A stretch of DNA of 64,000 bases from Aristaeella lactis (GTDB lineage: Bacteria > Bacillota > Clostridia > Christensenellales > Aristaeellaceae), in the NCBI RefSeq assembly GCF_018118585.1, contig NZ_CP069421.1, positions 1,984,001 through 2,048,000 of the forward strand. The letters run 5' to 3'. Under the pieces are notes generated by a model, which saw nothing but the letters and a program-made list of their open reading frames with translations, ran no database searches and was not told where the DNA came from. Position numbers and translations under genes: made by a program. Numbering within the stretch: the first letter of the stretch is position 1; each line of letters opens with the position of its first letter. Shown here in pieces: positions 1-64,000 of the stretch.

Positions 1-231
1 CACCCCGTTTCCCGTACAGAACAGGAGCCGCATCTCATCTCCGCCGCGTCCCTGAACAAATGTGTCCCGGTGGAATTCCATATTCCAGGCTGAAAGGGAA
101 TACCTGCGCGTGTCCAGCCGCGTGATGCGTCCCTTCCCCGTTTCCGCGGGGAAATCGACGGCCAGGGCCGGCGTTTCCCGGATCTGCCGGTATAGCCGGA
201 GCAGTTCGTCATCCATCTGTGCTTTACTCAT
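1..231 (-). CDS. AraC-family-like regulator, N-terminal part (runs off left edge)
   Basis: Only the first 77 codons lie in the window; the gene continues beyond the left edge. The ATG at 231 follows a GAGGAAAG ribosome-binding site. The visible protein starts MSKAQMDDELLRLYRQ and contains FHRDTFVQGR followed by DEMRLLFC. This resembles the sensory N-terminus of clostridial AraC-type regulators, but the DNA-binding domain is outside the window, so the assignment is provisional. It lies 25 bp downstream of the ATC-hydrolase-like gene on the same strand and probably shares its transcript. Confidence 0.45.
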   Translation of the reverse strand, partial: MSKAQMDDELLRLYRQIRETPALAVDFPAETGKGRITRLDTRRYSLSAWNMEFHRDTFVQGRGGDEMRLLFCTGNGV

Positions 232-256
232 CTGGCTTTTCTTTCCTCATGCATTA

Positions 257-871
257 TCAGAATCCGCCGGATTTCTTTCCTGTCCTTCTCATCCGGTAGT
301 CGCAGCAGTCATCCCCTTCTGCCAGGGATTTTGTTCTCCTGTAATCCATGCCGCGGATACCGGTCATATATTCTTTGTCCATGCAGCAGATCATCTGTGC
401 CGCCTCAGGCACTCCCAGTACTTTTGCCTTGTCGCAGATCGGGCAGCTGATCACGTCAAGGCGGCACTCTTCCGTGGTAACAACCATATTCTTTGTCCCG
501 TACCCGTCGCTCATCTTCCCGGCAAGCTTATCCATATGCTTCCACATGAGCGCCGGCACTCCCGGCAAGGCCGTGATTCTTCTGAAGATCTTCCTGACCC
601 GCTGCCCGAATTGTTTTCCGTAAGCGCGGGTAACCCCGAGCGCGTCTCCCGGCGCGTACTGCTCAACAGCCTGGTATATGGCCGCCGCCGGAAAAGTAAA
701 CATTCTGCTTGTCTTATCCGCCTCCGGTTCCGCCGTTTCAAATGTCCGGAGTTTCCCTCCGGCCTCCTCCCATATGGCGGAGGCCTTTTCTTTCCCGTAC
801 CTGCGAACCAGTTCTTTCTTTAGCTTCTTATACACAAAGGACTGATCAAGCTGATTTTTTCTTCGCCGCAT
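257..871 (-). CDS. L-2-amino-thiazoline-4-carboxylic acid (ATC) hydrolase-like protein
   Basis: The protein has 204 aa, is cytoplasmic and has no signal peptide. It resembles the ATC hydrolase-like family, whose namesake opens the thiazoline ring of ATC on the way to L-cysteine. The C-terminal signature RTKSLAEGDDCCDYR matches the KTLCQGGDCCDFDF end of the protein at 14976-15611, and weaker forms occur in two further paralogs (14257-14901 and 17066-17698). A GGGGGTGA ribosome-binding site precedes the ATG. No RTTAG-N6-CTAAY box was seen upstream, unlike the three other copies. Most family members are functionally uncharacterised, so the substrate is unknown. Confidence 0.65.
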   Translation of the reverse strand: MRRRKNQLDQSFVYKKLKKELVRRYGKEKASAIWEEAGGKLRTFETAEPEADKTSRMFTFPAAAIYQAVEQYAPGDALGVTRAYGKQFGQRVRKIFRRITALPGVPALMWKHMDKLAGKMSDGYGTKNMVVTTEECRLDVISCPICDKAKVLGVPEAAQMICCMDKEYMTGIRGMDYRRTKSLAEGDDCCDYRMRRTGKKSGGF

Positions 872-935
872 GATTTCACCCCCGTTCCTGAACCGTTTTC
901 ATCCGCGGCGGTCGTTCACTCATCTGAAAGTGAAA

Positions 936-961
936 AGTCCGCCGGTGTCTGCCGGCGGACT
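936..961 (-). terminator. Intrinsic terminator after enolase
   Basis: A perfect 10-bp stem, AGTCCGCCGG pairing with CCGGCGGACT around a 6-base loop, is followed on the minus strand by a short T-rich stretch. It lies 25 bp after the enolase stop codon. Confidence 0.75.
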
Positions 962-985
962 GTCCGATAACCGGTTTCAGAATGA

Positions 986-2284
986 TTACTTCTTCACCCC
1001 AAAGGCGTCGAATCCGGGATAAACAGCGTTTTCACCCAGGCTTTCCTCAATGCGCAGCAGCTGGTTGTACTTCGCCACGCGCTCGGAGCGGCTCGGTGCG
1101 CCCGTCTTGATCTGCCGGGTGTTCAGGGCCACGGCCAGGTCCGCGATGGTGGTGTCCTCCGTCTCGCCGCTGCGGTGGGAAGTCACGGCGGTGTATCCGG
1201 CCTTGTGGGCCATCTTGATGGCTTCCAGCGTCTCGGAAACGGAACCGATCTGATTCAGCTTGATCAGGATGGAGTTGGCGCAGCCCAGTTTGATGCCCTT
1301 GGCCAGGCGCTCCGTGTTGGTCACAAACAGGTCGTCGCCCACCAGCTGCACCCGGTCGCCCAGCTTCGCGGTCATCTTCTGCCAGCCTTCCCAGTCTTCC
1401 TCATCCAGGCCGTCCTCGATGGAGATAATCGGGTACTTGTCGATCAGGGATTCCCAATGGGCGATCAGCTCATCGGAAGTGAAGTCCTTGCCGGACTTGG
1501 GCTGATGGTAGTATCCCTTGCCCTTCTCGCTCTTCCACTCGGAGGAAGCGGCGTCCATGGCCAGCACGAAATCCTTTCCGGGTTCGTATCCGGCGTCCTT
1601 CACAGCCTGCAGGATATGTTCAATCGTATCCTCGTCGCTCTTCAGGTTGGGGGCAAAGCCGCCTTCATCGCCGACGGCGGTGGTTTCGCCTTCCGCCTTC
1701 AGCAACTTCTGCAGGGCATGGAAAACCTCCGTGCACATCCGCAGACCTTCACGGAAAGAAGAAGCGCCCGCGGGCATAATCATGAATTCCTGCGTATCCA
1801 CAGAGTTGGAGGCATGCGCACCGCCGTTGAGGATGTTCATCATGGGAACCGGCAGGTTGTTGCCCTGCACGCCGCCCAGGAACTGGTGCAGCGTTACGCC
1901 CAGGCCTTCCGCCGCCGCCTTCGCGGCAGCGATGGAAACCGCCAGGATCGCGTTAGCGCCCAGTTTGGACTTATCCTTCGTTCCGTCCGCCTTCAGCATG
2001 GCGCCATCCACGGCGTAGGTGTCCCGGACGTCGATGCCCTGGAGCACATCGTTGATCACAGTATTCACATTGTTCACAGCCTTGGAAACGCCCTTGCCGC
2101 CGAAACGGCTCTTGTCGCCGTCCCGCAGCTCCAGCGCTTCAAACTCACCGGTGGAAGCGCCGGAAGGAGCCGCGCCGCGTCCGACAATCCCGCTGGCAAG
2201 GGTCACCTCCGCCTCCACGGTGGGATTGCCGCGGGAGTCGATAATTTCACGTCCTGTAACCTTGGTAATGGCAAAGCTGTTCAT
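986..2284 (-). CDS. eno: Enolase (phosphopyruvate hydratase)
   Basis: At 432 aa this is the full family length. It catalyses reversible dehydration of 2-phosphoglycerate to phosphoenolpyruvate in glycolysis, in the cytoplasm, with Mg2+. Diagnostic segments are all present: the N-terminal [15 protein letters not shown] loop, [11 protein letters not shown] with a metal-binding acidic residue, the [13 protein letters not shown] active-site lysine strand, and [19 protein letters not shown]. The ATG follows an AGGAAAGGATG ribosome-binding site. The gene is monocistronic, with its own promoter at 2432-2461 and a terminator at 936-961. Nothing is unusual in the coding sequence. Confidence 0.98.
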
Positions 2285-2431
2285 GTTCTTTCATCCTTTC
2301 CTGCTGGTTTAATCATGGAAAAAAGCCGGGCGCCCGGGAAGAAGCGGAAACAGACCCGGATGCCCGGCCCAGGTATTCAAGGAGTCGGCGAATACCTGAT
2401 ATTTGGTGGAAGAGGTCGTCTTCCGGATAGA

Positions 2432-2461
2432 ATACTATCATCCGATAGTTAGTCTTGTCAA
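2432..2461 (-). promoter_or_regulatory. Enolase promoter with internal inverted repeat
   Basis: On the minus strand TTGACA (2456-2461) and TAGTAT (2432-2437) are 18 bp apart. The inverted repeat ACTATC-GGAT-GATAGT (2434-2449) overlaps the spacer and -10. A one-mismatch version of the metal box (TTAG-N6-CAAA, 2449-2462) overlaps the -35. It is unclear whether any regulator binds here. Confidence 0.6.
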
Positions 2462-2510
2462 ACTATTTGCTTAATTGGGAAATATCAGGCAAATCCTTAC
2501 TCCGTCAGCG

Positions 2511-3620
2511 TCATTCCGCCGCCTTGGTGTAGGAAAAGGAAAGCTCCGGATAACCGAAGGCCGCAACCGTCACGGTATAGTTTTTTCCGGCTTCGAACAG
2601 CGGGTTTTCATCGCCGTTGCGGGCCTTCACCACGCCGTCGGCGTTCAGCACACCGTTCTCATCCAGGGCAATAAAGTTGCCCACCGTACCGTGATGGCCG
2701 ACGATTTCCTGTTCCACAGGCTTCTCCGCGCCTTCCGCCAGAATCTGCACATGCTGCAGATTTTCCAGGTAGTCCGCCATGGAGCCGGAGGCCAGGACGA
2801 TCTTCTCCCCGTCAAAGGAAAGGTCATCCGCTTTCAGTCCGCTGTCAATGATGAAGTAAGGCGCCTGCGCTGCCGCGGGACCGCCTTCGAAGGAGGGAGA
2901 ACGGTACTTTCCGCTGTTGTCAATGACGTTCACATAGTAGTAACCGGCTTTCAGGGCGGCGATATCATTGAAGGCAATCTTCACCTTTCCGCCGGCCGCT
3001 TCCACGGTGTAACTGTCGGCAGGAATGATTTCCTCATTGCGCACGCCCCGGCGGATGTCCAGCACCTGCAGATCAAAATCCTCCGGCAGGGCATTGGTCA
3101 GGATCACGGTGTTTCCGTCGATCTGATCCAGCGGGAGGGCGGAGCCTTCCACAGCCAGGAAGGTTTTGCCCGCCTTGCCTTCAAAGGCGTTGATTACCGC
3201 CTCCTGGGCGGCGGCGCTGACCATGGTGGCGCCGGAAACGGCATCCACGCCCGCGCTCATATCCATGGCTTTGACTTCTTCCAGGGTCTTGCCGACGAAC
3301 TTTTCCAGCAGGCCGCCGTTCACCGCCGCGTCAAAGAAGGGCTTGTTTTTATTGGCCCAGAATTCCTCGTTCCCTTCCTGCACGGAACCGGCTGCACCTG
3401 TGCCGTTGTCCTTCACGGCGGTGATCACGCCGCTGTCGTCAACCTCCACCGTCAGCTTCACATTGTAGAAGGGCGGATGGATAAAGGGAGCCGTGGACGG
3501 ATAGTTGCGCTGGTCCACGTTGGCGTCACCTTCCAGGGTTTTGTCCGCCAGGGCGGCGCCTGCGCACGCTGCCAGGCAGAGAACCAGGATCAGGGAAAGA
3601 ACCGAACGGAGTGTTTTCAT
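2511..3620 (-). CDS. Secreted FMN-binding-domain protein (putative extracytosolic flavoprotein)
   Basis: The protein has 369 aa with an N-terminal signal; LAAC around residue 19 could be a lipobox, so it may be a surface lipoprotein. Residues about 50-150 form an FMN-bind domain ending in DAVSGATMVS. The D-x-x-S-G-A-T pattern is the site where FMN is attached covalently by ApbE/Ftp-type transferases, and the predicted acceptor is Thr132. The C-terminal half looks like beta-rich Ig-like domains. Two RTTAG-N6-CTAAY boxes lie upstream, so expression is probably metal-controlled. A role as extracellular electron carrier or ferric reductase partner is inference. No flavin transferase gene is in the window. 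Confidence 0.8.
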   Translation of the reverse strand: MKTLRSVLSLILVLCLAACAGAALADKTLEGDANVDQRNYPSTAPFIHPPFYNVKLTVEVDDSGVITAVKDNGTGAAGSVQEGNEEFWANKNKPFFDAAVNGGLLEKFVGKTLEEVKAMDMSAGVDAVSGATMVSAAAQEAVINAFEGKAGKTFLAVEGSALPLDQIDGNTVILTNALPEDFDLQVLDIRRGVRNEEIIPADSYTVEAAGGKVKIAFNDIAALKAGYYYVNVIDNSGKYRSPSFEGGPAAAQAPYFIIDSGLKADDLSFDGEKIVLASGSMADYLENLQHVQILAEGAEKPVEQEIVGHHGTVGNFIALDENGVLNADGVVKARNGDENPLFEAGKNYTVTVAAFGYPELSFSYTKAAE

Positions 3621-3645
3621 GAGAGATCCTCCTCAAATCAATATA

Positions 3646-3661
3646 ATTAGTTATTTCTAAC
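3646..3661. promoter_or_regulatory. Metal-repressor box 1 (RTTAG-N6-CTAAY)
   Basis: ATTAG-TTATTT-CTAAC lies 25 bp upstream of the FMN-binding protein start, downstream of its promoter. It is one of eleven matching intergenic sites. Confidence 0.75.
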
Positions 3662-3722
3662 TCTCGTTTTCAAGAAAAGCCATGTGGTATCGTCTTCACG
3701 TTCACCGCACGGCATCCTTCCT

Positions 3723-3738
3723 ATTAGTCAGAACTAAC
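3723..3738. promoter_or_regulatory. Metal-repressor box 2 (RTTAG-N6-CTAAY)
   Basis: ATTAG-TCAGAA-CTAAC begins six bases downstream of the -10 of the FMN-binding protein promoter. A bound repressor here would overlap the transcription start. Confidence 0.78.
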
Positions 3739-3744
3739 ATTCGG

Positions 3745-3774
3745 ATCCTATCATGAACCAGGCCCGTTTGTCAA
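3745..3774 (-). promoter_or_regulatory. Promoter of the FMN-binding protein
   Basis: On the minus strand TTGACA (3769-3774) and TAGGAT (3745-3750) are separated by 18 bp, directly upstream of metal box 2. Confidence 0.65.
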
Positions 3775-3943
3775 TGTAGTTTTCAGTCAATATCATCCCC
3801 GTTTCCTGTATCCTTTCAGTTTTTTTCCGCTTTGGGAATAAAATGCGCATCCGTTCCGTTTTTTTGGTATAATCGGTATGATCGAAACAATACATGATCT
3901 GCCGGATATATTGACGTCCGTTCCGCATAAGGAGGGTATTTCA

Positions 3944-4642
3944 ATGAACAAAAAGCTGCTTTCCCTGCTGCTCGCGCTGACGCTGGTCCTGGGACTTGCC
4001 GCCGCCTTTGCCGATAACGGCATCGGCCAGTCCGCCGCCAGCAACAGCAGTAATGTTTATCCCTATCTGGAAGCATCGGCTATGGTCATGTATGTCTATA
4101 CAGACAACGGCCAGGGCCTGAATGTCCGAAGCGCGCCCCGCGTAGCAAACAACATCATTGCCGTTGCTCCCTATGGTTCCAGAATGCAGGTGCTCCGTTT
4201 CCTGGAAAACGGCTGGGCCAGCGTTGTCTGGGATCGTTTCGGCGAGGCTTATGTCCAGAGCAGATTCCTGCAGTGGGATGAGCCGGCTCCCCTGTATACC
4301 GCCGCTCCTTCCCCGCGTCCCACAGTCATTCCGACCGCTGTTCCCACCGCGGCGCCTTACGTTCCCGTTCCGGCCTACACTGATACGATTGCGGTGCTGA
4401 ACGCGGAATTCCGGACCGCCCGTCTGGTAGCTCCCTTTGTGGTCAGTGTCCGCCCCTCCCGTGCCAGCGGATGGGTTAACATGCGCTGGGCTCCCAGCAA
4501 GGATACTGAAGTTCTCGCCACCTACCGCAGCGGTGCCCAGCTGACGGTGATTGCCGAAACCCAGAGCTGGTACCAGGTAACCGATCCCAACACGGAAGCC
4601 ACCGGTTTCATTATGAAAAACTACGTGACCCGTCTGAACTGA
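3944..4642 (+). CDS. Secreted protein with two SH3-like domains
   Basis: The protein has 232 aa. The ATG at 3944 is chosen over upstream in-frame starts because it follows AAGGAGGG at good spacing and opens a clear Sec signal (MNKKLLSLLLALTLVLGLAAAFA). Two bacterial SH3-like segments are visible: one with GLNVRSAPR near residue 65 and one with GWVNMRWAPSKDTEVL near residue 175. They are joined by a Pro/Thr/Ala-rich linker. Such domains bind cell-wall peptidoglycan, and no catalytic domain is present. It is followed 30 bp later by another small secreted protein, likely on the same transcript. Confidence 0.8.
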   Translation: MNKKLLSLLLALTLVLGLAAAFADNGIGQSAASNSSNVYPYLEASAMVMYVYTDNGQGLNVRSAPRVANNIIAVAPYGSRMQVLRFLENGWASVVWDRFGEAYVQSRFLQWDEPAPLYTAAPSPRPTVIPTAVPTAAPYVPVPAYTDTIAVLNAEFRTARLVAPFVVSVRPSRASGWVNMRWAPSKDTEVLATYRSGAQLTVIAETQSWYQVTDPNTEATGFIMKNYVTRLN

Positions 4643-4672
4643 TCAGACCCGTAGATAAGGAGGTAATACCCC

Positions 4673-5218
4673 ATGAAAAAGCTTTTATCCCTGTTTCTTT
4701 GCGCCGCACTGCTGCTGGCCAGCGTTTCCGCTTTTGCCGGCAGTGACGCTTCAATCGATTTCCAGGACCGCCTGCAGCTTCGCGGCACGCTGCCCGATGG
4801 ATACAAGTGCACCATTCTCTCCCAAAGTGACCTGACCATGGAATGCGCTGTAATCAGTGACAATCCCGCGGCTCCCCGCCTGAACATCTTTATTTCCTTC
4901 AACGAAAGCTACGCCAGTGCACAGCGTCTGGGTGACCTGGATGCGGAAACCCTGGAATGGATTAAATCCGGCTTCAGCGAAGAGAATACCGTCACCTTTG
5001 ACATGTTTGAAACCGCTTCCGGCGTCAGCCTGCTGCTGGTCCGGGAAACCGGTGAAGACCAGGACTTCCTGGACTTCTATACCGTCTGCCAGGGCCATGA
5101 GATCGAACTGACACTGGTCGCCGGGGATGAAGCCCCCGGCCTGGCCCTGACCGAAGAACAGATCACCAATTGTATGGAACTCATGCGCAGCCTGGATATC
5201 CTGCCTGTGCAGGGATAA
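4673..5218 (+). CDS. Secreted protein of unknown function
   Basis: The protein has 181 aa, starting MKKLLSLFLCAALLLASVSAFA, a Sec signal peptide. It follows a strong AAGGAGGT site. The mature part is acidic and shows no motif I recognise; it has a mixed alpha/beta look with no cysteine pairs or repeats. It is co-directional with the SH3 protein just upstream and ends at a strong bidirectional terminator. An envelope-associated role is all that can be proposed. Confidence 0.7.
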   Translation: MKKLLSLFLCAALLLASVSAFAGSDASIDFQDRLQLRGTLPDGYKCTILSQSDLTMECAVISDNPAAPRLNIFISFNESYASAQRLGDLDAETLEWIKSGFSEENTVTFDMFETASGVSLLLVRETGEDQDFLDFYTVCQGHEIELTLVAGDEAPGLALTEEQITNCMELMRSLDILPVQG

Positions 5219-5230
5219 TCCAAACCGTAT

Positions 5231-5267
5231 AACAAGGCCCGGATCCGTCATGGATCCGGGCCTTGTT
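5231..5267. terminator. Bidirectional terminator between convergent genes
   Basis: A perfect 16-bp stem (AACAAGGCCCGGATCC and its complement) encloses a 5-base loop between the secreted protein (+) and the ABC permease (-). The T-rich tail is clearer on the plus strand. Confidence 0.8.
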
Positions 5268-5276
5268 CTGTCCTCT

Positions 5277-7574
5277 TTATTCTTCCGTTTTCAGCGCGGC
5301 CACCATATCAATCGACCGGTTCTTCCGGGCGACCATCAGTCCGACGATCAGGGAAACCCCGAAGGTCAGCAGGATGGAGAGCAGGTAGGTTGCCGGACCC
5401 AGCGTCAGCTTCATCTCATATTCCGAAGCCAGGGCGGTCAGCAGGTACTGCAGCACGCCGACGCCGGCAGGCAGGCCGATTAGGATTCCGATCACGGTCA
5501 GCCACAGGTTCTGGCTGATCAGGAGCCGGCCGATCTTGCTGTTTTTGAACCCGACCACCTTCAGCGTCGCCATCTCCCGGTACCGCTCCGTATAGCTCAT
5601 GACGCCCAGGTTGTACAGGACCACAATTCCCAGCGCCACCGCCGCGATCACCAGCAGCCAGATCATCTTGTCCATCAGGTCAATGAAGGTCCCGAAGGAA
5701 TCCATAATGGACTGCTTGCTCTGGGTGTTCAGGATATGCTTGTCCGTCTCCACTTCCGTTTCGTCCGTGAAGACCGCGTTGACCGTGTAGGAGATCCCCG
5801 CCGATTCCGCGCAGGCCCGGGTCATCATCACGCTCTCGCTCAGGCACTTGCAGATTCCGGCCACCCGGACCGTATAGCTTTCATCCGTCCCGTAGGGGGA
5901 AAAGGTCAGGCTGTCCCCCGCTGCCAGGCCGTGCGTCTGCGCCACCCGCTCGCCGATGTACGCCCCGTCGTCCGTCAGGGCAATCACGTTCATATCCTGG
6001 TCCGCGAACCGGATCCGGTCATGGGTAATCTCATAGACTTCCAGGGTGTATCCTTTGTCTCCGATCTGCACGCTCCGCTGCGCTACCCAGTCTCCGTTAT
6101 ATTTCTCTGCCAGGGCCAGGGCTTCCTCATTGGTAATGTTTTCCGCGTCCAGGTTGATTTTGGTCGTATAATTGTTTGCCTGGTCAAAGAACACGTCCAT
6201 AAAGGAATTCAATGTGTCCTTCATGCCCATGCCGCCTACCAGCAGCACCATGCATCCTACCACGCCGAACAGTGTCATCCAGGACCGGGATTTATGCCGC
6301 AGCAGATCCCGCAGGTTCCATTTGATCCCGAAGCCCAGGGCTTTGAAGCGTTTTGTCTCCTCCACAGCCAGGTGCTTCATCCGTTTGGGTGTATAAGGCC
6401 GAAGCGCGTCCGCCGCCGTACCCTGCAGCATCTTCCGCACGGAAAGAAAACCGATCAGGGTCAGGAATACGTTGATCAGTATGATTACCAGCCAGCTGAA
6501 GGGCGGCGCGTACAGCGTCCAGTGGAGCATATCCAGGTAGGTGGCCATGGCGCTGTCCGGATTCAGGATGAACAGGCCCAGCCCATAACCGATCGCCATA
6601 CCCAGTAGCGATCCGATCAGTCCGATGATCAGCGCGTATGAAGTATAGTGAATCAGGATCCGTCTGTTCCTGAATCCCAGTGCCTTCATGGTGCCGATCT
6701 GTCGTTTCTCGCTGGCCGTGATCCGGTGCATGGTAGTCACCATGGTCAGGATGGCAATAGCCAGGAACAGCACCGGCAGGATAGATCCCATGGTTTTGCC
6801 TTCATCCACCTCGCCCTGGGCTTCCGACCAGGTAAAGCTTTCATCCCTGGACAGCACCAGCAGTGTCCGTCCCAGCGCCTTGTCCAGCTTTTCCACAAAA
6901 TCCGCCTTCTCCAGGCTGCTCTTCACGTTCAGCTGCATATACAGCGATCCGCCCGTAAACATCCGGGCCATGGCAGGGATCGCGTTATCCATCATCTTCG
7001 GAGAGATAAATCCGAAGCCGTGGGAGTTATAGTCCGGCATCATCTGGGTCTCATCCGGCAGGCAGATCAGGTATTCGCTGGATTTGACGAGGCCCTTTAC
7101 GGTACCAGTCACCTCGATCATCTTGTAGGTCAGGCTCATGCTGTCACCCAGCTGAATCCCGTTTGCCGCGGCATACCGGTCTGAAAGCCAGATCCCGTCC
7201 TCGCTTTCCGGGTCATAGGCTTCCCCGGAGGTTACCAGCAGGCCGGAAACTTTCGGATTCTCCACCACGGTCATGGCCAGGGTGTCTTCGGTTCCTTTTA
7301 CCGCCGTCACCACGGACAGGTACCGTGTGGCATCCTCCACGCCGTCTATTTCCAGTACTTTCTGCAGGTCCTCCTCGCTGAAGGCCTTTTCGGCATAAAC
7401 CCGGTAATCCGAATAACCGGTCGCTTCATAAATCTCTGTCAGGTTCTTTTCCAGGCTGTACCATTCAATGTTGAATCCCAGGAACACCCCGACACCCAGG
7501 GCGATCATCAGCACCATGGAAATAAACTGTGCCTTGTAATGCCACAGCGTCCTGAATAACTTCTTTATCAGCAT
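5277..7574 (-). CDS. Large FtsX/MacB-type ABC transporter permease
   Basis: The protein has 765 aa. It has an N-terminal membrane anchor, a large extracellular domain, a block of three membrane helices around residues 255-370, a second anchor near 435 and extracellular domain, and a final block of three helices. This is the duplicated two-FtsX-domain layout of long Firmicute permeases. Such proteins act with a MacB/LolD-type ATPase in export, lipoprotein handling or peptide sensing rather than import. The partner ATPase is immediately upstream at 7712-8413. The 137-bp gap between them holds AT-rich repeats and a hairpin. The substrate is unknown. The operon lies behind a metal box, which suggests but does not prove iron control. 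Confidence 0.85.
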   Translation of the reverse strand: MLIKKLFRTLWHYKAQFISMVLMIALGVGVFLGFNIEWYSLEKNLTEIYEATGYSDYRVYAEKAFSEEDLQKVLEIDGVEDATRYLSVVTAVKGTEDTLAMTVVENPKVSGLLVTSGEAYDPESEDGIWLSDRYAAANGIQLGDSMSLTYKMIEVTGTVKGLVKSSEYLICLPDETQMMPDYNSHGFGFISPKMMDNAIPAMARMFTGGSLYMQLNVKSSLEKADFVEKLDKALGRTLLVLSRDESFTWSEAQGEVDEGKTMGSILPVLFLAIAILTMVTTMHRITASEKRQIGTMKALGFRNRRILIHYTSYALIIGLIGSLLGMAIGYGLGLFILNPDSAMATYLDMLHWTLYAPPFSWLVIILINVFLTLIGFLSVRKMLQGTAADALRPYTPKRMKHLAVEETKRFKALGFGIKWNLRDLLRHKSRSWMTLFGVVGCMVLLVGGMGMKDTLNSFMDVFFDQANNYTTKINLDAENITNEEALALAEKYNGDWVAQRSVQIGDKGYTLEVYEITHDRIRFADQDMNVIALTDDGAYIGERVAQTHGLAAGDSLTFSPYGTDESYTVRVAGICKCLSESVMMTRACAESAGISYTVNAVFTDETEVETDKHILNTQSKQSIMDSFGTFIDLMDKMIWLLVIAAVALGIVVLYNLGVMSYTERYREMATLKVVGFKNSKIGRLLISQNLWLTVIGILIGLPAGVGVLQYLLTALASEYEMKLTLGPATYLLSILLTFGVSLIVGLMVARKNRSIDMVAALKTEE

Positions 7575-7616
7575 AAAAACTCAATCCTTTTCATTCTGAC
7601 CTTATAAACGAATCCT

Positions 7617-7711
7617 CAGAATTCAATATTTCATTCTGAATCAGTAAAACATTTTCATTCTGCATCCTGCATTCTGCATTGCAGAAGATGAATGTCACAT
7701 TCATCTTCTGC
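7617..7711. repeat. AT-rich intergenic repeat element with perfect hairpin
   Basis: Degenerate units of CATTCTGCATT/AATTCTGAAT type (7617-7680) are followed by a perfect 14-bp inverted repeat (GCAGAAGATGAATG, 3-base loop, 7681-7711) that abuts the stop codon of the ABC ATPase. It lies inside an operon, between ATPase and permease. Confidence 0.7.
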
Positions 7712-8413
7712 TCACCAGTCCACTTCTTCGACTGTCATCGGCTTCTCCTGCTCTTCGCAGGACTTAATTTTCCCGTTCTTCACCCGTATCACCACGTCCG
7801 CCATCTTCGCGATGTTCTGGTTATGCGTCACAATGATGATCGTCTTGTTCATATCCCTGGCCATGGAAAGCAGCAGCTTCAGCACCATCACGCCGGTTTC
7901 GGAGTCCAGCGCGCCGGTAGGCTCGTCGCACAGCAGGATCCGGGGGTTTTTCGCCAGCGCCCGGGCAATGGAAACCCGCTGCTGTTCACCGCCGGACAGT
8001 TCGGAAGGAAACTGATGGATGTGATCCGCCAGGCCGACTTCCCGTAGCATGTCATGACTGCTCAGGGGATTTTTTGCGATTTCCTTGACCAGCGCGACAT
8101 TTTCAATCACGGTCAGGGTGGGAATCAGGTTGTAGCTCTGAAACACAAAACCCACGGTTTCCGCCCGGTAATCCGCCAGCTCGTTTTCCGTCAGGGTGGA
8201 AATATCCCTTCCGTCCACGGTGATGGTTCCCTCTGTCGGGCTGTCCAGTCCGCCCAGCAGGTTCAGCAGCGTGCTTTTGCCTGCGCCGCTGGGACCGAGC
8301 ACTACGATAAACTTTCCTTCTTCAAGGGAAAGATCCACGTGGTCCAGCGCCCGCTGCTCGTGATCGCCGTTGCGGTAAACCCTCGATACATCCTTCAGTT
8401 CCACAATACCCAT
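7712..8413 (-). CDS. ABC transporter ATP-binding protein (MacB/LolD type)
   Basis: The protein has 233 aa. Walker A is GPSGAGKST, the signature is LSGGEQQRV and Walker B is ILLCDEPTGALD. The VFQSYNLIP Q-loop segment and EPTG-LD are typical of the MacB/LolD/FtsE class. It would energise the 765-aa permease encoded downstream. The promoter at 8574-8602, hairpins in the leader and a metal box at 8489-8504 precede it. It is divergent from the TetR gene. Confidence 0.93.
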   Translation of the reverse strand: MGIVELKDVSRVYRNGDHEQRALDHVDLSLEEGKFIVVLGPSGAGKSTLLNLLGGLDSPTEGTITVDGRDISTLTENELADYRAETVGFVFQSYNLIPTLTVIENVALVKEIAKNPLSSHDMLREVGLADHIHQFPSELSGGEQQRVSIARALAKNPRILLCDEPTGALDSETGVMVLKLLLSMARDMNKTIIIVTHNQNIAKMADVVIRVKNGKIKSCEEQEKPMTVEEVDW

Positions 8414-8488
8414 CTTTGTTTTTCTCCTCCTGTTTGCTCTCTTTCCTCCGGGCCGACGTCAGTTGTTTGTCTGATTTTGTCTTCTTTT

Positions 8489-8504
8489 ATTAGTTGCATC
8501 TAAC
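8489..8504. promoter_or_regulatory. Metal-repressor box 3
   Basis: ATTAG-TTGCAT-CTAAC lies 70 bp downstream of the -10 of the ABC ATPase promoter, in the leader. It would act as a roadblock, or on a closer promoter that I could not identify. Confidence 0.7.
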
Positions 8505-8573
8505 TTTGAACCCCAAAGGAAGCTGCTCCCGTCTCAGAAGCAGCCGATGCATGACTTTTCACATGCCTGATAT

Positions 8574-8602
8574 TGTATACCATGAAAGACTATGATTGTC
8601 AA
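8574..8602 (-). promoter_or_regulatory. Promoter of the ABC ATPase-permease operon
   Basis: On the minus strand TTGACA (8597-8602) and TATACA (8574-8579) are 17 bp apart, a near-consensus sigma-A promoter. The 160-bp leader downstream contains two short hairpins (GCATG/CATGC and GCTGCTTC/GGGAGCAGC) and box 3. Confidence 0.75.
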
Positions 8603-8638
8603 GTGCAAACGTTTGTTTTAGATGGATCTAATTTGTTC

Positions 8639-8667
8639 TTGACAAGCTTCTTCAATCCGGTTATTCT
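8639..8667 (+). promoter_or_regulatory. Promoter of the tetR-type gene
   Basis: TTGACA (8639-8644) and TATTCT (8662-8667) are separated by 17 bp. The palindrome at 8677-8695 begins nine bases downstream of the -10. Confidence 0.75.
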
Positions 8668-8676
8668 ATCCGTCGG

Positions 8677-8695
8677 AAGCGAACAGTGTTCACTT
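8677..8695. promoter_or_regulatory. Probable TetR operator
   Basis: AAG-C-GAACA-G-TGTTC-A-CTT is a 19-bp near-perfect palindrome covering the expected transcription start of the TetR gene, consistent with autorepression. This is inferred from position and symmetry only. Confidence 0.65.
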
Positions 8696-8718
8696 AAATG
8701 GATGGAAGGAGGCGCCTT

Positions 8719-9333
8719 ATGGCACGCGACAAATCCGCTCATCATGAAAAGATCATCGCAGCAGCCCGGGAGGAGTTCATGACTTACGGTTTTACGGACG
8801 CCTCCATGCGGCGGATTGCCGCCGCCGCGGGTATGAGCGTTGCCGGCCTGTACAAGCATTTTACCTCCAAGGAGGAAATGTTCGCCGCCCTTGTGGAACC
8901 TGCCTGCCAGGGGCTGATCAGCCTCTACCGGCTGGAGGAAGCTGAAGAACAGGCAGCCCTGCAGACCGAATCCCTGGGGGATAAGTGGAGCCAGGGCGGG
9001 GACGCGAAAATGGCCATGATCTTTATCTATGAACATCTGGACGCCTTTCGCCTGCTGATCTGCAAATCCCGGGGCACCCGGTATGAATCCTTCCTGCATG
9101 ATCTGTCGGAGGCAGAGGAAAAAATCACCCTGGATATGATGTCTCTCCTGCGGGAACAGGGGATGCCGATCAGGGAAGTGGATCCGGAGGAATTTCACCT
9201 GCTCGTCACCGCCAATATCGATGCTGTCTTCCAGGCGGTCATCCATGATTTCTCCCGGGAACAGGCCATGCATTACGCCGATACCCTGGATGCGTTCTTT
9301 GCCCGGGGCTGGCAGGCGCTTTTCGGTTACTGA
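8719..9333 (+). CDS. TetR/AcrR-family transcriptional regulator
   Basis: The protein has 204 aa. The ATG at 8719 is preferred to an in-frame ATG at 8698 because it follows GGAAGGAGG. The N-terminal helix-turn-helix is clear: IIAAAREEFMTYGFTDASMRRIAAAAGMS, then VAGLYKHFTSKEEMF. The C-terminal ligand domain is unspecific. It lies between two divergent ABC operons, separated from the rightward ABC pair by a terminator-like structure. It probably represses its own promoter through the 8677-8695 palindrome and may control the downstream ABC pair by read-through. The ligand is unknown. Confidence 0.9.
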   Translation: MARDKSAHHEKIIAAAREEFMTYGFTDASMRRIAAAAGMSVAGLYKHFTSKEEMFAALVEPACQGLISLYRLEEAEEQAALQTESLGDKWSQGGDAKMAMIFIYEHLDAFRLLICKSRGTRYESFLHDLSEAEEKITLDMMSLLREQGMPIREVDPEEFHLLVTANIDAVFQAVIHDFSREQAMHYADTLDAFFARGWQALFGY

Positions 9334-9371
9334 GCCCCTTTATTTTTCGTAACATCGGGGCGCTTTTTTTT
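9334..9371 (+). terminator. Terminator or attenuator between tetR-type gene and ABC operon
   Basis: GCCCC (9334-9338) pairs with GGGGC (9357-9361) and is followed by eight T residues (9364-9371). A third segment, GCCCC (9372-9376), could pair with the same GGGGC and disrupt the terminator. The stem is short, so strength is uncertain. Confidence 0.55.
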
Positions 9372-9380
9372 GCCCCTGTT

Positions 9381-9396
9381 GTTAGCCAATTCTAAC
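9381..9396. promoter_or_regulatory. Metal-repressor box 4
   Basis: GTTAG-CCAATT-CTAAC ends 20 bp before the ATG of the first ABC half-transporter, just upstream of its AGGAGG ribosome-binding site. No -35/-10 pair was found between the terminator and the box. Confidence 0.75.
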
Positions 9397-9415
9397 TTAG
9401 GAGGTCGATCTTCCC

Positions 9416-11179
9416 ATGTCAAAACAGGCAAAAGCCCGTAAACGCAGCACCTTCAGCTGGGTGATGGAGTTTGCGGGCGCCCGCAGGAGCAGCTACGTTA
9501 TCAGCGTGCTGCTGGCAGTCGCCAACGTAGTCTGCGGTTTTATTCCCTTCCTTTACCTTGCGAACATTGTCCGGAGGCTGCTTGAAGGCACAGCGGATTT
9601 TTCCTACTGCCTGAACCAGATCCTGTATATGGGGTTGTTCTGGGTGCTGAGCCGGCTGTTCCACACTTTCTCCACCACCATGTCCCATAAGGCCACCTTT
9701 GAAGTGCTGGCCGGGATCCGCCGGCAGTTAACCCGAAAGCTGGCCCGGATGCCCCTGGGCGACGTGCTGGACGAATCCTCCGGTTCCTATAAAAACATCA
9801 TCGTCGAGCGCGTGGATTCCATGGAAACCACCCTGGCCCACATGATCCCCGAAGTGACGTCCAACCTCCTGATCCCCTTTGTCATCTTCGGTTATATGGT
9901 CAGCATCGACTGGCGCCTGGCGCTGCTGTCCCTCCTGACGGTGCCGGTCGGCTTTACCTGCTTCGGCCTGATGATGCGCGGCATGAAAGCTGACTTCACC
10001 AACACCATCGTCAAGACCAAGGCGCTGAATGACACCGCCGTGGAATACATCAACGGCATCGAGGTGATCAAGGCCTTCGGCAAGGCAAAAACCAGCTACG
10101 ACAAGTTCGTAAACGCCGCGAAGGAGGGCGCTGACTGCTTCATTGAATGGATGCGCCGCTGCAATGTGTACCAGAATACCGCCATGGCAGTCCTGCCGGC
10201 TACGCTGCTGCCCCTGCTGCCCTTTGGCGTCAGCTACTTCATGAACGGAGCCGTTACCGCGCCGGACCTGGTGATGCTGATCATCCTTGCCATGGGCCTG
10301 ATCACGCCCTTCATCATGGCCTCCAACTACATGGATGACCTGAGCAAGTGCGGCACCATCATCGGGGAAGTCACAAACATCCTGACCAAGCCGGAGCTGG
10401 AACGTCCGGAACGGCTGGCCCAGGCCCCCGTCGGCACCACCATCTGCCTGAAGGATGTGCATTTTGCCTATAAAAAAGAAGAAGTCCTCCACGGTGTAAA
10501 CCTGACCATTGAGGAAGGTACTGTGAATGCCCTGGTCGGTCCATCCGGTTCAGGCAAAAGCACTATCGCCAAGCTGATTGCCTCCTTCTGGGATGTGGAC
10601 AGCGGTGAGATCACTTTCGGCGGCACTGACATCCGGAAGATCCCGCTGGATGACTATCAGAAAGAGATTGCCTTTGTTTCCCAGGATAATTACCTGTTTG
10701 ATATGAGCGTCATGGAAAACATCCGTCTGGGCAATCCCAGGGCGACGGATGAACAGGTGATTGAAGCGGCCAAAGCCTGCGGCTGCCATGATTTCATCAT
10801 GAATCTTGAAAACGGATATCAGACGGTCTGCGGCGGCGCAGGCGGACATCTGTCCGGCGGTGAACGCCAGCGGATTTCCATTGCCCGCGCCATGCTGAAA
10901 AACGCGCCTGTCATCATCCTGGACGAAGCCACCGCTTATACCGATCCGGAGAACGAAGCGCTGGTCCAGCACAGCGTCGCAAAACTGGTCAAAGGCCGCA
11001 CGCTGCTGGTTATCGCCCACCGTCTGTCCACCATTGCCTCCGCCGATCAGATCATCCTGATCAACAAGGGACAGGTCGAAGCCGCCGGAACCCAGCAGGA
11101 GCTGCTGGACAGCAGTGACCTGTACCGGAGCATGTGGCAGGCGCATATTGCCGCGAAGGAGGCTGAAGACGTTGCTTAA
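9416..11179 (+). CDS. ABC half-transporter, YbtPQ/IrtAB-like, subunit A
   Basis: The protein has 587 aa: about six membrane helices (residues 25-320) fused to a nucleotide-binding domain. Walker A is GPSGSGKST near residue 381, the signature is LSGGERQRI, and Walker B is VIILDEATAYTDPENE. The DPENE ending of the D-loop is characteristic of the siderophore-importing, exporter-fold YbtPQ/IrtAB group. It overlaps the next gene by 8 bp, implying a heterodimer. A metal box lies just upstream, so uptake of a metallophore under iron limitation is the favoured role. Export of a small molecule cannot be excluded. Confidence 0.85.
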   Translation: MSKQAKARKRSTFSWVMEFAGARRSSYVISVLLAVANVVCGFIPFLYLANIVRRLLEGTADFSYCLNQILYMGLFWVLSRLFHTFSTTMSHKATFEVLAGIRRQLTRKLARMPLGDVLDESSGSYKNIIVERVDSMETTLAHMIPEVTSNLLIPFVIFGYMVSIDWRLALLSLLTVPVGFTCFGLMMRGMKADFTNTIVKTKALNDTAVEYINGIEVIKAFGKAKTSYDKFVNAAKEGADCFIEWMRRCNVYQNTAMAVLPATLLPLLPFGVSYFMNGAVTAPDLVMLIILAMGLITPFIMASNYMDDLSKCGTIIGEVTNILTKPELERPERLAQAPVGTTICLKDVHFAYKKEEVLHGVNLTIEEGTVNALVGPSGSGKSTIAKLIASFWDVDSGEITFGGTDIRKIPLDDYQKEIAFVSQDNYLFDMSVMENIRLGNPRATDEQVIEAAKACGCHDFIMNLENGYQTVCGGAGGHLSGGERQRISIARAMLKNAPVIILDEATAYTDPENEALVQHSVAKLVKGRTLLVIAHRLSTIASADQIILINKGQVEAAGTQQELLDSSDLYRSMWQAHIAAKEAEDVA

Positions 11180-12908
11180 GATTCTGAAGGAATATTTTGA
11201 TTTCTGCAACCGGGAAGACCGTCACAAATTCCACCTGGCCGTCATTCTCGGTGTGTTCCGCGCCATGTTCTCCGCCCTGCGCATTACCGCCGTCGCGGTC
11301 GTGGTCCAGGGGCTCATTGAGGGTCAGCTGACCTCCCGCCACCTGTGGCTCTCCTTTGGCATTATGGCAGTTTCCGTTCTGGGCCAGATCATGGTCACCC
11401 TGAAAACCACCATGCTCCAGTGTGAAGCCGGCTATCATTCCTGCTGCAACAAGCGCATTGAGATTGCCGAGCATCTGCGTTACCTGCCCATGGGTTTCTT
11501 CAACCGCAATTCCCTGGGTGCCATCACCAACGTGACCACCAACACCATGGAATCCCTGGCGGACGTAGCTGCCCGCATCGTCATGGTCACCACCCAGGGC
11601 ATTCTGACCACTTCCGTCATTGCCGTCTTTGTGCTGGCCTTTGACTGGCGCATCGGCCTGGTCCTGGTGGCCGGCATTCTTCTCTTCCTGCTGTTCAACT
11701 CCCGGATGCAGAAAGCCACCGTTCCCCTGGCTTCCCGGAAGCACAACGCGGATGAAGACCTGGTTTCCCAGGTGATCGAATATGTCCAGGGCATTGCCGA
11801 AGTCAAGAACTATTCCATGACCGACAGCCGGGCGAAGAAGCTGGACGCCGCCATCAATGAAAAGCGGGATACGGATACCGCCGTGGAATTCACCGTCATG
11901 CCCTGGGTCACCATCCAGAACATCACCACCAAGCTGACCGGCATGGTGATGAGTATTCTTGCCCTGAAATTCTATTTTGACGGCACCATGCCGCTGCTCT
12001 ACTGCATCATGATGATGATCTCCGCCTTCATGGTCTTTGAAAGCCTGGAGGCCATGGGTTCCTTCTCCGCCCTGCTGCGAACCGTCCATGTAGCTGTGAC
12101 AAAGACAAAGGAAATCATGGATATGCCGCCCATGGATATTGACGGAGCGGACATCACTCCCGCCAGACGGGATATTGAGCTGAAGAACGTGGACTTCTCC
12201 TACGACCGGAAAAAGATCATCGACAATGTGTCCCTGACCATTCCGGAAAAGACCACCACCGCCTTCGTAGGTCCCTCCGGCGGCGGCAAAACCACCCTGT
12301 GCCACCTCATGGCCCGGTTCTGGGACGTGCAGGGCGGCCAGGTGCTCCTGGGCGGCCGAAACGTGAAGGATTACAGTTTCGACTCCCTGATGAAAAACTT
12401 CAGTTTCGTGTTCCAGAACGTCTATCTGTTTGAGGATACCATTGCCAATAATATCCGTTTCGGTGAGCCGGGTGCCTCCATGGACCGGGTCATTGAAGCG
12501 GCAAAGAAAGCCCGCTGCCATGACTTCATCATGGCGCTTCCGGAAGGTTATCAGACCGTCATCGGCGAAGGCGGTGCCAGCCTCTCCGGCGGTGAAAAAC
12601 AGCGCATTTCCATTGCCCGTGCGATCATGAAGAACGCTCCGGTCATCATCCTGGATGAAGCCACAGCCAACGTTGACCCGGAAAGCGAGACCGAGCTGAC
12701 CGCGGCTATTGAGGAACTGACAAAGGAAAAGACGATCATCATGATCGCCCACCGGCTGAAGACTGTCCGGAACGCGGACCAGATCTTCGTGATCGACAAC
12801 GGTAAGATTGCCCAGCACGGCACCCATGACGAGCTGATCCGGAAGAACGGCATCTACAAAACCTTCGTGGAAGGCCGTCAGGAAGCCGCATCCTGGAAAA
12901 TTGCCTGA
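11172..12908 (+). CDS. ABC half-transporter, YbtPQ/IrtAB-like, subunit B
   Basis: The protein has 578 aa. The start is taken as TTG at 11172, nine bases after AAGGAGG and overlapping the stop of subunit A; an in-frame ATG at 11115 has no comparable site and would add a non-membrane extension. It has six membrane helices followed by an NBD with GPSGGGKTT, LSGGEKQRI and VIILDEATANVDPESE. It is the partner of the preceding gene. The pair resembles 19812-23371 in this window. It is followed 59 bp later by a GLUG-repeat protein. Confidence 0.85.
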   Translation: MLKILKEYFDFCNREDRHKFHLAVILGVFRAMFSALRITAVAVVVQGLIEGQLTSRHLWLSFGIMAVSVLGQIMVTLKTTMLQCEAGYHSCCNKRIEIAEHLRYLPMGFFNRNSLGAITNVTTNTMESLADVAARIVMVTTQGILTTSVIAVFVLAFDWRIGLVLVAGILLFLLFNSRMQKATVPLASRKHNADEDLVSQVIEYVQGIAEVKNYSMTDSRAKKLDAAINEKRDTDTAVEFTVMPWVTIQNITTKLTGMVMSILALKFYFDGTMPLLYCIMMMISAFMVFESLEAMGSFSALLRTVHVAVTKTKEIMDMPPMDIDGADITPARRDIELKNVDFSYDRKKIIDNVSLTIPEKTTTAFVGPSGGGKTTLCHLMARFWDVQGGQVLLGGRNVKDYSFDSLMKNFSFVFQNVYLFEDTIANNIRFGEPGASMDRVIEAAKKARCHDFIMALPEGYQTVIGEGGASLSGGEKQRISIARAIMKNAPVIILDEATANVDPESETELTAAIEELTKEKTIIMIAHRLKTVRNADQIFVIDNGKIAQHGTHDELIRKNGIYKTFVEGRQEAASWKIA

Positions 12909-12967
12909 TTCCCGGTGTCCCCGCGAAAGCGATGACATACAAAACAATTTTCAAGGAGGTACCTCTT

Positions 12968-14227
12968 ATGAGAAGGTTACTTTCAACTCTTTTAGCCCTT
13001 GCGCTGGCCCTTGGCCTTTGCGCGGCTTCCGCTGAAACAACTCCCTTTGCGGGCGGAAGCGGAACTGAAACGGATCCCTGGCAGATCGCCACAGCGGACC
13101 AGCTGCTGGCCATGGCGAACGCTGTGAATGACGGCAGTGCGGGCGGATACTACGGCGCCTTCTTTGCCCTCACAGAGGACATCGACCTGGCCGGCATGGA
13201 ATGGCAGCCCATCGGACGGATGGATATGACCGACCAGAGCAATGTGAACTTCATGTTCATGGGTGTCTTTGACGGACAGGGCCATACCATTTCCAATGTT
13301 ACCTTCACCTCCGGAGATCCCATCGTTGGCGGCGGAATCTTCGGCATGAGCCTGGGTGAAGTGAAAAACCTGAACGCGAAGAACATCACCGTCACCTGCA
13401 CGAACGGCTTCTCCAATGCTATCGGCGCCGTGGTGGGCTATAACATGGGCATGGTTCACGATGTAACCCTGTCCGGGGAAAACAGCGTTACCGGTGTCAA
13501 CTGTGTCGGCGGTATTACCGGCGGTAATAACGGCGCTGTTTACAACTGCTCCGTGGATGGAACAGCCATTCACGTACTGGGAGACAATGATTTCCCCGAA
13601 GGCCGTATCGTCCAGGCGGACGTCGCGGAGTGCGGCGGCCTGGTCATCGGCGGCAGCTTCGGAGGCAGCATTGACAATTGCACCGCAAAGGGCACCGTCA
13701 CCGCTGAAGGCAATGAACCCATCGCCCTGGGCGGTATCGCCGGATGCCTGGAAATGATGGATACCGTTTCCAACTGTACTGCGGACGTTACCATTACCAC
13801 CGTCAACGGCGGCCATGCCATCGGCGGCCTGTGCGGTTTCGGCGGTTCTCACTCCAACGGCAGTATCATCGCGGAAGCGGAAGGAGTCGTAACAACAAAG
13901 TATCCTTCTGAGATCATCAACTGCAGCGTAACAGCTGTGATCAACGCTCCCGGAGCCACCCATGTGGGCGGCCTGTTCGGCACCGGCCTGTATTTCTACG
14001 GTGAAGAAACTGCTTTCAAGGTCGTTAACTGTACCGTAAAAGCAGACATTACCGGAGCTGTAACTCCCGGAGCCGTTGCCGGCCGTTCCGTCAACAGCGT
14101 CATTGAAAGCTGCGTAACAGACGCAACGCTGGATGGTGAAGCACTGACTGCAGAAACCGGTGAAACCGCCGTGATGTATGAAAGTGCTGATCAGGGCGGG
14201 GAAGAAGCCGCGGATGACGCCGCTTAA
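12968..14227 (+). CDS. Secreted GLUG-repeat (beta-helix) surface protein
   Basis: The protein has 419 aa. The ATG at 12968 follows AAGGAGGT and begins a Sec signal (MRRLLSTLLALALALGLCAASA). The mature part opens with GGSGTETDPWQIATADQLLA and ALTEDIDLAGMEWQPIG, then FDGQGHTISNVT. Repeated GGI-G units follow (GGITGGNNGAVYNCSVDG, GGIAGCLEMMDTVSNC, IGGLCGFGG). This is the layout of GLUG-motif beta-helix proteins, often adhesins or ligand binders. No sortase LPXTG motif is seen. A paralog at 17967-19250 accompanies the second ABC pair, so a role linked to these transporters is likely. Confidence 0.8.
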   Translation: MRRLLSTLLALALALGLCAASAETTPFAGGSGTETDPWQIATADQLLAMANAVNDGSAGGYYGAFFALTEDIDLAGMEWQPIGRMDMTDQSNVNFMFMGVFDGQGHTISNVTFTSGDPIVGGGIFGMSLGEVKNLNAKNITVTCTNGFSNAIGAVVGYNMGMVHDVTLSGENSVTGVNCVGGITGGNNGAVYNCSVDGTAIHVLGDNDFPEGRIVQADVAECGGLVIGGSFGGSIDNCTAKGTVTAEGNEPIALGGIAGCLEMMDTVSNCTADVTITTVNGGHAIGGLCGFGGSHSNGSIIAEAEGVVTTKYPSEIINCSVTAVINAPGATHVGGLFGTGLYFYGEETAFKVVNCTVKADITGAVTPGAVAGRSVNSVIESCVTDATLDGEALTAETGETAVMYESADQGGEEAADDAA

Positions 14228-14256
14228 CCCCCGCAAGCAGAAAGAGGTATCATGTC

Positions 14257-14901
14257 ATGATGAAATACAAAGGCTCCTACCTGCGGCTCTTTTCCATGCT
14301 GCTTCGGAAGCATCTGAAAAAAGCCTATGGTAAGGAGGTCACCCGCCGGGCGCTGAAAAACGCGCCTGGCATTTACCGGGAAATGCTCACCCAGGTGGAT
14401 GATATTGGTTCGGACAATCCCATGGCCAGCAATATCTATATGTGTTTTGTCCTCATGGCCGTCTGGAAAGGCGCGGAAGGAGCCATCTCTCCCGACAGCT
14501 TCCGCCCCGTGATCCGGGACATGGTCAAAAGCCCCATGGTCACCAAAATACTTGGCAAAAGGGATATGAACCGGCCCGAGGATATCCGGGAATCCCTGAA
14601 AGGGCTTTACGAAAAGAAAGAATGGGCAGACAGCCGTCCGCAGTACCGGGATAAGACCTGGGATTACAATATTGATGAAACAAAGCACCGGGACGGCGTT
14701 TTCTATTATTTCACCAACTGCCCGCTGAACAATTACGCACGGAAATACGGTTTCATGGAGATCCTGCCCGTTTGCTGCGAGCTGGACTACCTGATCACCG
14801 AAGCCAACCACGCGGTCCTGCACAGGGAACAGACCCTTGCTTCCGGCGGAAGCATGTGCGATTACTGGGTTGTTCCCGACAAAATCAAAGATCCCCGGTA
14901 A
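14257..14901 (+). CDS. ATC hydrolase-like protein (paralog 2)
   Basis: The protein has 214 aa and is cytoplasmic. It carries the family C-terminal pattern: QTLASGGSMCDYWVV preceded by CCELDYLITEANHAVL. It is shorter in the cysteine-pair region than the copies at 257 and 14976, having GSMCDY instead of GDDCCDY. It is the last gene of the rightward metal-box operon, 29 bp after the GLUG-repeat gene. The family namesake hydrolyses the thiazoline ring of ATC. Position behind a YbtPQ-like pair suggests a thiazoline-type ligand, but this is inference. Confidence 0.7.
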   Translation: MMKYKGSYLRLFSMLLRKHLKKAYGKEVTRRALKNAPGIYREMLTQVDDIGSDNPMASNIYMCFVLMAVWKGAEGAISPDSFRPVIRDMVKSPMVTKILGKRDMNRPEDIRESLKGLYEKKEWADSRPQYRDKTWDYNIDETKHRDGVFYYFTNCPLNNYARKYGFMEILPVCCELDYLITEANHAVLHREQTLASGGSMCDYWVVPDKIKDPR

Positions 14902-14917
14902 TCCCGGATCAAAAGAC

Positions 14918-14952
14918 ATACCGGCACGATTCTCTCCCGATCGTGCCGGTAT
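14918..14952. terminator. Strong terminator between convergent operons
   Basis: A 13-bp perfect stem (ATACCGGCACGAT and complement) with a 9-base loop is followed on the plus strand by TTTTTCTTTTG. It probably serves both operons. Confidence 0.85.
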
Positions 14953-14975
14953 TTTTCTTTTGTTTTCCTGTCCGG

Positions 14976-15611
14976 TCAGATGCTTTCAAACCGCTCCCAG
15001 CCGTCCCCGGCGTCCGTTTTGTGGCGGACAAAGTCAAAGTCGCAGCAATCGCCGCCCTGGCAGAGGGTTTTCGTCCTCCTGAAATCCGTATAGGGCAGCT
15101 TTCCGAAGTTGATCACGTCCGAATGGCAGAACATCGCACCCAGCTTCATCAGGTTCTGCTCGCTGAAAATGTGCCAGTACACACATTCCCGGCACTCAAA
15201 GTGAAACCGGTCCTTCGGATCCTCCTTCAGATGCCAGGTGTATTTCCAGCCGGCGCCGCTGCCGTGGCGGAACCCGAAGGGCAGGATCTTCTTCATCATC
15301 GGAAGAAAGAAGGACCGCCGGGCCATCTTCTGGTAGGATTCCGGCGTCAAAGCGCCCCACATGGCTTCGGAAATGATCCGGTAGGCCTCCGGCTCGCTTT
15401 CCCCGTGCATCTGCAGCACCTCGTACAGGGCGATGGTGGTCAGGATCTGGGCAATATGCTTGTAGTTGCCCCTGTCGCACCACTTTTCCTCTTCCTTCAG
15501 CAGCACCAGCATCCGGCTGTACACATCCTGCCGCACTTCCTCCGGCAGCGTCGGGAACAGCTTTCTGTACCGGCTGATCTTCACCAGGTTCTCCGGTGTA
15601 TAGGTCTTCAT
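14976..15611 (-). CDS. ATC hydrolase-like protein (paralog 3)
   Basis: The protein has 211 aa and no signal peptide. Its C-terminal signature RRTKTLCQGGDCCDFDFVR closely matches the paralog at 257-871. Other conserved-looking elements are CRECVYWHIF and the LGAMFCHSD segment. It is the last gene of the leftward operon that begins with another paralog at 17698. The 60-bp gap before it contains short AT-rich repeats. The substrate is unknown. Confidence 0.7.
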   Translation of the reverse strand: MKTYTPENLVKISRYRKLFPTLPEEVRQDVYSRMLVLLKEEEKWCDRGNYKHIAQILTTIALYEVLQMHGESEPEAYRIISEAMWGALTPESYQKMARRSFFLPMMKKILPFGFRHGSGAGWKYTWHLKEDPKDRFHFECRECVYWHIFSEQNLMKLGAMFCHSDVINFGKLPYTDFRRTKTLCQGGDCCDFDFVRHKTDAGDGWERFESI

Positions 15612-15616
15612 GCGTC

Positions 15617-15663
15617 CTCCAGCACTCTGAATTCTGAATTATGAATTCTGAATTATGAATTCC
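15617..15663. repeat. AT-rich intergenic tandem repeat
   Basis: Alternating CTGAATT and ATGAATT units between the alpha/beta hydrolase and the ATC-hydrolase-like gene of one operon. It is the same repeat type as at 30120, 41160, 44457 and 52612. Confidence 0.65.
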
Positions 15664-15671
15664 GTTTCGGT

Positions 15672-16445
15672 TTACCGCATGCATTCCGCAATGGCGTCCA
15701 GCACCGGCTGCCGCCACTGTTTCTGGAACAGCCAGGCCTCATGCTGCATGTCGAACCGCAGCAGCTCCGGATCCCGGAAATGCTGCAGGTACCGCTTTTC
15801 GTATTTCGGTCCCATCTTCAGGGCATAGATCACGTGCACCCTTGTGCCTTCCGCGTGAAGGTCATTCCCCAGGGGCGTCACATAATCGGAGTAATATTCC
15901 CGGCCCACCGTCTTCGGGTGCAGCGAGGCGATGCTCCGGGCGAACTGTTCCATGAATTCGTTCGTCTCCGCGTCGTTGTCCACGCCGAAGGCTTTCACCA
16001 GCAGCTTCTTCAGCTTTTCCTTCTTTTTTTCGTTCTTTCCGGCATTTCCGATCAGCCTGCCCACAAGCCCTGTCATGATCCTGCCCGTCAGGGGACTTCC
16101 CTGGTCCAGGTCAGACCCGCCGATGAACACATGGTCCATGTGGATCCTTCCCCTCTCCAGCAGCAGCCCCGCGAAGCTTCCGCCCAGGGAGGAGCCGTAG
16201 GCGCCGTCCACCCGGCCGCCGTGATTCTCCAGGATGTAATCCTCAATCTTCCCCGTCACGGTCAGCATATCGGTAAACGGCTTGCTGCTGTCCCCGTCGA
16301 AACCGTCATAGTTGACACAGATCAGATGGTACTGTTCCTTTAGGTCCTCCAGTACCTCACGGAAATTGATTTCCCAGGTGCAGCCCGTTCCCGGCAGCAG
16401 CACCAGGGTCTTTCCTGACCTGTTTCCCGTCTCGGTGATCTTCAT
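15672..16445 (-). CDS. Alpha/beta hydrolase
   Basis: The protein has 257 aa. The start is the ATG at 16445, overlapping the methyltransferase stop (ATGA) and following a GGAGGCGGAG site; a longer frame upstream reads through the methyltransferase gene and is not used. The oxyanion segment is LLPGTGCTWEINF, the nucleophile elbow is G-S-S-L-G with Ser86, and a late His sits in DMQHEAWLF. Serine hydrolase or thioesterase activity is likely; the substrate is unknown. It sits between a methyltransferase and ATC-hydrolase-like genes in a metal-box operon, so it may act on the same small molecule. Confidence 0.75.
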   Translation of the reverse strand: MKITETGNRSGKTLVLLPGTGCTWEINFREVLEDLKEQYHLICVNYDGFDGDSSKPFTDMLTVTGKIEDYILENHGGRVDGAYGSSLGGSFAGLLLERGRIHMDHVFIGGSDLDQGSPLTGRIMTGLVGRLIGNAGKNEKKKEKLKKLLVKAFGVDNDAETNEFMEQFARSIASLHPKTVGREYYSDYVTPLGNDLHAEGTRVHVIYALKMGPKYEKRYLQHFRDPELLRFDMQHEAWLFQKQWRQPVLDAIAECMR

Positions 16446-17053
16446 TTCTTCTCCGCCTCCCGGCATTCCGTGTACATCAGGGCGATCCGCGCCGCCATCT
16501 CCCTGCTGAATTCCACCTTCCAGCCGTTGTCCTCCAGGAACTTCAGGTATTCCTGCGCGGACCACTGGTGTTCAAACCGGATCCCCGCGATCCGCAGGAT
16601 CCGGGACCAGATGCGGCTGCCCAGGGTCCCATTATGCTCCACAAACGTCGGAGCAATCAGCAGTCCGCCCGGCCGCAGCACGCGGCTGATCTCCCGCAGC
16701 GCCTTCTGCGGATCCGGCACAATGTGCAAGGCATTGGCAATCAGCACCGCGTCAAAGCTGCTGTCCGCGTAGGGCAGATTCATGGCGTCCGCCACCTCAA
16801 ATTCCAGGTTGGCAGGCCGCGGCCCTTTCTTTGCCTCGGCGATCATGCCGTCGGAATAGTCCGTGGCGACCATCCGCTTTGCCGCCGGAGCCACGTGCCT
16901 GGCCAGCAGCCCGGGGCCGGTGGCGATTTCCAGCACCTCCATATCCCGGATCTTCTGCGGGATGCGCTCGTACATAAAGTTGTATATCTTCTGGTCCGCC
17001 TTCATCGCCTGCTTATAAATCGGCGCGTACAGGTCCCAAATCTTTTTCTTCAT
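16442..17053 (-). CDS. Class I SAM-dependent methyltransferase
   Basis: The protein has 203 aa. The SAM-binding motif I is VLEIATGPGLLARHV (residues about 40-54), followed by the acidic ATDYSDGM loop, FEVADAMNLPYADSSFDAV and LRPGGLLIAP. It belongs to the Methyltransf_11 type acting on small molecules or lipids; the acceptor cannot be read from the sequence. It overlaps the downstream hydrolase by 4 bp and lies 12 bp after the first ATC-hydrolase-like gene of the operon. Confidence 0.88.
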   Translation of the reverse strand: MKKKIWDLYAPIYKQAMKADQKIYNFMYERIPQKIRDMEVLEIATGPGLLARHVAPAAKRMVATDYSDGMIAEAKKGPRPANLEFEVADAMNLPYADSSFDAVLIANALHIVPDPQKALREISRVLRPGGLLIAPTFVEHNGTLGSRIWSRILRIAGIRFEHQWSAQEYLKFLEDNGWKVEFSREMAARIALMYTECREAEKK

Positions 17054-17065
17054 TGCAGCACGTCC

Positions 17066-17698
17066 TCAGTTCAGTTTCTTATATCCGCAGTCGCAGTACG
17101 GCCCTCCGGACGCCAGGGTGTATTCCCGCACAAACCGGCTTGCTCCGCTCGCTTCTGCCATGGTGTAGTCCAGCCTGCACATGGCCGGAACGTATTCATA
17201 AAGGTTCAGTTCCTTCATCAGCCGGCAGATCCCGCACCGGAAGAACCTGGCCTCGTACCCGGAGCCGTCTTTATACGGAATGTACATCATGTTCCAGGAA
17301 TAGGGATTCCGGTCCGCCGCCCGCAGTGCTTCCGTTTTCTTCATTTCCTCAATATCCTTCGTGCTGAACTTTTTTTTGCCGGTAAGCCGGCAGAAAAAGC
17401 GCATGGCGGGAATCATCATGGACCGGTTGTAAAACTCCGTCATCTGTTCCACCGAAGGCCTGGGCCTGATGTGCAGGCAGAAAGCTGAAAACACAGCGCA
17501 GTTCACAATGTTCATTTTGAACCGGTCGCCCTTTTCAAATTCCGGCAGTTTCCGGATCAGCATCCGGTAATCCTTTTTTGCCTTTTCCGTTATTTCTCCG
17601 GCACTCTCCCGGTCATACCCCAGCACATCGCCCAGGTTTTTCCGGAAGGAATTCCTGAACAGCATCCACATGCCTGCCGGCATCCCCGCGTATCTCAT
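17066..17698 (-). CDS. ATC hydrolase-like protein (paralog 4), first gene of a metal-box operon
   Basis: The protein has 210 aa and is cytoplasmic. It has the family C-terminus EYTLASGGPYCDCGYKK and the CRLDYTMAEASGASRF segment that parallels CELDYLITEANHAVL in paralog 2, so these two form the closer subgroup. The start follows AAAGAGG. A promoter (17846-17874) and a metal box (17822-17837) lie upstream. Downstream genes encode a methyltransferase, an alpha/beta hydrolase and another paralog. Confidence 0.7.
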   Translation of the reverse strand: MRYAGMPAGMWMLFRNSFRKNLGDVLGYDRESAGEITEKAKKDYRMLIRKLPEFEKGDRFKMNIVNCAVFSAFCLHIRPRPSVEQMTEFYNRSMMIPAMRFFCRLTGKKKFSTKDIEEMKKTEALRAADRNPYSWNMMYIPYKDGSGYEARFFRCGICRLMKELNLYEYVPAMCRLDYTMAEASGASRFVREYTLASGGPYCDCGYKKLN

Positions 17699-17821
17699 TT
17701 TCCCCGCGCCTCTTTCTGTTCCGCTCTTTTTCCGGTCTTGTTTGTTATATAAGTCTATATCCGTCTTTCGTAACCGGTTCCTGCTTTATTGTCAGTTTCT
17801 GGCAATCTTTACCTTTTGTTT

Positions 17822-17837
17822 GTTAGTTCTTGCTAAC
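17822..17837. promoter_or_regulatory. Metal-repressor box 5
   Basis: GTTAG-TTCTTG-CTAAC begins eight bases downstream of a TATACT -10 box on the minus strand. Confidence 0.75.
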
Positions 17838-17845
17838 GTCATAGG

Positions 17846-17874
17846 AGTATAGCACTCTTTCCGCGGAAAAGGAA
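17846..17874 (-). promoter_or_regulatory. Putative promoter of the 14976-17698 operon
   Basis: On the minus strand a TATACT -10 (17846-17851) has a weak -35 TTCCTT (17869-17874) at 17 bp. It is supported mainly by its position relative to the metal box. Confidence 0.45.
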
Positions 17875-17917
17875 GGGGCTTCCGCACAGAAAAAGGAGAA
17901 TTTCAGGAAAAAGAAAG

Positions 17918-17942
17918 AGTGCCGCCCGTCACAGGCGGCACT
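17918..17942 (-). terminator. Terminator of the ZIP-ABC-GLUG operon
   Basis: The 9-bp stem AGTGCCGCC/GGCGGCACT with a 7-base loop is followed on the minus strand by CTTTCTTTTT. Confidence 0.82.
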
Positions 17943-17966
17943 CCTCCCGGTCATGCAGGATTTTGC

Positions 17967-19250
17967 TTACTTCATTTCAGGAACCTGGGCCACGGTTTTC
18001 GCGTCGGCGTATTCGGAGCCGTCTGCCAGGTAAATCTTCACATCCGCGGTACTGTTGATGCAGTCCGCTGCGATTCCGGATTCCGTAATATCCAGGATTT
18101 TGCCGTCGGCGCCTATGAACTGGCTGCCGACTGCCTGGCCGATCAGGAGACCCGTAGCTTTTTCAGCCGGGTTTTCCGCGTCTGTGTTAATCTTCACATT
18201 CACAGCCTTGCAGCCGTCAATCAGGAAACTCTGGGGTGTACCTCCCTCGGAGAATCCGCCGCCGACGAAGCCGCCGACAAAAGGAATGCCGTCCATAATG
18301 CTGATTTCCACATTTTCCACTGCGCAGCCGCAGATCTGCATCCGTTTCGCGTCCGGTTCGGCCAGCACGTTGCCGCAGGCGCCGGTCAGGCCGCCGACAT
18401 ATGATCCCTTGCCGCTGACGGTGATTTTGCTGTCGGTCACAGCGCAGTTCTTCACATACCATTCATCGGGATTGTAATCATCCAGATTGACGCAGCCGGA
18501 CAGGCCGCCGATCCAGGCGCCTTCCGTCATATCGAAAGCCGGAACCTCACCAAGCACCGCGGTGATCGTGGAATTACGGACTGTGCAGTTCTCCAGCGCA
18601 GGCTTGGAGAATCCGCCGCCGAAAATGCCGGAGTTGCCGCCGGGTGCTGCTGTGATGTCGGTGTTTTCCACGCTGCAGTTCACACAGGCGGAGCAGGTCA
18701 GGCCGCCGATCAGTCCGCCGGCCATCACCATGGTGCTTTCCACGTTGTTGCGGTCCGCCGCGGTCAGGTGCACGTTGTCAATTGTGCAGCGGAATGCGTA
18801 TCCGATCACGCCGCCGACCAGCATGTTGCCCTTCACCCGGATATCCTTCACCGTCAGGTTCTTCACCGTGCCGCCTTCGCCCACGCAGGGGAACAAGCCG
18901 ACGCCGAAGAAGTGCGCCCCGTCTTCGGTGGCGTCAATCGTCAGGTTGGAAATTGTATGGCCGTTTCCGTCAAAGCTTCCTGTAAAGGCATATTCCGCTA
19001 CCGGATCCTCGCCTTCCTCGCTCTTTTCGTCCATCATATAAACGCCGATCATGGGGAAGTTTTCATAGCCGGATAGATCGATATCCGCGGTCAGTACGTA
19101 GCTGCCCGCCAGGTCGTTGTTCACCGCGATCAGGTCTTCAGCTGTGGCAATCTCTTTGACTGCCGTTTTTTCAGCGGCTTCCGCCGCGCCACCTGCGGCC
19201 AGGCTCAGGGCCAAGGCCAGGGCGGTCATCAGACTCAACAGTTTTTTCAT
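17967..19250 (-). CDS. Secreted GLUG-repeat surface protein (paralog 2)
   Basis: The protein has 427 aa with a Sec signal (MKKLLSLMTALALALSLAAGGAAEA). It shares the architecture of the protein at 12968-14227: EIATAEDLIAVNND, VLTADIDLSGYENFPMIG, FTGSFDGNGHTISNLT, then repeated GG-x-x-G units such as VGGVIGYAF, AGGLIGGLT and VGGLTGACGN with internal Cys residues. It is the last gene of the operon that starts with the ZIP transporter and includes the second ABC pair. A beta-helix surface protein that binds a ligand or the host/food matrix is likely. Confidence 0.78.
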   Translation of the reverse strand: MKKLLSLMTALALALSLAAGGAAEAAEKTAVKEIATAEDLIAVNNDLAGSYVLTADIDLSGYENFPMIGVYMMDEKSEEGEDPVAEYAFTGSFDGNGHTISNLTIDATEDGAHFFGVGLFPCVGEGGTVKNLTVKDIRVKGNMLVGGVIGYAFRCTIDNVHLTAADRNNVESTMVMAGGLIGGLTCSACVNCSVENTDITAAPGGNSGIFGGGFSKPALENCTVRNSTITAVLGEVPAFDMTEGAWIGGLSGCVNLDDYNPDEWYVKNCAVTDSKITVSGKGSYVGGLTGACGNVLAEPDAKRMQICGCAVENVEISIMDGIPFVGGFVGGGFSEGGTPQSFLIDGCKAVNVKINTDAENPAEKATGLLIGQAVGSQFIGADGKILDITESGIAADCINSTADVKIYLADGSEYADAKTVAQVPEMK

Positions 19251-19281
19251 CAGAATATTCTCTCCTTTTGCTTAAATATCT

Positions 19282-19785
19282 TCAGCAGAGCAGCCCGGTC
19301 AGAAGGCCGATACCCGCTACGAACAGTCCCGCCAGGGGACACATCACCAGGGTCCACATCAGTCCGTGTTCCGGAATGGCCAGCGTTTTCAGCCATTCCT
19401 TCCGTTCCCAGCCCCTGCAGCCCTCCGCGCCTTTGATCATATGGGTGATCCTCGGCGGCAGGATGCAGTCCAGGATGATGAAGTCGGTAACGCTCACCAG
19501 GGTCATCTCCACATACCCCGCCCAGAACAGCGGCCAGAAACCGGTCATGCCCGCCATCCGCGCGCTGATCCCCCAGAAGAGCACCAGCAGGATATACAGC
19601 GGGTGCAGGATCCATTTCATAATCCGCACGTCCTTCTTTTCCACATAGGGCGCGGCTGCTTCTTTAATGTCTTTGGGAAACATGGTGCTGTAAGCCTGGG
19701 GAACCACCAGGAAGCCCAGCAGCGCCACCGCGTTGAAAACCGCGGCCATCGTAAGCCCGTCCAGGATAATCCGGGGCCAGTTCAT
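19282..19785 (-). CDS. Small integral membrane protein of unknown function
   Basis: The protein has 167 aa with about four membrane helices (around residues 8-27, 58-77, 85-108 and 142-163). I recognise no family. It has a charged loop with CRGWERKEWLKT before the last helix. It lies between the second ABC pair and the second GLUG-repeat gene, 26 bp from the ABC gene, so it is probably co-transcribed and may assist the transporter. No counterpart occurs in the rightward ABC operon. Confidence 0.7.
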   Translation of the reverse strand: MNWPRIILDGLTMAAVFNAVALLGFLVVPQAYSTMFPKDIKEAAAPYVEKKDVRIMKWILHPLYILLVLFWGISARMAGMTGFWPLFWAGYVEMTLVSVTDFIILDCILPPRITHMIKGAEGCRGWERKEWLKTLAIPEHGLMWTLVMCPLAGLFVAGIGLLTGLLC

Positions 19786-19811
19786 TCTCTATTCCCTCCT
19801 TGCCGGTCCGG

Positions 19812-21560
19812 TCAGATGCTCCATTCCGCACCGGCTGTCTGCAGCCGGGTCATACGGCGGAACAGGCCGTCTTCCTTCTTCAGCAGTTCTGCGGGGCTGC
19901 CTTCCTCGGCCACCCTGCCGTCAGAAAGCACCACAATTTTATCCGCAGCTTCTACCGTGCGCATCCGGTGGGCGATCACCAGTACCGTCTTTCCCATCAG
20001 CAGGCGGGACAGGGCACCCTGCACCTTTGTTTCATTCTCCACGTCCAGGGAGGCTGTCGCCTCGTCCAGCAGGACGATGGGCGCGTTCTTCAGCAGTGCC
20101 CGGGCAATGGAGATCCGCTGGCGTTCACCGCCGGAAAGCTTGGCGCCGTTTTCACCGATCGGCGTGGCATAGCCGTTGGGCAGTTTGTCCACAAACTCGT
20201 CACAGTTGGCCGCCTTCGCCGCTGCCAGTACTTCTTCGTCCGTGGCGCCGTATTTGCCCAGCCGGATGTTTTCCATCACGGTGTCGTCAAACAGCACTAC
20301 ATCCTGGAACACCATGGAATAATCGCTCAGCAGCACTTCCGGATCAATGCCTCCAATGTCAACGCCGCCCACCAGGATTTCTCCCCTGTCAGCATCCCAC
20401 AGCCGGGCCGCCAGCCGGGCGCAGGTGCTCTTGCCGGAGCCGGAAGGACCGACCAGCGCCGTAACCTCTCCCTCCCTGGCGGTAAAGCTGACGCCGCTGA
20501 GCACCTCCTGGTTGTCATAGGCGAAGCTGACGTTGCGGAATTCGATATCGTGACCCCCGGGCATGAACACTTCCGTACCTTCCGCTGTCGGGGTATCGTG
20601 CACCTCCTGCAGCCTGTTCGCGGACACCTGGGACACAAACATCTCAGCAATCAGCGCCAGTGCCTGGTCAAAAGGCGCGTAAATCCGGGTAATGGCCAGC
20701 AGGAACATGAACAGCTGCATGAAGTCAATCTGTCCGGAAAGGATCATCCCCGTACCGGTCAGGATGGTGGTCGCCACGCCCAGACGCATAATGACACCGG
20801 CCAGGTTAACAAAGATCCCGATGGTCAGTTCGCCCTTGATCTGGACCTTTTCGCTCCGGTCGATCTTTCCGTTCAGTTCCTCCAGAAAACGCTCTTCCCG
20901 GTTGGTTGCCCGGATTTCCCGGATGTTCTCCAGAGTTTCCTGGATACCGTCAGCCACCTGCACAGCGGCCTTCTTATGGTTTGCAGACTGGGCTTTGTGT
21001 ACCTTCCGGCTGCCGAAGAGCAGGAGGAAGGCGACCGGCACACCCCACAGGCAGGCAAGCGCCATTTTCCAGTTGTAGATCAGCATCCCCACTGCGATCA
21101 CCGTTGTGGAAATCCAGGAGCCGTAAAGGTAGCTCAGGCAGTGGGACCACACGTGCTCCAGCCGGTTCACATCCCCCATCAGGGTCTCCGTCAGGTCCGC
21201 CAGATCCCTCTTTCCGAAATATCCCAAAGGCAGCCGGCGCAGGCGTTCCGCCAGGCCGATCCGCGCGCTTTTCACCTCGCCGTATACCAGGCCGTAGGTT
21301 GCTTTGTACTGCTGCAGGTGCGCCAGGTAGGAAATCAGCAGGAAAACCGCCGTAACGCCGGTAAACAGCAGCGCGTTCGGAAGCGGAGTTTCTTTTGTCA
21401 GCGTATTCATAAAGCCGGTCATCAGCAGGTAAAGAATGCTCATGCCGGAGATCACGATCAGGTTCACAACCACCGTCCAGGCCGTTCCTTTTTTGATATT
21501 CCTGATACCGTTGTCCGTCAGTGCGTATTTCCGCTGTACATTCTTCCAGAACATGTTCAT
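19812..21560 (-). CDS. ABC half-transporter, YbtPQ/IrtAB-like (second pair, subunit B)
   Basis: The protein has 582 aa. The ATG at 21560 overlaps the preceding stop (ATGA) and follows GGGAGGCG. It has six membrane helices, then an NBD with GPSGSGKST, LSGGERQRI and IVLLDEATASLDVENE. It forms a heterodimer with the gene upstream. The pair parallels 9416-12908, which implies duplication or parallel recruitment. The operon is headed by a ZIP metal transporter behind a metal box, so a metal-related substrate is favoured. Confidence 0.85.
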   Translation of the reverse strand: MNMFWKNVQRKYALTDNGIRNIKKGTAWTVVVNLIVISGMSILYLLMTGFMNTLTKETPLPNALLFTGVTAVFLLISYLAHLQQYKATYGLVYGEVKSARIGLAERLRRLPLGYFGKRDLADLTETLMGDVNRLEHVWSHCLSYLYGSWISTTVIAVGMLIYNWKMALACLWGVPVAFLLLFGSRKVHKAQSANHKKAAVQVADGIQETLENIREIRATNREERFLEELNGKIDRSEKVQIKGELTIGIFVNLAGVIMRLGVATTILTGTGMILSGQIDFMQLFMFLLAITRIYAPFDQALALIAEMFVSQVSANRLQEVHDTPTAEGTEVFMPGGHDIEFRNVSFAYDNQEVLSGVSFTAREGEVTALVGPSGSGKSTCARLAARLWDADRGEILVGGVDIGGIDPEVLLSDYSMVFQDVVLFDDTVMENIRLGKYGATDEEVLAAAKAANCDEFVDKLPNGYATPIGENGAKLSGGERQRISIARALLKNAPIVLLDEATASLDVENETKVQGALSRLLMGKTVLVIAHRMRTVEAADKIVVLSDGRVAEEGSPAELLKKEDGLFRRMTRLQTAGAEWSI

Positions 21561-23371
21561 TTCGCCTCCCCTTCGGTCGTAATCCGCCACGCGGCCGCCT
21601 GGTTGTAGTCCGCCCACATCCGGGCATACAGGCCGCCGGCTTTGACCAGTTCGGCATGGGTACCGCTTTCCACAGCCTGTCCTTCGTTCAGTACGATGAT
21701 CCTGTCCGCGTTCACTACCGTGGAAAGCCTGTGGGCGATCATAATCACCGTCCGTCCTTTGGTCAGGGTGGCAAACGCCTTCTGGATCAGCACCTCATTC
21801 TCCGGATCGGCAAAGGCTGTCGCCTCATCCAGCACCACAATCGGCGCATCCTTGAGGATCGCCCGGGCCAGCGCCACGCGCTGCTGTTCTCCGCCGGAAA
21901 GATAGGTGCCTTCCGAACCGATCATCGTATCCACACCCTGCGGCAGTTTGGCAATGATATCATCACACTGGGCAGCTTTCAGCGCAGCCATGGCTTCTTC
22001 ACGGGTAGCCTCCGGCCGGGAAGCCCGGACGTTCTCCAGGATGGAGGTCTTGAACAGCCGGTTGTTCTGGAACACAAATGCCACCTGGTCCATCAGCACG
22101 TGGGGATCCATCTTCCGCACGTCCACGCCGCCGACCTCCACCGCGCCGCCGGTTACGTCCCAGAAGCGGGGAATAAGGCTGGCGGCTGTGGTTTTACCGC
22201 CGCCGGACGGGCCTACCAGCGCCACCGTCTGTCCGGGTTCCACCCGAAAGGAAACGTGGGACAGTGCCGGCAGTTCCGCCCCGTCATAGGTAAAGGAAAC
22301 GTCTTTGAATTCCACGGTATTATCCTTCGGGTTCTTCGGGCTGGCCGGAACGGTCAGTACAGGAGCGCCCATCACCTCATTGATCCGCGCAAGCGCGTTG
22401 GTGGCCTGCATCATACCGCTGGCCATGAACATGATCCGCGCAAGCGCCGTGGAGATAATGGCGGAGAAAACCGCATAAAAGGCAAAGTTCGTCACAAAGT
22501 CCGCGAAGTTTCCGCTTTTCAGGGCGGAAGGGGCAATCAGCAGTGCCGCGGGAACCAGGAAGGCGAACGCCGCCTCCGTAAAGGTCAGGTTCGCGGCCTG
22601 GGGCTTGCTGCACGCGCCGCAGGAAAAATCCTCCGCCTTTTTGCTGTAATCCTCGATGGCCTGCCGGAAGGCCCTGAAGGAATAAACCGTCTGCTGGAAA
22701 ATCTTCACCACGGGAATACCCCGCACGTACTCCGTACCGGCCTTGCTGATGTAATCCTGAGCTTTCTGGTAATCCGCGATCATCTTCGCGTTCTTTCCGC
22801 CCATCATGCGGGACATGGCCGCGATGGAAATCACTGCCGCCAGCAGGCACGCGCCGCCCATGCGCCAGTCGAAAACAAACATCAGCACCAGCATGGAAAC
22901 AAACATGGCTATCGTGCCGACGATATCCGCCAGGTTGTGGGCCAGCAGCGTCTCTGTCTCCGCAGCCGCCCCGTCCAGGCGGTTCCGGAGCAGGCCGGAC
23001 GCGTTGGAATCAAAAAAGCCCAGCGGCGCCTTCATCAGGTGCGCCATGCCCTGTTTCCGGATATTGCTTGCCGTGCGGAAGGCCGCCAGGTGGGTGCACA
23101 TCAGCGCCGCGAAATACACCAGAATGCCGCCCACCATGGCGGCAAACGCCAGCCAGCCGTACCGGGAAATGCCGGCAGCCCTCGTCCACTCCGGCGCCAC
23201 GGCAATCAGGTCCCGCATTCCCAGCCAGATACAGAAATACGGAACCATTCCCAGCACCATGGCCGCACCGGAAAGCCCCATACCCAGCCAGGTCAGCTTC
23301 CGGTAGCTGCCCGCGTATTTCAGGAGTGCCGCCACATCATTCTGCTTTTTCCCTTGTTTTGAGCTCATCAT
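21557..23371 (-). CDS. ABC half-transporter, YbtPQ/IrtAB-like (second pair, subunit A)
   Basis: The protein has 604 aa with six membrane helices and a C-terminal NBD. Walker A is GPSGGGKTT, the signature is LSGGEQQRV, and Walker B is IVVLDEATAFADPENE. The FADPENE ending is typical of YbtP/IrtA-class subunits. It starts after AAGGAGAGGG. It overlaps subunit B by 4 bp and follows a membrane methyltransferase by 32 bp. Import of a metallophore is the preferred role by family and box control. Confidence 0.87.
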   Translation of the reverse strand: MMSSKQGKKQNDVAALLKYAGSYRKLTWLGMGLSGAAMVLGMVPYFCIWLGMRDLIAVAPEWTRAAGISRYGWLAFAAMVGGILVYFAALMCTHLAAFRTASNIRKQGMAHLMKAPLGFFDSNASGLLRNRLDGAAAETETLLAHNLADIVGTIAMFVSMLVLMFVFDWRMGGACLLAAVISIAAMSRMMGGKNAKMIADYQKAQDYISKAGTEYVRGIPVVKIFQQTVYSFRAFRQAIEDYSKKAEDFSCGACSKPQAANLTFTEAAFAFLVPAALLIAPSALKSGNFADFVTNFAFYAVFSAIISTALARIMFMASGMMQATNALARINEVMGAPVLTVPASPKNPKDNTVEFKDVSFTYDGAELPALSHVSFRVEPGQTVALVGPSGGGKTTAASLIPRFWDVTGGAVEVGGVDVRKMDPHVLMDQVAFVFQNNRLFKTSILENVRASRPEATREEAMAALKAAQCDDIIAKLPQGVDTMIGSEGTYLSGGEQQRVALARAILKDAPIVVLDEATAFADPENEVLIQKAFATLTKGRTVIMIAHRLSTVVNADRIIVLNEGQAVESGTHAELVKAGGLYARMWADYNQAAAWRITTEGEAK

Positions 23372-23403
23372 TCCCTCTCCTTTTCCCTTTCCGGGAGTAT
23401 GGT

Positions 23404-24213
23404 TTACTTTTTCCCGATCAGCAGTGCCGATCCGCCCAGGCCCATCCAGCCGGCTTCACTTTTTTTCATGAATTTGCCGTTCGTCGTGCCAATCAGCTCC
23501 GCTTTCTCATATCCAAGGTCTTTCAGCTTTTTCACAAAAGCGTTCATGTCGCCGTATTTGGAAACGGACATGATGTCATGGATCACAAAAGTTCCGCCCT
23601 TCTTCAGCGTCCGCAGCGTCTCCATCAGGATCGCCTGCCGGTCGCCCGGAATGTTGTGATAAACATAATTGCTGATGACAGCGTCAAAAGTTTCATTCGG
23701 GAATTCCAGCCGGGTCGCGTCACCCTGCCGGAAGGTCACATTCTTTACGCCTTCCGCCCGGGCGTTGTCCTCGCACAGCTTTTTGCTGAAAGAGGCGTAT
23801 TCCTTTCCCCAGCGGTCAACGCCGATTACAGACGCTTCAGGATTCCGCCTGGCCACGGCAATGGACAGGGCGCCGCTTCCGCAGCCCACATCCAGGCATT
23901 TTCCGCCCTTTGGCACCTTGACGTATTCCGCCGTTCCCTCAATGATCTGGCGGGACATCCGGCGCTTTCCGTGGTAGTCAAAAGCCCGGTACATCATCAC
24001 CGACCAGATTGACAGCCCGAGGAAAGCCAGGGTTGCTGCGCCAAACACAATCAGCAGCGCGGTCCGGACCGTGCCTGCTGCCAGCAGTGCCGTAATCACC
24101 AGCGCAGCGCACAGCCCCAGGAAAGTAATGTTAAATCCCCGGACCATCCCTTTAGGCATCCAGTTCTTATAATCAGGTTTCATCTTCGGTTTCCTTTCAC
24201 TTTCATTTTTCAT
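23404..24213 (-). CDS. Membrane-anchored SAM-dependent methyltransferase
   Basis: The protein has 269 aa. Two N-terminal membrane helices (about residues 28-50 and 53-75) precede a class I methyltransferase domain with CLDVGCGSGALSIAVA, GVDRWG, FRQGDATRLEFPNETFDAV and LKKGGTFVIHD. The ATG at 24213 overlaps the ZIP stop as TAATG; an ATG at 24183 has a better AAAGGAAA site and could be the true start. The anchor suggests a lipid or membrane-bound acceptor. It sits between ZIP and the ABC pair. Confidence 0.82.
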   Translation of the reverse strand: MKNESERKPKMKPDYKNWMPKGMVRGFNITFLGLCAALVITALLAAGTVRTALLIVFGAATLAFLGLSIWSVMMYRAFDYHGKRRMSRQIIEGTAEYVKVPKGGKCLDVGCGSGALSIAVARRNPEASVIGVDRWGKEYASFSKKLCEDNARAEGVKNVTFRQGDATRLEFPNETFDAVISNYVYHNIPGDRQAILMETLRTLKKGGTFVIHDIMSVSKYGDMNAFVKKLKDLGYEKAELIGTTNGKFMKKSEAGWMGLGGSALLIGKK

Positions 24214-25004
24214 TATCCGAGCGCCACGTCCAGCGCCATCATCAGCGTAAAGCCGAAGGAAAACATCAGTACACCGATATTGGAGTGTTCTCCTGCGGAC
24301 ATTTCCGGGATCAGTTCCTCCACCACCACATAGATCATGGCGCCCGCCGCGAAGCTGAGCAGATAAGGCATAGCCGGCACGATTAATGAAGCGGCCAGGA
24401 TCGTCAGCACAGCGCCTATGGGTTCCACAGCGCCGGACAGCACCCCGTCCAGGAAAGCCTTCCCCTTGCTCTTGCCTTCCGCCCGAAGCGGCATGGAGAT
24501 GATGGCGCCTTCAGGGAAATTCTGGATTGCGATCCCCAGGGCCAGGGCCAGCGCCCCGCCCGCGGTGATTTCCGCGGAACCGGAAAGCATTCCGGCATAA
24601 ACAACGCCCACTGCCATTCCTTCCGGAATGTTATGCAGCGTCACAGCCAGCACCATCATGCTGGTTCTGGCCAGTCGGGTTTTCGGTCCTTCCGCCTTTT
24701 CCGCGAACATGTGCAGGTGCGGGATCACCTTATCCAGCAGAAGGAGAAACAGAATGCCGATCCAGAAACCGCCTGCGGCAGGAAGGAACGCCCACTTTCC
24801 CATTCCTTCAGCCTGCTGCATCGCCGGAATCAGCAGGCTCCATATGGAAGCCGCGACCATAACGCCGCCAGCAAATCCGGTCAGCGCGCGCTGCACATTC
24901 TGCTTCAAGTTTTTCTTCATGAAAAACACACAGGCGGAACCAGCCGCGGTTCCCGCAAAGGGAATCAGCAGACCGGATATCACGTCAGCAGTCCATCCAC
25001 TCAT
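24213..25004 (-). CDS. ZIP-family metal transporter
   Basis: The protein has 263 aa with eight predicted membrane helices. Metal-site signatures are present: VTLHNIPEGMAVGV in helix 4 and AIQNFPEGAIISMP with VEPIGA in helix 5. ZIP proteins import Zn2+, Fe2+ or Mn2+ into the cytoplasm; selectivity cannot be read here. The His-rich loop is small (HLHMF). It is first in an operon with a near-consensus promoter and metal box 6 at the start site, supporting a function under metal limitation. Confidence 0.92.
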   Translation of the reverse strand: MSGWTADVISGLLIPFAGTAAGSACVFFMKKNLKQNVQRALTGFAGGVMVAASIWSLLIPAMQQAEGMGKWAFLPAAGGFWIGILFLLLLDKVIPHLHMFAEKAEGPKTRLARTSMMVLAVTLHNIPEGMAVGVVYAGMLSGSAEITAGGALALALGIAIQNFPEGAIISMPLRAEGKSKGKAFLDGVLSGAVEPIGAVLTILAASLIVPAMPYLLSFAAGAMIYVVVEELIPEMSAGEHSNIGVLMFSFGFTLMMALDVALG

Positions 25005-25022
25005 TGCTTGACATCCTCCTTA

Positions 25023-25038
25023 GTTAGTTATGTCTAAC
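25023..25038. promoter_or_regulatory. Metal-repressor box 6
   Basis: GTTAG-TTATGT-CTAAC starts two bases downstream of the TATAAC -10 of the ZIP operon, an ideal repression position. Confidence 0.85.
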
Positions 25039-25040
25039 TT

Positions 25041-25069
25041 GTTATAGCACGTTGATTTCAGCCTGTCAA
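25041..25069 (-). promoter_or_regulatory. Promoter of the ZIP-ABC operon
   Basis: On the minus strand TTGACA (25064-25069) and TATAAC (25041-25046) are 17 bp apart. Confidence 0.85.
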
Positions 25070-25076
25070 GCAAAAG

Positions 25077-25102
25077 GGACGCGATCCTTTCGGACCGCGT
25101 CC
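25077..25102 (-). terminator. Terminator of the DUF3793-flavodoxin operon
   Basis: GGACGCG/CGCGTCC stem followed on the minus strand by CTTTTGCTT, 21 bp after the stop of the ZinT-like gene. Confidence 0.7.
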
Positions 25103-25122
25103 TGTGTTTTGTTGTGCAGGGA

Positions 25123-25839
25123 TCAGGCCGCGTTTTCGCTCTCTTCTTCCGCCAGGTTTTCTTCGCAATACAGGGTGATCACTTTGTTGATCAGCTCCGC
25201 GTCCGCATCCACCGGGAAGCCGGCAGCCAGCCAGTAGGCGTAGGGGCCTTCCATGATTTTCGCCAGGTCATCAACGTTGCTGCCGTAGCGGAACTCAAGA
25301 TGATAGGTGGTGGCAGGAGTATCGGGCATCATGTAGAAGTATTTGAATTCGCCCGCGTCCTCATCCGCAGTCTCGAACAGATAGCCTTCCATCGCACCGG
25401 ACAGGGACAGCTTGCTGACGTAGGCGTATTCATGGCTGAACACAGTCTTGCCGCTCTCGTCCGCGCCGCTGATGGTCTTGCCGTCAAAGGTGATTGTAGC
25501 CACACCGTTGATGAATCCGCAGGCAAACTGCGCGCCGTTGGAACCATCGCCGAAGGCATCAACGGCTTCCTGGCCATAGATCGTGCCGGCGCAGTAGGTC
25601 TTCATCATCCCGGCCATTTCGGCTCCGGCTTCTTCGCCCAGGGCCTTCACGCAGGAATCCAGCCAGATGGAATCATATTCAGCGGCAGTAATCACCGGGA
25701 ACAGGGGTTCGTAGGTACCCTTGATGTTCTCCAGCAGTTCCAGGGCTTCCGCGGAATCGTCCGCGGTTTCCGCCACGCCGAAGGCGGCGGTCATCATCAG
25801 CAGGCAAAGTGTCAGTACGAGGGAAATTGCTTTTTTCAT
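25123..25839 (-). CDS. Secreted ZinT/YodA-like metal-binding protein
   Basis: The protein has 238 aa with a Sec signal (MKKAISLVLTLCLLMMTAAFGVA). The body resembles ZinT/YodA and the C-terminal domain of AdcA: GTYEPLFPVITAAEYDSIWL near the start and TTYHLEFRYGSNVDDL with GPYAYWLAAG near the end. ZinT-type proteins capture Zn2+ or related metals outside the membrane and pass them to transporters. The His-rich N-terminus of classical ZinT is absent, and only one His is evident in the HLEFRYG region, so metal binding may differ. It is the third gene of a metal-box operon after DUF3793 and flavodoxin. Confidence 0.6.
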   Translation of the reverse strand: MKKAISLVLTLCLLMMTAAFGVAETADDSAEALELLENIKGTYEPLFPVITAAEYDSIWLDSCVKALGEEAGAEMAGMMKTYCAGTIYGQEAVDAFGDGSNGAQFACGFINGVATITFDGKTISGADESGKTVFSHEYAYVSKLSLSGAMEGYLFETADEDAGEFKYFYMMPDTPATTYHLEFRYGSNVDDLAKIMEGPYAYWLAAGFPVDADAELINKVITLYCEENLAEEESENAA

Positions 25840-25859
25840 TGTTTTTCTGTCCTTTCAAT

Positions 25860-26276
25860 TTATGCCAGTGCTTTACCAAGCTCCTTGCAGGCTGTCACAG
25901 CCGCGTCATCCGGAGCCTCATTCGCCATTACGCTGGTTACAGCCAGGGTAATGCCTTTGTCCGCGCAGCGGGCTTCCCAGGAGCGCATCCATTCACCGTC
26001 GCCCCAGCCGTAGGAGCCGAACAGTGCGACTTTCTTTCCGGCCAGTGCCGGCTCAATGCTTTCCAGCATCGGCAGGAATTCGCTGTCTTCCAGCTCTTCC
26101 GCACCCATAGCCGGGCATCCCAGTGCCGCCGCGTCGTAGGCGGAGATGTCGCTCACATCCGCGCAGGTCAGCAGATCCGCTTCCGCGCCGGCTTCCTTTG
26201 CGCCAGCCGCAACCGCTTCAGCCATGGCCTGCGTGTTGCCGGTGCCGCTCCAATAGATCACCGCGATTTTACTCAT
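25860..26276 (-). CDS. Flavodoxin
   Basis: The protein has 138 aa, a short-chain flavodoxin. The FMN phosphate loop is YWSGTGNTQAMAEAV, and the second FMN loop carries ALFGSYGWGDGEWM. It shuttles low-potential electrons and commonly replaces ferredoxin when iron is scarce. It overlaps DUF3793 by 4 bp. Control by the two metal boxes upstream (26886-26901 and 26963-26978) fits that iron-sparing role. Confidence 0.95.
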   Translation of the reverse strand: MSKIAVIYWSGTGNTQAMAEAVAAGAKEAGAEADLLTCADVSDISAYDAAALGCPAMGAEELEDSEFLPMLESIEPALAGKKVALFGSYGWGDGEWMRSWEARCADKGITLAVTSVMANEAPDDAAVTACKELGKALA

Positions 26277-26878
26277 GCAGTTTCCTTCCTTTCCAGCCTT
26301 TCGGCTTCACTGTATGAAAACTGTCCCGGCTGGATTGCCAGCCTCGACAGGTCCCATCCTTCCTTTTTGCGCTGCAGGTATGTCTTTGTGCAGTGCCTGC
26401 ACCGGGCGAAAATCCGCTGTGCCTGGACCTCATCGCTTTCATAAACCTTCCAGAGGCCGGTACACTTGCATTCTCCCTGCCGGATAAATCCCCGCACGTC
26501 TACAGCGGGATAGCCCAGGAACAACCCGATTTCGTGCGGAAAAGTATCATATTCCTTCAGCCGCCGGATCAGCCAGCCGATGCAGGCCCCGGGCTTTTCT
26601 CCCGGATAACCTGCTTCCCGCAGGATATCCAGGGCCACCGGATCCCGCAGGTCCTGTTCCAGCATAAGGGGACGGTAAAGATAAACCAGTGCTTTTCCGT
26701 CCTTGTATCGCAGGGGAAGCACGCACACGCCCTTCTGCAGGAGGCATTTGTTCACCGCCCGCAGGCTCGCGTTCATCTCTTCCCTGCTGCTGAACGGGCA
26801 GTTGAAAAGACTGCCTGTTTTAATGGCAGCCAGCGTCGGGGCACCGTAGCGTATCAGGGTTTCGTCGGACATCGCCAT
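26273..26878 (-). CDS. DUF3793 family protein
   Basis: The protein has 201 aa, cytoplasmic. It shows the family pattern: YGAPTLAAIKTGSLFNC at the N-terminus, FPHEIGLFLGYPAVDVRGFI in the middle and CKCTGLWKVYES followed by CRHCTKTYLQ. The Cys-rich C-terminus could bind metal. Function is unknown. I infer from the context that it belongs to an iron-limitation response together with the overlapping flavodoxin gene. It starts after AAAGGAG, directly behind box 7. Confidence 0.8.
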   Translation of the reverse strand: MAMSDETLIRYGAPTLAAIKTGSLFNCPFSSREEMNASLRAVNKCLLQKGVCVLPLRYKDGKALVYLYRPLMLEQDLRDPVALDILREAGYPGEKPGACIGWLIRRLKEYDTFPHEIGLFLGYPAVDVRGFIRQGECKCTGLWKVYESDEVQAQRIFARCRHCTKTYLQRKKEGWDLSRLAIQPGQFSYSEAERLERKETA

Positions 26879-26885
26879 CTCCTTT

Positions 26886-26901
26886 GTTAGACTTATCTAA
26901 C
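26886..26901. promoter_or_regulatory. Metal-repressor box 7
   Basis: GTTAG-ACTTAT-CTAAC lies between the leader hairpin and the ribosome-binding site of the DUF3793 gene. Confidence 0.75.
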
Positions 26902-26917
26902 CTCAATTCATTAAAGT

Positions 26918-26955
26918 AGCTGCTCCCCGGCACATCCCAAAACCAGGGAGCAGCT
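26918..26955 (-). terminator. Leader hairpin between two metal boxes (possible terminator)
   Basis: The perfect 10-bp stem AGCTGCTCCC/GGGAGCAGCT with an 18-base loop is followed on the minus strand by ACTTTAAT. It could terminate read-through from the FTR1-P19 operon or attenuate the DUF3793 transcript; the T-run is weak. Confidence 0.5.
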
Positions 26956-26962
26956 TGAAGAG

Positions 26963-26978
26963 GTTAGTCATGTCTAAT
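26963..26978. promoter_or_regulatory. Metal-repressor box 8
   Basis: GTTAG-TCATGT-CTAAT begins two bases downstream of the TATTTT -10 of the DUF3793-flavodoxin operon. Confidence 0.82.
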
Positions 26979-26980
26979 AC

Positions 26981-27009
26981 AAAATAACAGAGAACATTCC
27001 TTCTGTCAA
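26981..27009 (-). promoter_or_regulatory. Promoter of the DUF3793-flavodoxin-ZinT operon
   Basis: On the minus strand TTGACA (27004-27009) and TATTTT (26981-26986) are separated by 17 bp. The geometry relative to the box is the same as at the ZIP promoter. Confidence 0.78.
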
Positions 27010-27041
27010 CAACTTTTTATGAAGCGTCAGAAACAGACAAA

Positions 27042-27749
27042 TCACTCGTCCGCTCCCGCTGTCTGCTGCATTTTGGAGTCGTCCCCGATGAAGCAGCCCG
27101 CGTCCATGCGGATCACATGATCCGCATAGTCCTCCACGTCATCTTCATGGCTGACGACCAGCACCGCTTTCCCTGCTTTTGCCGCCTGTTTCAGCGCGTT
27201 CAGCACAATCTCCGTATTCTCGTTGTCCAGGTCCCCGGTAGGTTCGTCCGCCAGGATCACGTCAGGATCAGTGGTCAGTGTCCGCGCGATGGCCATCCGG
27301 CGCAGTTCGCCCCCGGAAAGCTCTGCCGGCATCGCATCCCGCAGTTCGGCAATTCCCAGCGCTTCCATCCAGCACTCCGCCGTTTTCGTCCGGGGTGTAC
27401 CGGTATACAGCATACCCGGCAGCAGGATATTTTCATAAACCGTCAGCGTATCCACAGCGCTGCGTCCCTGGGGTATCACGCCGATTTTTTTATTGCGCAG
27501 CCGGGACAGTTCTTTGTCCTCCAGTGCGTACAGGTCCGTTTCCCCCAGGTACACCTTTCCCTCTGAGGGATTCAGCAGGCCCGCCAGCATGTGCAGCAGC
27601 GTGGTTTTACCCGATCCGCTCCTGCCCTTCAGCACGGTCATTTCTCCTCCCCGGAGAATCAGGGACACCGGGCGTACCGCCTCAAAAAAGTTTGCTTCTC
27701 CCCGTTTCCGGAAATACCGGCGGGAGATGTTTTCCGCTCTCAGTTCCAT
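27042..27749 (-). CDS. ABC transporter ATP-binding protein, last gene of the FTR1-P19 operon
   Basis: The protein has 235 aa: GRSGSGKTT Walker A, LSGGELRRM signature, VILADEPTGDLD Walker B, MacB/LolD class. The signature ELRRM departs slightly from the common EQQRV. It would drive the permease encoded 1 bp upstream. FTR1-P19 clusters of other bacteria, such as the Campylobacter jejuni cj1658-cj1663 group, also include MacB-type ABC components. This operon has two ATPases and three permeases. Confidence 0.9.
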   Translation of the reverse strand: MELRAENISRRYFRKRGEANFFEAVRPVSLILRGGEMTVLKGRSGSGKTTLLHMLAGLLNPSEGKVYLGETDLYALEDKELSRLRNKKIGVIPQGRSAVDTLTVYENILLPGMLYTGTPRTKTAECWMEALGIAELRDAMPAELSGGELRRMAIARTLTTDPDVILADEPTGDLDNENTEIVLNALKQAAKAGKAVLVVSHEDDVEDYADHVIRMDAGCFIGDDSKMQQTAGADE

Positions 27750-27750
27750 C

Positions 27751-28956
27751 TCAGGCGCCCTCCCTCAGCGTGCTGCCCGGATCCACCCGGCTCAGCTTTG
27801 AAGCTGTATGCAGGCTTGCCGCGCATCCGGCAGCCACCGTTACCGCGATCGCGAGCGCCGCACAGGCCGCCACCGTTCCCGCGCCCGGTGCCAGGTAGGG
27901 CAGCTTCAGGCTTGTTTCAATCAGGGTTGTGAAAGGGAAAACCGCCAGCGCCCCCAGCAGCACGCCGCAGACTGCCCCTGCCAGGCTGCACAGGGCTGTT
28001 TCTTTCAGAATCATGCCGGACAGCATGTTCCGGCTCATGCCCACCAGGCGGTATACCGCCAGCTCCCGTCGCCGCTCGTTCACCATCATGGCAAAAGCGA
28101 TAAACAGGATCACCAGCGCCAGGATCCATACCGCCGCGATCAGCACAGCCACTGTCCTGGACACGCCGCCCAGGCTGTCCGATACTTCCGTGAGCATGCC
28201 GGTGGTCCTGACGGCGGTCGCCTTCCGGATCTTTCCGTTCAGCCGGTTGTTGACCAGGCCGACATCCGCTCCGGGCAGGGTGCGGACATAAATAGCGGAA
28301 ACCACTTCCGCGTCGTTTCCGGTGTCAATTTTGTGGCTGATGCCTTTTTCCTCCGCCGCCCGCAGCAGCGCGTGCATGGTGTTCATGTTGCAGTACACCG
28401 CAGTATCCAGGCCCGTGCCCGTCGCCGCCAGCCGTGCGGCCACCAGGCACCGCTGGTCATAGATGCGGAAGATTTCCCCCACGTCCGTTGCCACCCGGCA
28501 GCCGACCACGATCTCCATGTCGCCCAGAGGCCTATTCAGGCTTTCGGCGATCCAGGGCTGCACCACAAAGTCGTTTTCCGGATCAAAGCCGATAATCTGC
28601 ACCTTCACGGAGCAGCAGTCCGCCTTCATCGAGGAAAGGAAAACCTGGGCGGACGCCTTCTGGACGCCCTCCGTTTCCCGTACCTTCTCCACCGCCGAAG
28701 CGTCCATGTAGAAGGTGCCGATGGTTCCCTGAAGCAGCATGTTCTTAAGGCTTGATTTGGATTCCGCTTCCGCGGGAACCACGATAATATCCGCGCCCAG
28801 GCGGTTCTCCATGCTGCTGAGTCCCCTGCGCAGGGAGGAAACTACCATCGTGCCGGCAAACAGCGACAGTGACAGGAAGGCCGTCAGCAGGATCAGGGCC
28901 GTTGTCCGTCCGGGCTTCCTGGTCAGGTTCCGGAACACCGGTGAAAAACGTTTCAT
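27751..28956 (-). CDS. FtsX/MacB-type permease of the FTR1-P19 operon (third permease)
   Basis: The protein has 401 aa. The ATG at 28956 overlaps the preceding stop (ATGA) and begins MKRFSPVFRNLTRKPGRT; longer upstream frames are ignored. One N-terminal helix (about 20-42) is followed by a 200-residue extracellular domain and three C-terminal helices, the standard MacB layout. It contains no FMN-binding motif, unlike the neighbour at 30227. It is paired with the ATPase at 27042-27749. Its role in iron uptake is inferred from the operon. Confidence 0.87.
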   Translation of the reverse strand: MKRFSPVFRNLTRKPGRTTALILLTAFLSLSLFAGTMVVSSLRRGLSSMENRLGADIIVVPAEAESKSSLKNMLLQGTIGTFYMDASAVEKVRETEGVQKASAQVFLSSMKADCCSVKVQIIGFDPENDFVVQPWIAESLNRPLGDMEIVVGCRVATDVGEIFRIYDQRCLVAARLAATGTGLDTAVYCNMNTMHALLRAAEEKGISHKIDTGNDAEVVSAIYVRTLPGADVGLVNNRLNGKIRKATAVRTTGMLTEVSDSLGGVSRTVAVLIAAVWILALVILFIAFAMMVNERRRELAVYRLVGMSRNMLSGMILKETALCSLAGAVCGVLLGALAVFPFTTLIETSLKLPYLAPGAGTVAACAALAIAVTVAAGCAASLHTASKLSRVDPGSTLREGA

Positions 28957-29348
28957 GCTTTCCTGCTCCGTTCTGTAATGATCCCGATCAGTGCCGATAC
29001 TGCCGCCGCTCCGGAAAGAATAATCATGGAGGGCTGCATTACCGCGCGGCAGTGCATTGTGTCCATTTTGCACAGGGGCATCAGCACGCCCGGCAGCAGG
29101 ATACCGATGACCGCGGCGCACAGGGCTGCCGCGAACAGCACCAGCCGGACGCCGCGTCTTTTCAGCAGCATAATCAGGATTGCGAGAACAGCTGTCACGC
29201 ATCCGTCGATCAGCAGGGCTCTTCCCGCGTCTGCGCAGGGGCCTTTGCTCCCGTCCTCATGGACGCAGGGGCCGAGCACTGTCACGGATCCCGTGGCTAT
29301 GATTGCGGCAAGCACCAGGAGCAGGATCGCAAAAAGATTCTTTTTCAT
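28953..29348 (-). CDS. DUF4418-like small membrane protein
   Basis: The protein has 131 aa with four membrane helices. Cysteines sit near the outer face: GPCVHEDGS, GPCADAG and CKMDTMHCRAVMQP. The GPC and MHC pattern fits the DUF4418 family. The function is unknown. Met/Cys/His-rich loops suggest metal or redox handling, but this is inference. It lies between ATPase 1 and permease 3 of the FTR1-P19 operon. Confidence 0.72.
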   Translation of the reverse strand: MKKNLFAILLLVLAAIIATGSVTVLGPCVHEDGSKGPCADAGRALLIDGCVTAVLAILIMLLKRRGVRLVLFAAALCAAVIGILLPGVLMPLCKMDTMHCRAVMQPSMIILSGAAAVSALIGIITERSRKA

Positions 29349-29391
29349 CTCTATACCTCTCGTTCATTTTTCAGCAGGGGCGTCCGCAGCC

Positions 29392-30099
29392 TCAGCTCCG
29401 GTGTTTTTGCGCCCATTCCTTCTGCTGCGCTTCAAAGTTTTCGTTGATGACCTCCCGCGCCACCTTGCCGTGCTCCAGCACAATGGTCCGCTGGGCTGCT
29501 TCCGCAACCTCCGGGTCATGTGTAACCACAATCAGGGTCGTTCCCTCCGCGTGCAGGCGGGCAAACAGGTCCAGCACGATGTTCTCATTGGCTTCATCCA
29601 GGTTTCCGGTAGGTTCGTCCGCCAGGATCAGCTCCGGATGGTTGATCAGCGCCCGTGCCACACACACGCGCTGCTGTTCGCCGCCGGACAGCTGGCTGGG
29701 CAGGTGGTGGGCCCGTTCCCGCAGGCCGACCCGGCCCAGGGCTTCCAGGGCTTCCTGTTCATCCGGCATGGAGTGGTAATACTGGCTGACCATCACGTTC
29801 TCCACGGCGGTCAGGTAGTTCACCATATGGAACTGCTGGAAGATCAGTCCGATTTTATCCCGCCGGATATCTGTCAGCTTCTTGCTGCTTTCCCGGGCAA
29901 TGTCCACCCCGTCCAGCAGCACCTCGCCCAGCGTCGGCTTATCCATACAGCCGATGATGTTCATCATCGTGCTCTTTCCGGAACCGGAAGGCCCCATGAT
30001 CGCAACCCATTCTCCCTTATCCACATGAATGCTTACATTATCCAGGGCCTTCAGGTCCCCGTAAATCTTGGAAATGTTTTTTAATTCCAGAAGACTCAT
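29392..30099 (-). CDS. ABC transporter ATP-binding protein of the FTR1-P19 operon (first ATPase)
   Basis: The protein has 235 aa. The start at 30099 is preferred to an ATG six bases upstream because of spacing from AAAGGAGA. Walker A is GPSGSGKST, the signature is LSGGEQQRV and Walker B is LILADEPTGNLD, MacB class. It follows two permease genes and an AT-rich repeat element, and corresponds in order to the ATPase of P19-FTR1 clusters elsewhere. Confidence 0.92.
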   Translation of the reverse strand: MSLLELKNISKIYGDLKALDNVSIHVDKGEWVAIMGPSGSGKSTMMNIIGCMDKPTLGEVLLDGVDIARESSKKLTDIRRDKIGLIFQQFHMVNYLTAVENVMVSQYYHSMPDEQEALEALGRVGLRERAHHLPSQLSGGEQQRVCVARALINHPELILADEPTGNLDEANENIVLDLFARLHAEGTTLIVVTHDPEVAEAAQRTIVLEHGKVAREVINENFEAQQKEWAQKHRS

Positions 30100-30114
30100 A
30101 ACCATTCTCCTTTG

Positions 30115-30241
30115 GTTAATTCAGAATGAAGAATTCAGAATTCAGAATTATTATTTTAACCGCCTGCTGATAAACAGGTCTGACCATTCATCATTGTGCA
30201 TTATGCATTGTACTGAAAGATGAATCTTATTCATCTTTCAG
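30115..30241. repeat. AT-rich intergenic repeat element with perfect hairpin
   Basis: AATTCAGAATTCAGAATT-type units (30121-30150) and GTGCATTATGCATT units (30195-30211) are followed by the perfect inverted repeat CTGAAAGATGAAT with a 3-base loop (30213-30241). The right arm contains the last four codons and part of the stop codon of the permease at 30227, so the left arm is a reversed copy of the gene end. Confidence 0.7.
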
Positions 30242-31687
30242 CACAATCGCCGGGTCAATGGCCACCGCGCGCTTGATCGGCTGCAGGCAGCTGAGGGCCG
30301 CCACCGCGATGGACACGATCACCGCCGCAGGCAGCAGCAGCGGCTGGAAGGTGATGGAGGAGCCGAACACGTTCACGCTCACCACCTGGGCAAACACGAA
30401 GCCCAGCAGGCCGCCCAGCAACCCGCCCAGCAGGCCCAGGAACACACCCTCACCCAGGAACTCTGCCCGGATGCTGCCATCGGAGGCGCCCAGCGCCTTC
30501 CGCAGGCCGATCTCACGACGCCTTTCGGACACAACCGCCATCATCGTGGTGGATACGCAGATCATGGTCAGCACCAATACCACTGCGGTCACCAGGAACA
30601 CCAGGCTCTGCAGCTTACCGAGCACCGCCGTTTCGGACCGCGTCACCCGCTTGACCAGCCGGGCTTTGACGCCCTCCGTCTCCGCGGAAATCTTTTCTGT
30701 ATAGGCTTCCAGCTCCTCCGCCGAAGCGCTCACGCTCAGTTCCGCCACGTCCACCTTGTCTTCGCCTGTCAGGTTTGCCATATCCTCCAGGCTCATAAAC
30801 ACGTAAGCTTCTTCTTCACCGCCCGTGGTCAGGATGCCGGACACCGTGCATTTCACCGTCCGTGCCGTTACACTGCTTTCCGCATTCCGGGCTGTGTTCA
30901 GGGCGTCCACCACCGCCGTGGAGGTCACCGTGGCACCGCTGAGCGCATCCACGTCCCCGCCCAGGTTCAGCGGCAGTGCCTTCCCGATAAACTGGGCATT
31001 GAAGGCTTCGTCCGTCTGTGCCAGCCCGCCGATCTCCGGCGTCTGGGTTCCCGCGTCAATGGTCAGGGAGGCAATCCGGGACTCATTGTCCAGCCGGGCG
31101 GTCACGTAGACCTTGCCGCCGCTCCAGCCCTCCGCACTTCCGGTCAGCACCGCGCCGGGTTTCCGGTCTTCGGCCGGATCGCCGGTCATTTCGCCGGCAG
31201 ACGGCTGCCAGGTCAGTTCCATGTCCGATCCGATCCGCGCGCCGATGGTTTCCGCAATCTCCTTGCCTACCAGCACCTCCCGGGTCTTTTCCGGATACCG
31301 GCCGTCCACGCTGAAGTAGGGGCTCGTTTTCGTAATCTGGCTGAAATCCGTACCTGCCGCTGTAAAGGACTGCTGGCGCGTGGTCATGTCCACCCGCACG
31401 TAGCGGTAAGGAGCCGCGCCAACCAGCTGTTCCGCGTCAATCTTTTCCAGGGCTCCGTCCAGCTGATCCTTCGTCATGCTCTTTCCCTCATCGGAAAGCA
31501 GCAGCATATTCGCGCCGAAGGAACGGAACTGGGCTCCCATCTGCCGGGGTACGTCCACATATATTGTCACCAGGCCTGCCAGGATTGTCGCGCCGATGCC
31601 GATGGACAGCAGCGCGATCAGCATCCGGCTGCGCCGCCGGAGCAGCGAGGCAGTGATCATTCTCAGGAACATTCTGCGTCTTGTCAT
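30227..31687 (-). CDS. MacB-type ABC permease with embedded FMN-binding domain
   Basis: About 486 aa from the ATG at 31687. A GTG at 31762 would add a basic 25-residue extension across a large inverted repeat, and the start is uncertain. One N-terminal helix, a long extracellular region and three C-terminal helices give the MacB layout. Within the extracellular part, about 180-270 residues in, lies an FMN-bind-like segment: GGKVYVTARLDNESRIASL, then FNAQFIGK and DALSGATVTSTAVVDAL. The DALSGAT motif matches covalent flavinylation sites, and a second such motif is in 2511-3620. It is the second permease of the FTR1-P19 operon. A flavin-linked ferric reduction role is inference. Confidence 0.85.
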   Translation of the reverse strand: MTRRRMFLRMITASLLRRRSRMLIALLSIGIGATILAGLVTIYVDVPRQMGAQFRSFGANMLLLSDEGKSMTKDQLDGALEKIDAEQLVGAAPYRYVRVDMTTRQQSFTAAGTDFSQITKTSPYFSVDGRYPEKTREVLVGKEIAETIGARIGSDMELTWQPSAGEMTGDPAEDRKPGAVLTGSAEGWSGGKVYVTARLDNESRIASLTIDAGTQTPEIGGLAQTDEAFNAQFIGKALPLNLGGDVDALSGATVTSTAVVDALNTARNAESSVTARTVKCTVSGILTTGGEEEAYVFMSLEDMANLTGEDKVDVAELSVSASAEELEAYTEKISAETEGVKARLVKRVTRSETAVLGKLQSLVFLVTAVVLVLTMICVSTTMMAVVSERRREIGLRKALGASDGSIRAEFLGEGVFLGLLGGLLGGLLGFVFAQVVSVNVFGSSITFQPLLLPAAVIVSIAVAALSCLQPIKRAVAIDPAIVLKDE

Positions 31688-31696
31688 TTCCCGCAA

Positions 31697-31805
31697 TCTC
31701 AATCGTCCCCGCGGGCCTCGCTTTCGCTTCAGCCCCCCGCTCGTTTCGATTGAGAAATTCACCTCTCTTTCGTCTGCGACGAATGCCCCACCGGGGCACC
31801 ATTCG
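31697..31805. repeat. Nested inverted repeats between two permease genes
   Basis: TCTCAATCG/CGATTGAGA arms (31697-31705 and 31747-31755) enclose GCGGG/CCCGC. Next to them are CGAATG/CATTCG (31780-31785 and 31800-31805) enclosing TGCCCC-ACC-GGGGCA. The region just upstream of the permease start is therefore strongly structured. Confidence 0.65.
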
Positions 31806-31807
31806 GA

Positions 31808-33106
31808 TCATTTCCCTCCATGAAGCACTTCGGCCGGTTTCAGCCTGAGCACCGTCCGGATTGCCGGCAGGCTGCCCGCCAGCGTCACCAGGGCAACCAG
31901 GCCCGCCACGATCGGAACCACCGCCGGTTTCATTTCCACCGCCGCGCCGAACACACTCCGGCCGATCAGCTGGGCAAATCCGAAGCCCATAAAGTATCCT
32001 GCCGCGCCGCCGATCAGCGCCGTGACCAGGATTTCCGTCATGATAACGCCCGTGATGGAATGATCCCGTGCGCCGATGGCCTTCAGCAGGCCGATTTCCT
32101 TCGCCCGTTCCATCACGCTGGCTGTCACCAGGTTGCTGATGCCCAGGGCGGAGCCGATCAGGCTCAGCGCTGTAATCAGGATCATCAGGAGCTGGGTTTT
32201 CTCCAGGATCGCGCCTTCGCCTTCCGCCACCTTGCGGACCGCGGCGGCCACGGATCCCGGAATAGCTTCCTGGATCTGGTAGCAGATCGCGCTCACATAG
32301 GCCGTGCAGTACCAGGTTTCATAATCCCGGCCGGAAAGTGCCGCCGGGTTCCGTGCCGCCCGGCGTGCCAGCTCGTTGTCCGGCGTGGTAATGGCGGAAA
32401 CCTCCACCGAGGCCACCTTGCCTGCCCGGTCAGTCAGTTCCTGCACCAGGGCCAGCGTGCCGAAAATCTGCTCGTCCTCGTCTCCGCCTGCGTCATAGAT
32501 GCCGGCAACGGTCACGGTCTTTTCACCCTTGCTGCCCCGCAGCGTTACAGTGTCTCCCGCTTTCCATCCCTGGGCCTGTGCCACTGTCATACCGGCCATG
32601 ATCTCCGCGTTGGCGTTTTCGTCCTTTTCATCCAGCCAGCGTCCGTCCGTCACGTCCCACCAGGAGCGCATGCCGACCACGCCGGCGTCCAGTTCCTCGC
32701 CTGTCGGGAGGGACAGATGGTGGTTGAACCAGCTTCCGTTCAGCTTCACCGCGCTGCCGTCCGGCAGTACGGCCTGGGTGTCCAGGAAGGGGGCGAAGTC
32801 CACAATGTTGAACGCCCAGAAGATCGTCTTGATCTTGCCCAGGTCCCCTTCGTTCAGCCAGGCTGTATTCAGCTCCTCGCCGCCTTCTCCCACGTCATAG
32901 ATGTCAGACAGCAGGGAGGAATCCTTCGGTTTCACCACGATATTGGCGCCGTAATTCTTCAGTTCCTGGTTAACCTTGTCTCCGACGTCCATCATCACGT
33001 TCAGCATGCCCGTGGCCAAGCTGGCCCCCAGCGCGATCGTGAACGCGATCAGCAGCATTTTCCCCTTCTGATGGAACAGGACGCCGCGAATCATCCGCAA
33101 CAGCAT
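31808..33106 (-). CDS. FtsX/MacB-type permease of the FTR1-P19 operon (first permease)
   Basis: The protein has 432 aa. The ATG at 33106 follows GGGAGG; an ATG 15 bases upstream lies inside that site. N-terminal helix, about 230-residue extracellular domain, three C-terminal helices near 290-420. It has no FMN-binding motif. It corresponds in position to Cj1661-type permeases of P19-FTR1 loci. Together with the next permease and the ATPase at 29392 it should form one ABC complex. Confidence 0.88.
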   Translation of the reverse strand: MLLRMIRGVLFHQKGKMLLIAFTIALGASLATGMLNVMMDVGDKVNQELKNYGANIVVKPKDSSLLSDIYDVGEGGEELNTAWLNEGDLGKIKTIFWAFNIVDFAPFLDTQAVLPDGSAVKLNGSWFNHHLSLPTGEELDAGVVGMRSWWDVTDGRWLDEKDENANAEIMAGMTVAQAQGWKAGDTVTLRGSKGEKTVTVAGIYDAGGDEDEQIFGTLALVQELTDRAGKVASVEVSAITTPDNELARRAARNPAALSGRDYETWYCTAYVSAICYQIQEAIPGSVAAAVRKVAEGEGAILEKTQLLMILITALSLIGSALGISNLVTASVMERAKEIGLLKAIGARDHSITGVIMTEILVTALIGGAAGYFMGFGFAQLIGRSVFGAAVEMKPAVVPIVAGLVALVTLAGSLPAIRTVLRLKPAEVLHGGK

Positions 33107-33119
33107 TTCTTTTCCTCCC

Positions 33120-33208
33120 ATTCCGGATTCACCCCAATGAATCCGGAATCAACCATTAATTGTGCATTGTGCATTGTTCAGATAATTCCGGTTCCGGAAT
33201 TATCTGAA
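33120..33208. repeat. Operon-internal repeat element with two inverted repeats
   Basis: ATTCCGGATTC/GAATCCGGAAT (33120-33130 and 33139-33149), GTGCATTGTGCATT units, and a perfect 15-bp hairpin TTCAGATAATTCCGG (33177-33208). The right arm covers the last codons and stop of the DUF2318 gene. Confidence 0.68.
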
Positions 33209-34489
33209 CTCCTTCTCCCCTGCAAGCAGATCCTCAAGTTTGAACACCAGGTTCCCGTCTCCCACCTCATAAGCCAGCGGAATCGGGTTGCAGCCGCCCT
33301 TGAAGCCGATGGTGTTGATGTTCATAACCACGTCGCAGCGCTTGCAGACCACCTGGCTGCCCCGCTCGTAATAGCCTGCGTTTCCGCATACCTCGCAGGC
33401 GTCAAAGCCGACGCCGTAGGTCGCGGCATTGGGCTTCTTCACCACAATCCAGCGGATGGTCACGTTCTTCTCGGTCGTGTATTCAAACCGGTGCAGGTGA
33501 CCATCGTTCACAGCCTCCGTGGGAATCAGGATACGGTCCCCGTCCACCGTGTAGCTTTCCGGCGCGGACAGTACCACTTCCTTGGTGTCATAGGCCTTCA
33601 CCGCGGTCAGGGTCAGCACGAACAGCAGGATCATCACCAGCGTGGCGATCGCCAGACGGCGGCGTCTCCGGTTGCCCGCCCGGAGCTTGCGCAGCTGTGC
33701 CGCGTGCTCATAGGGTTCCGTCACCCTGGTGTTCTCCAGCAGGAACAGCAGCGCCAGCAACGCGGCCAGGAACGCAGCTGCCCAGATGAAGATCATGGCG
33801 TTTGTGGCCGTCCACATAGTAAAGGAGCCGATCCAGCCGTACTCAGCCTCCGTGTACTTCACAGACCAGCCCAGCCACCTGGCCCGGCTGATCCAGGGCA
33901 CAAAGAACCGCCCCAGGCAGTAGACCGCGTAGAGAAGCACTCCCGTGCGGAGAATCTGCCGCGGTACAGCGGACTTCCGGATATGTACAGCGCATCCGTA
34001 CAGGAAACGCGAATAGACGAACAGCAGCAGAAGCGCCAGGGCCCAGCCGCCCAGCCGCTCCATGTAGTAGGCCGAGAAGAAGCCGTTTCCCATCGTGTTG
34101 AAGCTGAAGGGATACAGTGCCACCGTCGGCAGCCGGAAAAAGATCATTCCCGCGGAAACCGCCGCTCCGCAAACAGTCAGGCAGATTCCGCCAGCGCCCG
34201 GTTTCTTTCCTTCCTTCCGGCCATGGAAAAGGGATAACATGAAAAATGCCACTATGAAAACCATCAGATAAGCATAGGTCCAATGGTTCCAGTGACTGGA
34301 GATAATTTTATTGGTGGTCTGTTTGACCACAGCCAAAGCAATGCCGGCAATGATACCTGCCCACAGGCCGATTGCGTGTCCCCGGCGTCCGGTCCGGCCG
34401 TACAGCCGTCCCAGGAAGGCGTGCATCAGCGTCACGGTTGTGACGGTATAGAACAGGTCCTGTATAACACTCCAGAGATAATACAGCAA
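33200..34489 (-). CDS. DUF2318 (Fe-S-containing) membrane protein of the FTR1-P19 operon
   Basis: The protein has 429 aa. The start is a TTG at 34489, seven bases after GGAGGG. Seven or eight membrane helices (residues about 1-300) precede a C-terminal extracytosolic domain with FDACEVCGNAGYY, VVCKRCDVVMNI and GFKGGCNPIP. This gives five cysteines (365, 368, 382, 385, 400), the DUF2318 cluster-binding pattern. The homologue in Campylobacter (Cj1660) sits directly after P19. A redox role in handing iron to FTR1 is likely, by family context. Confidence 0.88.
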   Translation of the reverse strand: MLYYLWSVIQDLFYTVTTVTLMHAFLGRLYGRTGRRGHAIGLWAGIIAGIALAVVKQTTNKIISSHWNHWTYAYLMVFIVAFFMLSLFHGRKEGKKPGAGGICLTVCGAAVSAGMIFFRLPTVALYPFSFNTMGNGFFSAYYMERLGGWALALLLLFVYSRFLYGCAVHIRKSAVPRQILRTGVLLYAVYCLGRFFVPWISRARWLGWSVKYTEAEYGWIGSFTMWTATNAMIFIWAAAFLAALLALLFLLENTRVTEPYEHAAQLRKLRAGNRRRRRLAIATLVMILLFVLTLTAVKAYDTKEVVLSAPESYTVDGDRILIPTEAVNDGHLHRFEYTTEKNVTIRWIVVKKPNAATYGVGFDACEVCGNAGYYERGSQVVCKRCDVVMNINTIGFKGGCNPIPLAYEVGDGNLVFKLEDLLAGEKEFR

Positions 34490-34513
34490 AGTGATACCCT
34501 CCAGATGGAATAT

Positions 34514-34548
34514 GCCGGCGTGGGATCCCCCGCGGATCCCGCGCCGGC
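34514..34548 (-). other. GC-rich intercistronic hairpin after the P19 gene
   Basis: GCCGGCGTGGGATCC (34514-34528) pairs with GGATCCCGCGCCGGC (34534-34548) with one G-T pair. No T-run follows on the minus strand, so it may stabilise the P19 end of the transcript or limit downstream expression. Confidence 0.55.
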
Positions 34549-34577
34549 TGTCGCAAAGTCTTCAGTTCAGGGATTGA

Positions 34578-35132
34578 TTACCACTGCTTGACGAACTTCC
34601 AGCCGGTCCAGGTCGCTTCCAGGGGCTCGGTCCAGAAACCGTCCTTGGCATCGACGCCGGTCTCGGAGTCAACATGCAGCAGATAGCCGTTTTCAGCCGG
34701 GCTCTTAATGTACAGGGTGATGCTGTACTCGCCGTCGGCCAGCTTGATGTTGTTGCCGTAGTGGGGGCCGTCGGAAGCCGCCATGGGCATCATGGAACCG
34801 GAGGTTACTTCCTTGCCTTCGGTGTCGCGGATCACGAAGTCAATGGTCAGGTAGGGCACCCACTGGTCCACCGGGAAGGCATAGCCGTTCTCGTTGGCGG
34901 TCAGGTCCACTTCGATGTGCAGGTCCGTGTTTTCCTTGGCGGTCGCCTGATCAACGGGAGCCATATCAACGGGCTGGAAGTAAACCATAGCCATGGTCAT
35001 GAAGCCAACTTCCTGTTCACCTTCAACGCCCAGTTCGAATTCATCGAAACCGGCTTCTTCTTCCGCCATCGCGACGGCAGACAGGGAGAACAGCATCATA
35101 ACAGCCAGAACCAGAGAAAGCAGTTTTTTCAT
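34578..35132 (-). CDS. P19-type periplasmic/extracellular iron-binding protein
   Basis: The protein has 184 aa with a Sec signal (MKKLLSLVLAVMMLFSLSAVAMA). It has the P19/Tp34 iron-transport fold signatures: DLHIEVDL (His72, Glu74), WVPYLTIDFVI, MMPMAASDGPHYG (Met117, His124) and GYLLHVD (His153). The His, Met, His, His set matches the Cu/Fe ligands known for Campylobacter P19. It delivers iron to the FTR1 permease encoded immediately upstream. An 18-base-loop-free, GC-rich hairpin lies on each side of its gene, suggesting separate transcript stability. Confidence 0.93.
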   Translation of the reverse strand: MKKLLSLVLAVMMLFSLSAVAMAEEEAGFDEFELGVEGEQEVGFMTMAMVYFQPVDMAPVDQATAKENTDLHIEVDLTANENGYAFPVDQWVPYLTIDFVIRDTEGKEVTSGSMMPMAASDGPHYGNNIKLADGEYSITLYIKSPAENGYLLHVDSETGVDAKDGFWTEPLEATWTGWKFVKQW

Positions 35133-35196
35133 TTTGGGGGATCCTCCTTTAATGAATCGGTGAGTCTGGAAATATGATCCAGATTGGTATTCTTCA

Positions 35197-35219
35197 GCGC
35201 GGTGCGCGGGGCACCGCGC
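35197..35219 (-). other. GC-rich intercistronic hairpin between FTR1 and P19 genes
   Basis: The perfect 9-bp stem GCGCGGTGC/GCACCGCGC with a 5-base loop lies right after the FTR1 stop. It lacks a T-run on the minus strand. Confidence 0.55.
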
Positions 35220-35227
35220 GAAAAATC

Positions 35228-36976
35228 TTATTGCTGGGCAGCTGTCAGTTCCTTGCGCTGGGCTGCCAGTCTGCCCCGGTAATGGGCGATCATGAAGGTT
35301 ACCAGCAGGATGATGGCCAGGATCAGCTGCGGCACCAGTGTTTCCAGATACGGATAGATGCCGAAGATCTGGATTACATCGTTTTCAGGAATGCCGGGCA
35401 CCCGGAGCGTCAGGTCAAACAGGTTGCCTTCCGCCAGTTCCTTGATGCCGCTTCCCAGGAAGCTGACGCACATCACAGCCATGAGAATGCTGGTGGCGGT
35501 GAAAAACACTTTGATCGGCAGCTTGATGGACAGCTTGGTAATGGCCAGGTAGACAAACACCAGGATTACCACGCCCGCGCCGAAGCCGGCCCAAACCATA
35601 CCCGCGTTGCCCTCCTGCAGCATCGGCTGGTAGAACAGCACCACTTCCGCGCCTTCCCGGAATACGGACAGGAACGCGGTAAAGGCCAGGGTGAAGGCGG
35701 AGCGTTTCTCTACGCCGGAGCGCACCTTGCTGTCGATATAGCCAGTCCAGGCTGCTGCTTCCGCCTTGGAGATCATCCAGTTGGAAACATAGAACAGGAC
35801 GCACACAGCGATCAGGGCGGTGACGCCTTCAATCAGCTCCTGTGCCATACCGGCGCCCGCAACCGCCTGCTTTACAAAGTAAAGCACGGCCGCTGCAGCG
35901 AAGCTTGCCAGGATACCGGCCAGGGCGCCGATGTACACGTTCTTCAGGCTCTTTCCGTTACCGCTCTTGACAAGGTAGGCAATGATTGCCGCGATAACCA
36001 GGATCGCCTCCAGGCCTTCCCGGACGATGATGCCGAAGGCACCCAGGAAGGTCAGCCACTGCGGACTGCTTTGCGCCTCTTCCGCTGTTTCTGTCGCAGC
36101 TTCTTCTGCCGCCGCTTCCGTTGTTCCTTTTTCCGCGGCCGCCTTTTCGTCCAGCGTCTTTGCTTTCTTCAGCAGCACCTGCTTGGTCTTGTCGCTGGTC
36201 GTGCGGTATTTGTTCTTCTGATACTTTTCGTTTCCGGCGCTGACCAGGGTCCGCAGTTCCGCGAACTGCTTTTCCGTCTCCCGGCGGTCTTTGACACCCA
36301 GCTCCGTGTAGATTTTGTGGGACAGTCCGGATTCTTCGTATACGCTGTAGTAGGCGGTGTTCAGGTTGTCATCCGCCGCTTCAAAGTCCTTGTCCAGGTA
36401 AGCCAGGTAGGCCGTATCCAGCAGTTCCTTGGTCAGGCTCGCCGCTTCGTACCAGCTGGCGTATTTTGCCGCGGCGTTCGGGTCGGGGGAATACTCGGGA
36501 TAGGGATCCGCGGAAACCGGTTCTCCGTTCTTATAGAACTTGTTTTCGCTCTGCACGCCGCCCTGCTGCGCAGCCAGCTTGTTGCCGTCCTCGCGGATCA
36601 TGGCTTTCAGCTTGAGCAGGGCGCCGCGGACGGAAACGATCGTTTCCTGATCCGTGTTTTCCTTTTTCACCGCCGCCTTGCAGGCGGAGAACTGCATTTC
36701 CACCGCGTTCTTGCGCACGCCGGAGATGTAGCTCATGGTCTGGCGTTCAAAACCGGTGGTTTCGTATACCCGGAAGTAGGCGTCGTTCACGTTGTTGTAC
36801 GCCGTTCCCGCGTCGCCTGCCAGATAGTCTTCAAAAGCAGTATCCAGGTATTTGTCAATTTCGTCTGACGCGTCAGCCCAGCGGGTGCTGCCTCCCTCGC
36901 CCAGGGCGGGAAGAACCTGCGCCATCAGGGACAATATCAGCAGCAGCCACAACACGGGCCGAAGGGCTTTCCTCAT
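35228..36976 (-). CDS. FTR1-family high-affinity iron permease with N-terminal extracellular domain
   Basis: The protein has 582 aa: signal/anchor (1-25), two related helical repeats of about 95 residues (YLDTAFEDYLAGD near 43 and LLDTAYLAYLDKD near 185), an Ala/Glu-rich linker, then a seven-helix FTR1 domain from about 308. The iron-site motifs REGLE (319-323) and REGAE (440-444) are intact. Bacterial FTR1 proteins with such N-terminal domains work with P19. It is the first gene of a nine-gene operon, behind two metal boxes. It moves Fe across the membrane. Confidence 0.95.
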   Translation of the reverse strand: MRKALRPVLWLLLILSLMAQVLPALGEGGSTRWADASDEIDKYLDTAFEDYLAGDAGTAYNNVNDAYFRVYETTGFERQTMSYISGVRKNAVEMQFSACKAAVKKENTDQETIVSVRGALLKLKAMIREDGNKLAAQQGGVQSENKFYKNGEPVSADPYPEYSPDPNAAAKYASWYEAASLTKELLDTAYLAYLDKDFEAADDNLNTAYYSVYEESGLSHKIYTELGVKDRRETEKQFAELRTLVSAGNEKYQKNKYRTTSDKTKQVLLKKAKTLDEKAAAEKGTTEAAAEEAATETAEEAQSSPQWLTFLGAFGIIVREGLEAILVIAAIIAYLVKSGNGKSLKNVYIGALAGILASFAAAAVLYFVKQAVAGAGMAQELIEGVTALIAVCVLFYVSNWMISKAEAAAWTGYIDSKVRSGVEKRSAFTLAFTAFLSVFREGAEVVLFYQPMLQEGNAGMVWAGFGAGVVILVFVYLAITKLSIKLPIKVFFTATSILMAVMCVSFLGSGIKELAEGNLFDLTLRVPGIPENDVIQIFGIYPYLETLVPQLILAIILLVTFMIAHYRGRLAAQRKELTAAQQ

Positions 36977-37007
36977 GCTGTCGTCCTCTTTCTTTCGTAT
37001 TATTGCC

Positions 37008-37023
37008 GTTAGTCTTTCCTAAT
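37008..37023. promoter_or_regulatory. Metal-repressor box 9
   Basis: GTTAG-TCTTTC-CTAAT lies 32 bp upstream of the FTR1 start. Confidence 0.75.
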
Positions 37024-37035
37024 CAGCGAAAGTAT

Positions 37036-37051
37036 ATTAGCATAATCTAAT
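37036..37051. promoter_or_regulatory. Metal-repressor box 10
   Basis: ATTAG-CATAAT-CTAAT overlaps a TAATATACT -10-like stretch read on the minus strand towards FTR1. A good -35 is not evident. Confidence 0.75.
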
Positions 37052-37120
37052 CTTTTTCGCTTGCCTGAAATTGACCTTTTACAGATATATTTTTCGATAA
37101 TGACTTCTGTTAAAAAAGAT

Positions 37121-37149
37121 TTGATTCGTTTGTTAGTTTATGCTAATAT
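37121..37149 (+). promoter_or_regulatory. Promoter of the AraC-DtxR operon
   Basis: TTGATT (37121-37126) and TAATAT (37144-37149) are 17 bp apart; box 11 fills the spacer and overlaps the -10. Confidence 0.75.
37132..37147. promoter_or_regulatory. Metal-repressor box 11
   Basis: GTTAG-TTTATG-CTAAT lies between -35 and -10 of the regulator operon, indicating autoregulation by the DtxR-type protein. Confidence 0.82.
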
Positions 37150-37183
37150 ATGTAAGCATTAATTTACAAGGGAGGCATCCTTC

Positions 37184-37570
37184 ATGGCCGAATCAACCAG
37201 AACCACCGCCGGAAAGCGCCTTGCGCAGCAGGCGGGATATTTTATCCGGGAGCACAGCGAGCAGAAGTTCTCCCTCTCCGGGATTGCTTCGGCGCTCTTT
37301 GTAAATGGAAATTACCTGGCCCGGGTCTTCAAGCGGGAAACCGGACACACGCTGCTTTGGTATCACAACGCCATCCGTTGCGAAAAGGCGAAACGCCTGC
37401 TGGACGAGACCGATCTGTCCGTTTCGGAAATCGGCGCATCCGTAGGCTATGTTTCCTCCGCTCATTTTTCCCACCTGTTCAAGAAGATGACCGGCGTCGC
37501 GCCCAGTGACTGGCGCAGGCCGGAAACAGACCAGTCAAAAGATTTGATTGATTTAACCGGCCTGATGTGA
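37184..37570 (+). CDS. Stand-alone AraC-type DNA-binding protein
   Basis: The protein has 128 aa and is nearly all AraC/XylS DNA-binding domain. The first helix-turn-helix is FSLSGIASALFVNGNYLARVFK, and the second includes LSVSEIGASVGYVSSAHFSHLFKK. There is no ligand domain, so it may respond through abundance or a partner. It follows a GGGAGG site. It is the first gene of the operon that contains the DtxR-type repressor, suggesting an accessory activator in iron control, as known for some AraC-type iron regulators. Confidence 0.88.
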   Translation: MAESTRTTAGKRLAQQAGYFIREHSEQKFSLSGIASALFVNGNYLARVFKRETGHTLLWYHNAIRCEKAKRLLDETDLSVSEIGASVGYVSSAHFSHLFKKMTGVAPSDWRRPETDQSKDLIDLTGLM

Positions 37571-37619
37571 TACATTCTTTAATAAGAAATAACAACACAT
37601 CACCGGGAGGATAGAGGTT

Positions 37620-37979
37620 ATGAATATATATGAATCCGCAGAGGATTATCTGGAGCAGATCCTGGTCCTGCTGGAGGAAAAGGGCTATGCCCGTTCAACG
37701 GATATTGCCGAATCTCTCGGTGTAACCAAGCCTTCCGTCAGCGTTGCCATGAAGAAGCTGCGGGAAAACGGCTATATCTCCATGGAAAAGGGCGGTCTCA
37801 TTTCCCTCACCGACAAGGGCTATCCCATTGCCCGGCGGACCTATGACCGCCACCAGACCCTGACAAAGTTTTTCGTTTCCCTCGGCGTGGATGAAGCCAT
37901 TGCCAGGAAAGACGCATGTAAAATTGAACACGATATTTCAGAAGAGTCCTTCGCCGCCATCCGGAACAGGCTGAAGTAA
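37620..37979 (+). CDS. DtxR/MntR-family metal-dependent repressor
   Basis: The protein has 119 aa: winged helix (residues 20-66, KGYARSTDIAESLGVTKPSVS) and short dimerisation domain, no SH3 domain. Predicted metal ligands by alignment with MntR are Asp9, Glu12, His78, Cys100, Glu103 and His104. Five match MntR; the Cys in DACKIEH matches the Fe-type DtxR/IdeR position instead of MntR Glu99. It is the best candidate for binding the RTTAG-N6-CTAAY boxes, which share the TTAG/CTAA half-sites and spacing of known DtxR-family boxes. Its own promoter has a box. Confidence 0.93.
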   Translation: MNIYESAEDYLEQILVLLEEKGYARSTDIAESLGVTKPSVSVAMKKLRENGYISMEKGGLISLTDKGYPIARRTYDRHQTLTKFFVSLGVDEAIARKDACKIEHDISEESFAAIRNRLK

Positions 37980-37985
37980 GCCGCC

Positions 37986-38348
37986 ATGAAACTGCTGGAT
38001 AAAATCCGCGGCTTCCTCCGCCCCGAAGAGGAGCCGGAAGCGTCCAAAGCGCCTGAGGCGCCTGCCCCGCTGAAGAAGGCCTGCAGGCAGTGCGGCAAAA
38101 CCTTCACCGTGGATCCCGCCTGGGGCTTTGTACCCACCTTCTGCAAGGACTGCAAGCAGAAGATGGCAAAAGAAAAAGAGACCGCCCAGCGCAAGGGGCC
38201 CCTCCGGGACATCAGACGCACATGCAAAGCCTGCGGAAAGTTCTTTACCTTTCCCAGCGACACCCTCCATTATCCGAGCTACTGTCCGGACTGCCGCAAG
38301 CGTCACCAGTCCGCCATGAAGAAAAAATACAGCCGCAAAAAAGCATAA
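37986..38348 (+). CDS. Small protein with two zinc-ribbon-like Cys4 motifs
   Basis: The protein has 120 aa and is basic and hydrophilic. Two CxxC...CxxC units are visible: CRQCGKTF with CKDC, and CKACGKFF with CPDC. It ends in a Lys/Arg-rich tail. Such double zinc ribbons bind nucleic acid or protein; the role here is unknown. It starts 6 bp after the DtxR gene with a weak ribosome-binding site, so it is likely translationally coupled. Confidence 0.75.
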   Translation: MKLLDKIRGFLRPEEEPEASKAPEAPAPLKKACRQCGKTFTVDPAWGFVPTFCKDCKQKMAKEKETAQRKGPLRDIRRTCKACGKFFTFPSDTLHYPSYCPDCRKRHQSAMKKKYSRKKA

Positions 38349-38367
38349 TATAAAAGGGGGTCTCCCG

Positions 38368-39054
38368 ATGAAACGTCAAACGCCGTTCTGCCTGGCTGCG
38401 GCGCTGTTTTTATGCGCCTGTCTCATGTTCGGTTCCTGTTCCGCGTCAGCGGAATCCGTATGGCAGGGAAAAACCTGGTATGCCTTCGGGGACTCCATCA
38501 CTTCCCTGGGATACTATATCGACACCGTCAACGAGGAGCTCGGAACCGTGTCTGTGAAGTATGACCATTCCGGTTACTCCTACGCTGAGCTGGCGAACGT
38601 CTATACGGAAATGATCACGGATACCGCGCCGGACCTGATCACCCTGTTCGCCGGAACCAATGATTTCGGTCACAGCGGCAGGATAAAGGATATGGAAAAC
38701 GGCCTGCGGACTATCCTGAACGGGCTGTACACCGCCTATCCCACGGTCCAGATTGTGATCATCACCCCGCTCCAGCGGAACTTTGACCATGAATCCAAGC
38801 CCATTGAAACCGGAGGCCTCGGCCCCAACAAGCTGGGAAAATACCTGATCGATTACGTGAAGGCCATCCGGGCCATCGCGGAGGAATACGGTACGCCCTG
38901 CCTGGACCTGTATTCCTGCGGCGGCATGAACCTCCTCAATGCCCGGGAGAAAACCATGAACGGAGACGGCCTCCATCCCAGCGTCACCTATGGCCCGGTC
39001 ATCGGCCACATCATCGCCCAGTTCATCAGCGGATACGCTCCGTATAACCCCTGA
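38368..39054 (+). CDS. Secreted SGNH/GDSL-family hydrolase
   Basis: The protein has 228 aa with an N-terminal signal; Cys24 could be a lipid anchor but the lipobox is not canonical. Block I is FGDSIT (Ser43), block III is FAGTNDFG and block V is DGLHPS with Asp and His. This gives a complete Ser-His-Asp esterase/lipase-type site. The substrate may be an acetylated polysaccharide or lipid. It lies 19 bp after the zinc-ribbon gene and ends the regulator operon. Confidence 0.88.
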   Translation: MKRQTPFCLAAALFLCACLMFGSCSASAESVWQGKTWYAFGDSITSLGYYIDTVNEELGTVSVKYDHSGYSYAELANVYTEMITDTAPDLITLFAGTNDFGHSGRIKDMENGLRTILNGLYTAYPTVQIVIITPLQRNFDHESKPIETGGLGPNKLGKYLIDYVKAIRAIAEEYGTPCLDLYSCGGMNLLNAREKTMNGDGLHPSVTYGPVIGHIIAQFISGYAPYNP

Positions 39055-39072
39055 TCCGGCATAACAAAAAGA

Positions 39073-39100
39073 AACGGGATCGCCTCAGCGCGATCCCGTT
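39073..39100. terminator. Bidirectional terminator
   Basis: The perfect 11-bp stem AACGGGATCGC/GCGATCCCGTT with a 6-base loop is flanked by A-rich and T-rich sides. It ends the SGNH gene and overlaps the end of the GGDEF gene. Confidence 0.82.
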
Positions 39101-40239
39101 TTCCGTCTCTTCTTTTTGGTTTTTGCTTTTTCCTCATACAGCTGTCCGTCCGCCAGTTCCGTCAGCTCCGCCAGGCTCTGCCCCGGCTGCCAGCGGCTGA
39201 ATCCGATACTGGTTTTCAGCAGGTACGGCAGCTTTTCCTTTTCGTTGTATTCCCGGAAGCTTTCCGTCAGCTTCTCCTTGTATTCAGACGCTTCCTCCTC
39301 GCTTCCGAAAAAGCTCATCACCAGGAACTCATCCCCGCCGAAGCGGGCGATATAGCCCTTCATCCCCGCCAGGGAGCCGGTCAGCAGCTGGGCCGTCTGC
39401 ACCAGCGCCCGGTCACCGACAGAATGGCCGAGTGTGTCATTGATCCCCTTGAAATTGTCCAGGTCCATCATGAAAAGATACAGCTGCTTTCCTTCTCCGG
39501 CCTGCCTCGTATAATCCTCGAATACGCTGTCCAGCGTTTTCCGGTTGTTCAGTCCCGTCAGGCTGTCCCGCAGGATTTCCCGTTCCTGGTCATCGATATA
39601 CATCAGCACAATGGAAACCGACGCGCAGGTCCATGTTCCCGGCAGGCCTGTATAGGGAATGCTGATCAGGGTACCGACCACCGGCGGGATATAGAACAGC
39701 AGCAGCTTCCACACCATCCACCGGGGTGTCCCCTCCCGCCTGTTCAGCAGCCGGATGATGATATGAACCAGCGGCAGGAACAGAATGAACAGCGTCCCGG
39801 CGTTGTACACCGTGAACCACGGGCCATGGACATAGTGGTTTTCCGGGGTCACGGTAAAGATCCAGCCTGTCCATATGGAAATGATACTCAGTACCAGGAA
39901 GATCGCGCCGGGAAGCATCACAAGGGATGTTATCTGCCGGGTGATCCTGTATCCAAGGGTTTCCAGCACATACAGGTACCAGACGCATCCCAGAATGACA
40001 CCGACACCGAGATACAGCGCGTCGATCACCTTGTTGAAGGCCACAGCGCCGGGGAACATACGTCCTTCCGTCAGCACCCAGATGATATCCAGTGCCAGGA
40101 AAAACATGATACCGTAGATCAGTGTGCGGAACAGCACCCGGTTCATCTGCTTGCTGACGCTTCTTGTGATCTGGTATCCGATCACCGCAAGGATCACGAA
40201 ACACAGCACGTCCAGTTCCACATGAATGATGGTTGACAT
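39085..40239 (-). CDS. Membrane GGDEF-domain protein (putative diguanylate cyclase)
   Basis: The protein has 384 aa. The ATG at 40239 follows GGGAGGGAAGG; a longer frame upstream lacks such a site. Seven or so membrane helices fill residues 5-210, then comes a GGDEF domain with DSLTGLNNRKTLD, FMMDLDNFKGINDTLGH and RFGGDEFLVM. The active-site GGDEF is intact, so c-di-GMP synthesis is expected. The usual RxxD inhibitory site upstream is replaced by GMKG-like residues. It is monocistronic. Confidence 0.9.
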   Translation of the reverse strand: MSTIIHVELDVLCFVILAVIGYQITRSVSKQMNRVLFRTLIYGIMFFLALDIIWVLTEGRMFPGAVAFNKVIDALYLGVGVILGCVWYLYVLETLGYRITRQITSLVMLPGAIFLVLSIISIWTGWIFTVTPENHYVHGPWFTVYNAGTLFILFLPLVHIIIRLLNRREGTPRWMVWKLLLFYIPPVVGTLISIPYTGLPGTWTCASVSIVLMYIDDQEREILRDSLTGLNNRKTLDSVFEDYTRQAGEGKQLYLFMMDLDNFKGINDTLGHSVGDRALVQTAQLLTGSLAGMKGYIARFGGDEFLVMSFFGSEEEASEYKEKLTESFREYNEKEKLPYLLKTSIGFSRWQPGQSLAELTELADGQLYEEKAKTKKKRRKTGSR

Positions 40240-40368
40240 ACGTCCTTCCCTCCCAGGTTGAAAAGCAGGGCGGTCTCTGATGTTGTTTCTTGTGTTCTTC
40301 CGGTTTTTTTTATTGTAACACCTCTTCCCCTTTTTGCTCAAGGGGTTCAGCTTTTTTCACAAAAAAGC

Positions 40369-40397
40369 TTGACAATGTTTCGGTACCGAATTATAAT
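40369..40397 (+). promoter_or_regulatory. Consensus promoter of the MarR gene
   Basis: TTGACA (40369-40374) and TATAAT (40392-40397) are 17 bp apart, a perfect sigma-A match. Confidence 0.9.
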
Positions 40398-40417
40398 GCA
40401 ATTGATTCGGTACCGAA
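40379..40417. promoter_or_regulatory. Two identical MarR operators
   Basis: The 12-bp perfect palindrome TTCGGTACCGAA occurs at 40379-40390 (promoter spacer) and 40406-40417 (just downstream of the -10). Their centres are 27 bp apart. Confidence 0.85.
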
Positions 40418-40452
40418 CTTTGAAGTTTCCCGCTGTGAAAGGAGCGATGACA

Positions 40453-41043
40453 ATGATGAATCGTGACAGCGATGTGATCCTTGCCTCCCTGAAGCTGGCG
40501 CGCGCCATGCGCCGCTGCCCGCCGGAGCGCAATGAGTTCCCTTTTCCCCCGGCCATCGGCCGCCTGCTGGAATGCGCCGCCCGGAATCCCGGCGTTTCCT
40601 CCCGTGAACTGTGTGAGTTCCTGGACCTGCGTCCCTCTTCCCTGAGTGAAATGCTCTCCCGTGCCGAGGCGGACGGACTGATCACCCGCACCGTGGATGA
40701 AGCGGACCGCCGTGTCCAGCGGATTTCCCTGTCTGATAAAGGGCAGAAGGCCGTTACGGAAATGGAAAACGTCCGTAATCTGGACGCACAGAAGAAAACC
40801 GCCTGCCTGACAGAAGAGGAAAAAGAGCAGTTCTGCCTCCTGTGCAACAAGCTCAGCGCCCATATGGAACGGCTTGCCCTGGACCTGCCGGAAGACCGGC
40901 GTATGCCGCCGCCTCCTCCCGGTCCGGATTTTCCGCCCCGTGTTCCCGGTTTTCCGCATCCCGGCCCGGACGGGCAGGATGATGAAAAGCCGCGCAAACC
41001 CGGCCGTCCACCATTCCCGCCCGGAGGAAGGTTTAAGTGCTGA
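40453..41043 (+). CDS. MarR-family regulator with proline-rich tail
   Basis: The protein has 196 aa. The ATG at 40453 is preferred because of spacing to AAAGGAG; ATG at 40447 is possible. The winged helix covers about 25-105, with LECAARNPGVSSRELCEFL, RPSSLSEMLSRAEADGLITR and DEADRRVQRISLSDKG. The last 45 residues are unusually Pro/Gly/Asp-rich and end in Cys. No target gene follows on the same strand, so besides itself the regulated genes are unknown. Confidence 0.88.
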   Translation: MMNRDSDVILASLKLARAMRRCPPERNEFPFPPAIGRLLECAARNPGVSSRELCEFLDLRPSSLSEMLSRAEADGLITRTVDEADRRVQRISLSDKGQKAVTEMENVRNLDAQKKTACLTEEEKEQFCLLCNKLSAHMERLALDLPEDRRMPPPPPGPDFPPRVPGFPHPGPDGQDDEKPRKPGRPPFPPGGRFKC

Positions 41044-41107
41044 AGGGGCAATTAATGCATAATTCACAATTCATAATTCATAATGATACAAAGTGAGCCC
41101 CTTCAGC
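41039..41107. repeat. AT-rich repeat inside the loop of an inverted repeat
   Basis: The 11-bp arms GCTGAAGGGGC (41039-41049) and GCCCCTTCAGC (41097-41107) enclose AATTCACAATTCATAATTCATAAT units. The left arm includes the end of the MarR gene. Confidence 0.7.
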
Positions 41108-41127
41108 TCCACAAATAAATGAAAAAA

Positions 41128-41154
41128 CAGCGCTTTGGAATATCCAAAGCGCTG
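41128..41154 (-). terminator. Terminator of the CorC/CNNM-like gene
   Basis: The 12-bp perfect stem CAGCGCTTTGGA/TCCAAAGCGCTG is followed on the minus strand by TTTTTTC. An AATTCTGAATT repeat (41161-41188) lies between it and the stop codon. Confidence 0.85.
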
Positions 41155-41190
41155 TCACATTTAATTCTGAATTCTGAATTCTTAATTCGA

Positions 41191-42480
41191 TCACTCTTCT
41201 GCTTCAGGTTCGCCCGTTTCCTCAGCCTCCGCAGTCTCCGTCTCTTCCGGCAGTTCTGTCACCTGCATCCGGATCACGCGGAAACCGTCCATCTCAGTTA
41301 CGGTGAACTGGTGCCGGTCCAGGGTGAAGCTGTCGCCGACCTCAGGCACTTTTTCCAGCATTTCGCTGGCCCAGCCGCCCACTGTGTCAGCGTCATATTC
41401 GTCATCCTCAACCCCGAACTTCTCCAGCAGCTCCTGCAGCTGCATATTGCCGTCCACGATCAGGGTGCCGTCTTCCTGTTCAACGACTTCTTCGCTGACC
41501 TCGTCGTGCTCGTCGTAGATCTCGCCGACCAGTTCCTCCAGCACGTCTTCCATCGTCACGATGCCGTCCGTGCCGCCGTATTCATCCAGCAGGATCACCA
41601 GGTGGGTCTGGGAGGTACGGAACAGCTTCAGCAGGTTGCTGATGGACAGGGTTGCCGGCGCGAACACCGGCTCCTTCATGATCTTTGTGATATCCGTGCA
41701 TCCCTCATGCGTCAGCTTGTAGAAGTCCTTCTCATGCAGGATACCAACAATATGGTCCAGGTCTTCGTGATACACAGGGATCCGGGAGAACCAGGTGTCA
41801 CGGAACACGTCCGCGGCGGTTTCGATCGTGGCGGTATCCTCCAGGGCAGTAACGTCCACCCGGGGCGTCATGATGTCCGCGGCGTTCTGGTCGTTGAACT
41901 CGATAGCGGAGCGGATCAGTTCTCCCTCTTCCTCTTCGATATCGCCTTCGGTCTGCGCCTCGTCGATCATGGTCATCAGTTCTTCTTCAATCTGGCTCTC
42001 TTCCTGTTCAGGCTTCACCAGCTTTGCCAGCAGCTTCCGCCACAGGGCAAACAGCCAGTCCAGGGGCTTAAGCACTGTCATCAGGAAGCGGATGACCGGG
42101 CTGACATACATGGCATATTTTTCCGGCTGCTGTTTGGCCAGTGTCTTGGGGCCCACCTCGCCGAGGAACAGAACCAGCACCGTCATCATCACAGAAGCGA
42201 TGGTGGTGGCCAGGTCTTCCTGTCCCGGTAAAATACGCGTGGTGAACAACAGGGTGGCGATAGCCGTGCCCACGATGTTCACCAGGTTGTTGCCGATCAG
42301 TACAGTTGTGATCAGTGAGTCATATTTTTCAAGGAGGCCAAGGGCGATCTGGGCCTTTTCCTTCCGGGGACCGTCTACCGTTTTCAGTTTCACCCGGTTA
42401 CAGGCGGAAAAAGCCGTTTCCGTTGCGGAAAAGAACGCCGAAAGCAGGATACACAGGATCAGGGCAAGCCATAGACCCAT
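41191..42480 (-). CDS. CNNM/CorC-family (HlyC-type) membrane protein with CBS domains
   Basis: The protein has 429 aa: a DUF21 transmembrane domain (about 1-190, with [17 protein letters not shown] at the start), two CBS domains around 205-325 ([48 protein letters not shown]), and a C-terminal CorC/HlyC domain ending in an acidic Glu/Thr tail. Members export Mg2+ or affect cobalt/magnesium resistance. It is monocistronic behind a TTGCAA-17-TATAAT promoter. Confidence 0.92.
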   Translation of the reverse strand: [429 protein letters not shown]

Positions 42481-42552
42481 GATAATGATTCAATCCTTTC
42501 AGAAACACACTCTTGTCTGTAAATGCCTGTTCCGCATATGCGTAACAAGGGG

Positions 42553-42581
42553 ATTATACCATGTAAACCCTTGATTTGCAA
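42553..42581 (-). promoter_or_regulatory. Promoter of the CorC/CNNM-like gene
   Basis: On the minus strand TTGCAA (42576-42581) and TATAAT (42553-42558) are 17 bp apart. Confidence 0.72.
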
Positions 42582-42593
42582 CAATACCGGAGG

Positions 42594-42622
42594 TTGTGCG
42601 TTCCTCGTGAGTATGGTATCAT
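42594..42622 (+). promoter_or_regulatory. Putative promoter of the NfeD-FloA operon
   Basis: TTGTGC (42594-42599) and TATCAT (42617-42622) are 17 bp apart. The 190-bp leader to the NfeD start has no other feature I can identify except an AT-rich stretch. Confidence 0.5.
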
Positions 42623-42813
42623 AAAGGATGTTTGAGCAGTGACCTATATATCACCTAAACCGCCGTCCGGCGCGCGATACTGCGGAACCGGAGCAGGATT
42701 TGTTAATAACGATAAAATAAGCGCCGTTATTTTTCACTATTGGCCATGTTTTTCCGGTCTGTTATGACTTACGATAATCTCAGAAAAATCCAAGGAAAGG
42801 AGGCATCCGGATA

Positions 42814-43299
42814 ATGGATCCGTTCGCGTGGAATCTGATCATGATCCTTGGTTTCGTAATCGGCTCCGGTCTCATCATCGCGGAAGCCTATATCCCGGGT
42901 TTCGGGGTGGCCGGCGTCTGCGGCATTATTCTGGAGATTGGCGCCCTTTACTGCTGCTGGCAGGCTCATGGCATCACCGCGGCACTGCTCGCCTTTGTGG
43001 GTGTGCTTCTGCTGATCGGCCTGGCCATCTTCCTCTCCTATCGCAGCGCCATGAACGGCCGCCTGAGCAGGAGCCATCTTGTGTTGAAAGACACAGAGAC
43101 AGCTGCTGCCGACAGCAAACAGGATCTCTGGATCGGTAAGGAAGGCACCGCGGTTACCGCGCTTCGTCCCGCCGGCCAGATCGAGATCGGCGGAACCCGC
43201 CTGAACGCCGCCAGCACCGGGGACTTTATTAAAAAAGGCACTCCCGTCCTGGTCACCGGCACAGAGGGCGACCATTACGTCATCCGCAAAAAAGACTAA
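42814..43299 (+). CDS. NfeD-like membrane protein
   Basis: The protein has 161 aa: two or three membrane helices (residues 8-78, with GLIIAEAYIPGFGVAGVCG) and a C-terminal OB-fold domain (about 105-161: GKEGTAVTALRPAGQIEIGG and KGTPVLVTGTEGDHYVI). NfeD proteins pair with flotillin-like proteins in membrane microdomains, and the floA gene follows 43 bp downstream. Strong AAAGGAGG site. Confidence 0.9.
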   Translation: MDPFAWNLIMILGFVIGSGLIIAEAYIPGFGVAGVCGIILEIGALYCCWQAHGITAALLAFVGVLLLIGLAIFLSYRSAMNGRLSRSHLVLKDTETAAADSKQDLWIGKEGTAVTALRPAGQIEIGGTRLNAASTGDFIKKGTPVLVTGTEGDHYVIRKKD

Positions 43300-43342
43300 C
43301 CTGAATCCTCATTAAGAGAAATCGGAAGGAGAATCAACTTTT

Positions 43343-44347
43343 ATGGAATCTGCTGTTTTAATCCCGATCATCGTGGTTGTAGTGCTTATCGCACTGGCCA
43401 TTTTCCTGCACTTCGTTCCCATGGGCCTGTGGATTTCGGCCCTGGCCAGCGGCGTGCATATCCCGATCAGCGCGCTCATCGGTATGCGGATCCGCCGCAT
43501 CCAGCCCCAGCGCCTGGTTTACCCCCTGATCAAGGCCAATAAAGCCGGTCTGAACCTGACCATCAGCCAGCTGGAAACCCACTACCTGGCCGGCGGTAAT
43601 GTGGATCGCGTCATCAACGCCCTGATCGCCGCACAGCGCGCCAACATCGACATGGCCTTTGAAAAGGCCTGCGCAATCGACCTGGCCGGCCGTGATGTTT
43701 TCCAGGCCGTACAGATGAGCGTTACCCCGAAAGTCATTGAAACTCCTGTGGTTGCCGCTATCGCGAAAGATGGTATTGAACTGCGGGCCAAAGCCCGTGT
43801 GACCGTGCGCACCAACATCGAACGCCTGGTCGGCGGTGCCGGTGAAGAAACCGTTATCGCCCGTGTCGGCGAAGGCATCGTTACCACCGTTGGTTCCGCT
43901 GAAACCCACAAGCAGGTACTTGAGAATCCTGACCTGATCAGCCGTACTGTGCTGGACAAGGGCCTGGATGCCGGTACCGCCTACGAGATCCTCTCCATCG
44001 ATATCGCGGATGTGGACGTTGGCCGTAACGTCGGCGCCCAGCTGCAGATGGACCAGGCCGAGGCAGACCGTCGTATCGCCCAGGCGAAGGCGGAAGAGCG
44101 CCGTGCTATGGCTGTCGCTCACGAGCAGGAAATGAAGGCTTCCGTGCAGGAGATGCGCGCGAAGGTGGTCGAAGCCGAAGCCGAAGTACCGCGTGCCATG
44201 GCGACCGCGCTGCGTGAAGGCAAGATCGGTGTCCTGGACTACTACCAGATGAAGAACACCATCGCCGATACCGAAATGCGTGAATCCATTGCCAAGGCCA
44301 GCACCCCGCAGCAGACTGTCGGTGAGCAGCCCCGCGGCAAAAAATGA
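43343..44347 (+). CDS. floA: Flotillin-like protein FloA
   Basis: The protein has 334 aa, the family's usual length. An N-terminal hydrophobic hairpin (5-45) is followed by an SPFH-type domain ([20 protein letters not shown]) and a coiled coil rich in Glu/Ala ([21 protein letters not shown]). It organises functional membrane microdomains affecting fluidity, secretion and signalling. It is preceded by NfeD, the standard partner, and followed by a small membrane protein. Confidence 0.96.
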
Positions 44348-44479
44348 CACAAGGGAGACGCTCTCCCTTATGTCCTCCCGGGCAGCGTCGGGGATCCCTG
44401 TGGATTCATCTGATGATCCGTAACAGGGATCCCGAAGCAAGCCCGTAAACCCTGATTCAGAATTCTGAATTCTGAATTG
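44347..44479. repeat. Inverted repeats and AATTCTGAATT repeat downstream of floA
   Basis: AAGGGAGA/TCTCCCTT hairpin near 44352-44369, then GGGATCCCTGT/ACAGGGATCCC arms around 44391-44434, then TTCAGAATTCTGAATTCTGAATTG-type units to 44479. No clear T-run, so read-through into the next gene is possible. Confidence 0.55.
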
Positions 44480-44498
44480 AGAAAGGAGATTCCTTTCG

Positions 44499-44951
44499 AT
44501 GGATTTCCCACCTATTCTGATTCTTGTGATCCTCTGGCTCCTCATCAGCCTGCCGCTTTCAAAGATCAAAAAGGCGAGCCAGGGTCAGCAGGCCGCGCGT
44601 ACAGCTTCCGCGCCAAAGGCCCGGCAGCCTGAAAGGCAGCCTGCGAAAGCAGCCGCACCGGCAGTGCAGTCTTCCGGGACTTCCTCCGGTGAAGGATCCA
44701 CGCTCCGGCCGGCCGTTCTGCAGCCCACCATCACGTTTACCGAACATGATGATTCGGTTTACACGGGCAGCATGAACGCTGTCACCGGTGAAGGATATGA
44801 TCCCTGCCACGATGAGCAGCTGGCTCCCCTCACCCTGGCTGAAAACGCGGTTCCCGCGGCGGAAGCAGCGGAGGGCGGACTGCAGCTCAACTGGACCGGC
44901 AACGAGATCGTCCGCGGCATTGTGATGAGCGAGATCCTGAAACGCAAGTAA
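44499..44951 (+). CDS. Small single-pass membrane protein downstream of floA
   Basis: The protein has 150 aa: one N-terminal helix (DFPPILILVILWLLISLPL), an Ala/Pro/Gln-rich low-complexity stretch (about 30-70), then a conserved-looking C-terminus with EGYDPCHDEQL and NEIVRGIVMSEILKRK. I do not recognise a family. It follows a strong AAAGGAG site. Position suggests it is part of the NfeD-FloA unit. Confidence 0.7.
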   Translation: MDFPPILILVILWLLISLPLSKIKKASQGQQAARTASAPKARQPERQPAKAAAPAVQSSGTSSGEGSTLRPAVLQPTITFTEHDDSVYTGSMNAVTGEGYDPCHDEQLAPLTLAENAVPAAEAAEGGLQLNWTGNEIVRGIVMSEILKRK

Positions 44952-44968
44952 ATCAACCATAAAACTCA

Positions 44969-44996
44969 GGGCTGTTCCTTTCGGAACAGCCCTTTT
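44969..44996 (+). terminator. Terminator of the NfeD-FloA operon
   Basis: The perfect 10-bp stem GGGCTGTTCC/GGAACAGCCC with a 4-base loop is followed by TTTTAT. Confidence 0.9.
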
Positions 44997-45030
44997 ATCA
45001 TACCTTTATTATTTTGCACACAACATTAAA

Positions 45031-45155
45031 GTATATATCACGCGGCCGGCAGGCCGCATTTCACATTGAACAGCCTGCTGTTCAATATTTCACATCGACG
45101 AAGTCGATATTTCACATTCCAAAGCAACTGTGTTACTTTGGAATATTTCATTTAC
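45031..45155. repeat. Four-hairpin array with constant ATATTTCACAT spacer
   Basis: Hairpins with unrelated stems, GCGGCC/GGCCGC (45042-45057), ATTGAACAG/CTGTTCAAT (45065-45086), ATCGAC/GTCGAT (45094-45108) and ATTCCAAAG/CTTTGGAAT (45116-45144), are separated by nearly identical ATTTCACAT spacers and flanked by ATATATCA and ATTTCATTT. It lies between convergent genes. Confidence 0.8.
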
Positions 45156-45162
45156 CACTTTC

Positions 45163-46755
45163 TTAGTTGGTCCATTTTCCGGTCTCTACATACCTGTCCG
45201 CCCGGGCGTGTGCAGCCTGGACGATCTCTTCATCGAATCCCATCAGTTTCAGCAGGTGGATGGCGTTCCGCGTGGTTGCCGGACCCGGCTTGATCCGGTA
45301 GTCAAACACGACATCCGTATCGGAGATCCGTTCCTCAAAATGCGCTTTCTCATATCCGTCCCCCGCCATATCGCACAGCTCCACATCATGGGTGGCGATC
45401 AGGCAGAGGGTGCCCCGCTCCTCAAGGGCCTCCAGCACCTGTGCGGAAGCAGCAACCCGTTCCACCGTATTGGTTCCGCGCAGCACTTCGTCCACAGCGC
45501 ACAGCACAAAGCCGTTTTCGCCCCGGTCATCCAGGATCCGCTTCAGGGATCTGATCTCCGCCATAAAGTAGCTTTCCCCGGCCAGCAGGTCATCCGAAAG
45601 GGCCATGGATGTATAGATCCGGAAAGGACTGCCCCGGTACGATTCACACGGGCAGATCCCGATTGTCTCCGCCATCAGGGCGGACAGGATAACAGCCCGG
45701 AGATAGGTGGATTTTCCGGAAGCGTTGGATCCGGTGATCAGCAAGGATTTATCCAGCACCGCGTCATTCGGCACCGCCCCGGTCAGCATCAGGTGCACCA
45801 CCTTTGCCGCGTGGAGATAAGGTTTTTCCGCCTCATAATCAATTTCGGGAACACAGGCTGTTTCCAGGCTGGCCTTGCAGGAGGCAGTGGAGATCGCTGC
45901 GTCGATTCCTCCGACACCTTCATGGATCACCTTGAAGTTTTCATGAAATTTGGCCAGCTTCGTCCGGATGCGCTCATAATAGATCAGATCCAGCAGCAGC
46001 ATCGACAGGATATAATCCAGGTCGCTTTTCAGCCCCGGGTCTGTTACGATTCCGCCGCCCCGCAGCATGAACCGGAGCGGTTTCATCTGCGTATAGGCCT
46101 CCTCCAGGTACCGGTCAATCCCGTCATCTTTCAGCTTTTTCATCCGGTCCAGGGTTTTGACCAGCAGAACGCAGTAGTTCGCCAGCCGGATCCCCATCTC
46201 GCACTTCTTCTCGCGTCTCAGGTGTACATAACTGTTTATGCTGATGGATAGCAGAGGCATCCAGAGAAAGGCATTTCCGAAAGCGATAAAGCAGATAATG
46301 GAAACCGGCAAAAACAGGAACATCGCCCAGTAGAGTGCCAGCCACAGGCGGTCGCTTTTCTGGGGCGTAAGGATATTCCCCAGGTATACCGGCCGGTATA
46401 CCCCCATCCTGGACAGGATCAGCTGCAGCTTCAGCCGTTTTTCCGGATCCTGTTCCATCATTTCCGTCAGCTGCGTCTGTTTCCTGAAGGTTTCCCTGTC
46501 CATGGGCCGGCGCAGCATGTAATACAGGCACTGCTCCCCTGCTGTGGACTGGCAGGCGTTGATCCGTTTGTATACCGCGTCCATATTCAGGTCGTTCCAG
46601 GTGGTGTCATCCACATAGAACGGATCCCGTCCCTGCTTCCGGCAGTCATCATAATAGGACCGGATCCAGGTCATGTCCCCGTCGTAGTATTCACCATCCG
46701 GTTTTTTGCCGTAGGCTTCTTTCAGTCGTCTGATTCTTTTCTTTTTGAAAAGCAT
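45163..46755 (-). CDS. Membrane-associated MutS-like ATPase
   Basis: The protein has 530 aa. The ATG at 46755 follows AAGGAGG; a longer upstream frame lacks support. Two membrane helices occur near 165-205, then the MutS core and ATPase: Walker A ITGSNASGKSTYLRAV, the YFMAEIRSLKRIL segment, VDEVLRGTNTVER Walker B and THDVELCD. The mismatch-recognition and connector domains of MutS are absent. This is the MutS-related membrane family of Firmicutes; its role in DNA repair is unproven. Confidence 0.82.
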   Translation of the reverse strand: MLFKKKRIRRLKEAYGKKPDGEYYDGDMTWIRSYYDDCRKQGRDPFYVDDTTWNDLNMDAVYKRINACQSTAGEQCLYYMLRRPMDRETFRKQTQLTEMMEQDPEKRLKLQLILSRMGVYRPVYLGNILTPQKSDRLWLALYWAMFLFLPVSIICFIAFGNAFLWMPLLSISINSYVHLRREKKCEMGIRLANYCVLLVKTLDRMKKLKDDGIDRYLEEAYTQMKPLRFMLRGGGIVTDPGLKSDLDYILSMLLLDLIYYERIRTKLAKFHENFKVIHEGVGGIDAAISTASCKASLETACVPEIDYEAEKPYLHAAKVVHLMLTGAVPNDAVLDKSLLITGSNASGKSTYLRAVILSALMAETIGICPCESYRGSPFRIYTSMALSDDLLAGESYFMAEIRSLKRILDDRGENGFVLCAVDEVLRGTNTVERVAASAQVLEALEERGTLCLIATHDVELCDMAGDGYEKAHFEERISDTDVVFDYRIKPGPATTRNAIHLLKLMGFDEEIVQAAHARADRYVETGKWTN

Positions 46756-46909
46756 ATAACCTCCTTCTCCTGCCGGATATACCGTCCACCGCCGTATTTC
46801 CTTCCGGCAGCAGCAATGATTTCTCAGGATAAGAATACCGCCGTATCCGGGATACAATAAAGGATGGATTCCGAAAAATAGGCGCGGCTATTCCGTTTCA
46901 GGCTGCTGC

Positions 46910-46938
46910 TTGTATCGCTGCCCCGCGCATGATACAAT
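46910..46938 (+). promoter_or_regulatory. Promoter of the GH31 gene
   Basis: TTGTAT (46910-46915) and TACAAT (46933-46938) are 17 bp apart, 34 bp before the start codon. Confidence 0.7.
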
Positions 46939-46971
46939 AGCGTCACCAAAGCAACAAGTGAGGAATCACGG

Positions 46972-49014
46972 ATGATTCGTAAGTACACCTTCGGTACCCC
47001 CCTGCCTACAGATGCCATTGTTCAGTCCCTCCCGGCGGAGAAAAGCCCCCTGCCTTATTTCTCCGCTCACACCGGAGAGGACGGAAGCCTGACCCTGTCC
47101 CTTTCCCTGCACCCGGAAGAAGTGATCTTCGGCCTGGGACAGGCCGTCCGCGGCATGGATAAGCGGGGCCACCGCTATGAAAGCTGGAACAGCGACGTCT
47201 TCAATCACACTGAAGAGCGCCCCAGCCTTTACGGCAGCCATAACCTGCTGGTCTTCTTCAGCCCGGAGCGGCTCCTGGGCCTCTACCTGGATGATCCCGG
47301 CCGGATCACCTGGGATCTTGGTTACGGAAACCGCAGTGAGGCAGTCATTACCTCCGCAAGCGGAAATGTGGATGTCTACCTGATTGAAGAGGATACTCTT
47401 CCCGGGATTGCCCGTTCCTTCCGGAAGCTCACCGGCCGCAGCTATATGCCGCCGCGCTGGGCCTTCGGTTATATCCAGAGCCGCTGGGGCTACGCCAGTG
47501 AACAGGAGATCCGCACCGTTGCCGAAGAGCACCGGAAGCGTCATATCCCGCTGGACGGCATCTGCCTGGATATCGACTATATGGTGGATTTCAAAAACTT
47601 CACCTGGAAGCCGGATGCTTTCCCGGACCTGAAAAAATTCCAGGGCGAGATGAAAGAAGACCATATCCGCCTGGTGCCCATCATCGACGCGGGCATCAAA
47701 GTGGAGGAGGGGTATACTCCCTATGACACCGGCAAAGCCGGGGACTTCTTCTGCAAAAAAGAAGACGGAAGCGATTTTGTTGCCGCCGTCTGGCCGGGCC
47801 GCTGCTGTTTCCCGGATTTCCTGAGGGAGGATGTCCGCCGCTGGTTCGGGGACCTGTACCTTCCCCTGCTGGAGGCCGGTATCGAAGGTTTCTGGAATGA
47901 TATGAACGAGCCTGCCCTCTTCTATTCCGATGAGGGGCTGGCTGATGCCTTTGCCGCCGCGGACAGGATCCGTTCCGGCGGGGTGGACTATGAATCCACC
48001 TGGTGGCTGAAGGATGTTTTCAACGGCATGGCCAACAGCATGGATGACTACCGCCGGTTTTACCATCTGGTGGACGGAAAGCCCGTCCGTCATGACCTGG
48101 TACACAACCTCTACGGTGCCGGCATGACCCGTGCCACGGCGGAAGGTTTCCGCCGCTTCAGCCCGGATAAGCGCCTGCTGCTCTTCTCCCGCAGTTCCTT
48201 TGTCGGTGCCCACCGCAACGGCGGAATCTGGCAGGGTGACAACTTCTCCTGGTGGAGCCACCTGAAGATGGCCCTGCAGATGCTCCCGGGCCTGAACCTC
48301 TGCGGTTTCCTTTTCACCGGCTGTGACCTGGGCGGCTTCGGCTGCAATGTCACGGAAGATCTGCTGGAGCGCTTCCTGCAGCTGGGCGTCTTCACTCCCC
48401 TGATGCGCAATCACTCTGCCCTCCATACCCGGGACCAGGAAATCTACCGCTTCAGTATCTGGGAAACCATGCGGGACACCGTATCCGTGCGTTACGCCCT
48501 GCTTCCGTATCTCTACAGTGAGTTCATGAAGGCCGCCCTGCGGGATGAGATGTATTTCCACCCCCTGGCCTTTGATTATCCGGCAGACCGGCGCGCCGTC
48601 CATACCCAGGACCAGCTGATGCTGGGCGGGGACTGCATGATCGCCCCCGTCTGTGAGCAGAACGCTGCCGGCCGGTATGTATACCTGCCCGAAGATATGC
48701 TCCTCATCCGCTTCCGTTCCGCGAAGGATTACGACCTGGTTCCGCTGGAAAAGGGGGATCACTGGATCGACCTGGCCCTGGGTGAGTTCCCGCTCTTTGT
48801 GAAAAAGAACCATGCGGTGCCCCTCTGCCCCGGCGGAGAATCCTCCGAACTGCTGGACGATACCCGTTTTGCCCTACTAGGCATCATTGAGCAGGAAGGA
48901 GCTTATGAGCTGTACCGGGACGATGGCGAAACATCCTCCCCTGACCTGGAATCCGGCCTCACCCGGATCGCACTTGTACCGGATCAGTCCCTGACCCGCA
49001 AGGTGAATGTTTAA
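46972..49014 (+). CDS. Glycoside hydrolase family 31 (alpha-glucosidase type)
   Basis: The protein has 680 aa, cytoplasmic (no signal). It has an N-terminal beta domain, then the (beta/alpha)8 barrel: MPPRWAFGYIQSRWGY, LDGICLDIDYM and the nucleophile region GFWNDMNEPALF with Asp310. Later comes WQGDNFSWW with the acid/base region and GADLGG-like CDLGGFG. It hydrolyses terminal alpha-linked glucose or related sugars of oligosaccharides. It has its own promoter and terminator. Exact specificity cannot be set. Confidence 0.93.
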   Translation: MIRKYTFGTPLPTDAIVQSLPAEKSPLPYFSAHTGEDGSLTLSLSLHPEEVIFGLGQAVRGMDKRGHRYESWNSDVFNHTEERPSLYGSHNLLVFFSPERLLGLYLDDPGRITWDLGYGNRSEAVITSASGNVDVYLIEEDTLPGIARSFRKLTGRSYMPPRWAFGYIQSRWGYASEQEIRTVAEEHRKRHIPLDGICLDIDYMVDFKNFTWKPDAFPDLKKFQGEMKEDHIRLVPIIDAGIKVEEGYTPYDTGKAGDFFCKKEDGSDFVAAVWPGRCCFPDFLREDVRRWFGDLYLPLLEAGIEGFWNDMNEPALFYSDEGLADAFAAADRIRSGGVDYESTWWLKDVFNGMANSMDDYRRFYHLVDGKPVRHDLVHNLYGAGMTRATAEGFRRFSPDKRLLLFSRSSFVGAHRNGGIWQGDNFSWWSHLKMALQMLPGLNLCGFLFTGCDLGGFGCNVTEDLLERFLQLGVFTPLMRNHSALHTRDQEIYRFSIWETMRDTVSVRYALLPYLYSEFMKAALRDEMYFHPLAFDYPADRRAVHTQDQLMLGGDCMIAPVCEQNAAGRYVYLPEDMLLIRFRSAKDYDLVPLEKGDHWIDLALGEFPLFVKKNHAVPLCPGGESSELLDDTRFALLGIIEQEGAYELYRDDGETSSPDLESGLTRIALVPDQSLTRKVNV

Positions 49015-49023
49015 TTAATCAGA

Positions 49024-49050
49024 AAAATCGCACCCACTGGATGCGATTTT
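49024..49050 (+). terminator. Terminator of the GH31 gene
   Basis: AAAATCGCA/TGCGATTTT, 9-bp stem, 9-base loop, 10 bp after the stop codon. Confidence 0.72.
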
Positions 49051-49055
49051 ATCCT

Positions 49056-49116
49056 CCATTTTTAAGTTTTCATTTTTCATTTTTAAGTTTTCAGTAAAAT
49101 CGCCTTCAGGCGATTT
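49056..49116. repeat. AT-rich repeat and hairpin before the SDR gene
   Basis: CATTTTTAAGTTTT occurs twice (49057-49092), followed by the perfect hairpin AAATCGCC/GGCGATTT (49097-49116), similar in stem to the preceding terminator. Confidence 0.65.
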
Positions 49117-49151
49117 CCCTCCTTCATCAACATGAAAGGTGGTCCCTGAAT

Positions 49152-50174
49152 ATGAAAGCTCTCTTCATCGGCGGAACCGGCACCATCAGCATGGCCATCG
49201 TCCGGCGGCTGGCGGAAAAGACAGACTGGGAGGTTTGGCTCCTGAACCGGGGCCGGCGCGCCGCGGATGTTCCCGCCGGCGTGCACACCATCACCGCGGA
49301 TATCAGCGATGAAAAGGATGTGGCGGAAAAGCTCCGGGATCACTTCTTCGATACCGTCTGTGAGTTCATCGGCTTCACCCCGGACCAGGTGGAACGGGAC
49401 TGGCGTCTCTTCCGGGATAAGACCCGCCAGTATATCTACATCAGCTCCGCCTCCGCCTACCTGAAGCCGGCCGCGGGTTATGTGATCACCGAGGGTACCA
49501 CCCTGGCGAATCCTTACTGGGAATACTCCCGCAACAAGATCGCCTGTGAGGAATTCCTGATGAAAAAGCACCGGGAGGAAGGTTTCCCTGTCACCATTGT
49601 CCGGCCCAGCCACACCTATGATGAGCGCAGCATCCCTGTGGCCGTCCATGGAAGCAACGGTTCCTGGCAGGTAATCCGCCGGATCATGGAGGGCAAACCC
49701 GTCATCATTCCCGGAGACGGCTCCTCCCTGTGGACCCTGACCTTCAACACAGACTTTGCCCGGGGCTTTACCGGCCTTATGGGAAGCCGCCACGCCATCG
49801 GCGAGGCGTTCCAGATCACTGGGGACGAAACCCTGACCTGGGATCAGATCCACCGGACTATTGCGGACGCGCTGAATAAGCCCCTGATCCCCTATCATGT
49901 TTCAGCTGACTTCCTGGCAGAAACCGGAAAGTCCATGGGCTATGACTTCACCGGCGGGCTCATCGGCGACAAGTCTGTTTCAGTCGTCTTTGATAACCGG
50001 AAACTGAAAAGAGCCGTACCTGATATGAGGACGGCCGTACCCTTCCACGTTGGTGTCAGGAAAGCGCTGGATTATATTCTTTCCCATCCGGAATGCCAGA
50101 AGGAAGATCCTGAATTTGATGCCTGGTGCGACCGGGTGATCGCGGCCCTGGAAAAAGCCAAAAAGGAAGTATAA
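49152..50174 (+). CDS. NAD(P)-dependent epimerase/reductase (extended SDR)
   Basis: The protein has 340 aa. N-terminal nucleotide-binding GGTGTISMAIVRRL (G-x-x-G-x-x), then DISDEKDV, and YISSASAYLKP with a YSRNK segment (Tyr-x-x-x-Lys) consistent with the SDR active site. The later part has IVRPSHTYDERS. It probably acts on a sugar nucleotide or related compound; the substrate is undefined. It stands alone between the GH31 gene and a terminator. Confidence 0.85.
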   Translation: MKALFIGGTGTISMAIVRRLAEKTDWEVWLLNRGRRAADVPAGVHTITADISDEKDVAEKLRDHFFDTVCEFIGFTPDQVERDWRLFRDKTRQYIYISSASAYLKPAAGYVITEGTTLANPYWEYSRNKIACEEFLMKKHREEGFPVTIVRPSHTYDERSIPVAVHGSNGSWQVIRRIMEGKPVIIPGDGSSLWTLTFNTDFARGFTGLMGSRHAIGEAFQITGDETLTWDQIHRTIADALNKPLIPYHVSADFLAETGKSMGYDFTGGLIGDKSVSVVFDNRKLKRAVPDMRTAVPFHVGVRKALDYILSHPECQKEDPEFDAWCDRVIAALEKAKKEV

Positions 50175-50176
50175 AA

Positions 50177-50209
50177 AACGGGAGGCGGTTCAGTGAACTG
50201 CCTCCCGTT
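50177..50209. terminator. Bidirectional terminator
   Basis: A 16-bp stem starting AACGGGAGGCGG with a single G-T pair and a one-base loop, flanked by A-run and T-run. It serves the SDR and YdcF-like genes. Confidence 0.85.
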
Positions 50210-50213
50210 TTCA

Positions 50214-51077
50214 TTACGGATCGATCGTGATCCCGTTCTCCAGCAGGGACATCAGCTGTCCCAGTCCGCGCCCCGTGATTTCGCGGGATTGTTTTGTTTC
50301 CGTCCGCCAGTTGTAGTTGCCGACAATTCGTACTTCATAGCCGGTATGGGCTTTCCATACCGCTGCGATCCCGTTGAACAGCACCTGCGCCCACAGCTGG
50401 TGATAATCGGATGTCACAATGGTTATGGCTTCGACCCCCTGCTCCTTCAGGATCCGGAAAACGTTGACCGCGTTTTCCGCCGTGGTCATGGCCTCCGCGT
50501 CCGTAAAGATCCGGGAGGCCTCAATCCCCTTCTTTTCCGAAAGGTATTTCTTCATCTCCCCGGCTTCCGTATGGTTTTCCGGGTTGTTTTCTCCTGTGGC
50601 CCCGCCGGTGCAGATCAGGATCGAATCCGGGAAGGACTTTGCCGCTGCCGCCGCCGCGTCGCACCGGCCGGTCAGCTCCGGCTGCATCTCCCCGTTCTCC
50701 AGCTGGAATCCCAGCACCACAAAGGCGTGCTTTCCCCCGAAGTCCAGGCCGCTCCGTTCCAGCGGATAGGCTTTTTCCTCTCCCCGGTAGGCAAACCTCC
50801 GGTAATTGCTGTTCAGTGCGCTTTTAAACCAGTGGTCCGTCACAGCGCGTCCCACAGCATAGTCCTCCGGATTTGCCACCTGTATTTCTTCCAGCAGGGC
50901 TTCTATCTCCGCCTGGTTTTCGGCGGTTTTTTCCCTGCCGGCTTCCTTCAGCAGCTCCGCCAGTGTCCTGAACCGCGGAAGGTTTTCCTCCGCTGCCTGC
51001 CAGGTATCTGCGGCCGCTGCCGCGCAAAGCAGTACAAGAGCCAGGACAAGTGCAATGATCTTCTTCACGCTTATCAT
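50214..51077 (-). CDS. Secreted YdcF/DUF218-like protein
   Basis: About 287 aa from the ATG at 51077 (GAGGGCG site); a TTG ten codons upstream is less likely. It has an N-terminal signal/anchor (MISVKKIIALVLALVLLCAA), then a helical segment and a DUF218 domain: FVVLGFQLENGEM, ICTGGATGENN, EASRIFTDAEAMTTAENAVN and VTSDYHQLWA. DUF218 proteins include SanA/YdcF, linked to envelope permeability or SAM binding. The role here is unknown. Confidence 0.8.
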   Translation of the reverse strand: MISVKKIIALVLALVLLCAAAAADTWQAAEENLPRFRTLAELLKEAGREKTAENQAEIEALLEEIQVANPEDYAVGRAVTDHWFKSALNSNYRRFAYRGEEKAYPLERSGLDFGGKHAFVVLGFQLENGEMQPELTGRCDAAAAAAKSFPDSILICTGGATGENNPENHTEAGEMKKYLSEKKGIEASRIFTDAEAMTTAENAVNVFRILKEQGVEAITIVTSDYHQLWAQVLFNGIAAVWKAHTGYEVRIVGNYNWRTETKQSREITGRGLGQLMSLLENGITIDP

Positions 51078-51182
51078 CCGAAATCGCCCTCTTCCGTTGC
51101 TTTTCAATTCTCTGTTCAGGATCTTTTCTTACAGCGTTATTATATACGATTGTATACAAAAAAAACAAGTATCCCAAAAAAT

Positions 51183-51208
51183 GGGAGGAAAACTTTCGTT
51201 TCCCTCCC
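51183..51208 (-). terminator. Terminator of the sigma/anti-sigma operon
   Basis: GGGAGGAAAAC/GTTTCCCTCCC stem followed on the minus strand by ATTTTTTGGG. Confidence 0.8.
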
Positions 51209-51240
51209 GTTATACAGTCCTCTGTGACCGCAGGATATGT

Positions 51241-51951
51241 TTATTTGCTGAAATATCCTTCCTGCATGGTCATGGGCGGCAGCGTTACTGTGAATATACA
51301 GTCCTCTGTCTCATCCGTCTGCAGGTTGGAACAATAGCACTCGAAGTTCATCGTACCTCCCGTCTGTATCCTTTCTGTGTCATATTTCATTGCTGTCACG
51401 ATGATGAATAATCCTTCATCATTGTATTCATACCAGGTCCAGCAATCCCCTTCAGGCTTCCAGATATCACAGGCGATCAGTTCCTTTTCTCCCCGCAGTT
51501 CATCCTGCGTGATGCTCTTTCCGTTGAATTCGATCTGCTCCGGATGTTCTCCCTCTTCATAATACGGCAGGCAGTTGGGATCCGTGCACTCCACTTTAAA
51601 CACAACGGATACTCCATCCTCCGCCCAATAGGCTTCCGCAGCTTCAATCCGCATCATCTGCGAATCGCATTCTGTTTTCAGCGGAGCTGTGATCGCTTCT
51701 TCATTGTAATACCAGCCTGTGCCGAAAATCCGGCTGATCACTGTCCAGTTCGCCGCAGCCACTGCCCCGGCCATCGCCAGAATAAGGAGCACAATAACCG
51801 CAATCGTAGCAGCAGACAGTTTTTTCACAGGTTTTTCTCCTTCCGTTTTCGCAAGGACCTTTGTCCTCAGCCACGGATCACCCTGCAGTCCGGAAAGGCG
51901 CCTGTCCAGCGATTCGGAGAACTCTTTCCTGCTCATCTTCTCACTCATCAA
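51241..51951 (-). CDS. Putative membrane anti-sigma factor
   Basis: The protein has 236 aa: a short cytoplasmic N-terminus (about 44 residues), one helix (LSAATIAVIVLLILAMAGAVAAA), and an extracellular domain with several cysteines. It overlaps the ECF sigma gene by 11 bp, the usual arrangement for sigma and its membrane-bound inhibitor. No zinc-binding anti-sigma motif is seen, so the assignment rests mainly on context. The signal it senses is unknown. Confidence 0.7.
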   Translation of the reverse strand: MMSEKMSRKEFSESLDRRLSGLQGDPWLRTKVLAKTEGEKPVKKLSAATIAVIVLLILAMAGAVAAANWTVISRIFGTGWYYNEEAITAPLKTECDSQMMRIEAAEAYWAEDGVSVVFKVECTDPNCLPYYEEGEHPEQIEFNGKSITQDELRGEKELIACDIWKPEGDCWTWYEYNDEGLFIIVTAMKYDTERIQTGGTMNFECYCSNLQTDETEDCIFTVTLPPMTMQEGYFSK

Positions 51952-52465
51952 GCTCCCTCCCTTCCAGCGCGTCCTTCAGCTTTTCCCGTCCCCGTTTCAG
52001 TCTTTGTGAAACGGACGGCTGGGAAATCCCGAGTGCTTCCGCGACTTCGTTGACCTTCAGTCCCTGGTAGTAATACAGGAGGATCACTTCCCGCAGCCGG
52101 ATCGGCAGCCGGATCACGGCATGGGTCAGCGCATCGTCTTTTTCCTCAAACGGCACGGAGGCTTCCGGAAGCATCTCCGGTGTAACATGGCGGTTGATCA
52201 GCCGGTACCAGCCTGAATGATTCATGTCATAGCACACCCGCATGGCAATCTTCATGATCCAGGTTTTCTCGCTGCTTTCGCCCCTGAAGCTGTCCAGGTT
52301 CCTGTACACCTTAAGGAACGTCTCCTGCACCGCGTCCTCTGCCTGTGACCGGTCACACAGGTACAGATAGCACACACGCAGGACCGCCGTCTGGTACTGT
52401 TCCAGCAGCCTGTCAAAATCAGGAACCGGCTGCGTTACAGTTTCCCGGGTTGTTTTCCCGCTCAA
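51941..52465 (-). CDS. ECF-type RNA polymerase sigma factor
   Basis: The protein has 174 aa. The start is a TTG at 52465 after GGAGG; no ATG is available. Region 2 has CDRSQAEDAVQETFLKVYRNL, and region 4 has LPIRLREVILLYYYQGLKVNEVAEALGISQPSVSQRLKRGREKL. It directs RNA polymerase to an envelope-stress or metabolic regulon. It overlaps its probable anti-sigma gene. The promoter was not identified with confidence; an AT-rich stretch lies at 52500-52550. Confidence 0.92.
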   Translation of the reverse strand: MSGKTTRETVTQPVPDFDRLLEQYQTAVLRVCYLYLCDRSQAEDAVQETFLKVYRNLDSFRGESSEKTWIMKIAMRVCYDMNHSGWYRLINRHVTPEMLPEASVPFEEKDDALTHAVIRLPIRLREVILLYYYQGLKVNEVAEALGISQPSVSQRLKRGREKLKDALEGRELDE

Positions 52466-52575
52466 GTGCCGTTCACCTCCTGTACCTGTATAGACTCTCC
52501 TAAAAGGAAAAATATAGGATAATTTATATTTTTTTATTTTTTCAGCGCGTATCGTATTATGAGCGTTTATATAAG

Positions 52576-52605
52576 AACACAGCTTCCGTTTCCGGAAGCT
52601 GTGTT
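52576..52605 (-). terminator. Terminator of the SBP-permease-HlyD operon
   Basis: The perfect 12-bp stem AACACAGCTTCC/GGAAGCTGTGTT with a 6-base loop is followed on the minus strand by CTTATATAAA. An AATTCTGAATTCTGAATT repeat (52612-52650) lies between it and the last gene. Confidence 0.75.
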
Positions 52606-52611
52606 AACCGC

Positions 52612-52650
52612 AATTCTGAATTCTGAATTCTGAATTCTGCATTCTGAGCA
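52612..52650. repeat. AATTCTG tandem repeat
   Basis: Four AATTCTG/CATTCTG units in tandem, the longest such array in the window. Confidence 0.75.
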
Positions 52651-52658
52651 GTTCCGGA

Positions 52659-53879
52659 TCAGTCTTCTTTCTTCCGGCTGAATCCGGCCAGGGTGTTCTT
52701 CGCCGCCCGCAGCAGGATCAGGATCGTTCCCCACAGGATCAGGCTGCTCCAGAACTGTACCTCAGCCAGTTCCGTGGTCTTGATGGTTATTGTCTTTGCT
52801 GCCGCGCTTGTCAGGTCCCAGAACTTGCTGATCCAGGAAGGATATTCTCCCAGCGTCTCAGGTACCCATTCCGGGAATGTCCACAGGGGTTTCACTGCCA
52901 GCACAGCCACGCCGTAGCAGGCCGCCACTGTCGCGATGATCATCAGCGCCACAGGAAGCAGTTTCCCCGCCAGGTAGGGAATCAGGTGCAGGGCATAGCG
53001 TCTTCTGCTCTCCGCCCGGACCTCCGCCATCCTTGCCCGTCCATATCCGCCCAGCCAGCTGATCCAGCGTTTCAGCAGCCAGATGGCCACAACAAGGAAC
53101 ACCAGCAGCAGGGGCATCAGTGCCCTGATCTTTTCCTTTTTCAGGCTGATGGCCGTTCCGTTGGAGCCGAAATACTCCTCTGCCTGCTTCTGGAATACAG
53201 AGAATAAGGACACAGAAGGCGACGCGGCAGACAGCACCATCAGTTCGCAGTCCGTCACCTTGTCCAGCGGAACCCAGGCGGCGTTTTCCATTGTCTCGCC
53301 GATCCTCCGGCTGTGGGCGGCAACTCCCGCCACTTCCATCTCTGTTCCGTTCAGGGTAACCGTCCTGCCGATCGGATCCTCCGCCTGGAAGAATTTGAAA
53401 GCCGTCTTTTCATCCAGGATGATCACGTCGTTCTGTTTTTGCACATCCAGCCGGACCAGTTCCCGTCCGTTGACGATCCGGGGTGTGTAAACCTCGTTCC
53501 AGGACGGCCCTATCGCGTACAGGCATACGCTTTGAGACTGGCCAATCACGTCGAGGCCTGTGTTATTCCTGATCCCGTGCAGCGTCAGTCCGGGAAAGGT
53601 GCTCCCCATCCCTTCCAGCGCTTTATCATACTTGTCCAGCATGACGGTCTCTATTTCCGGCGGCTGCTGCAAAACAGGCTCTGTATCCTCCCCGGACGGA
53701 TCCGGCGCCAATGCCTCTGTTTCCGCCTGATATGGTGCCGGTGTAAGCGCGTCTGTTTCAGCCTGCGGGATGAACGCGTACTGCATCAGGTCCGGTACTG
53801 TGGTCAGCCCGATCAGGCCGGCTCCCAGCATCAGGATCCCTGCCAGCAGTAAAAAGGAAAGATGAAATCTTCGCTTCAT
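52659..53879 (-). CDS. MacB-like membrane protein (ABC permease type)
   Basis: The protein has 406 aa. The ATG at 53879 lies nine bases after GAGGAG; an ATG at 53900 overlaps the HlyD gene and is less likely. N-terminal helix, extracellular domain with a MacB periplasmic-core look (NDVIILDEKTAFKFF, IGRTVTLNGTEMEVAGV), then three helices near 250, 300 and 375. No ATPase gene is adjacent. It follows an HlyD-like adaptor, so an efflux or secretion complex is suggested. Confidence 0.75.
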   Translation of the reverse strand: MKRRFHLSFLLLAGILMLGAGLIGLTTVPDLMQYAFIPQAETDALTPAPYQAETEALAPDPSGEDTEPVLQQPPEIETVMLDKYDKALEGMGSTFPGLTLHGIRNNTGLDVIGQSQSVCLYAIGPSWNEVYTPRIVNGRELVRLDVQKQNDVIILDEKTAFKFFQAEDPIGRTVTLNGTEMEVAGVAAHSRRIGETMENAAWVPLDKVTDCELMVLSAASPSVSLFSVFQKQAEEYFGSNGTAISLKKEKIRALMPLLLVFLVVAIWLLKRWISWLGGYGRARMAEVRAESRRRYALHLIPYLAGKLLPVALMIIATVAACYGVAVLAVKPLWTFPEWVPETLGEYPSWISKFWDLTSAAAKTITIKTTELAEVQFWSSLILWGTILILLRAAKNTLAGFSRKKED

Positions 53880-53892
53880 TCCTGCCAGCTCC

Positions 53893-55254
53893 TCATTCAT
53901 ATTTCATAACGGTATCTTTATCTTTAATGATCCGGTCTTCATGAAACAGCACCTTTTTGCCGGATTCAATGGTGCCTTCCGCCACTGAAACATATTTTTC
54001 AGATTCCCCGAGCACGTCTTTCAGTTCAAATTCCTGGACTACGATACGTGTTCCTCCCAGGGGAGCCTCCTCTGTGATTCCGAGAAAAACATACCGGGTG
54101 CTGCCGTTCGTACGCACCGCGCCGGCTTCAATCAGCTGGGTGGTATCCTTGGCCCGCGTAGTCATTTTGACTTTGATATCGCCCTTTTTGATCATGCCGC
54201 TGACATTGCCGAATTCTCCCAGGATCTTATCGGTGAGCGCCGCGTCAGCGTACTTGTCCCCGTTCTTGTCCACGCCCAGGGCAGTTACCTTCGCGTCCAC
54301 CTTCATCCAGTTGCTCACCGGGATGGTCAGCGCCGCGCCTTTCTGCACATTCACCGGCTGATTGTTTTTATCCTTCAGCATAACGCGCAGCACAGGTCCC
54401 TTGCCTTCCGGCGTGATCTGGATCACTTCCGCTTTGTCGCCAACGAGCGGGACTTCCTTGGAAGCTTTGATGGCGACCACATAGCCTTCATGCGGTGCTG
54501 TGATGGTTTCCACGCTGTTCTGCAGCTTCCGGATCTCCATCATCTTTGCTTCCGCGTCCGCCATTTCCTTCTGCTTGTCCCTCTTGGTCTGCAGAGTAGC
54601 CCACACATCGTCCGCCACGGCATAGCGTTCCAGGCTTTTCAGTTCCTTTTTGGCCGCGGTCATCTCCTCCTGGACTGTCTTCCATTCGGTATAGTTTTCG
54701 ATGATCTTTCCGTCTTTGATGCCCTCGATCAGTTCATCCGTCAGGTCAGCGGCATCCGTCAGGTTAAATTTGGCCATCAGGGAGATCCGGAGGTTTTGCT
54801 CCCTGGTTGTCGCGTCCCGTTCCTTTTCATAGGCCGCCATCCACTGTTTTTCATTGTTCGTCAGGCGGATATCGCCGTTCTTCCGCTCCCACGCGTCCAG
54901 CTCATCACGGGCTTTGTCATATTTTTCCTTCTGTTCCGCCAGTTTTTTCTCATAATCCGTTACCTTGGCTTTCATCAGCGCGTCACCCGCAGAGACATGT
55001 TCGCCGGTGGAAACAAGGATCTTTTCCACCGTCACGCTCATTTCATCGGGAACAGCAATAGTGAAGTCTTCCTTTTCCGGGAAGACCACGCTGCCCGTCA
55101 TTTCAACACTGTTCTCCAGTTTGCCGTTTTTAACCTCCGCAAAATCCACCTTGGGGGTGGTCAGGGACCGGAGCGTACCGGCAAACAGGATACACAGCGC
55201 AATGATCGCCGCCAGGATGATCATACCCCGTAAAGCTATTTTCTTGAGTCGCAT
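53893..55254 (-). CDS. HlyD/MacA-like membrane fusion (adaptor) protein
   Basis: The protein has 453 aa: N-terminal helix (8-28), a biotinyl-lipoyl-like half (VTVEKILVSTGEHVSAGDALM), a long coiled coil (about 105-260, EKKLAEQKEKYDKARDELDAWERK), then the second lipoyl half (ITAPHEGYVVAIKA) and beta-barrel domains. This is the adaptor architecture that pairs with MacB-type permeases. It lies downstream of the sugar-type permeases in the same direction. Confidence 0.83.
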   Translation of the reverse strand: MRLKKIALRGMIILAAIIALCILFAGTLRSLTTPKVDFAEVKNGKLENSVEMTGSVVFPEKEDFTIAVPDEMSVTVEKILVSTGEHVSAGDALMKAKVTDYEKKLAEQKEKYDKARDELDAWERKNGDIRLTNNEKQWMAAYEKERDATTREQNLRISLMAKFNLTDAADLTDELIEGIKDGKIIENYTEWKTVQEEMTAAKKELKSLERYAVADDVWATLQTKRDKQKEMADAEAKMMEIRKLQNSVETITAPHEGYVVAIKASKEVPLVGDKAEVIQITPEGKGPVLRVMLKDKNNQPVNVQKGAALTIPVSNWMKVDAKVTALGVDKNGDKYADAALTDKILGEFGNVSGMIKKGDIKVKMTTRAKDTTQLIEAGAVRTNGSTRYVFLGITEEAPLGGTRIVVQEFELKDVLGESEKYVSVAEGTIESGKKVLFHEDRIIKDKDTVMKYE

Positions 55255-55288
55255 AAAACCAGACCTTTCTGCCTCTCAGGCTAGCCTC

Positions 55289-56146
55289 TTATTTCATTTC
55301 CGTCAGCTGAATCCCCGCCAGGATGTCCTCCTGGAAGAACAGGTAGATCAGCAGTGCCGGCAGGATATACAGTGCCGCGCCGGCAAACTCATAGCCGGAT
55401 ACTTTCCTGGTCAGCTGGTTGAACTGTGTGGAAAGGGGTTCCAGCGCTTTCGCCGCCGTCAGGTAAGTGATCGGCTGTTCCACCAGGTTCCAGCTTTCCG
55501 CGAAGGACAGCGCCGCCGCCGCGCCCAGCACCGGCCGGCAGACCGGCAGCACAATCCACAGGAAGGACCGGAACGGTCCGGCTCCGTCTATGGAGGCTGC
55601 TTCCAGCAGCTCGTCCGGCAGCGCGATCATATACTGGCGCAGCAGGAAGATAAAGAACGGGGCAAAAAGCATCGGCAGGATGATCGCCCATCTTGTGTTC
55701 AGCAGTCCCATAAAGCGCAGTGTCAGCACATTCGGGACCATGGTTACCTGGAAGGGCAGCAGCATCAGCATCACGATCAGGAAGAAGATCGTTTCCCGTC
55801 CGCGGAAGCGGAATTTGCTCAGTCCGAACGCCAGGGCCGGAACGACCAGCGCCTGTCCCAGCAGGATCGCCGCGGCGTAGATCACCGAGTTGTTGAAAAA
55901 ATGCAGGATCGCCTCATCCTTGATCAGGATCTGTTCATACTGCCCCAGGGAGATCTGGTGCGGTGAATAATGCGGATCCATCCACTCCCCTTCGCCCAGC
56001 TTTCCCCTTTCTTTCATCAGTTCCTTCATTTCCCCGATGGAGGAGAAGGAATACAGGAAAGTCTGGACCATCGGAAGCAGGATAATGAGTGCCAGGATAG
56101 TCAGTACAATTCGTGCCAGCCAGATCCGGAAGCCTTTTTGTCTCAT
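55289..56146 (-). CDS. Carbohydrate-type ABC permease (MalG-like)
   Basis: The protein has 285 aa with six membrane helices. The EAA-type loop is EAASIDGAGPFRSFLWIVLPVCRP, the contact site for the ATPase. It belongs to the CUT1-type sugar importer permeases. It is paired with the MalF-like gene 2 bp upstream. No ATPase is in the window, so a shared MsmK/MsmX-type ATPase elsewhere is expected. Confidence 0.92.
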   Translation of the reverse strand: MRQKGFRIWLARIVLTILALIILLPMVQTFLYSFSSIGEMKELMKERGKLGEGEWMDPHYSPHQISLGQYEQILIKDEAILHFFNNSVIYAAAILLGQALVVPALAFGLSKFRFRGRETIFFLIVMLMLLPFQVTMVPNVLTLRFMGLLNTRWAIILPMLFAPFFIFLLRQYMIALPDELLEAASIDGAGPFRSFLWIVLPVCRPVLGAAAALSFAESWNLVEQPITYLTAAKALEPLSTQFNQLTRKVSGYEFAGAALYILPALLIYLFFQEDILAGIQLTEMK

Positions 56147-56148
56147 CG

Positions 56149-57015
56149 TCAGTCGCCTCCGTTCAGTCGTTTCAGCGCCTGCCGCTGGCTTATGAACAGC
56201 AGGCCGAAGAGTGCCAGCACGATCAGGGCAAAAATGTACGCCGCCGTCGTTACGTTCTGATAATTCAGCTTGCCGTACATGTTGTTCATATAATTCTGCA
56301 GCGTGTACAGCAGCGGCTCGTCCGGGTAGGCGCCGGCCATGAAATAAACTTCCTTAAAGATCCGGAACGCGTTGACAAAGGAAAGAATCGCCACCAGGAA
56401 AGCCGAGGGGATCGCCAGCGGCAGCGTGATGCTGAAGGTCTGTTTCAGGAAGGAAGCACCTTCCAGCGTCGCGTATTCATACAGGGATTCCGGAATGGAC
56501 TGCAGTGCGGACATAAAGATGACCACACAGAAGCCCAGGTTTTTCCACAGGAACAGCAGGATGACCGGGATCCGGGATTCGCTTCCCTTCAGCCAGTCAA
56601 TCCGGGCTCCGCCCAGCGCTGTGATGATCCGGTTCACCGGGCCGGCAAAGTCAAACCACATCAGCCAGATGATCAGGATAGCCGAAGACGGCATCAGGTA
56701 GGGCATCAGCACGCTGGAGCGGAAAAAGCCGCCGGCCGGACGGATCCGGTGCAGCCCTGCCGCCAGTAAAAAGGACAGCAGGAAAAGAAGCGGAGCGCAG
56801 ATCAGGGAAAGCTCCATGGTGTTCTTCAGTCCCGTCTGGAACATCGGGTTGCCCCAGACGGAAACATAGTTAGCGAACCCGACGAAGCTGTTCTCAACCC
56901 GTCCGTCCGTGACGCTGTACCAGATTCCGCCCACAAACGGGATGCCGTAGAAAACCAGCAGTCCCGCCATGCCCGGCAGCAAAAAGGGCCAGGCTGTTCT
57001 CAGTTTCTTATACAA
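56149..57015 (-). CDS. Carbohydrate-type ABC permease (MalF-like)
   Basis: The protein has 288 aa. The start is a TTG at 57015, downstream of GGAAGGGAA, just after the stop of the solute-binding-like gene. Six helices; the EAA loop is YEYATLEGASFLKQTFSITLP. It is the partner of the MalG-like protein. The substrate is defined by the large binding proteins upstream but cannot be read. Confidence 0.9.
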   Translation of the reverse strand: MYKKLRTAWPFLLPGMAGLLVFYGIPFVGGIWYSVTDGRVENSFVGFANYVSVWGNPMFQTGLKNTMELSLICAPLLFLLSFLLAAGLHRIRPAGGFFRSSVLMPYLMPSSAILIIWLMWFDFAGPVNRIITALGGARIDWLKGSESRIPVILLFLWKNLGFCVVIFMSALQSIPESLYEYATLEGASFLKQTFSITLPLAIPSAFLVAILSFVNAFRIFKEVYFMAGAYPDEPLLYTLQNYMNNMYGKLNYQNVTTAAYIFALIVLALFGLLFISQRQALKRLNGGD

Positions 57016-57021
57016 AAGGTA

Positions 57022-59289
57022 TCAGTTCCCTTCCATACGGATCATTTGGACCTTTTGATCGATCCTGTTCAGCAGTTCTCCGGGATCCGTGTTGCCGGAG
57101 AAAAGCTCCGCGAATTCCTGCTGTTCCTCTGCGTCCGTGTTGCCCACGATATCGTACAGGAACAGGTAATCAAGCACTTTCAGGGACGGAAGGCGTTTCT
57201 GGTAATCCTCAATCGCTTCCGGACTCATGGACCAGTCATATTCTTCCACATTCTGCAGGTATTCCCGGAACTCCTTGAGCGTGTCCTCCAGGTTTGCCCG
57301 TTCTTCGCCGTCTTCCGCTTTTTCAAGGGCTTCTTCCGCTGCCTCGATGTTTTCCTTCGCGCGCTCCAGGTCGTTTTCATAGTACGCGCTGCGGATAGGT
57401 TCTGTTTTATCAGCGAAGATCGCATATTCTGTTCGGAAATACATGCTGTCCAGGGCCAGAGCCAGGAATTCCGCAGCCTCTTCCTGGTGTTCGGAATAGG
57501 GATTCACAAAGGCGACACACATCTGTACCGGCTGGATGGGGGTCTCATCTTCGGCAAAGCCGATCAGCATCGGTTTATAGTAACCCATCATGCCGGGATC
57601 CGTATAGACGCTCAGGAGCGGATCCTTGTATTCGCCAGCCGTATAGCCGTCATCATAGTAATGCCGGTCCTTCATATCAAGGGCATCATAGTCCAGGTTA
57701 TTCAGGCGTGTCAACAGTTCATTCATCACGGGAGAGTTAAAAGCATAGTCTTCTCCCTTGCCATCCATCCAGACCTGGTATTCATACAGAATAGTCATGG
57801 TAATGGCGCTGATGAAATCTTCGCGCGGAGAATCGCAGACACATACGTCATTCCGTCCCGCCAGCCTGTCCGGAAGAGTCTCCAGCCAGTCAAAGAACTG
57901 GCTCCAGGTCTTCGGCAGTTCCTCCTCGGTTTCTCCAAGCTTTTTCCACATTTCATGGTTGATCCCGACTGTCTGGCCGGAGATTTCAATAGGAACCGCG
58001 ATGATCTTTCCATCCTGCTTCAGGGCATCCCGGATAAAGGGATACATGCGGTCAACACCCGCGGCGACCTGCGCGTTTCCGCTCAGATCCGCTGCGTATC
58101 CGCGTGTGCGGATCGCCCGGAAGTCATTGCTTTCATACTGCAGCACATAAATATCCGTATCGGCATCCTGGTTCAGCAGGGACTGCGGAATATCCGTCTG
58201 GACCCCGTCCCAGTCCGGCTGAATGATCACGGAGATATCACCCCGTTTATTGTTCAGGGTATAAACCGTTTCGGACATCACGCCGTTATAACTCGTGTCC
58301 CGGATCCGCAGGGTCGTACTGGCGCGCTGCGCGGGATCCGTGTTTCGCAGCAGGATTGTTGAGTAATCCCACATCAGCAGGAAACCGTCAGACGTGCATA
58401 TTGCGCCGCCGCCGTCAATCGGGCAGTCATTGACCACCTCAGCCTGTGCCGTGCCATCCATCGGCATGGCCCACAGCTCACCGCCGTTGGCATAGTACAG
58501 GATATTCTTTTCCGCGTCATAGCAGGGATTCAGGTAATTGGTCGCGTCAGTGATCTCCGTGATCTCTTCCTCACGCTGGTCTTCCAGGCTGATGCGGATG
58601 ATCTTTGCTTCTTTCGCGCCCCAGTCGGCCCGGGTCACCAGCACAGAGCCTTCCGGTCCGGGCGCGATCTCGCTGATATCCCCGGTCTCCAGGCATGTAT
58701 AATCGCCCGTCTCCAGGTCAAAGCAGAACACGATCGGTCCGTTCATCCCGTAAGCGGTGCCAACCAGCCGGTCTCCGGACGTAAACACTTTTGCCGGATA
58801 AAAATACATGTTGTCCCCTAAATCATCAAGCAGCATGCCGCAGTCCAGTTCCGGCAGGCTGCTGTCCTCCGGGACCGCCTTTCCGTCTTCCAGCCTGATG
58901 TGCTTCACCGCAATGGCATTGATGATCTGGCTGTCTCCGTCACTTGCTTTCCTGGTCACCAGCGCGTAAAGCTCATCATTCCAGGAGAAATAGCAGCAGA
59001 CTTCCTCTGCCTGTTCGTCGTCCTCCGCGTTTTCCTGTATCTCGTATTTTTCAGGTTCCGCCTGGAAATCCATAAACAGCAGCAGCATCCGTCCGTTCAT
59101 GTCCTCGATGTCAGCACAGAACCCGCCGCTGGTCTTATATACATTGTTAACGCTTCCTGTGCTGTCAGAGGCGGAATAATGTTTCAGCGTACGGTCTCCC
59201 GCTGACGCGAAAGCTGTCGCGCATGTTGTCACGCACAGGATCAGGGTCATAATCCACAGGAATGTTGTTTTGATAATCGGTTTCTTCAT
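57022..59289 (-). CDS. Large extracellular solute-binding-like protein 1
   Basis: The protein has 755 aa with a Sec signal ending near TTCATAFAS. Residues about 30-320 look like a beta-propeller: repeated WNDELYALVTR, SVLVTRADWG and NILYYANGGELWAMP units. From about 335 a family-1 solute-binding domain follows (DGKIIAVPIEISGQTVGIN, LPKTWSQFFDWLETLPD). Ordinary sugar-binding proteins are about 400 aa and lack the propeller. It is the third of three tandem paralogs and is directly followed by the permeases. Confidence 0.82.
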   Translation of the reverse strand: MKKPIIKTTFLWIMTLILCVTTCATAFASAGDRTLKHYSASDSTGSVNNVYKTSGGFCADIEDMNGRMLLLFMDFQAEPEKYEIQENAEDDEQAEEVCCYFSWNDELYALVTRKASDGDSQIINAIAVKHIRLEDGKAVPEDSSLPELDCGMLLDDLGDNMYFYPAKVFTSGDRLVGTAYGMNGPIVFCFDLETGDYTCLETGDISEIAPGPEGSVLVTRADWGAKEAKIIRISLEDQREEEITEITDATNYLNPCYDAEKNILYYANGGELWAMPMDGTAQAEVVNDCPIDGGGAICTSDGFLLMWDYSTILLRNTDPAQRASTTLRIRDTSYNGVMSETVYTLNNKRGDISVIIQPDWDGVQTDIPQSLLNQDADTDIYVLQYESNDFRAIRTRGYAADLSGNAQVAAGVDRMYPFIRDALKQDGKIIAVPIEISGQTVGINHEMWKKLGETEEELPKTWSQFFDWLETLPDRLAGRNDVCVCDSPREDFISAITMTILYEYQVWMDGKGEDYAFNSPVMNELLTRLNNLDYDALDMKDRHYYDDGYTAGEYKDPLLSVYTDPGMMGYYKPMLIGFAEDETPIQPVQMCVAFVNPYSEHQEEAAEFLALALDSMYFRTEYAIFADKTEPIRSAYYENDLERAKENIEAAEEALEKAEDGEERANLEDTLKEFREYLQNVEEYDWSMSPEAIEDYQKRLPSLKVLDYLFLYDIVGNTDAEEQQEFAELFSGNTDPGELLNRIDQKVQMIRMEGN

Positions 59290-59330
59290 TTCGACTCCTC
59301 TCGTTGTATATATGGATTTGGTCGTCGGGA

Positions 59331-59354
59331 AGGCCGGCAGCTGCCTGCCGGCCT
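59331..59354 (-). other. GC-rich hairpin between tandem binding-protein genes
   Basis: The 10-bp perfect stem AGGCCGGCAG/CTGCCGGCCT with a 4-base loop has no T-run on the minus strand. A similar element lies at 61901-61922. Confidence 0.55.
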
Positions 59355-59373
59355 GTACCCCGTTCCGGAAGGA

Positions 59374-61866
59374 TCAGTGTCCTTCCCTGCGGACCATTTG
59401 CAGTTTGTTGTCGATCGTGTTCAGGTATTTGTCAACGTCTCTCTCCCTGTCAAGTTCTTTATAGAAAGCCTCCTCGGCTTCCTCGTCCACAGAACCCAGA
59501 ATATCAACCATAAAGTCATGAGTCATCATTTTCATCAGGGTATTGGTTGTCTTATAGTTTTCGATGCTCTGGGGGCTGATGACCCAGCCCCACCGTTCCA
59601 TGTCTTCCATTTGATCTTCTGTTTCACGAAGATAGCCTTCCCATGTGGCCTTCTCGTCCCCATCCGCTTTTTCAATCTGCTCCTGGAGGAATGCCACATT
59701 CTCATCATAGTATTTCTTGCTTTCGAGGTAATACGAGTTAGCAATAGGTTCTGTCTTGTCCGTAAAGAGCGTGTACGCGTTGCTCGCGTCCTCATTTTGC
59801 AGCATCAGGGAAAGATACAGCTTTGCTTCTTCCGGATGCTCGGAATAGGGATTCAGGATCGCCAGGCTCGTATATGTCGGAATGATCGGCTCTTCTCCCT
59901 CTTCAAAGGTCAGGATCAGCGGAGCATAAATCGTGCTGTTATACGAATCGGGTGTACTGCTGAAATAAGTCGCCAGCAGGGTCTTCTTATCCATATCCAT
60001 ATCATAGACATTGTCTTCTCTGCTTTCATCCGCTTCCCTGACGCCGAGCGCGTCATAATCCACTTCCTCCAGCCGCTTCAGCAGACTGTTGATCATGGGT
60101 GTATTGAAAACATAGTCTTCCTCTCCCCTGGCATCCATCATAACCTGGTACTGGTCCAGGATGTCACTGCGTATGCTTGAACGGAAATTGTCCCTGTCCA
60201 TCCACTCGGAATCTTCAACCAGGTCAATGTCTTCTGTAAGCTTCTCAGGCAGGGTTTCCAGCCAGTCAAAGAACTGGTCCCAGGTCTTCGGCAGTTCCTC
60301 TTCCGTTCCGCCCATATTCTTCCACAGGCGCGTATTGATGCCCAGCGTACCCGCGGATACATACAGGGGAACACCGATAATCTTTCCGTCCTGTTTCACA
60401 AAATCCCGGATAATGGGATACATACGTTCCGTATCCGCGGCGATCTGTTCATTGTCACTCAGATCCTGGAGGAATCCGCGGTTTTTGAGGGCATTATAGT
60501 CCGAACCTGAACAGTACAGATTATAAATATCCATATAACTGTCCCGGTTCATCATCGCCTGCATCATATCGAAGTTCTCGTCTTCAATGCCCTTCAGAAG
60601 TACCGCGACATCACCGCGCACCTCGCTCATGGCATAGACTGCGTTGGTCGCAGCAGTGTTCCAGCCGTCGATATCAACCCGCAGGGTGATGGAACTGCGC
60701 TGGGACGGATCCGTGTTCCGGATCAGCGCCGTATTGTTCGTCCAGATCAGCAGAAACCCGTCTTTCAGGCAGATGGCTCCGTTTCCGGCTTCCGGGCATT
60801 CGTTCACGCTGAACGCCTGGTCTTTGTCCATCTGCGGTGCCGCCCACAGTTCACCGTTAAGCGTATAGTACAGCACGTCTTTTTCCTGGTCATAGCAGAG
60901 GTTCACGTTGTAAACATCACTGCCTGTCAGTTCCAGGATCGTTTCCTCGCTCTGGTCTTCCAGGTTAATCCGGATCACAGCCGCTTTGGATGAATAGTCA
61001 GAATCATCGTATTCATAATGGTTGATCAGTACGGATCCATCCGGTCCGGCGGTGATCCCGTTGGGTTCTTCCACCGCGAACTCGGAGCAGAAACCTGTGG
61101 TCAGGTCAAAGGCCACAAGTATGCTTCCCTCATCGCCGTAAGACGTACCGACCAAGGTGTCCCCGACCATGAACGGATCGTTGAAACCGCCGAAATAAGA
61201 ACCGCCGTCGCCGTAATCAGAATCATGCATCAGGGAGGTAATATCCAGTTCCGGCACGTCACAGTCCTCCGGGACAGCCTTGCCGTCTTCCAGCCTGAGA
61301 TGTTTCACAAATAAGTTCTGTTTAGACTCATCCCCGTTGTATTCCGTTTTCGTCACCACAGCATAGAGATCATCCTTCCAGGCGAACACACTGTTGACGT
61401 ATTCGTATGTATAGGACATATTCGAATAATCAATGTATTCCTCTGTCCCTGCGGTAAGTTCTTCGCCCTCCGGGATTACACTGCCCGCGGCGATTCCTTC
61501 GACTGCCGCGGCATCCTCCGCCGCGGGAAGATCCGTTTCTGTCGCAGGTTCTGTTTCCACAGAAACAATATCGCCTTCGCCGGCTGACATATCGTCCTGC
61601 AGGATAAACTTTTCCGGTTCCGCTTTGGCGTCCGCGTACCGCAGGATGATCTGCTTCGGGTTCATTGACCCTTCCCGGTAATAGATGCAGAATCCGTCTC
61701 CCATCCGGAAAGCGCTGTTAATGTAGCAGTCGTTTGCCTGCTCCTCATCTGAAAAATGCATCAGTGTACGGTCACCTTTCGAAGCAAAAGCAGGCGCGCA
61801 TGTTGTCACGCACAGGATCACAGTCATCAGGCACAGGATCAATTTTTTGATAATCTGTCTGTTCAT
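59374..61866 (-). CDS. Large extracellular solute-binding-like protein 2
   Basis: The protein has 830 aa. The ATG at 61866 follows GGAGGG; a longer frame includes the upstream hairpin. The signal ends near TTCAPAFAS. The N-terminal propeller-like part contains an extra acidic Ala/Glu-rich insert (around 105-160). The binding domain has DGKIIGVPLYVSAGTLGIN and LPKTWDQFFDWLETLPE. It is a close paralog of its two neighbours. Confidence 0.82.
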   Translation of the reverse strand: MNRQIIKKLILCLMTVILCVTTCAPAFASKGDRTLMHFSDEEQANDCYINSAFRMGDGFCIYYREGSMNPKQIILRYADAKAEPEKFILQDDMSAGEGDIVSVETEPATETDLPAAEDAAAVEGIAAGSVIPEGEELTAGTEEYIDYSNMSYTYEYVNSVFAWKDDLYAVVTKTEYNGDESKQNLFVKHLRLEDGKAVPEDCDVPELDITSLMHDSDYGDGGSYFGGFNDPFMVGDTLVGTSYGDEGSILVAFDLTTGFCSEFAVEEPNGITAGPDGSVLINHYEYDDSDYSSKAAVIRINLEDQSEETILELTGSDVYNVNLCYDQEKDVLYYTLNGELWAAPQMDKDQAFSVNECPEAGNGAICLKDGFLLIWTNNTALIRNTDPSQRSSITLRVDIDGWNTAATNAVYAMSEVRGDVAVLLKGIEDENFDMMQAMMNRDSYMDIYNLYCSGSDYNALKNRGFLQDLSDNEQIAADTERMYPIIRDFVKQDGKIIGVPLYVSAGTLGINTRLWKNMGGTEEELPKTWDQFFDWLETLPEKLTEDIDLVEDSEWMDRDNFRSSIRSDILDQYQVMMDARGEEDYVFNTPMINSLLKRLEEVDYDALGVREADESREDNVYDMDMDKKTLLATYFSSTPDSYNSTIYAPLILTFEEGEEPIIPTYTSLAILNPYSEHPEEAKLYLSLMLQNEDASNAYTLFTDKTEPIANSYYLESKKYYDENVAFLQEQIEKADGDEKATWEGYLRETEDQMEDMERWGWVISPQSIENYKTTNTLMKMMTHDFMVDILGSVDEEAEEAFYKELDRERDVDKYLNTIDNKLQMVRREGH

Positions 61867-61900
61867 ATGGGTCCCTCCGTGTTGTTTTTTATATGCAGAC

Positions 61901-61922
61901 GGCAGGACAGCTGTGTCCTGCC
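61901..61922 (-). other. Hairpin between tandem binding-protein genes
   Basis: The perfect 9-bp stem GGCAGGACA/TGTCCTGCC with a 4-base loop lies in the 85-bp gap between the second and third paralogs. No T-run on the minus strand. Confidence 0.5.
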
Positions 61923-61951
61923 GGCCGCTGTTTTTCATGCAAAATATACCG

Positions 61952-64000
61952 TTAGTTTCCTTCGAGGCGTATCATCTGGATCTTTTTGTCGATTGTGTTC
62001 AGCAGTTCATCCGCGCTGAGTCCGAAGTTCTTCTCACCATATACCAGGTCATAGTACTCATTGGTATACTCGGACTCTTCTTCGTCCTCTTTTTTGTCGT
62101 CATTGTTTTTCATCATGTCATGGATGAAGTTGTAGTCCTGCACTTTATACAGGTGCTGGTTCTTCTGGTACCGTTCAATTTCCTCGGGACTCATGACCCA
62201 GCTGTACTTTTCTTCATCATCAATTATCTTTTCCAGGTTCTCGATCTCTTCTTCCAGGGATTTCCTGTTATCGTCTTCCGTCTCCTCCTGGAGCTGTTTT
62301 TTGTATTCTTCCAGTTCTTCCTTCCAGTTCTTGAGATTTTCCTCATACCAGGGATACCGGAAAGCTTCCGTCTGATCCGCAAAGACCGTGTACCGGCTGT
62401 CCGTGTACAGGTTCTTCATGGAATGCGCCAGGAACTCCATGGCCTCCTGGGGATGCTCTGTATAGGGATTGACGTACGCGATGGTGATCGTCACCGGTAC
62501 AACCGGATCCTCACCTTCAGCAAAGCTCAGCAGCAGCGGCTTGCAACGGGAGTTGTAGCCGCCCGGCGTGGACTCATAATAGAGCTCCAGCAGGGGCTCC
62601 CGATACTCTTCTTCGTCATAATCATAGCTTTCACCCTCATCGTCCTCTATGTGTTCCCTGGCGCCCAGGCCTTCATAGTCCAGGTTGTTCAGGCGGGTGA
62701 TCAGGCCATTCAGCAGCGGGGAATTGAAAAGATAGTTTTCGCCTTTGCCGTCCATCCAGACCTGGTACTGGTTCAGAAGATTGTTCAGGATGGCCGCGCG
62801 GACATACAGGCGGTCCTCCCAGCTTCCCGCCAGGGACGCTTCCTTCTGGCCCGCCAGCACTTCCGGCAAAGCTTCCACCCAGTCAAAGAACTGCTCCCAG
62901 GTCTTCGGAAGGTCTTCTTCCTTCAGGCCCAGCCGTTCCAGCACATCCAGGTTGATACCGAACGATGATCCGTATGCTTCCACCGGAACGCCGATGATCT
63001 TTCCATCCTTTTCCACGGCATCCCGGAGATAGGGATACATCCGGTTTACACATTCAGCGATCTGCTCGTTTCCGCTCAGGTCCAGCATGTATCCGCGGTT
63101 GCGCAGCGCGCTGCAGTCGCTGGCCTCGTATTCCATCGCGTAAATGTCGAAGTACGCGTCACGGTTCATCATCGCCTGCAGAACACCGGGATTTTCCGTG
63201 TATTCCTGGTCCAGGACAACGGAAACGTCACCCCGGGTATTGTTCATATCATAGATTGCTTCACTCAGGGCATTGGAATAATTAAAGTCCTTGATCCGCA
63301 GTGTGACGCTGCCGCGCTGTGCGGGATCGGTATTCTTCAGCAGGACCACATTGTAGGACCACAGCACCATAAAACCGTCCGGCAGGAGTATCGCGCCGGA
63401 ATCCGCGCTCGGGCAGTCGTTCACGGATTCAGCCTGGTCAAAGTCCGGCTGGGCCAGCGGCATCCTCCACAGTTCGCCTTTGTACGCAAAGAACAGCATG
63501 TCGCTTTCGGGATCATAGCAGGGATTCAGGCCGTAAAGATCTTCTCCCGTTTTTTCCCACAGCGGTTCCTCGCTCTTGTCTGCCAGGTCCATGCGGCTCA
63601 TGCTCGCTATGGCCTTTTCACTTTCCCAGTTAATCCGCGTCACCAGGACCGACCCTTCCGGACCCGCGACAATACTTGCAACGCTGTCATCCAGATCCGT
63701 CACATCCGTGGTCCCTTCCTGCAGGTCAACCACGCACAGTTTGGGGCCTTCCTCACCATAGGTCTGGCCGATCAGCTTATCCCCGGACGTAAAAGCCCCG
63801 TTCAGGCCGTCGAAATACTGGTATTCATCATCGCCGTTAAGCATGTCGGTGATGTCCATATCCGGCAGGCCGCTGTCTTCCAGGACAGCCTCTCCGTTTT
63901 CCAGCTTAATATGCTTCACGGAAGCGCCGTCCATTTTCCAGAAGTCTTCCCCGGACACCTGCCTGGAAACCAGCGCGTAGATCTCGCCGTTCCAGCCGAA
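61952..64000 (-). CDS. Large extracellular solute-binding-like protein 3 (partial, runs off right edge)
   Basis: At least 683 codons; the N-terminus, including the signal, is beyond the right edge. The frame stays open to base 64000, where it reads FGWNGEIYALVSRQ, matching FSWNDELYALVTR of paralog 1. The propeller-like part shows SVLVTRINWESEK and NPCYDPESDMLFFAYKGELWRMP. The binding domain has DGKIIGVPVEAYGSSFGIN and LPKTWEQFFDWVEALPE. The C-terminal 130 residues carry a Glu/Lys-rich coiled stretch. Confidence 0.82.
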   Translation of the reverse strand, partial: FGWNGEIYALVSRQVSGEDFWKMDGASVKHIKLENGEAVLEDSGLPDMDITDMLNGDDEYQYFDGLNGAFTSGDKLIGQTYGEEGPKLCVVDLQEGTTDVTDLDDSVASIVAGPEGSVLVTRINWESEKAIASMSRMDLADKSEEPLWEKTGEDLYGLNPCYDPESDMLFFAYKGELWRMPLAQPDFDQAESVNDCPSADSGAILLPDGFMVLWSYNVVLLKNTDPAQRGSVTLRIKDFNYSNALSEAIYDMNNTRGDVSVVLDQEYTENPGVLQAMMNRDAYFDIYAMEYEASDCSALRNRGYMLDLSGNEQIAECVNRMYPYLRDAVEKDGKIIGVPVEAYGSSFGINLDVLERLGLKEEDLPKTWEQFFDWVEALPEVLAGQKEASLAGSWEDRLYVRAAILNNLLNQYQVWMDGKGENYLFNSPLLNGLITRLNNLDYEGLGAREHIEDDEGESYDYDEEEYREPLLELYYESTPGGYNSRCKPLLLSFAEGEDPVVPVTITIAYVNPYTEHPQEAMEFLAHSMKNLYTDSRYTVFADQTEAFRYPWYEENLKNWKEELEEYKKQLQEETEDDNRKSLEEEIENLEKIIDDEEKYSWVMSPEEIERYQKNQHLYKVQDYNFIHDMMKNNDDKKEDEEESEYTNEYYDLVYGEKNFGLSADELLNTIDKKIQMIRLEGN

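Follow-up and report, generated by a model that had tools for sequence, protein, structure and literature searches.

An FTR1-P19 iron operon of Aristaeella lactis encodes, as its second ABC permease, a FetC/SifC-type protein into which an FMN_bind domain is inserted. We consider it probable that this domain, placed in an extracytoplasmic hairpin of the permease, is a tethered electron relay that replaces the separate FMN-binding lipoprotein of related operons. The operon was found in a window (the whole stretch of DNA analysed) of 64,000 nt from NZ_CP069421.1 (1,984,001 to 2,048,000, forward strand), and coordinates are positions in this window unless stated otherwise. The genes, with the parts of permease 2, are as follows.

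35228..36976 (-), FTR1 iron permease, N-terminally extended by 300 residues (PF03239, E 2.2e-35, starting at aa 311)
34578..35132 (-), P19 iron-binding protein (PF10634, E 1.2e-45)
33200..34489 (-), FtrD-like/DUF2318 membrane protein, FetA/SifA type (PF10080, E 9e-30)
31808..33121 (-), permease 1, FetB/SifB type, no FMN_bind (MacB_PCD and FtsX)
30227..31687 (-), permease 2, FetC/SifC-type ABC permease with inserted FMN_bind, second permease of the FTR1-P19 operon (486 aa; Pfam FtsX and FMN_bind)
31130..31207 (-), variable N-side linker of permease 2, aa 161-186 (42% mean pairwise identity)
30890..31129 (-), inserted FMN_bind domain, aa 187-266 (Pfam PF04205, structural model, NqrC/RnfG fold, dN/dS)
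30929..30931 (-), Thr253 codon; within DALSGATVTS, this Thr is the predicted acceptor of FMN (the same in all 28 aligned rows)
30860..30889 (-), variable C-side linker, aa 267-276 (25% mean pairwise identity)
29392..30105 (-), ABC ATPase, FetD/SifD type (ABC_tran, E 2.1e-34)
28953..29348 (-), DUF4418 membrane protein, directly after the ATPase (PF14387, E 1.4e-16)
27751..28956 (-), permease 3, FtsX-type (FtsX, E 1.7e-16; start at 28956 judged from sequence; scanned to 29055)
27042..27749 (-), second ABC ATPase (ABC_tran, E 8.6e-31)

A preliminary description of this DNA had placed an FMN-binding domain within a MacB-type permease whose sister permeases lack one, and both points were borne out. 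Permease 2 is an FtsX/MacB-type protein (FtsX domain, E 7.2e-21), and the Pfam scan assigned FMN_bind (PF04205) to aa 190-266 with an E value of 1.2e-9 and 39.2 bits, compared to a curated cut-off of 22. In the same scan (E up to 0.1), no FMN_bind was listed for the permeases at 31808-33121 and 27751-29055. The motif DALSGATVTS spans aa 247-256, and its SGAT fits the [S/T]GA[S/T]-like ApbE acceptor motif as defined in PMC8238504; the acceptor motif is intact. The gene probably begins with the ATG at 31687, since the consensus of 28 aligned homologues opens MTKRRMFLRM.

Structure prediction also returned the FMN-binding fold. The inserted domain, modelled alone, had a mean pLDDT of 88.2 and matched NqrC (4xhf_A; Z 10.6, 95 aligned residues, 3.6 A), RnfG (7zc6_G; Z 9.9), and a single domain of SaFMN3 (8p2a; Z 8.8). 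The top 16 rows of the structural comparison were all NqrC, RnfG, or single FMN domains, with the best unrelated row being IscU at Z 7.1, and the top Foldseek match was RnfG (9eri_G, E 2.4e-4). An AF2 model of full-length permease 2, which was of moderate quality (pLDDT 79.3, pTM 0.54), aligned to LolE (9xro_E; Z 21.0, 348 aligned residues, 5.5 A) and also to MacB and the HrtB permease of the haem exporter HrtBA.

The genomic context proposed for the permease was likewise confirmed by Pfam, with FTR1, P19, and FtrD/DUF2318 all encoded just upstream on the same strand. The minus-strand order is FTR1, P19, FtrD/DUF2318, permease 1, permease 2, ATPase, DUF4418, permease 3, and ATPase 2, of which the first six genes match the conserved FetMP-FetABCD (FTR1-P19) order. 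The separate seventh gene, which varies among clusters and encodes a thioredoxin or an FMN-binding protein, was not found in the window's operon, where DUF4418 follows the ATPase, and no further FMN_bind match lies close to the operon. Elsewhere in the window, a 369-aa secreted-looking protein (2511-3620, minus strand) gave a weak FMN_bind match (24.5 bits) with a DAVSGAT motif. In FtrD, His333 and Cys365, 368, 382, 385, and 400 were invariant in 32 of 32 aligned relatives. FtrD was also considered as an obvious haem conduit; this was rejected, as only the C-terminal His/Cys set is invariant and there is no invariant membrane histidine.

Conservation of the insert was assessed in homologues of permease 2 obtained by searching genome contigs with the protein sequence. 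Of 174 relatives, the best 80 were used (62-99% identity in the best segment), and these are therefore close relatives by construction. All 80 contain the inserted domain, shortened in one (L071), and 79 of these best 80 retain the D-x-x-[STA]-G-A-T motif, which argues that the acceptor motif in permease 2 is not a chance occurrence. The exception, L071 (7069-8532), has an in-frame deletion that takes out the acceptor Thr together with the helix after it; it may be a naturally flavin-less form or the product of a faulty assembly. In 28 aligned rows, mean pairwise identity was 59% for the domain, close to the 62-68% for the rest of the outer region, and the linkers were less conserved (42% on the N side and 25% on the C side). 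The median dN/dS of the insert was 0.19, compared to 0.15 and 0.19 for the flanking outer region and 0.06 for the membrane part of permease 2 (44 close pairs, which are not independent of one another). The inserted domain is under purifying selection.

The insertion point was located by alignment to LolC and LolE of E. coli. Together with its linkers, the insert starts past LolC residue 165 and ends at about residues 175-180, and a separate profile alignment placed the insert between LolE residues 168 and 176; the exact edges fall in the variable linkers and are uncertain by some residues. In LolC, aa 167-179 form the Hook, a beta-hairpin (PMC8333309) that is the main element recruiting LolA (PMC10865981). 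By alignment, the insert therefore occupies the position of the LolC element that holds an outside partner. LolC 175-179, the last part of the Hook, was aligned on the variable C-side linker, so that the match to the Hook applies to the insert together with its linkers.

Homologous FTR1-P19 loci were surveyed for the same insertion and for a separate FMN gene, which was called when a match exceeded 15 bits, was shorter than 330 aa, and lay on the same strand within 7.5 kb. The insert was found in 94 loci, 10 of which were family loci repeating genome-contig loci, leaving 84 distinct loci. Among the best 80 of 174 relatives, the insert loci belong to Clostridia of several families, and the insert is present in all 14 P19 loci that were retrieved from relatives within the window's own family. 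A separate FMN gene was recognised in none of the 84 distinct insert loci, 67 of which had at least 2.2 kb read beyond permease 2, with the proviso that a very divergent separate gene could be missed because the calling thresholds were fixed. In the window's genome, no full-length orthologue of the separate FMN protein was found elsewhere; the best, a partial match within a 687-aa frame, reached 41% over 59 residues (E 0.008).

The 19 P19-type loci of the first census that lack the insert have a shorter permease 2 (373-403 aa as open frames). Nine of them carry a separate FMN gene after the ATPase, and nine others, which are deeper branching, carry neither an insert nor a separate FMN gene recognised by profiles; because of these nine loci, the flavin partner is not considered universal. 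The remaining locus, L130, lies on an E. coli plasmid and was counted apart, as its seventh gene is TlpA-like and its FMN gene is upstream. This locus (NZ_CP135459.1) contains a complete FTR1-P19 operon, upstream of which are encoded a disulfide oxidoreductase and an NqrC-like FMN_bind protein. Permease 2 matched 799 Escherichia plasmid records by tblastn, one of which was examined.

A further set comprised 40 of the 100 genomes that gave a P19 match, with most genera represented by a single genome; 6 of the 100 were already covered. A separate FMN gene was present in the operon in all 37 loci that could be read past the ATPase, a number that may include near-copies, and the insert was present in none of the 39 further P19 loci that have permease 2. 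Three rows without permease 2 (L109 and L124 in the first census and L161 in the further set) were not counted, and two loci were not counted for the separate gene: L185, in which permease 2 is cut by the end of the stretch, and L175, in which the contig ends soon after the ATPase. In the first census, the 'SA' hit in L122 and one of two in L128 coincided with P19 and were discarded, which leaves L128 with a genuine separate gene. Altogether, none of the 46 loci with a separate FMN gene (9 and 37) has the insert. In the sampled loci, the insert and a recognised separate FMN gene did not occur together.

In many loci the separate FMN_bind protein is mostly about 140-170 aa long, has a lipoprotein-like start, and is encoded after the ATPase; in L160 and L170, another permease and ATPase lie between the ATPase and the separate FMN gene. 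In three loci, L127, L108 (Fusobacterium), and L129, the order is ATPase, FMN protein, and DUF4418, followed by permease 3 and ATPase 2 in either order (the DUF4418-like protein of L129 was recognised by eye only). This order equals that of the window's operon with one gene added where the window has none. Of the 65 insert loci with both genes identified, 59 have DUF4418 within 200 bases after the ATPase. DUF4418, permease 3, and ATPase 2 also accompany FTR1-P19 in L108, L127, L128, L182, L187, L189, and others, in varying order. Two copies of P19 occur in one locus in L197, and likewise in L114.

To place the origin of the insert, trees of permease 1 and of permease 2 (with the insert removed) were built; both hold 24 of the 84 insert loci and were rooted at the midpoint. 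In both trees, the 24 insert rows formed one group (100/100), nested among 32 rows that also group at 100/100; each of the 8 rows without the insert in this larger group has a separate FMN gene. The trees thus indicate a single origin of the insert among the sampled rows. If the root lies outside the group of 32, as the remaining rows suggest, the separate gene would be older, and one lineage, made up of gut Clostridia, would have swapped it for the insert. Such a swap counts as a single event, however many loci share the insert, and this limits the argument for equivalence of the two.

By profile score, the insert is closest to the Rnf-linked FMN domains of its own genome (58 and 55 bits) and scores at most 12.7 bits against the separate lipoproteins. 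In a tree of FMN domains (86 columns), the lipoproteins were set apart from the inserts by starred branches, with weak deeper forks; the inserts did not form one clean group, since L066 fell outside, weakly, and a single group was recovered in 18% of bootstrap trees. Descent of the insert from the separate lipoprotein by fusion was rejected on the profile scores and a starred branch, which put the lipoproteins with other FMN domains, although the 86-column tree is weak in its deeper forks. With the insert near the Rnf-linked domains and far from the lipoproteins in profile score, it seems that a different flavin domain was recruited in the swap and that the neighbouring gene was not fused. The functional equivalence of the insert and the lipoprotein therefore rests on position and mutual exclusion.

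The Rnf-linked domains belong to a protein of 1002 aa that combines several FMN_bind domains with one of the cytochrome c552 type (NrfA-like) and whose gene comes immediately after the Rnf genes. This locus of the same genome (C1:86000-98000, positions 785-11013 therein) comprises an Rnf operon with an RnfD-RnfG fusion of 518 aa (NQR2_RnfD and FMN_bind), next the 1002-aa chain, and then ResB and a protein for cytochrome c assembly. For Christensenellales, Meheust 2021 (PMC8238504) mentions multi-flavinylated RnfGs that include a multi-haem cytochrome domain; in comparison, the multi-FMN/cytochrome chain here is separate from the RnfD-RnfG fusion.

These results suggest how the inserted domain might work. 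The preliminary description had made the presence of a flavin transferase in the genome a point on which its proposal turned, and one apbE was found (C1:541195-542019, E 7.7e-87). An ApbE match was also present in 15 of 15 family genomes with P19, although in one (G711) the gene was split with stops. ApbE would attach FMN to Thr253 of permease 2. In place of the separate FMN lipoprotein, whose gene follows the ATPase in related operons, the flavin domain would relay electrons on the outer face while tethered atop a FetBCD-type complex. Electrons would come from a membrane system encoded elsewhere, for which Rnf, present in the window's genome, is a candidate. The redox partners may be the Cys-rich FetA/FtrD domain or P19-bound iron, with electrons passing to or from them. 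Since the insertion point corresponds to where LolC docks an outside partner, fusion at the Hook position would fix in place a partner that is otherwise transient. We infer, rather than observe, flavinylation, the electron donor and acceptor, the direction of transfer, and coupling to ATP. Genetic data from relatives fit a relay in part. Insertion mutants of sifE (FMN-binding) and apbE in B. breve are sensitive to some iron chelators, and sifABCDE mutants are sensitive to ferrous-iron chelators only (PMC5449479); in C. jejuni, fetA, fetB, fetC, and fetD mutants each grow poorly (PMC10783030).

The direction of electron flow and the identity of the partner give rise to two variants of the relay, whose probabilities overlap with that of the relay itself. 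FTR1 is paired with oxidation elsewhere, its yeast relative working with a ferroxidase, and iron in the anaerobic gut is largely ferrous. Both points favour a flavin that accepts electrons and oxidises P19-delivered Fe(II) for oxygen-free uptake by FTR1, as do the suggestion of the C. jejuni authors that FetE/FetF may act as oxidases in vivo (PMC10783030) and the ferrous-only sensitivity of the B. breve mutants (PMC5449479). On these last two grounds, ferric reduction, the direction envisaged in the preliminary description, was counted against. The oxidase variant is nonetheless on the doubtful side, as the usual description of FMN-binding domains is that they carry electrons to extracytosolic acceptors (PMC8238504) and the same C. 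jejuni paper also invokes a relay of reducing power. To a similarly tentative degree, the flavin might instead serve FetA/FtrD, setting the redox state of the DUF2318 cysteines in place of the thioredoxin-like FetE/FetF and without contact to iron. This variant fits with a seventh gene that encodes a thioredoxin in most of the Proteobacteria of Liu 2018 (PMC6083913) and is TlpA-like on the E. coli plasmid of L130, and with the invariance of the FtrD residues (five Cys, one His); the flavin would, however, be an odd substitute for thiol exchange. The lack of a DsbD match in the window's genome also fits it: a DsbD-type thiol route was rejected there, with no PF02683 match at E up to 0.001.

Apart from these variants, the inserted domain could be structural or a fossil that is not flavinylated and merely lengthens the hairpin. 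The one homologue in 80 that lost the motif by in-frame deletion would agree with this, but the motif in the other 79, the ApbE matches in all 15 P19 family genomes, and the dN/dS of 0.19 make it very improbable. An extension of the tethered relay, which we regard as unlikely, is that ATP hydrolysis swings the outer domains of FetB-FetC and so carries the linker-tethered FMN between a membrane donor and the FetA/P19 iron site; ATP-driven movement of the permease outer domain would here be assumed by analogy with the superfamily. If true, the cargo of the ABC transporter would be an electron carrier and not a solute, and this would answer what FetBCD transports.

A flavin protein in FTR1-P19 operons is itself established. 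The order of the first six genes is conserved in all 33 species of Liu 2018, which also reports a predicted FMN-binding seventh gene in Actinobacteria, Firmicutes, Spirochaetes, and Synergistetes (PMC6083913). Meheust 2021 reports 260 P19 clusters with an FMN-binding gene (PMC8238504), and sifE is the FMN-binding member of the B. breve operon bfeUO-sifABCDE (PMC5449479). The novelty is therefore the relocation into the permease, not the flavin: the separate FMN gene is absent and a flavin domain lies inside the second permease at the Hook position. A search of mostly open-access literature found no description of a flavin domain or covalent redox cofactor within an ABC permease; the supplementary cluster table of Meheust 2021, outside this search, may already hold fused genes. 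According to the C. jejuni authors, it is unclear what the two-permease ABC set of FTR1-P19 operons does and which substrate it has (PMC10783030). Fusion of the flavin partner to one permease suggests that the partner acts at that permease, docking at the Hook. The fused lineage could thus serve as a Rosetta stone, offering testable mutations and complexes also for operons with a separate partner.

Compared to known systems, the operon shares its first six genes (FTR1, P19, DUF2318 protein, two permeases, and ATPase) with C. jejuni FetMP-FetABCDEF, as described in PMC6083913 and PMC10783030, but the latter has two thioredoxin-like genes after its ATPase, whereas none was found here and the flavin domain is in permease 2. 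With the P19 clusters that have a separate FMN gene (Meheust 2021; B. breve), it shares a flavin together with an FTR1-type permease and a two-permease ABC set; in the loci examined, the flavin protein of such clusters is separate and of another FMN_bind subtype, whereas here the domain lies within the permease. The permease fold, and an insertion at the position of the Hook hairpin, are shared with permeases of the LolCDE/MacB/HrtBA type. In LolC, however, a 13-residue Hook binds LolA non-covalently, and here a whole cofactor domain would stand in its place. Finally, the FMN_bind fold and acceptor motif are those of NqrC/RnfG and multi-flavinylated proteins, and the insert is nearest to the Rnf-linked domains of its own genome; unlike NqrC and RnfG, it is embedded in an ABC permease, outside any respiratory complex.
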